Shown here piece after piece: positions 1-17,947 of a stretch of 17,947 nt of DNA (position 1 is its first letter; each line of letters opens with the position of its first letter). The stretch covers positions 1 through 17,947 of the forward strand of contig JAEWGQ010000148.1 in NCBI GenBank assembly GCA_023388235.1. The letters run 5' to 3'. This stretch comes from Actinomycetes bacterium. GTDB taxonomy: Bacteria > Actinomycetota > Actinomycetes > Actinomycetales > Cellulomonadaceae. The notes below the pieces were generated by a model that made no database searches, was not told the origin of the DNA, and saw nothing but the letters and a program-made list of their open reading frames with translations. The position numbers and the translations under genes are program-made.

Positions 1-1075
1 CCTTCGCCGCCTGCGAGGAGTTCTGCGCGATCTCCCGGATCGAGGCACCCATCTGCTCGGCACCCGCCGCGACCGTCTGCACGTTGCGCGACACCTGCTC
101 CGCCGCCGCCGCGACCACGCCCGCCTGGCTGGAGGTCTCGTCCGCGCTCGACGTCACCTGGCTCGACGCCGCCGACAGCTCCTCGGCCGCCGCGGCCACC
201 GCCTGCGCGGAGTCCCGCACGCCGCCGATCGTCGCCCGGAGCGCCTCCTGCGCCGTGCCCAGCGCCTGCGCCATGTCGCCGATCTCGTCGCGCGACCCGG
301 CCGCGGCCGGCACCGTGAGGTCGCCCTCGGCCATCGCGACCAGGGACGTGCGCACCGCGAGCGCCGAGGACCGGATGCGCCGCGCCACGAGCACCGCCAC
401 GGTGATCGCGGCGGCGGCACCGACGCCCAGGCCGATCCAGGTCACGGTGATCGCCTGCGTGGTGCGCGACGCGACCTCGTGGGCCTCCGCGTCGATGGTC
501 TCGGCGATCTCCTGCTGCACGGTCGCGACGCTCTCGACGAGCGCCGTGCCCTTGGCGCCCGCGCCGCCGTCGCGCAGGGCCGCGAAGCCGGCGTGGTCGT
601 CCGCCTCCGCGAGCGGCATCAGGTCCTGCTCCAGCATCTGGCGGTAGTCGTCCCACGCCGCCGTGTACTCGTCCCAGCCCGCGGGGGACGAGTCGAACGA
701 CACCCGGTAGGCGTCCTCCAGGTCGGCGGCGGCGGACTCGACCGCCGCGTAGCCGTCCGTGATCTTCTGGATCTCGCCGTCCTTGCTGCCCAGCGGGTAC
801 GTCGCCACCATGCCGGTGAGCATCCGGACGTTCCACAGCGCCGCCTGGAACTGCGACAGCGCGCCGTTCACGCGGGCGTCGGAGGCCGACATCGCCGCGG
901 TCATGGTGCGGATCTGCGACATCTGCGCGACGGCGAACGCGCCGACGGCGAGCGAGAACAGCACGGCGACGGCCGCGGCACCCACGATCTGGGTGGCGAG
1001 CGGCAGGCGGACGCCGGCGCGGCGGCCGGGGGCGGCGGGGTCGGACGGGGCGGCGGCCCGGATGTCAGAAGGCAC
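1..1075 (-). CDS. Methyl-accepting chemotaxis protein, N-terminal part (3' end outside window)
   Basis: Inner-membrane chemoreceptor that would pass ligand signals to CheA/CheW and the flagellar motor. About 358 residues are visible and the frame is open at the window edge. They show a short cytoplasmic Ala/Pro-rich start, a first membrane helix at about residues 25-50, and a roughly 150-residue helical extracellular sensor resembling a four-helix-bundle type. A second membrane helix follows at about 205-225, then a HAMP linker (containing MAEGDLTV and RDEIGDMAQAL) and the start of the coiled-coil signalling domain, with the typical AAEELSAASSQV and AEQVSRNVQTVAAGAEQM heptads. The adaptation and CheA-contact hairpin lie beyond the edge. 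The start is GTG at 1075 because GAGGAG lies 8 bases upstream and the methionines further in would remove the first membrane helix. The gene stands behind its own sigma-28-like promoter. The ligand cannot be inferred. Confidence 0.93.
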   Translation of the reverse strand, partial: MPSDIRAAAPSDPAAPGRRAGVRLPLATQIVGAAAVAVLFSLAVGAFAVAQMSQIRTMTAAMSASDARVNGALSQFQAALWNVRMLTGMVATYPLGSKDGEIQKITDGYAAVESAAADLEDAYRVSFDSSPAGWDEYTAAWDDYRQMLEQDLMPLAEADDHAGFAALRDGGAGAKGTALVESVATVQQEIAETIDAEAHEVASRTTQAITVTWIGLGVGAAAAITVAVLVARRIRSSALAVRTSLVAMAEGDLTVPAAAGSRDEIGDMAQALGTAQEALRATIGGVRDSAQAVAAAAEELSAASSQVTSSADETSSQAGVVAAAAEQVSRNVQTVAAGAEQMGASIREIAQNSSQAAK

Positions 1076-1144
1076 GGTGGGTCTCCTCAGGGTCGGCCCT
1101 CCCCCTGCGGCCCACGGTGCGGGCCCCTCACGGGCACGTCTCCC

Positions 1145-1172
1145 CTATCGGAGGCGGGCAGCCACCCGTGAG
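1145..1172 (-). promoter_or_regulatory. Sigma-28 (FliA)-like promoter of the chemoreceptor gene
   Basis: Reading the minus strand, CTCA (1172-1169) is followed by 16 bases and then TCCGATAG (1152-1145). This fits the flagellar sigma-factor consensus described in motile actinobacteria, roughly CTCA, 15-17 bases, GCCGATAA, with two differences in the -10 box. It lies about 70 bases upstream of the GTG start and immediately after a terminator, so the receptor is probably expressed together with the flagellar regulon. The motif is visible; its use is inferred. Confidence 0.6.
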
Positions 1173-1198
1173 GCGCCGACCGGCCTCGCGAACGGGTG

Positions 1199-1247
1199 AA
1201 AACCGCAGGTCAGGCTTGCGGGGACCTCATCCGCCCTGATCCTGCGG
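1199..1247 (-). terminator. Intrinsic terminator after the dGTPase-like gene
   Basis: On the minus strand, CCGCAGG-A-TCAGG pairs with CCTGACCTGCGG, a 12-bp stem with one bulged A and a loop of about 20 bases. It is followed directly by TTTT (1202-1199). The stem begins 3 bases after the dGTPase-like stop codon and ends before the chemoreceptor promoter, so it separates the sugar operon from the chemotaxis gene. The T tract is short. Confidence 0.7.
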
Positions 1248-1249
1248 CG

Positions 1250-2521
1250 TCAGAACCGCGGCGGCGGCGCGAGCCGGGCGTGCCACGCGGCGGCGGACAC
1301 GTCGGTCAGGGACGCCACCTGGTCGACGACCACGCGCAGCCGCGCGGCGTCGTCCGGCGCCGCCTTCCAGTCCGCCGCGAACGGCGGCTCGAGCGCGAGC
1401 GGTGCCCGCTCGGACAGCACGTGCACGAGGTCGGCGAGGATCTCGCGCTGCCGCTGGTACAGGGGCTCGAGCTCGCGCGGGGCCATCACGTACGCGACGG
1501 CGAGGCCCTTGAGCACGAGGATCTCGGCGGTGGTGCCCTCGGGCACGATGAGGTCCGCGGCGTACCGGGTCAGCGGGCCGGGCCCGTACACCTCGCGGGT
1601 GGCGACCTGGGCGGCGCGCGCGAACCGGCCGATCAGCTGGCTGGTGGTGTCCTTGAGCGTCGCGAGCGCGCCGCGGGAGCCGTCGAAGCCGGGCGCCCAC
1701 AGGTCCGCCGCGACGAGGCGGTCCATGGCGGCCTCCAGCCCGGCGGCGTCCACGGCGTCGCCGTACCAGGTCTGCACGGCCTCGACCACGCGCGCCCGCT
1801 CGTCGGGGACGGTGAGCACGGACAGGTCGAACCGGCCGCCCACGACGGCGTCCTCCACGTCGTGCACCGAGTAGGAGATGTCGTCGGCGAGGTCCATGAC
1901 CTGCGCCTCCAGGCACTTGCGCCCGGCCGGGGAGCCGTCGCGCAGCCACGTGAAGACGGGCAGGTCGTCCGCGTACACGCCGAACTTGTGGGTCGGCCGG
2001 CCGGTGGCGGACAGCGGCCCCTCCCCCACGCCCCACGGGTACTTCACCGAGGCGTCGAGGCTGGCGCGGGTCAGGTTGAGGCCGACCGACTCGCCGTGCG
2101 GGCCGGTGACCTTCGGCTCCAGGCGGGTCAGCAGGCGCAGCGTCTGCGCGTTGCCCTCGAACCCCCCGATGCCGCGGGCGAGGTGGGCGAGCGCCCGCTC
2201 CCCGTTGTGCCCGAACGGCGGGTGCCCGAGGTCGTGCGCGAGGCAGGCGGTGTCCACGACGTCCGGGTCGCAGCCGAGCGTCTTGCCGATCTCCCGGCCC
2301 ACCTGCGCGACCTCGAGGGTGTGCGTCAGGCGGGTGCGGACGAAGTCGTCGGACGACGGGCCGAGCACCTGGGTCTTGGCGCCGAGCCGGCGCAGCGCCG
2401 AGGAGTGGACCAGCCGGGCGCGGTCCCGCTCGAACGGGGTGCGCGCCCGGGACTTGGGGGCCTCGGCGACCCAGCGCTCCCGGTCGGCGTCGACGTAGCC
2501 GTCGGGATGGTCGTGGGTCAC
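1250..2521 (-). CDS. dgt: Deoxyguanosinetriphosphate triphosphohydrolase-like protein (HD superfamily)
   Basis: Predicted cytoplasmic dNTPase that splits a deoxynucleoside triphosphate, classically dGTP, into nucleoside and tripolyphosphate. The 423 residues match the dGTPase-like family length. The HD-domain metal ligands are visible: His67 in TRLTHTLEV, His96-Asp97 in CLAHDLGHPPFGHNGE, and the Asp cluster at about 210-214 in VMDLADDISYSVHDVEDAV. The N-terminal RTPFERDRARLVHSSALRRL and LGAKTQV segments are also typical. The start is GTG at 2521. The upstream Shine-Dalgarno sequence is weak (GGGGCG), and only 10 bases separate it from the stop of the acetyltransferase gene, so it is probably read from the same transcript. 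It is last in the run and followed by a terminator. The substrate of actinobacterial members is not fixed by sequence; they are named dGTPase-like by similarity. Confidence 0.93.
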   Translation of the reverse strand: MTHDHPDGYVDADRERWVAEAPKSRARTPFERDRARLVHSSALRRLGAKTQVLGPSSDDFVRTRLTHTLEVAQVGREIGKTLGCDPDVVDTACLAHDLGHPPFGHNGERALAHLARGIGGFEGNAQTLRLLTRLEPKVTGPHGESVGLNLTRASLDASVKYPWGVGEGPLSATGRPTHKFGVYADDLPVFTWLRDGSPAGRKCLEAQVMDLADDISYSVHDVEDAVVGGRFDLSVLTVPDERARVVEAVQTWYGDAVDAAGLEAAMDRLVAADLWAPGFDGSRGALATLKDTTSQLIGRFARAAQVATREVYGPGPLTRYAADLIVPEGTTAEILVLKGLAVAYVMAPRELEPLYQRQREILADLVHVLSERAPLALEPPFAADWKAAPDDAARLRVVVDQVASLTDVSAAAWHARLAPPPRF

Positions 2522-2531
2522 GCGCCCCAGC

Positions 2532-3350
2532 CTATCGAGCGCCCACCCGCGCAGGACGGGTGCGCGCGAACCAGTCGGCGGCGTGCGCGACGAGCGCCCG
2601 CTGGTCCATGAGCCGCGCGGTGGCCGCCCCCACCGTGCCGGTGCGCTCCCCGCCCGCCGCGGCGAAGTCCCGCCCGGCGGCGACGAAGTCGCTGTCGTCC
2701 ACGACGGGCTCGGTGAACGGCACCCAGACGCGTCGCCCGCGTTCCAGCAGCGGGGCGGCGTTCGCGACGCGGGCGGTCGCGGTGCCCGACCACGCCTCGG
2801 CGAGGTGCAGGGACGTGTTCTTGTCGTGGTCCACGCCGAGCAGCAGCACCTGGCCGTCGCGCCGGTGCACCGCAGCCAGCGGGGACCCCGGGCCGACCGG
2901 GTCGTCCAGGTCGTGCCGCGCGACGACCTCCGCCGCGAGCGGCCCGCGCGCGGCGAACGACCGGTGCGGGTGCCCCGACCGCAGGGTGCCGGGCTGGGTG
3001 CGCACCGCCTCCGCCACCGCGCCCATCGACCGGCTCGGCGTCCAGCGCGGGTCGTACGGCGGCAGCGCGGCCCGGACCGCCTCCCAGGCGGCGGGCGGGA
3101 CCGCCGGGTCGGCCAGGTACTCCGGGTCGCACAGCTGCCAGCTCTGCGACGGCACGACGAGCGTCCCGTCCGGGCCGAGCGCCTCCTCCAGCGCGAGCGC
3201 CACGGCCTCGGGCCCGCCGACCACCCAGCCGAGCGCGGACAGGCTGACGTGCGCGAGCAGCACGCCGCCGGGCCGCACCCCGAGCGCCCGCAGGTCGGCG
3301 GTCAGCCGCTCGGGCGTGACGACCGGGCGGGCGCCCGGGCCGGCGGTCAC
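2532..3350 (-). CDS. AAC(3)-family N-acetyltransferase
   Basis: A 272-residue acetyl-CoA-dependent N-acetyltransferase of the aminoglycoside 3-N-acetyltransferase fold. Family marks are all present: LLAHVSLSALGWVVGG near the N-terminus (about 31-46), RSMGAVAEAVR (107-117), the block HPHRSFAARGPLA (127-139), GPGSPLAAV (153-161) and LLLGVDHDKNTSLHLAE (169-185), whose His and Glu are conserved in the family. The GTG start overlaps the stop of the upstream glycosidase gene in GTGA, which implies translational coupling. Chromosomal members in actinobacteria often have no proven role in antibiotic resistance. Given the sugar-operon setting, an amino-sugar or other amine substrate is possible but not shown. 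There is no signal peptide, so it is cytoplasmic. Confidence is high for the family and low for the substrate. Confidence 0.88.
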   Translation of the reverse strand: MTAGPGARPVVTPERLTADLRALGVRPGGVLLAHVSLSALGWVVGGPEAVALALEEALGPDGTLVVPSQSWQLCDPEYLADPAVPPAAWEAVRAALPPYDPRWTPSRSMGAVAEAVRTQPGTLRSGHPHRSFAARGPLAAEVVARHDLDDPVGPGSPLAAVHRRDGQVLLLGVDHDKNTSLHLAEAWSGTATARVANAAPLLERGRRVWVPFTEPVVDDSDFVAAGRDFAAAGGERTGTVGAATARLMDQRALVAHAADWFARTRPARVGAR

Positions 3351-5233
3351 GCGAGCCGCCAGACCTGCACGCCGGGACCGTCGCCGGGCAGGTGCACCCC
3401 GTCCGGGCCGACGCGCAGGTCGGCGTCGCCGTAGAGGTTCTCCGCGCCGGACGCGAGGTGCGCGGGCAGCGTCGCGCCCTGCCACGGCGCCCGGGCGGCG
3501 AGGACCAGCACCCGCTCGTCGGCGGTCTCCCGCAGGTAGGCCACGGCGTCGTCCTCGACGACGGCCCAGCGCAGGCCGCCCTCGCGCAGCGCCCGGCTGG
3601 ACCGGCGCAGGGCGATGAGCCGGCGGTAGACGTCGAACGTCGCCGTGTCCCACGCGGGCCCGCGGCCGGGGTCGCGGCCCTCGATGGCGTCCCACGGCAT
3701 CGGCACGCGGGCGTTCTCGCCGTTCCAGCCGGTCAGCCCGCCCTCGTCGCCCGCGAACATCGCGGGGGTGCCCGGGTAGGTGAACAGCAGGCCGGCGGCG
3801 ACCTCGACGAGCTCGCGGCTGCCGACGACGGTCCGCAGCCGCGGGGTGTCGTGCGACCCGAGCATGTTCCACTGCGAGCGCGTCACCCGCCACGGCACCG
3901 TCGAGTCGAACTCGCGCATCGTCGCGACCGCCGACGGCCCCGTGCGCCGCGGGATCAGCGTGGGGATGCCGAGGAAGTCCAGCGTCGTCGCCGGGTCGAC
4001 CAGCCACGTCCACACGGGCTTGGTGAACGCGCCGTAGTTCATGTTCGCGTGCCAGCCGGCCCCGGTCAGGTCGCCGCCGGCGTCGTGGAAGTGCTCGCTG
4101 ACCAGGACGGCGTCGGGGTTGGCGGCGGCCATCGTGGCGCGGACCGCGCGGGCGACCTCGTGCGCGAAGTCGTCGCCGCCGAACCGGCCGGTCATGTTGG
4201 CGACGTCGATCCGCCAGCCGTCCAGGGCGTAGGGCTCGGCGAGCCACCGCGCGATGACCGAGTCGGGGCCGTCCACCAGGCGGCGCGCGAGCTCGCGCGA
4301 CCGGTACGACAGCTTGGGCAGGGACGGCACGTCCAGCCACGCGGCGTACCCGCGCTCGGAGGAGTCCCAGTAGTAGAACTCGCGCTCGGGCGCGGCGGGG
4401 TCGGCGGCGGCGCTGCGGAACCACTCGTGGGCGTCGCCGGTGTGGTTGGTGGTGAGGTCGCCGACCAGGCGCATCCCGCGGCCGTGCAGCGCGCGGCTGA
4501 GCGAGGCGAGCGCCTCGTCCCCGCCGAGCAGCGGGTCGACGTGCCCGAACGTGGAGGCGTCGTACCGGTGGTTCGACCGCGAGGGGAACACCGGCGTCAG
4601 GTACACGGTGTCCACGCCGAGGCGCTGCAGGTGGTCGAGCCGCTGCTCGATGCCGAGCAGGTCCCCCCCGTACAGCTGCACCGGGGTGACGGGGCCTCGC
4701 CCGACCGGCTCCTCGTCCCACGCCGCCGGCACCGCCCAGTCCGGCAGCGGGCGGTCCACCCCGGAGCGCGCGAACCGGTCCGGGAAGATCTGGTACACGA
4801 CGGCCTCGGACGCCCACGCGGGCGCGCCCGGGTGCACCGTCAGGCGGAAGTCGCCGGCGTCGGTCACGTCGCGGTCGAACGCGCCGCGCCCGGTCAGCCA
4901 CCGGTAGCCGCCCGGCTCGTCCAGCAGCCAGCGGTAGGACGTCACCGGGTTGTGCACGGGCACGTCGGCGACGTACCAGCGCTCGCCGGCGTCCTCGCGC
5001 TCGAGGCGGGCCGGCACGATGTGCGGCTCCGCGTCCCGCACCGTGCGGACCCACACGCCGCGCTCGGGGGTCCCGGCCGGCACGCGCAGCCGCACCGGCA
5101 CGACGTCGCCGAGCGCCGGGACCTCCTGCGGCGCGTAGAGCTCGCTGCCGTCGTGGTGCGGGACGTCCAGCAGGTGCCCCGCCGGGCGCCGGGCGCCCCG
5201 GGCCGCCGCGGGGACGGTGGTCGTGGTGGTCAT
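3347..5233 (-). CDS. GH13 alpha-glycosidase, neopullulanase/cyclomaltodextrinase-like
   Basis: Predicted cytoplasmic alpha-glucan hydrolase that would cut imported maltodextrins. The 628 residues comprise an N-terminal beta-rich domain (about 30-135, CBM34-like in position), a catalytic barrel starting at VVYQIFPDRF (145-154), and a C-terminal beta domain (about 545-628). GH13 conserved regions are visible: LTTNH (260-264), GWRIDVANM with nucleophile Asp343, LVSEHF with acid/base Glu380, and LGSHDTPR with the third carboxylate Asp462. NHRYDAS and YGGDLLGI resemble the neopullulanase/cyclomaltodextrinase group, but the subfamily is an inference. There is no signal peptide. The ATG lies 2 bases after the MalG-like stop (TGAGCATG), and the stop overlaps the next gene, so it is operonic with the importer. 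Alternatives are maltogenic amylase or another GH13 alpha-amylase. Confidence 0.92.
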   Translation of the reverse strand: MTTTTTVPAAARGARRPAGHLLDVPHHDGSELYAPQEVPALGDVVPVRLRVPAGTPERGVWVRTVRDAEPHIVPARLEREDAGERWYVADVPVHNPVTSYRWLLDEPGGYRWLTGRGAFDRDVTDAGDFRLTVHPGAPAWASEAVVYQIFPDRFARSGVDRPLPDWAVPAAWDEEPVGRGPVTPVQLYGGDLLGIEQRLDHLQRLGVDTVYLTPVFPSRSNHRYDASTFGHVDPLLGGDEALASLSRALHGRGMRLVGDLTTNHTGDAHEWFRSAAADPAAPEREFYYWDSSERGYAAWLDVPSLPKLSYRSRELARRLVDGPDSVIARWLAEPYALDGWRIDVANMTGRFGGDDFAHEVARAVRATMAAANPDAVLVSEHFHDAGGDLTGAGWHANMNYGAFTKPVWTWLVDPATTLDFLGIPTLIPRRTGPSAVATMREFDSTVPWRVTRSQWNMLGSHDTPRLRTVVGSRELVEVAAGLLFTYPGTPAMFAGDEGGLTGWNGENARVPMPWDAIEGRDPGRGPAWDTATFDVYRRLIALRRSSRALREGGLRWAVVEDDAVAYLRETADERVLVLAARAPWQGATLPAHLASGAENLYGDADLRVGPDGVHLPGDGPGVQVWRLA

Positions 5234-5235
5234 GC

Positions 5236-6165
5236 TCACCCCTTCACGGAGCCGGCGGTCAGGCCGGAGACGATGAAGCGCTGCAGGAACTGGAACAGCA
5301 GGATCACGGGCACGGCGGCCAGCACGGCGCCGGCCGCGAACACGCCCCAGTACTCCGAGAACCGCTGGTTGACGTACTGGTAGAGGCCGACGGCGAGCGT
5401 CTGCGTGTCCGGGTCGACCAGCACGATGGACGCGATGAGGAAGTCGGAGAACGTGCCGACGAACGACAGCAGGCCGACCACGGCGAGGATCGGCGCGACC
5501 AGGCGCAGGATGATCGTGAAGAACGTCTGGGAGTGGCTCGCGCCGTCCAGGGTCGCCGCCTCGTCGAGCTCGCGCGGGACCGTGTTGAAGAACCCGTACA
5601 TGAGGTACGTGTTCACGCCGAGCGCCCCGCCGAGGTACACGAGGATCAGGCCGAGCCGGCTGCCCAGGCCGATCGCCGGGAACAGGTCCCGCAGCGTCAC
5701 CATGAGCAGGAAGATCGCCACGTACGCGAGCAGCTGCGGGAACATCTGGATCAGCAGCAGGGACAGCAGCCCGCCGCGGCGCCCGCGGAACCGGAACCGC
5801 GAGAACGCGTACGCCGCGCACGCCCCGAGGAACACGGTGCCGACGGCCGTGACGCCCGCGATGACGAGCGTGTTCACGAACCACTTCGCGTACGGGTGCA
5901 CGGGGTCGGAGAACAGGTCCACGTAGTTCTGCGTGGACACCGTGCCGAACAGCCGGTTGGAGCCCGTCAGCGACCCCGTCGGGTTCAGCGACGAGGAGAC
6001 GATGTACAGGATCGGGAAGATCGCGAACACCAGCGCCACGGCGGCGACGACGTGCCGCCAGCCGATCTCCCGCCACCAGCGCCCGGGAGGCAGCCGGCGC
6101 GGGGCGTCCGCCGCGACGCGGCGGGTGGCGGTGGCGGGGGTGGTGGTGCGGTCGGTGGCGGCCAT
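5236..6165 (-). CDS. malG: Maltose/maltodextrin ABC transporter permease, MalG-like
   Basis: Inner-membrane subunit of a carbohydrate ABC importer, paired with the MalF-like protein. The 309 residues begin with a polar tail of about 35 residues, then the first membrane helix (about 38-58), with about six helices in all. The EAA loop that docks on the ATPase reads ELDEAATLDGASHSQTFF followed by LRLVAP (199-225), with the invariant Gly208. C-terminal SVKG is typical of MalG proteins. The ATG shares its A with the TGA of the upstream gene (TGATG), indicating translational coupling, and the next gene follows after 2 bases. The substrate is assigned from the flanking GH13 enzymes rather than from the permease itself. 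Confidence 0.93.
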   Translation of the reverse strand: MAATDRTTTPATATRRVAADAPRRLPPGRWWREIGWRHVVAAVALVFAIFPILYIVSSSLNPTGSLTGSNRLFGTVSTQNYVDLFSDPVHPYAKWFVNTLVIAGVTAVGTVFLGACAAYAFSRFRFRGRRGGLLSLLLIQMFPQLLAYVAIFLLMVTLRDLFPAIGLGSRLGLILVYLGGALGVNTYLMYGFFNTVPRELDEAATLDGASHSQTFFTIILRLVAPILAVVGLLSFVGTFSDFLIASIVLVDPDTQTLAVGLYQYVNQRFSEYWGVFAAGAVLAAVPVILLFQFLQRFIVSGLTAGSVKG

Positions 6166-7805
6166 CAGTTCAGCTCCTCGAGCGCGCGGGTCCGGCGGAA
6201 GCTGATCGCGGAGATCGTCGCGACGATCAGGAAGATGAGGATGGAGATCGCGCAGGCCAGGCCGTACTGCCGGTTCACGCCGCCGAACGCGATCTTGTAG
6301 ACGAAGGTGATGAGGATGTCGCTGGCCCCGACGTCCACCGGGGCGGACAGGTCCTGCGGCCCGCCCTCCGTGGTCAGGTACACCACGTTGAAGTTGTTGA
6401 AGTTGAAGGCGAACGACGAGATCAGCAGCGGCGCGGTGGACACGAGCAGCAGCGGCATGGTCAGCGAGCGGAACATGCGCCACGGCTTCGCCCCGTCCAG
6501 GCGGCCGGCCTCGTACACCTCGTGCGGGATGGACTGCAGCGCGCCGGTGCAGATGAGGAACATGTACGGGAAGCCGAGCCACAGGTTGACGGTCAGCACC
6601 GCCACCTTCGCCAGCACCGGGTCGGTCAGCCACGGGATCTCGGCGCCGCCGAGCAGCGTCTGGTTGACGAACCCGAAGTCCCGGTTGAGCATCCCGCGCC
6701 ACACCAGGGCGGACAGGAACGCCGGGAACGCGTACGGCAGGATCAGCAGCGACCGGTAGACGGTCCGGCCCCGCACCCGCCAGTCGTTCAGCGTGATCGC
6801 GAGGAACAGCCCCAGCCCGAAGGTCAGGACCACGGAGCCGATCGCGAACCCGAAGGTCCACAGCAGCACCCCGACGAACGGCCCGCGCAGCGAGGCGTCG
6901 CCCAGCACGCGGGCGAAGTTGTCGAACCCGACGAACACGCGCCAGCCGGTGCCGAGCTCGGTGCCGTCCTCGGCGACGAACGCCCCGACGGACTCGTCCG
7001 CCGTGTACACGGTCCCCGTGGTGGTGTCCGTGACGGTGCCGGCGGCCTCGTCGTAGACCTTCGACGACGCGTAGACGTAGCCGGTCGACCCGTCGGTCGT
7101 GCGCAGGCTGCCGTCGTTCGGGTCGTCCGAGATCGGCACGCGCATCCCGAAGACCTCGGTCTGCCGCGCGACCACCTGGGCGAAGTCGAGGACCTCGTAG
7201 CCCGGGACGGCGACGACGCGGCCGCCCTCGACGTCGGCGTCGGCGGCGGGCTCGAGCGGCTGCTCCGGGCCCCCGACGAGCGTGTCGCCGTCCGGGTCCA
7301 CGACGGCGAACGCCAGCTCGTCGCCCTGGGTGACGATGGACAGCGCGTACGTCGGCGAGTCCGGCACGCGCGTCTCGTCCTGCACCAGCAGCGCCTCGAC
7401 GGCGTCGGCCCGGGTGGAGTTGTGCCCGTCGCCGTAGTTGGTGAACGCGGTCCAGCCCGTGTAGGCGACCACGAAGACCTGGTAGACGAGCAGGAAGATC
7501 AGGCCGGGCACCAGGTACTTGGCCGGCACGGCGCGCCGGGAGAAGTACACCAGGTTGACGACGAGCAGCGCGGCGACGAGGAACGCCAGGACGCCCCACT
7601 GCTGCTGCGCCGCCGAGGCCAGGACGCCGTAGACGCCGAGCGCGTCGACGAGGCCGACGAGCACGAGCTTGACGACGAAGCCGGCCGAGAACGTCTGGGC
7701 GCCGATCCAGGTCCGCGGACCGCGCGGTCCGGTGCCGTCGTCGCCGGGCCCGCGGGCCGTCCGGGGACGGGGGGACGCCTCGCTGGGCGCCGTCGTGCGA
7801 CTCAT
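6165..7805 (-). CDS. malF: Maltose/maltodextrin ABC transporter permease, MalF-like
   Basis: Inner-membrane permease subunit of the alpha-glucan importer. The 546 residues are close to the length of enterobacterial MalF and much longer than ordinary sugar permeases. After a polar tail of about 35 residues there are three membrane helices (about 42-62, 70-88, 97-117). A long extracytoplasmic segment of about 180 residues (about 120-305) sits where the P2 domain of MalF contacts the binding protein, and is followed by further membrane helices. The EAA loop is EVYEAGRLDGAKPWRMF followed by RSLTMPLL (429-453). GGAEIPWL and FNFNNFNVVYLTTEGGP are typical of maltose permeases. The ATG at 7805 has a good GGAGAG ribosome site 5-6 bases upstream and lies 73 bases after the binding-protein stop, with a strong hairpin between them. 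Confidence 0.94.
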   Translation of the reverse strand: MSRTTAPSEASPRPRTARGPGDDGTGPRGPRTWIGAQTFSAGFVVKLVLVGLVDALGVYGVLASAAQQQWGVLAFLVAALLVVNLVYFSRRAVPAKYLVPGLIFLLVYQVFVVAYTGWTAFTNYGDGHNSTRADAVEALLVQDETRVPDSPTYALSIVTQGDELAFAVVDPDGDTLVGGPEQPLEPAADADVEGGRVVAVPGYEVLDFAQVVARQTEVFGMRVPISDDPNDGSLRTTDGSTGYVYASSKVYDEAAGTVTDTTTGTVYTADESVGAFVAEDGTELGTGWRVFVGFDNFARVLGDASLRGPFVGVLLWTFGFAIGSVVLTFGLGLFLAITLNDWRVRGRTVYRSLLILPYAFPAFLSALVWRGMLNRDFGFVNQTLLGGAEIPWLTDPVLAKVAVLTVNLWLGFPYMFLICTGALQSIPHEVYEAGRLDGAKPWRMFRSLTMPLLLVSTAPLLISSFAFNFNNFNVVYLTTEGGPQDLSAPVDVGASDILITFVYKIAFGGVNRQYGLACAISILIFLIVATISAISFRRTRALEELN

Positions 7806-7839
7806 GCTCTCTCCACGCTGAGGGGTCCGACGAGGGTGT

Positions 7840-7871
7840 GCCGGGCGGGCGGCCGCAGCCGCCCGCCCGGC
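7840..7871 (-). repeat. Perfect 14-bp hairpin between the binding-protein and MalF-like genes
   Basis: On the minus strand GCCGGGCGGGCGGC, then TGCG, then GCCGCCCGCCCGGC: a perfect 14-bp, almost pure G/C stem closed by a UGCG loop, a member of the very stable UNCG class. It starts 7 bases after the TGA of the binding-protein gene and ends 34 bases before the MalF-like ATG. No T tract follows, so it is more likely an mRNA 3'-end protector or a partial attenuator than a full terminator. In ABC operons such structures keep the binding-protein message in excess of the permease message; that role is inferred here. Confidence 0.8.
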
Positions 7872-7878
7872 GCGGCGG

Positions 7879-9126
7879 TCAGGCCGCGGCGATCTTCGCG
7901 GCGATGGACGCGCACATCTGCGTCCAGAGCTCGCCGGGGTCGCCCTGCTGGTTGATGATCGCGACCTGCGTGGCGCCCCAGTCGGACCAGACGGAGTCCA
8001 TGGCCGGGATCGACGGCATGGGCACGCCGTTCTTGCCCACCTCGGCGAAGCCCGCGACGACCGGGTCGTCGGCGATCTTGTCGACCGCGGCGCTCAGCGC
8101 CGGGGCACGGCCGCCGGCCTCGTACAGCTCGAGCTGCACGTCCTCGGTGCCCAGGTAGTTCACGACGAACTCGTTCGCGAGCAGCGCGTTCTCGCTCTTG
8201 GCCGAGATGAAGAAGCCCTGGACGCCCACGAACGGCTGGGACTCGCCGCCGCCGGCGGACGGGATGGGCTCGATGGAGACGTCCATGCCGGCGTCGACGA
8301 AGTCGCCGACGTTCCACGGGCCGCTGATCATGTACGGCGCCTTGCCCTGCAGGAACGCCTCCTTGGCGATGTCGCCGGAGATCGTCGTCTTCAGCACGCC
8401 CTCGGCGCCGAGCTTGCCGACGTACGCGGCGAACGCGCGGCCCTGCTCGGTGTCCATCGCGAGCTGCGAGCCGTCGTAGGCGCCGGTGTCGTCCGTCGCG
8501 AACACGGGGGCGCCGAACGAGGTCTGCAGCGGGTACAGGTGGTACGGGTCGCCCGTGGTCTCGTCCTGCTGGATCAGCACCGAGTTCTCGGTCCCGACGG
8601 CCTTGGCCTGCTCGACCAGGGCGTCGAAGGTGTCGGGCGTCGGCTCGGTCACCAGCGCGTTGTTGCGCACCAGGCCGATGTTCTCCACCGAGTAGGGCAG
8701 GCCGTACAGGGTGCCCTCGTAGGTCATGGCGTCGATGGACACGTCGAGGAAGTCGCCGGCCTTGTCGCCGAGCTCGATCGGCGCGACCACGCCGTTCTGC
8801 ACGAGCTTGCCGAGCCAGTCGTGCGCGCCGACGATGATGTCCGGGCCCTGGCCGGTCGGCACCTGCGAGATGAAGTCGTCGCGGATCTTGCCGAAGTCCT
8901 TCTGGACGAACTTCACGGTCACGCCGGTGTCGGCCTCGAAGGCCTCCGCGACCTTCTTGACCGGGCCGGACCGGGTGTCGTCCACCCAGACCGTCAGGGT
9001 GCCGGCCGACTCGGCCGCACCGGTGGACTCGTCGCCGCTCGCGGTGTCGTCGCCGCCGCCCGAGCAGCCGGCGAGCACCAGGGACAGCCCCAGTGCGGTC
9101 GCCAGCGCGGGGATGCTCCGTCGCAT
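7879..9126 (-). CDS. malE: Extracellular maltose/maltodextrin-binding lipoprotein, MalE-like
   Basis: Substrate-binding lipoprotein that captures the sugar outside the membrane and delivers it to the MalF/MalG pair. The 415 residues start with a lipoprotein signal peptide (MRR, hydrophobic core, lipobox LAGC with Cys21) and a Gly/Ser/Asp-rich tether to about residue 42. The type 2 periplasmic-binding fold follows, with TLTVWVDD, PTGQGPDIIVGAHDWLGKLVQNG, LYGLPYSVENIGLVRN and ISGPWNVGDF, all close to maltose-binding proteins of Gram-positive bacteria. The ATG at 9126 has GGAG 9 bases upstream. It is the first gene of the importer operon, about 60 bases behind its predicted promoter and divergent from the LacI-type regulator. 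Specificity for maltose or longer dextrins is inferred from similarity and neighbours. Confidence 0.94.
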   Translation of the reverse strand: MRRSIPALATALGLSLVLAGCSGGGDDTASGDESTGAAESAGTLTVWVDDTRSGPVKKVAEAFEADTGVTVKFVQKDFGKIRDDFISQVPTGQGPDIIVGAHDWLGKLVQNGVVAPIELGDKAGDFLDVSIDAMTYEGTLYGLPYSVENIGLVRNNALVTEPTPDTFDALVEQAKAVGTENSVLIQQDETTGDPYHLYPLQTSFGAPVFATDDTGAYDGSQLAMDTEQGRAFAAYVGKLGAEGVLKTTISGDIAKEAFLQGKAPYMISGPWNVGDFVDAGMDVSIEPIPSAGGGESQPFVGVQGFFISAKSENALLANEFVVNYLGTEDVQLELYEAGGRAPALSAAVDKIADDPVVAGFAEVGKNGVPMPSIPAMDSVWSDWGATQVAIINQQGDPGELWTQMCASIAAKIAAA

Positions 9127-9193
9127 CGTGGTCTCCGTATCGCAGGAAGGTTGCCGGGCGGCTCCTGCGCCGGCCTCGGCTTGACGGGTCGGG

Positions 9194-9223
9194 ACGCTAA
9201 CGGCCCGCAGCCCTTCTCCGCAA
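9194..9223 (-). promoter_or_regulatory. Predicted promoter of the importer operon
   Basis: On the minus strand a -35 box TTGCGG (9223-9218) and a -10 box TAGCGT (9199-9194) are separated by 18 bases. This puts the transcript start about 60 bases before the binding-protein ATG. The -35 box overlaps the operator-like GCAAG repeats, as expected for repression by the divergent LacI-family protein. Boxes were found by eye. Confidence 0.5.
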
Positions 9224-9237
9224 GGTGTTGCAGCAAG
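9220..9237. promoter_or_regulatory. Operator-like repeats for the LacI-family regulator
   Basis: The plus strand reads GCAAGGTGTTGCAGCAAG. GCAAG occurs twice (9220-9224 and 9233-9237), 13 bases apart, with the inverted half TTGC at 9228-9231, so TTGC-A-GCAA is a small palindrome. The segment overlaps the -35 boxes of both divergent promoters. CTTGC/GCAAG half-sites recall operators reported for actinobacterial MalR-type regulators, but the exact site is inferred. Confidence 0.5.
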
Positions 9238-9257
9238 TTTCAGAACGCGCATACAGT
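9228..9257 (+). promoter_or_regulatory. Predicted promoter of the LacI-family regulator gene
   Basis: TTGCAG (9228-9233) and TACAGT (9252-9257) are spaced by 18 bases and lie about 78 bases before the regulator start. The -35 box lies inside the operator-like repeats, so the regulator would repress its own gene together with the importer operon. Found by eye. Confidence 0.45.
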
Positions 9258-9334
9258 GTCGCCCGGCCGCTGCCGACGAGGACGCCGCCCGGGGCCCCGC
9301 CCTGCATCCGGAACGACGAGGACGAGGAGGCCCG

Positions 9335-10384
9335 GTGTCGCTTACGCTCGCCACCGTGCGCACCCGTCTGACGGACCTCGCCGACCAGGCGGGGGTCTCC
9401 ACCGCGACGGTCTCGCGCGTCCTCAACGGCAAGCCCGGCGTGTCCACCCAGGCCCGCGAGGCGGTGCTCGCCGCCCTCGACGTCCTCGGCTACGAGCGCC
9501 CCGAGAAGCTCCGCACCCGGTCCACCGGCCTCGTCGGCCTGGTGGTGCCCGAGCTGTCCAACCCGGTGTTCCCGGCGATGGCGCAGGCCGTCGAGTCGAT
9601 GCTCACCCGCCGCGGGTACACGCCGCTGCTGTGCACCCAGTCCCCCGGCGGCACGACCGAGGACCACTACGTCGAGATCCTGCTGGAGCACGACGTCGCG
9701 GGCATCGTCTTCGTGTCCGGCCTGCACGCCGACACCACGGCCTCCACCGAGCGCTACCAGGCGCTGCGGGGGCGCGGGGTGCCGATCGTGCTGGTCAACG
9801 GCCGCGCGGACGACGTCGACGCCCCCGCGGTGGCGTCCGACGACGCGGTGGCCGTCGACCAGGCGCTCACGCACCTGCTGGCGCTCGGGCACCGCAGGAT
9901 CGGCCTGGCCACCGGACCCACCCGGTTCGTGCCCGCCCGCCGCAAGCACGCCCGGTTCGCGGAGCTGCTGCGCACCCGGCTGGGCGTCGAGGACCCGTCC
10001 GAGCACGTCGTGGCGACCCTGTTCACCGTCGAGGGCGGCGTCCAGGCGGCGCACGAGCTCATCGACTCCGGCCACACCGCGATCATCTGCGGCTCCGACC
10101 TCATGGCCCTCGGCGCGATCCGCGCCGCGCGGTCCCGGGGGCTCGACGTGCCGGGCGACGTGTCCGTCGTCGGCTTCGACGACTCGCCGCTCATCGGGTT
10201 CACCGACCCGCCGCTGACGACCGTGCGCCAGCCCGTCCAGGCCATGGCGCAGGCCGCCGTCCAGGCGCTCATGAGCGAGATCGCCGGGACGCCGGCCTCC
10301 CGCACCGAGCTGCTGTTCCACCCCGAGCTGATCGTGCGGGGCTCCACCGGCGCCGCGCCGGGCCGCCCCGACGCGACCGCCTGA
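9335..10384 (+). CDS. LacI-family transcriptional regulator (MalR-like)
   Basis: DNA-binding repressor expected to control the divergent maltodextrin importer operon in response to an alpha-glucoside. Of 349 residues, about 9-65 form the LacI head: RLTDLADQAGVSTATVSRVL is the helix-turn-helix and NGKPGVSTQAREAVLAALDVLGY the rest with the hinge helix. The sugar-binding core follows, opening with TGLVGLVVPELSNPVFPAMAQAVE and carrying the usual ICGSDLMALGAIRAA and DVSVVGFDDSPLIGFTDPPLTTVRQPVQ segments. The start is GTG at 9335, chosen because GAGGAGG lies 4 bases upstream; the next in-frame GTG at 9356 would leave that site too far away. The alpha-glucosidase gene follows 85 bases later, probably in the same transcript. 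The inducer is not determined by sequence. Confidence 0.92.
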   Translation: MSLTLATVRTRLTDLADQAGVSTATVSRVLNGKPGVSTQAREAVLAALDVLGYERPEKLRTRSTGLVGLVVPELSNPVFPAMAQAVESMLTRRGYTPLLCTQSPGGTTEDHYVEILLEHDVAGIVFVSGLHADTTASTERYQALRGRGVPIVLVNGRADDVDAPAVASDDAVAVDQALTHLLALGHRRIGLATGPTRFVPARRKHARFAELLRTRLGVEDPSEHVVATLFTVEGGVQAAHELIDSGHTAIICGSDLMALGAIRAARSRGLDVPGDVSVVGFDDSPLIGFTDPPLTTVRQPVQAMAQAAVQALMSEIAGTPASRTELLFHPELIVRGSTGAAPGRPDATA

Positions 10385-10469
10385 CCGACCGAACCCGGCG
10401 CTCCCGCGCCGCGCGCACCGTCCCCGCCGACCCCGGCCGGGGCTCCCCCTGCGACCCCGAAGGCACGCC

Positions 10470-12227
10470 GTGACCGCACTCGCCCCCACCCCGCTGACGA
10501 CCGCCGCCCCCGCCGTGGTGCACGAGCCCGGGCCCGCCGACGGCCCGTGGTGGCGCGACGCCGTGATCTACCAGGTCTACCCGCGCTCGTTCGCCGACGC
10601 GGACGGCGACGGCGTCGGCGACCTGCCCGGCGTCACCGCCCGGCTCGACCACCTGGCCGCCCTCGGCGTGGACGCGGTGTGGCTGTCGCCGTTCTACCGC
10701 TCCCCGCAGGCGGACGCGGGCTACGACGTCGCCGACTACCGCGACGTCGACCCGCTGTTCGGCACCCTCGCGGACTTCGACGCCCTGCTGGCCAAGGCGC
10801 ACGGGCTCGGCCTGCGGGTCGTCGTCGACCTCGTGCCGAACCACTCGTCCGACGAGCACGCGTGGTTCGCCGAGGCGCTGCGCACGCCGCCCGGCTCCCC
10901 CGAGCGCGCGCGGTACCTGTTCCGCGACGGCCGCGGCGCGGACGGCTCGCTGCCGCCGAACAACTGGGAGTCGATCTTCGGCGGCCCGGCGTGGACCCGG
11001 CTCACGCCCGAGCAGCACGGCGTGGACGACGGCCAGTGGTACCTGCACCTGTTCGACTCCAAGCAGCCCGACCTCGACTGGACCAACCCCGAGGTCCGCG
11101 CCGAGTTCGAGGACGTCCTGCGGTTCTGGCTGGACCGGGGCGTCGACGGGTTCCGGGTGGACGTCGCGCACGGCATGGTCAAGGCCGAGGGGCTGCCCGA
11201 CTGGGACGGGCACGTCGCCATGATCGACGGCGCCGAGGGCGACGCGGCGGCCGACGGCGAGCCGATCGGCTCCGGCAACCAGGGCCCGATGTTCGACCAG
11301 GACGGCGTGCACGAGATCTACCGCGCCTGGCGCGCGGTGCTCGACGAGTACGACGGCGACCGGATGCTCGTGGCGGAGGCCTGGGTCGAGCCGCTGTCCC
11401 GCCTCGCCCGGTACGTGCGCCCGGACGAGATGCACCAGGCGTTCAACTTCGCCTTCCTCGCCACCGGCTGGGACGCCCCGAACCTGCGCAAGGTCATCGC
11501 CGCGTCCTACGCCGTGAACGACTCGGTCGGCGCGCCCACCACGTGGGTGCTGTCGAACCACGACGTCGTGCGGCACCCGTCGCGCCTCGGGCTGCCCGTG
11601 CCCGGCGCGCGCCCGAACGGCATCGGCCACGGCGACGACCAGCCGGACGAGGTGCTCGGCCTGCGCCGCGGCCGCGCCGCCACGCTCCTGATGCTGGGCC
11701 TGCCCGGCTCGGCGTACCTGTACCAGGGCGAGGAGCTCGGGCTGCCCGAGCACACCGCGCTCGACGACGAGCTGCGCCAGGACCCGGCGTTCTTCCGCAC
11801 GGGCGGGGCGGAGCGCGGCCGCGACGGCTGCCGCGTGCCGCTGCCGTGGGCCGCGCAGGAGCCGGGCTTCGGCTACTCCCCGACCGGCGCGACCTGGCTG
11901 CCCCAGCCCGCCGGGTGGGCCGCCTACGCGGCCGACGCCCAGGACGGCGTGCCCGGGTCCACGCTCGAGCTCTACCGGGCGGCGCTGCGCCTGCGCCGCG
12001 ACGAGCTGCTCGGCGGCGGCGGCGCGGCCTGGGAGCCGGCCTACGCGGACGAGGCCGACGTGATCGCCGTCCGGAACCGGGACGTGCTCGTGGTGGCGAA
12101 CCTCGGGTCCACCCCGGTCGCGCTGCCGGCGGGCGCCGAGGTGCTGCTGGCGTCCGGCCTGCCGGGCGACCCCGCCGTCGTCACCGAGCTGCCCGGCGAC
12201 ACCACCGCCTGGCTGCGGGTGCGCTGA
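10470..12227 (+). CDS. GH13 alpha-glucosidase (oligo-1,6-glucosidase/maltase type)
   Basis: Predicted cytoplasmic exo-acting alpha-glucosidase that would release glucose from imported malto- or isomalto-oligosaccharides. The 585 residues hold the GH13 barrel starting at PWWRDAVIYQVYPRSF (26-41), with DGVGDLPGV (47-55), LVPNHSSDEH (121-130), GFRVDVAHG with nucleophile Asp231, LVAEAW with acid/base Glu303 and SNHDVVRH with Asp365. A short C-terminal beta domain ends the protein. Length and motifs fit the actinobacterial alpha-glucosidase group (probably GH13 subfamily 30). Trehalose synthase is less likely because the enzyme lacks that family's typical extended context. The start is GTG at 10470 with GAAGG about 8 bases upstream. 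It follows the regulator by 85 bases and no promoter was seen in that gap. Confidence 0.92.
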   Translation: MTALAPTPLTTAAPAVVHEPGPADGPWWRDAVIYQVYPRSFADADGDGVGDLPGVTARLDHLAALGVDAVWLSPFYRSPQADAGYDVADYRDVDPLFGTLADFDALLAKAHGLGLRVVVDLVPNHSSDEHAWFAEALRTPPGSPERARYLFRDGRGADGSLPPNNWESIFGGPAWTRLTPEQHGVDDGQWYLHLFDSKQPDLDWTNPEVRAEFEDVLRFWLDRGVDGFRVDVAHGMVKAEGLPDWDGHVAMIDGAEGDAAADGEPIGSGNQGPMFDQDGVHEIYRAWRAVLDEYDGDRMLVAEAWVEPLSRLARYVRPDEMHQAFNFAFLATGWDAPNLRKVIAASYAVNDSVGAPTTWVLSNHDVVRHPSRLGLPVPGARPNGIGHGDDQPDEVLGLRRGRAATLLMLGLPGSAYLYQGEELGLPEHTALDDELRQDPAFFRTGGAERGRDGCRVPLPWAAQEPGFGYSPTGATWLPQPAGWAAYAADAQDGVPGSTLELYRAALRLRRDELLGGGGAAWEPAYADEADVIAVRNRDVLVVANLGSTPVALPAGAEVLLASGLPGDPAVVTELPGDTTAWLRVR

Positions 12228-12233
12228 GCCGCC

Positions 12234-12251
12234 CGCCGGGCCGGCCCGGCG
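12234..12251. repeat. 18-bp perfect palindrome between convergent genes
   Basis: CGCCGGGCCGGCCCGGCG is its own reverse complement. It fills most of the 24-bp gap between the alpha-glucosidase stop and the dusB stop. As RNA it could form a 7-bp G/C stem with a 4-base loop in either direction, so it may act as a bidirectional terminator, but there is no T tract on either side. Confidence 0.5.
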
Positions 12252-13445
12252 TCAGCCGCCGGAGACGCTCAGCTCCGCCTCGTGCAGCGAGCGCCGGAAC
12301 TCCTCGGACAGCTCGCGGGACTCCAGCCAGCCGTCCGGCAGGTGCGGGCGCTTCGGGGTGCCGGCGCGCCCGCGCTGCCCCTCGGCGGCCTCGCCCGGGT
12401 ACGGCTGGTCGAGGTCGAGCGCCGCCACCCGGTCGTCCAGCTCGGCCAGGCTCGACACCAGGCCGAGCGCCGCGCGCTGCTCCCCGCCGACCACGTAGCC
12501 CTTCCAGTACCAGGCCATGTGCTTGCGCAGCTCGCGCAGCGCCTTCCCCTCGTCGCCGAAGTGCTCGATCATCAGCTCGGCGTGCCGGCGGATGACCTGC
12601 GCGACCTCGCGCGCGCCCGGCCGGATCCGCTCGGGCGACCCGGCGAAGGCCGCCGCGAGGTCCGCGAACAGCCACGGCCGCCCCTGGCACCCGCGCCCCA
12701 CCACGACGCCGTCGCAGCCGGTCTCGCGGACCATGCGCACCGCGTCCTCGGCGGACCAGATGTCGCCGTTGCCGAGCACCGGGATGTCCGTCACCGTCTG
12801 CTTGAGCCGGGCGATCGCCTCCCAGTCCGCGGTGCCGGAGTAGTACTGCTCCGCCGTCCGGGCGTGCAGCGCGACCGCCGCGACGCCGAGGTCCTGCGCC
12901 ACGAGACCGGCCTCGAGGTACGTCAGGTGGTCGTCGTCGATGCCCTTGCGCATCTTCACGGTCACCGGCACGCCGTACGGCCGGGCCGCCTCGACCGCCG
13001 CCCGCAGGATCGACTCGAACAGCTCGCGCTTCCACGGCAGGGCCGACCCGCCGCCGCGCCGGGTGACCTTGGGCACCGGGCAGCCGAAGTTCAGGTCGAC
13101 GTGGTCCGCGCGGTCCTCCGACGCGATCAGGTGCACCGCCGCGCCGACGGTCGCCGGGTCGACCCCGTACACCTGCACCGACCGCGGCTTCTCGTCCGGG
13201 GCGTGCGAGATGATCCGCATCGACTCCTCGCCGCGCTCCACCAGCGCCCGCGACGTCACCATCTCCGCGACGTACAGGCCCGCGCCGGACTCGCGGCACA
13301 GCCGCCGGAACGCCGCGTTCGTCACGCCGGCCATCGGCGCGAGCACGACGGGCGTGTCGATCGACAGCGGCCCGATGCGCAGCGGGGGCAGCACGTGCCC
13401 CGCCGGTGCAGGGGCCGCCGGGGCGGGGGCGGGCACAGCGGTCAT
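12252..13445 (-). CDS. dusB: tRNA-dihydrouridine synthase, DusB family
   Basis: FMN- and NADPH-dependent enzyme that reduces specific uridines in the D-loop of tRNAs. The 397 residues show the family in order: LAPMAGVTNAAFRRLC (35-50), the substrate and catalytic segment VDLNFGCPVPKVTRRGGGSAL with catalytic Cys122, VTVKMRKGIDDDHLTYLEAG, ALHARTAEQYYSG, PVLGNGDIWSAEDA and the FMN phosphate site CDGVVVGRGCQGRPWLF. A helical C-terminal RNA-binding part follows. The chosen start is ATG at 13445; an in-frame GTG at 13463 is possible but has no better ribosome site. A -10-like GACAAT ends 6 bases before the ATG, which suggests a leaderless transcript. It is divergent from the YibE/F gene and convergent with the alpha-glucosidase gene. 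Confidence 0.94.
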   Translation of the reverse strand: MTAVPAPAPAAPAPAGHVLPPLRIGPLSIDTPVVLAPMAGVTNAAFRRLCRESGAGLYVAEMVTSRALVERGEESMRIISHAPDEKPRSVQVYGVDPATVGAAVHLIASEDRADHVDLNFGCPVPKVTRRGGGSALPWKRELFESILRAAVEAARPYGVPVTVKMRKGIDDDHLTYLEAGLVAQDLGVAAVALHARTAEQYYSGTADWEAIARLKQTVTDIPVLGNGDIWSAEDAVRMVRETGCDGVVVGRGCQGRPWLFADLAAAFAGSPERIRPGAREVAQVIRRHAELMIEHFGDEGKALRELRKHMAWYWKGYVVGGEQRAALGLVSSLAELDDRVAALDLDQPYPGEAAEGQRGRAGTPKRPHLPDGWLESRELSEEFRRSLHEAELSVSGG

Positions 13446-13451
13446 CCCCCG

Positions 13452-13510
13452 ATTGTCCCCCACGCCGCGGGCGACGGCCGCGGCCGTCGTCCCCGCGGGC
13501 CGGGCAGAAT
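13452..13510. promoter_or_regulatory. Symmetric divergent promoter region of dusB and the YibE/F gene
   Basis: Two -10-like boxes face outward: GACAAT on the minus strand (13457-13452) and CAGAAT on the plus strand (13505-13510). Each ends exactly 6 bases before its start codon, so transcription would begin at or next to the first base of ATG (dusB) or GTG (YibE/F). Between them CCGCGGG-CGACGG (13465-13477) is inverted as CCGTCG-TC-CCCGCGG (13484-13498). The dyad centre near 13481 coincides with the midpoint of the two start codons. No clear -35 boxes or plus-strand Shine-Dalgarno sequence were seen. Confidence 0.5.
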
Positions 13511-13516
13511 CGCCGT

Positions 13517-14764
13517 GTGACCGCTCCCGCCGCCCTGCGCACGCGCCGGGTCATCGCCGCCGTCCTGGTCCCGCTGGTCCTGCTCGCCGCCCTCGGCACC
13601 GCCCTGACCTGGCCGCACGGGGCACCCGCGACCGCCCGCACCGTCGAGGCCGTCGCGCTCGACTACCCGACCGCCACCGTGACCGGGACGTCGGCCGAGC
13701 GCTGCGCCGGCACCGTCGAGGACCGCGCGCCCGACGGCACCGTCCCGGCGCGCGTGCCGTGCCTGCGCGTGTCCGCGACCGTCACGAGCGGGGCCGAGCG
13801 CGGCCGCGACGTCGAGGTGTGGGCCGGCGCGGGGACGACGGCGGCGGACGTGCCGCCCGGCACGCGCATCGTCGTCGAGCACTACCCGGCCACCGACGCG
13901 GACCCGGAGGTCTGGGCCTTCCACGACTACGACCGCTCCGTGCCGCTGGTCGCGCTGGCGCTGGCGTTCGCGCTGGCCATCGTGCTGGTCGCCCGGGCCC
14001 GGGGGCTCCGGGCGCTGCTGGGTCTGGTGATCGCGTTCGCCGTCATCGGGGGCTACCTGCTGCCCGCCCTGCTGGCGGGCGAGGACGCCGTGGTCGTGGC
14101 GCTGTGCGCGTCCACGCTCATCATGACGGCCGTGCTGTACCTGGCCCACGGGCTGTCGCTGCGCACGTCGACCGCCCTGCTCGGCACCCTCGCGGGCCTG
14201 GCGCTGACCACGGGGCTCGGCGTGCTGGCCGCCGGGTGGGCGCGGCTGTCCGGCGTGAGCTCCGAGGACTCCTACCGGCTCGCGCAGCTGCTCGGCGACG
14301 CGGGCGCGACCTCCCTGCGCGGGCTGTTCCTGTGCGGGCTGGTGCTGGCCGGGCTGGGCGTGCTCAACGACGTGACGATCACGCAGGCGTCCGCCGTGTG
14401 GGAGCTGCGGGCGGCGTCGCCCGGGGCGTCGCGCCGGGAGCTGTTCGCCGGCGCCATGCGGATCGGCCGGGACCACATCGCGTCCACCGTGTACACGATC
14501 GCCTTCGCGTACACCGGCGCGGCGCTGCCGGTCCTGCTGCTGCTCGAGCTCTACCGGCTGCCGCTCGGACCCACGCTCACCAGCGGCGAGTTCGCCGAGG
14601 AGATCGTGCGCACCATGGTCGGCTCGATCGGCCTCGTCCTCGCGATCCCGCTCACGACCGCGATCGCAGCGCTGGTCGTCACCCGCGCTCGCGCGGCGTC
14701 GGCCCGGCACGCCGCCCCGGGCCCCCACGCCCATGCGGTCTTGGAGTCGAGTTCCGAAATCTGA
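13517..14764 (+). CDS. YibE/F family membrane protein
   Basis: Polytopic membrane protein of the YibE/F family, whose function is unknown. The 415 residues show an N-terminal membrane helix (about 12-31) and a soluble extracytoplasmic segment (about 32-140) containing two Cys (63 and 82). At least seven further hydrophobic helices run from 142 to 390. The family-typical stretches LNDVTITQASAVWELR, MRIGRDHIASTVYTIAFAY and GEFAEEIVRTMVGSIGLVLAIPLTTAIAA are present. The start is GTG at 13517, because the GTG two bases earlier runs directly into a stop; a leaderless transcript is likely. The last 8 or so residues (VLESSSEI) come from DNA of visibly different composition, so the natural C-terminus may have been altered where the low-GC gene begins. 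It converges with the HEPN-NTPase gene, 42 bases between stops. Confidence 0.87.
   Translation: MTAPAALRTRRVIAAVLVPLVLLAALGTALTWPHGAPATARTVEAVALDYPTATVTGTSAERCAGTVEDRAPDGTVPARVPCLRVSATVTSGAERGRDVEVWAGAGTTAADVPPGTRIVVEHYPATDADPEVWAFHDYDRSVPLVALALAFALAIVLVARARGLRALLGLVIAFAVIGGYLLPALLAGEDAVVVALCASTLIMTAVLYLAHGLSLRTSTALLGTLAGLALTTGLGVLAAGWARLSGVSSEDSYRLAQLLGDAGATSLRGLFLCGLVLAGLGVLNDVTITQASAVWELRAASPGASRRELFAGAMRIGRDHIASTVYTIAFAYTGAALPVLLLLELYRLPLGPTLTSGEFAEEIVRTMVGSIGLVLAIPLTTAIAALVVTRARAASARHAAPGPHAHAVLESSSEI
14429..14497 (+). repeat. Left arm of inverted repeat within the YibE/F genes
   Basis: This 69-base piece of the left YibE/F gene recurs on the opposite strand at 17865-17933 in the right YibE/F gene, with about 67 identities counted by eye. 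The 42 bases 14456-14497 are identical. It encodes the SRRELFAG-x-MRIGRDHIASTVYT segment in both proteins. Outside this block the two genes match mainly at protein level. The arms are about 3.4 kb apart and face inward around the low-GC gene. Confidence 0.85.
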
Positions 14765-14806
14765 TATCGCTCGAAGCACACCGACGACCGTGCCGGTTGC
14801 CGAAAC

Positions 14807-17485
14807 CTACGGAGCAGATGTCACCGCACGCACGTGGCGATTCCGGGATACAAGCAGGCGAACGCTGTTGGCTCGCGGCCTGCCGTCACCCTCGTAGGAA
14901 ACGCTGAACTCGACGGCAAGCCCCGCGGCCAAATGACTCGCCGACTCATCCTCAACCGATCCGCGATGAAAGAAGACATTGTCAGGGTAGTCTGAGTGCT
15001 TTATGAATCCAAAGCGACCGCGCCAACTCAAGACCTCCCCGACCAACGTCGCCATTCCCTCCGCACCGGCTTGAACCGGCCCGATGATGAACCTTCCCAG
15101 TTCGGAGTTCTCGACATCACAACTCTCATCGCGCAATGCAACTGAGAGGTGCTTCGCGAACGAACCGATGCCCCCCGCCTTCACGAGGCCCATATTGGCG
15201 CGCATCCAAACCAGTACCGCGTTGAGTCTCTCGTTGTCCACCATAGAGCCCTGGACAGTCATGGCGCGGACAATTGCCGTCGCAGCCTCAAGAACCTCGC
15301 TCGCTAGCCGTGTGTCAACGTATCCACTCGCGAGTGCGGCGACTCCGGATTCGAACCCCAAGAACGCCTTGTCTATGGCATCCACTGGCTGATGCTCGTC
15401 GAGAACCGCTTCTGACCAACGCCGCCAACTTTCAACGTAAGCCGTCATAGCGATCATGTACGTCTTGCCCTGAGCAACCTCAGACGCCTGCAAGATAAGG
15501 GCCTGACCCTCTTCGAACTGCCTGACCCAGACGAGAAAGTTACCGAGCTGCAGGGCGGTCTCTTCGCTTTGAAGTACTTCGTGAGCGAACCGGGCGTGCT
15601 CGATCGCCGACTCCACATCGTGCATCCGGCGAGCCAGATTTCCTGCGAGGTAGTAGGACGTAATCGCTCGCTCTTCGTCGGTTTGAACGTTCTCAAGCGC
15701 CGAACGGTAGAACACTGATGCTTCCACCGCGCGACCGTGCGAAGAAGCAATGAACCCAGCGACTCGGTCGATCTCCCAGTACTCTGGATTTAGCGACCGC
15801 GCCCTCGCTACGAGTTCGTCGCTCTTCTCCAGATCGCCACGCCTACTATGCGATAGCGCCAATCGAAGCAGGTGAACGACCGGCTCGTCTTCAGGGGCCC
15901 TCGCGCGGACAATATTGGGCCCAAGGCGCCGCGAGGCTTCTTCAACGCGACTCTTTTCTACCGACTTTCGATAGTCCTGTTCAGCCGTCATGACGCGGGC
16001 CACAGCGGACTCGCGATCTGGCCGCTTTTTGAGGAACATCTGAGCGGCAACGCTGAGTCCGAGGCGCGAGTAGAGCCCGCCGTCGACGTCGGGCTCGTGA
16101 ACGAGCATCGCTCCACGACTGAGTTCCTGGGAAGCTGCGCGCAACTCGTCGATCGATAGATCGCAGAAAATGGCCAATTCATCGAACGCGATGCTTCGGC
16201 TCAACGCGTCCATCACAAACAGCACGCTACGAGCGCGCGGCGATAGCGCATCGAACACGTTTGAAATGCAGTAGTTGATGAGCTCGTCTTGATTTCGCAC
16301 GGTAGTCAACGGATCGCGCCCCGCTGCCACGGAGAGGACGTACCACTTGATGGCGAGTGGACTGTTTCGCAGGCGCTCCGATACTTGCCGCGTCGCCAAG
16401 CTTGAAAGTCGCGTCAACTGAAGGAGATTTCGCGTCGAGGCCAGCTTCTTCAAAAGCAACGTCGAATCACCAATTGCAAGAGGGCCGAGCGGGACCCTGC
16501 GCTCGATTTGCCCGATCCCGACCCTGCTCGTAAAGAGGTACGTGACGGAATCAGGAAGCGTGTCGTAAAGCCTCAGGACTTCGTCTCCTTGGGCGGATTC
16601 GAGGTTGTCGATGATCACGAGCGCAGTGATTCCACTCAACATATCAGCAAGCTCGTGGACCGATCCGGCGAAGTCTTTATCAAGAACGGCGCCGATCTCA
16701 TTCGTGGCTCCCGATATCCCCTTGACGGCATCGGCAATCGAGCGCACACCGTTTGCGGTGAGCATTTCGCTCTTTAGGGATACCCAGAGGATGCAGTCGA
16801 AAACACTTTCACGATCGTCAACTATTGAGTATGCGACCTCAAGGGCGAGGGCGGTCTTGCCGATTCCTCCTTCGCCGGTGATCGTCACGATAGGCTCGCG
16901 CCGCTTCTGCAACATCGTTTTCAGGCGCGCGACGTCGACTGAGCGGCCAATCAATCCGGTCTCGTCGTAATCGGCGAGAGGCAAATTGTGAAGGACGCGT
17001 TCGCTCGGGGCTGGAACCGCTTCAAAATACGGTTCCCATTCCGGGTCGGACTCGAGGCGCGCGAGAATCTCGTGTGAGTTCTTCCAGTGCCTTGTAGTGA
17101 ACGCACGCACCCCCGAAGCGACCGATTCAGGGTCTCCATCGCGAAGCGGACGCCCGTGCATCACTCTGTTGCGGATCGGCACTATGGCGTCAAGGCGCCC
17201 CGTGTTCGCTTTGATCTCACTCGCCAGTTCACCTGGAAGAAGTTCCCGGTGTCGGGCGAGCGCATCGAATGCTTGACGGAGGAACAAGTAGTGAACGATC
17301 GAGACAGATCCGTCGCCGACGTCGTTTATTCGCAGGATGTTGGCGCGTTCGAAGTCAGACCCGAAGGCCTGCTCTTCGCTTAAATGATCCGTGATATACT
17401 TCTCTATTGCCTCGCGCATATCCTGCTCGAAAGCATCGAGCAACACATACATCCGGGCACGGCTCATTCTAAGCGCGCTGGGCAT
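14807..17485 (-). CDS. HEPN-STAND (NB-ARC) NTPase with TPR-like repeats and C-terminal cold-shock domain
   Basis: An 892-residue multidomain protein, likely a single-gene conflict or anti-phage factor; this role is inferred from architecture. Residues about 10-150 look like a HEPN domain, with R105-NRVM-H110 as the R-x4-H RNase motif. Residues 175-410 are a STAND/NB-ARC NTPase: Walker A GEGGIGKT (204-211), Walker B LVIIDN (289-294), sensor FTSR (318-321) and the GLPL-like SPLAIK (375-380). A winged-helix-like region follows at about 410-500 and TPR-like helical repeats at about 535-680. Residues 813-880 form a cold-shock domain with RNP1-like GRFGFI (823-828) and RNP2-like VFFH (837-840). Nucleic-acid-binding aromatics Trp821, Phe825, Phe827 and Phe838 and His840 are kept. 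The start is ATG at 17485 with AGGAAG upstream; Met7 and Met12 are alternatives. GC is far lower than in the neighbours, a mark of transfer. There are no membrane segments. Confidence 0.88.
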   Translation of the reverse strand: MPSALRMSRARMYVLLDAFEQDMREAIEKYITDHLSEEQAFGSDFERANILRINDVGDGSVSIVHYLFLRQAFDALARHRELLPGELASEIKANTGRLDAIVPIRNRVMHGRPLRDGDPESVASGVRAFTTRHWKNSHEILARLESDPEWEPYFEAVPAPSERVLHNLPLADYDETGLIGRSVDVARLKTMLQKRREPIVTITGEGGIGKTALALEVAYSIVDDRESVFDCILWVSLKSEMLTANGVRSIADAVKGISGATNEIGAVLDKDFAGSVHELADMLSGITALVIIDNLESAQGDEVLRLYDTLPDSVTYLFTSRVGIGQIERRVPLGPLAIGDSTLLLKKLASTRNLLQLTRLSSLATRQVSERLRNSPLAIKWYVLSVAAGRDPLTTVRNQDELINYCISNVFDALSPRARSVLFVMDALSRSIAFDELAIFCDLSIDELRAASQELSRGAMLVHEPDVDGGLYSRLGLSVAAQMFLKKRPDRESAVARVMTAEQDYRKSVEKSRVEEASRRLGPNIVRARAPEDEPVVHLLRLALSHSRRGDLEKSDELVARARSLNPEYWEIDRVAGFIASSHGRAVEASVFYRSALENVQTDEERAITSYYLAGNLARRMHDVESAIEHARFAHEVLQSEETALQLGNFLVWVRQFEEGQALILQASEVAQGKTYMIAMTAYVESWRRWSEAVLDEHQPVDAIDKAFLGFESGVAALASGYVDTRLASEVLEAATAIVRAMTVQGSMVDNERLNAVLVWMRANMGLVKAGGIGSFAKHLSVALRDESCDVENSELGRFIIGPVQAGAEGMATLVGEVLSWRGRFGFIKHSDYPDNVFFHRGSVEDESASHLAAGLAVEFSVSYEGDGRPRANSVRLLVSRNRHVRAVTSAP

Positions 17486-17515
17486 CGATTCCCGCTTCCT
17501 GATCCAGTTAGCCGA

Positions 17516-17547
17516 AGGTACCGAGGGGCGGTCGCGCGCGGGTACCT
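17516..17547. repeat. Short inverted repeat in the leader of the HEPN-NTPase gene
   Basis: AGGTACC (17516-17522) and GGTACCT (17541-17547) are inverted copies separated by 18 G/C-rich bases, lying 31-62 bases upstream of the HEPN-NTPase ATG. They could be a regulator site or an RNA hairpin in the leader. Two copies of a 6-base palindrome can also arise by chance. Confidence 0.35.
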
Positions 17548-17578
17548 CCGTATGGATGATTCTGGCTCACGGGCTCAC

Positions 17579-17591
17579 CGTCACCGTGACG
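17579..17591. repeat. Perfect odd palindrome CGTCACCGTGACG upstream of the HEPN-NTPase gene
   Basis: CGTCAC-C-GTGACG is symmetric around one central base and lies about 94 bases upstream of the HEPN-NTPase ATG. Its length and form suit a dimeric repressor, but no regulator gene lies nearby and the site is short. Confidence 0.35.
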
Positions 17592-17633
17592 TCGTCCGGA
17601 GAAGGAGGTGATGCGCGGTCCGTCCCGAGCGGC

Positions 17634-17947
17634 TCAACCGGCCTCGCTGTTCAAAGCAAGCGAATGACCGACCGGAGCCGGGGCCAGGACCGCGGCGATC
17701 GCCGTCGTCAGCGGAATAGCCAGCACCAGGCCAATGGACCCGACCAGCGTCCGCACGATCTCCTCCGCAATCTCCCCGGACGTCAGCGCGTCGAGCAGTG
17801 TCCTGTCGGACATCCCCACGAGGAGCACCAGCGGCAGCGCGGCGCCGAGGTACGCGAACGCGACCGTGTACACGGTGGACGCGATGTGGTCCCGGCCGAT
17901 CCGCATCCCGCCGGCGAACAGCTCCCGGCGCGAGGCGCCCGGCGACA
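17634..17947 (-). CDS. YibE/F family membrane protein, C-terminal part (5' end outside window)
   Basis: The C-terminal 104 or so residues of a second YibE/F family membrane protein; the frame is open at the right edge. It carries SRRELFAGGMRIGRDHIAS, then TVYTVAFAYLGAALPLVLLVG and GEIAEEIVRTLVGSIGLVL followed by AIPLTTAIAA, closely matching residues 301-385 of the YibE/F protein at 13517-14764. It differs in the loop before GEIAEE (MSDRTLLDALTS) and in the tail (APAPVGHSLALNSEAG). Two hydrophobic helices are visible. It converges on the other YibE/F gene across the HEPN-NTPase gene. Part of it is nearly identical to the left gene at DNA level, which points to duplication or gene conversion. 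Function unknown, as for the family. Confidence 0.85.
   Translation of the reverse strand, partial: SPGASRRELFAGGMRIGRDHIASTVYTVAFAYLGAALPLVLLVGMSDRTLLDALTSGEIAEEIVRTLVGSIGLVLAIPLTTAIAAVLAPAPVGHSLALNSEAG
17865..17933 (-). repeat. Right arm of inverted repeat within the YibE/F genes
   Basis: Reverse-strand partner of 14429-14497, with two mismatches counted by eye next to the MRIGRDH codons. Identity is uninterrupted over 17865-17906. Homologous recombination between the arms would invert the HEPN-NTPase gene together with the gap sequences. Confidence 0.85.

Follow-up and report, generated by a model that had tools for sequence, protein, structure and literature searches.

What kind of gene lies between two convergent YibE/F genes in this window (the whole 17,947-nt stretch of actinobacterial DNA analysed here), and does it serve the housekeeping of the cell, regulation or conflict with foreign genetic elements? 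The preliminary description of the gene had read it as a defence protein. The features on which our analysis is based are as follows.

13406..14764 (+): left flank, YibE/F gene (PF07907, E = 1.6e-72)
14737..17672 (unstranded): stretch absent from relatives between the convergent YibE/F genes (insertion), from flank alignments
14807..17485 (-): HEPN-STAND gene, 892 aa; intact frame with ATG at 17485 and a possible alternative ATG at residue 7
17036..17464 (-): Swt1/AbiF-type HEPN domain, residues 8-150, predicted RNase effector
17156..17173 (-): R105-N-R-V-M-H110, predicted catalytic R-x4-H motif (R and H in 104/104 and 32/32 aligned sequences)
16274..16975 (-): STAND (NB-ARC/AP-ATPase-like) NTPase, residues 171-404 (Pfam NB-ARC, E = 4.8e-8; structural matches)
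16853..16876 (-): Walker A GEGGIGKT, residues 204-211 (7/8 positions invariant in 108 rows, the exception being I208)
16598..16621 (-): Walker B LVIIDNLE, residues 289-296 (L289, D293, N294 and E296 in 108/108)
16016..16273 (-): helical and putative winged-helix part of the switch, residues 405-490 (AlphaFold2 helices; short strands at 461-464 and 474-477)
15326..16015 (-): long helix and TPR superhelix, residues 491-720, putative sensor or assembly part (AlphaFold2 helices; TPR structural matches; TPR_12 below threshold)
15056..15325 (-): further helices, residues 721-810, less conserved (AlphaFold2; few conserved columns past 727)
14855..15046 (-): cold-shock (OB-fold) domain, residues 814-877 (Pfam CSD, E = 3.4e-9; F827 and F838 conserved)
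17634..17945 (-): right flank, second YibE/F gene, convergent, running off the window (PF07907, E = 8.4e-29)

The site is occupied in the window and empty in relatives. When the window flanks were aligned to 12 relatives, both flanks lay close together in eight of them, with 113-228 bp between the alignment ends compared to 2,937 bp in the window; in the other four a single YibE/F gene matched within the approximately 4.2 kb examined. The left YibE/F gene has its best relatives, at 80 and 83% identity, in a family-level genome set, 13 genomes of which, counted by eye, have an adjacent convergent YibE/F pair with less than 190 bp between the matches. The low G+C content remarked on in the preliminary description was borne out: the gene has 57-59%, and 1-kb windows across positions 1-14000 have 69-80%. 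The same trend was seen among related loci. We fetched 79 loci and analysed L001-L033, leaving out L034-L079 (which matched through the NTPase part alone); a simple ORF script found no intact frame in L021 and L024, which left 31 loci. The G+C content of the gene was below that of its flanks in all 30 loci compared (L028 has too little flank and was omitted). The mean difference was 12 points, and in 28 loci it exceeded 5 points. This looks like the acquisition of a single gene in this lineage, apparently by horizontal transfer. No repeat longer than 8 bases is common to both borders, and since the longest border-to-border match is an 8-base inverted one, transposon ends were ruled out; nor was a recombinase seen between the flanking YibE/F genes in the window. 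The earlier suggestion of a mobile, self-contained cassette is thus upheld as far as a single-gene acquisition at an occupied versus an empty site is concerned, but the border repeats and recombinase that would speak for mobility were not found here.

The family is mostly actinobacterial and its distribution is patchy. Within the family of a Flavimobilis carrier, 1/121 genomes was positive, namely the carrier itself (0/120 others), and within the genus of one Streptomyces carrier 2/199 were positive, the carrier and one partial relative (1/198 others); these absence figures are approximate because scoring was limited in each genome to the top 7 or 4 candidates, at E<=1e-100. All 19 carrier genomes searched contain one copy. 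The family with the best relatives of the flanking YibE/F gene includes the carrier Flavimobilis. In a 42-row tree the window protein grouped, with support, with proteins of Geodermatophilus, Microtetraspora and metagenomes, in a clade from which Flavimobilis is absent. Because the rows of this tree were chosen as the highest-scoring proteins, its one informative result is that Flavimobilis falls outside. A housekeeping gene is ruled out by the patchy distribution and the empty sites in relatives; housekeeping synteny, the outcome that the preliminary description had set against its own reading, did not appear in these surveys (0/120 and 1/198). None of 50,697 phage records matched, which rules out a phage origin; 51 stretches of viral contigs fitted a pattern, none of them confirmed. 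Among plasmids 29 records matched, and the three that cover at least 80% of the query are all from Rhizobium and hold distant relatives.

Such a record raises the question of whether the gene serves an element and not the cell, as a selfish toxin-like module or one for competition between elements (addiction or exclusion by a plasmid or integrative element) with no anti-phage role. The single-gene insertion, the patchy spread and the Rhizobium plasmid relatives covering more than 80% of the query would all fit. Against it, the window has no recombinase between its two flanking genes, the record titles of L001-L033 name no plasmid, and the gene is accompanied by no conserved partner that might serve as antitoxin. 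We consider this explanation improbable. The search for partners covered 460 neighbour ORFs of relatives, called with the simple script and some of them probably spurious, and no cluster covered more than 4 loci; the largest touched 4 loci at scattered positions. A conserved partner gene was therefore ruled out, in line with the absence of an operon claimed previously.

Defence genes lie beside the gene at some related loci. A defence-type protein (PADLOC match at E<=1e-10) was present within three ORFs on either side of the gene in 6/14 loci, a count that has no random-locus control and is based on 20 neighbours whose choice favoured large ORFs, as likely sources of the PADLOC matches in the near set. 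The six are L016 (a type IIG enzyme and a DrmD-like helicase), L014 (a C5 methylase and a SNF2-type helicase), L025 (type I R and S), L023 (a partial PDC-M37B), L009 (a partial Dsr1) and L002 (PDC-S07), and we regard those at L016, L014 and L025 as convincing. In a broader comparison, the near set (135 of 172 neighbours, from Actinomycetota loci only and with one over-long ORF omitted) gave matches to 190 PADLOC families, compared with 44 for the far set (a hand-chosen 135 of 185, with mainly non-actinobacterial loci and some edge ORFs omitted), among them SspA, DndA and PD-T4-6 models; 25 families were listed for each set. These are not gene counts, as one protein can match many families, and the contrast is a hint and not a statistic because the families overlap heavily. 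The 25 Pfam families listed for the near set, out of 67, included two integrases, two resolvases and one DDE endonuclease. In the window itself the surroundings are a sugar-uptake and housekeeping neighbourhood (sugar ABC, GH13, DusB) and not a defence island. As a separate observation, in L016 (positions 2307-12667, from a Propionibacteriaceae MAG) the type IIG enzyme and the DrmD-like helicase lie directly upstream of the HEPN-STAND gene, and the genes nearly abut by the script ORFs.

A search for homologues scored the 7998 candidates that share most words with the protein. This gave 207 proteins including the window protein, and the organism names among the 120 listed are all actinobacterial. 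Among these 120 (window included), 104 proteins of 840-1000 aa align lengthwise and make up a length-selected 104-row alignment; a second alignment, also including the window protein, has 108 rows. Identity of the listed full-length homologues is 40-58%, and the presence of homologues over the whole length rules out a chance ORF. A Pfam scan of the 892-aa protein gave three matches above the cut-off, CSD (residues 824-876, E = 3.4e-9), NB-ARC (185-380, E = 4.8e-8) and AAA_16 (E = 9.7e-8), and two below it, TPR_12 and nSTAND3; no HEPN family model and no helix-turn-helix family matched. The full-length AlphaFold2 model (mean pLDDT 90.2, pTM 0.66) has all-helical residues 1-150, an NTPase with a winged helix, TPR-like helices from about residue 530 and five strands at 814-877. 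From N to C terminus, one frame thus contains a helical domain with R-x4-H, a STAND/NB-ARC NTPase with a putative winged helix, a TPR superhelix and a cold-shock domain. This is the order of parts that the preliminary description had given, along with correct positions for R105-x4-H110, GEGGIGKT (204-211), LVIIDN (289-294), FTSR (318-321) and SPLAIK (375-380). The pattern is more than chance because the switch motifs are invariant in 108 rows and R105 and H110 are invariant in 104/104 and 32/32.

Around the putative catalytic motif, residues R105, R107, M109, H110, R112, P113 and L114 are present in 104/104 rows of the length-selected alignment, and R105 and H110 are invariant in 32/32 aligned N-terminal domains from six phyla, an alignment that extends to Pseudomonadota, Planctomycetota, Verrucomicrobiota, Chloroflexota and Melainabacteria and in which the non-actinobacterial domains share just 17-26% identity with the window protein. 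R105 is nearly invariant in the 108-row alignment, and falls short of full invariance because P0010 begins at M109. The pattern R.[RK][VIL][MCA]H occurs in 117/120 listed proteins (window included); P0010, P0025 and P0105, which all begin at the motif methionine, probably have mis-called starts. Loss of the HEPN domain in L011, L013-L018 and L029 was ruled out, as R-x4-H is intact in all of them (RNRVMH in L016; RHRVMH or RRRVMH in L011, L013-L015, L017, L018 and L029). The HEPN_Swt1 profile (PF18731) matches 23/32 aligned domains at E<=0.1 (best 8.9e-5), the window protein being unmatched, and the Abi_2 profile matches 2/32. Full-length fold lists probe the HEPN part poorly, therefore the N-terminal domain was folded separately; its best structural matches are AbiF (top), HepT, Csm6 and Swt1, at 5-14% sequence identity in the structural alignments. 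In the model, helix 95-110 ends with R-x4-H. By the conserved motif and the predicted fold the N-terminus is a divergent Swt1/AbiF-type HEPN domain, a predicted RNase. The absence of a HEPN fold had been named beforehand as a finding against such an assignment, and the fold was instead recovered.

The protein has the hallmarks of a STAND switch, namely a Walker A, a Walker B, a sensor motif, a helical/winged part and superhelical repeats. T319-S320-R321 and S375-P376-L377-A378 are invariant in 108 rows. The full model matches 6mfv, a bacterial STAND-TPR protein, at E = 3.8e-10 but with a TM score of 0.22 over the query, the match holding domain by domain, and the NTPase and TPR parts also match the structures of CED-4 and plant NLRs/resistosomes. 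From the model, residues 405-490 may be read as a winged helix. Canonical NB-ARC proteins carry an MHD-type histidine; residues 464-486, where the MHD place was judged by eye, have no conserved histidine in the 108 rows, the commonest being at position 483 (22/108).

STAND proteins also include transcriptional regulators, and a protein of MalT/AfsR or 'LuxR family' type, in which the N-terminal helices would be regulatory and not a nuclease, would account for the source labels of the homologues P0102 and P0103 ('LuxR family glucitol operon transcriptional activator') and for the Pfam description of the cold-shock domain as DNA-binding. We think this quite unlikely, as the Pfam scan contains no helix-turn-helix family, the putative winged helix is internal to the NTPase module, an arrangement shared with NLRs, there is no conserved neighbour to regulate, and the invariant R-x4-H would be left unexplained.

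The C-terminal half combines repeats with a nucleic acid-binding type of fold. TPR matches in structure searches span residues ~530-810. The five C-terminal strands fit a cold-shock OB fold in the model, and Pfam scores the domain at 36.9 bits versus a cut-off of 27. Among the 104 rows, F827 is present in 104/104, F838 in 103/104 and H840 in 57/104, with proline at that position in 47. The segments F/Y-G-F-I and V-F-F-H are what we take to be RNP1-like and RNP2-like motifs, respectively. A cold-shock pattern was found in 109/120 listed proteins and 22/31 locus genes; L027, L028 and L031 fall outside this count, yet the motif is visible by eye in their tails. A cold-shock-like tail is present in 5/7 non-actinobacterial locus genes (L027, L028, L030, L031 and L033). 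A clade of L011, L012 and L018 is without the domain and keeps HEPN, NTPase and TPR, which makes it a natural comparison for the role of the cold-shock domain.

Two further readings centre on this domain. The protein may be a stress ribonuclease triggered by RNA, in which the cold-shock domain would sense accumulated single-stranded or misfolded host RNA and HEPN would trim RNA or arrest growth reversibly, phages being incidental. The conserved aromatic surface residues and the tails of the non-actinobacterial genes are in keeping with this, but the gene is missing from nearly all related genomes sampled, which is unexpected for stress housekeeping, and the L011, L012 and L018 clade drops the domain while retaining the other parts; we consider this reading unlikely. 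It is possible, if doubtful, that the protein is an NLR-like receptor that senses nucleic acid directly, in which the cold-shock domain would recognise single-stranded RNA that is made or induced by phage, the STAND core would oligomerise and HEPN would cleave RNA. This would be a guide-free, one-protein system, and clades without the cold-shock domain would use protein sensing by TPR.

Comparison with described systems changes one part of the preliminary description, which had called the system undescribed. This architecture was already described from sequence by Anantharaman et al. in 2013 (PMC3710099): the available text reports a Swt1-like HEPN fused to STAND-ATPase, TPR and S1 (Npun_F6454, MED222_16016 and Desac_1927), mentions cold-shock-like C-termini for HEPN-STAND proteins and describes R-x4-6H as mostly active. 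The window protein resembles these in its Swt1-type N-terminal HEPN, STAND NTPase, TPR and C-terminal RNA-binding OB fold, a likeness by listed parts since the table in the available text has no order for each protein, and differs in belonging to a mainly actinobacterial branch and in an OB fold that scores as cold-shock and not S1. No experiment on Swt1-HEPN/STAND/TPR proteins is reported in the available text of that paper, and in the open-access literature, which leaves most subscription papers outside its coverage, we recognised no paper that experimentally tests a HEPN-STAND-TPR-cold-shock protein. The 892-aa protein has no match in PADLOC-DB 2.0.0, Avs included (best E = 0.013).

The TIR-STAND-TPR protein of Rousset et al. 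2022 (PMC9122126, available text), one of the anti-phage systems in a P4-like satellite hotspot, has the same plan of an N-terminal effector, a central STAND NTPase and C-terminal TPR in one protein, and in its relatives SIR2 or a nuclease replaces TIR; the window effector is predicted to be HEPN and not TIR, the cold-shock domain is extra and no phage-satellite location was seen. Avs/AVAST proteins (Avs5, with an N-terminal effector and C-terminal repeats, in the available text of PMC12931631) and bNACHT (likewise PMC12169576) share the STAND switch, and sense phage to trigger a response, whereas the window protein has no Avs match in PADLOC, a sub-threshold nSTAND3 and an NB-ARC-type core. 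AbiF/Abi_2, Csm6, HepT and Swt1 resemble it in the N-terminal fold, with Swt1 and Abi_2 Pfam matches in its relatives, but by title none is a STAND-TPR fusion, and identity in the structural alignments is low, as given above. CoCoNuT, a predicted RNA-targeting type IV restriction system, places cold-shock OB folds and HEPN RNases around an NTPase, but comprises McrBC GTPase systems in multi-gene operons and not a single gene (PMC11090510, available text). Further comparison drew on the available parts of PMC7159879, PMC13092281, PMC8195603 and PMC12839542.

We favour, with a probability of about 0.62, the reading that the gene encodes a one-protein, NLR-like conflict system with a HEPN RNase switch, probably anti-phage. 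In its favour are the invariant R-x4-H (32/32) and switch motifs (108/108), the HEPN fold and the CED-4, resistosome and 6mfv matches; the patchy single-copy spread, the low G+C content (30/30), the occupied versus empty site and the tree position apart from Flavimobilis; and the defence-type proteins at 6/14 loci, from neighbours chosen with bias. In addition, the anti-phage systems described in PMC9122126 (available text) include a TIR-STAND-TPR protein with this plan. The data are compatible with the earlier defence reading, and from them we infer autoinhibition, oligomerisation, RNase activity, a trigger and a phage target. At rest, the STAND NTPase would hold the protein closed. A trigger would be bound by the TPR/helical C-terminal half, and the cold-shock domain would contact single-stranded RNA or DNA. 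Binding would lead to nucleotide exchange and oligomerisation, which would pair the N-terminal HEPN domains; the paired R-x4-H motifs would make up a composite active site for RNA cleavage, and the growth of the infected cell would stop. If this mechanism is true, a HEPN RNase and NLR-type sensing are joined in one compact gene, mainly in Actinomycetota. The window protein would then allow clean mutant tests, at R105/H110, at K210 and by removing the cold-shock domain, of an OB fold as nucleic-acid sensor in a bacterial NLR.

Three further observations were made in the window. A 7-base inverted repeat (AGGTACC/GGTACCT, 17516-17547) lies in the interval from the start of the STAND gene to the second YibE/F gene and is perhaps a terminator or an operator. 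Positions 3347-12227 hold a sugar-uptake cluster with two GH13 alpha-amylase family enzymes, a solute-binding protein, two permeases and a LacI regulator. Beside these sugar-metabolism genes, positions 2532-3356 (-) encode an aminoglycoside 3-N-acetyltransferase family protein (PF02522, E = 1.5e-79).
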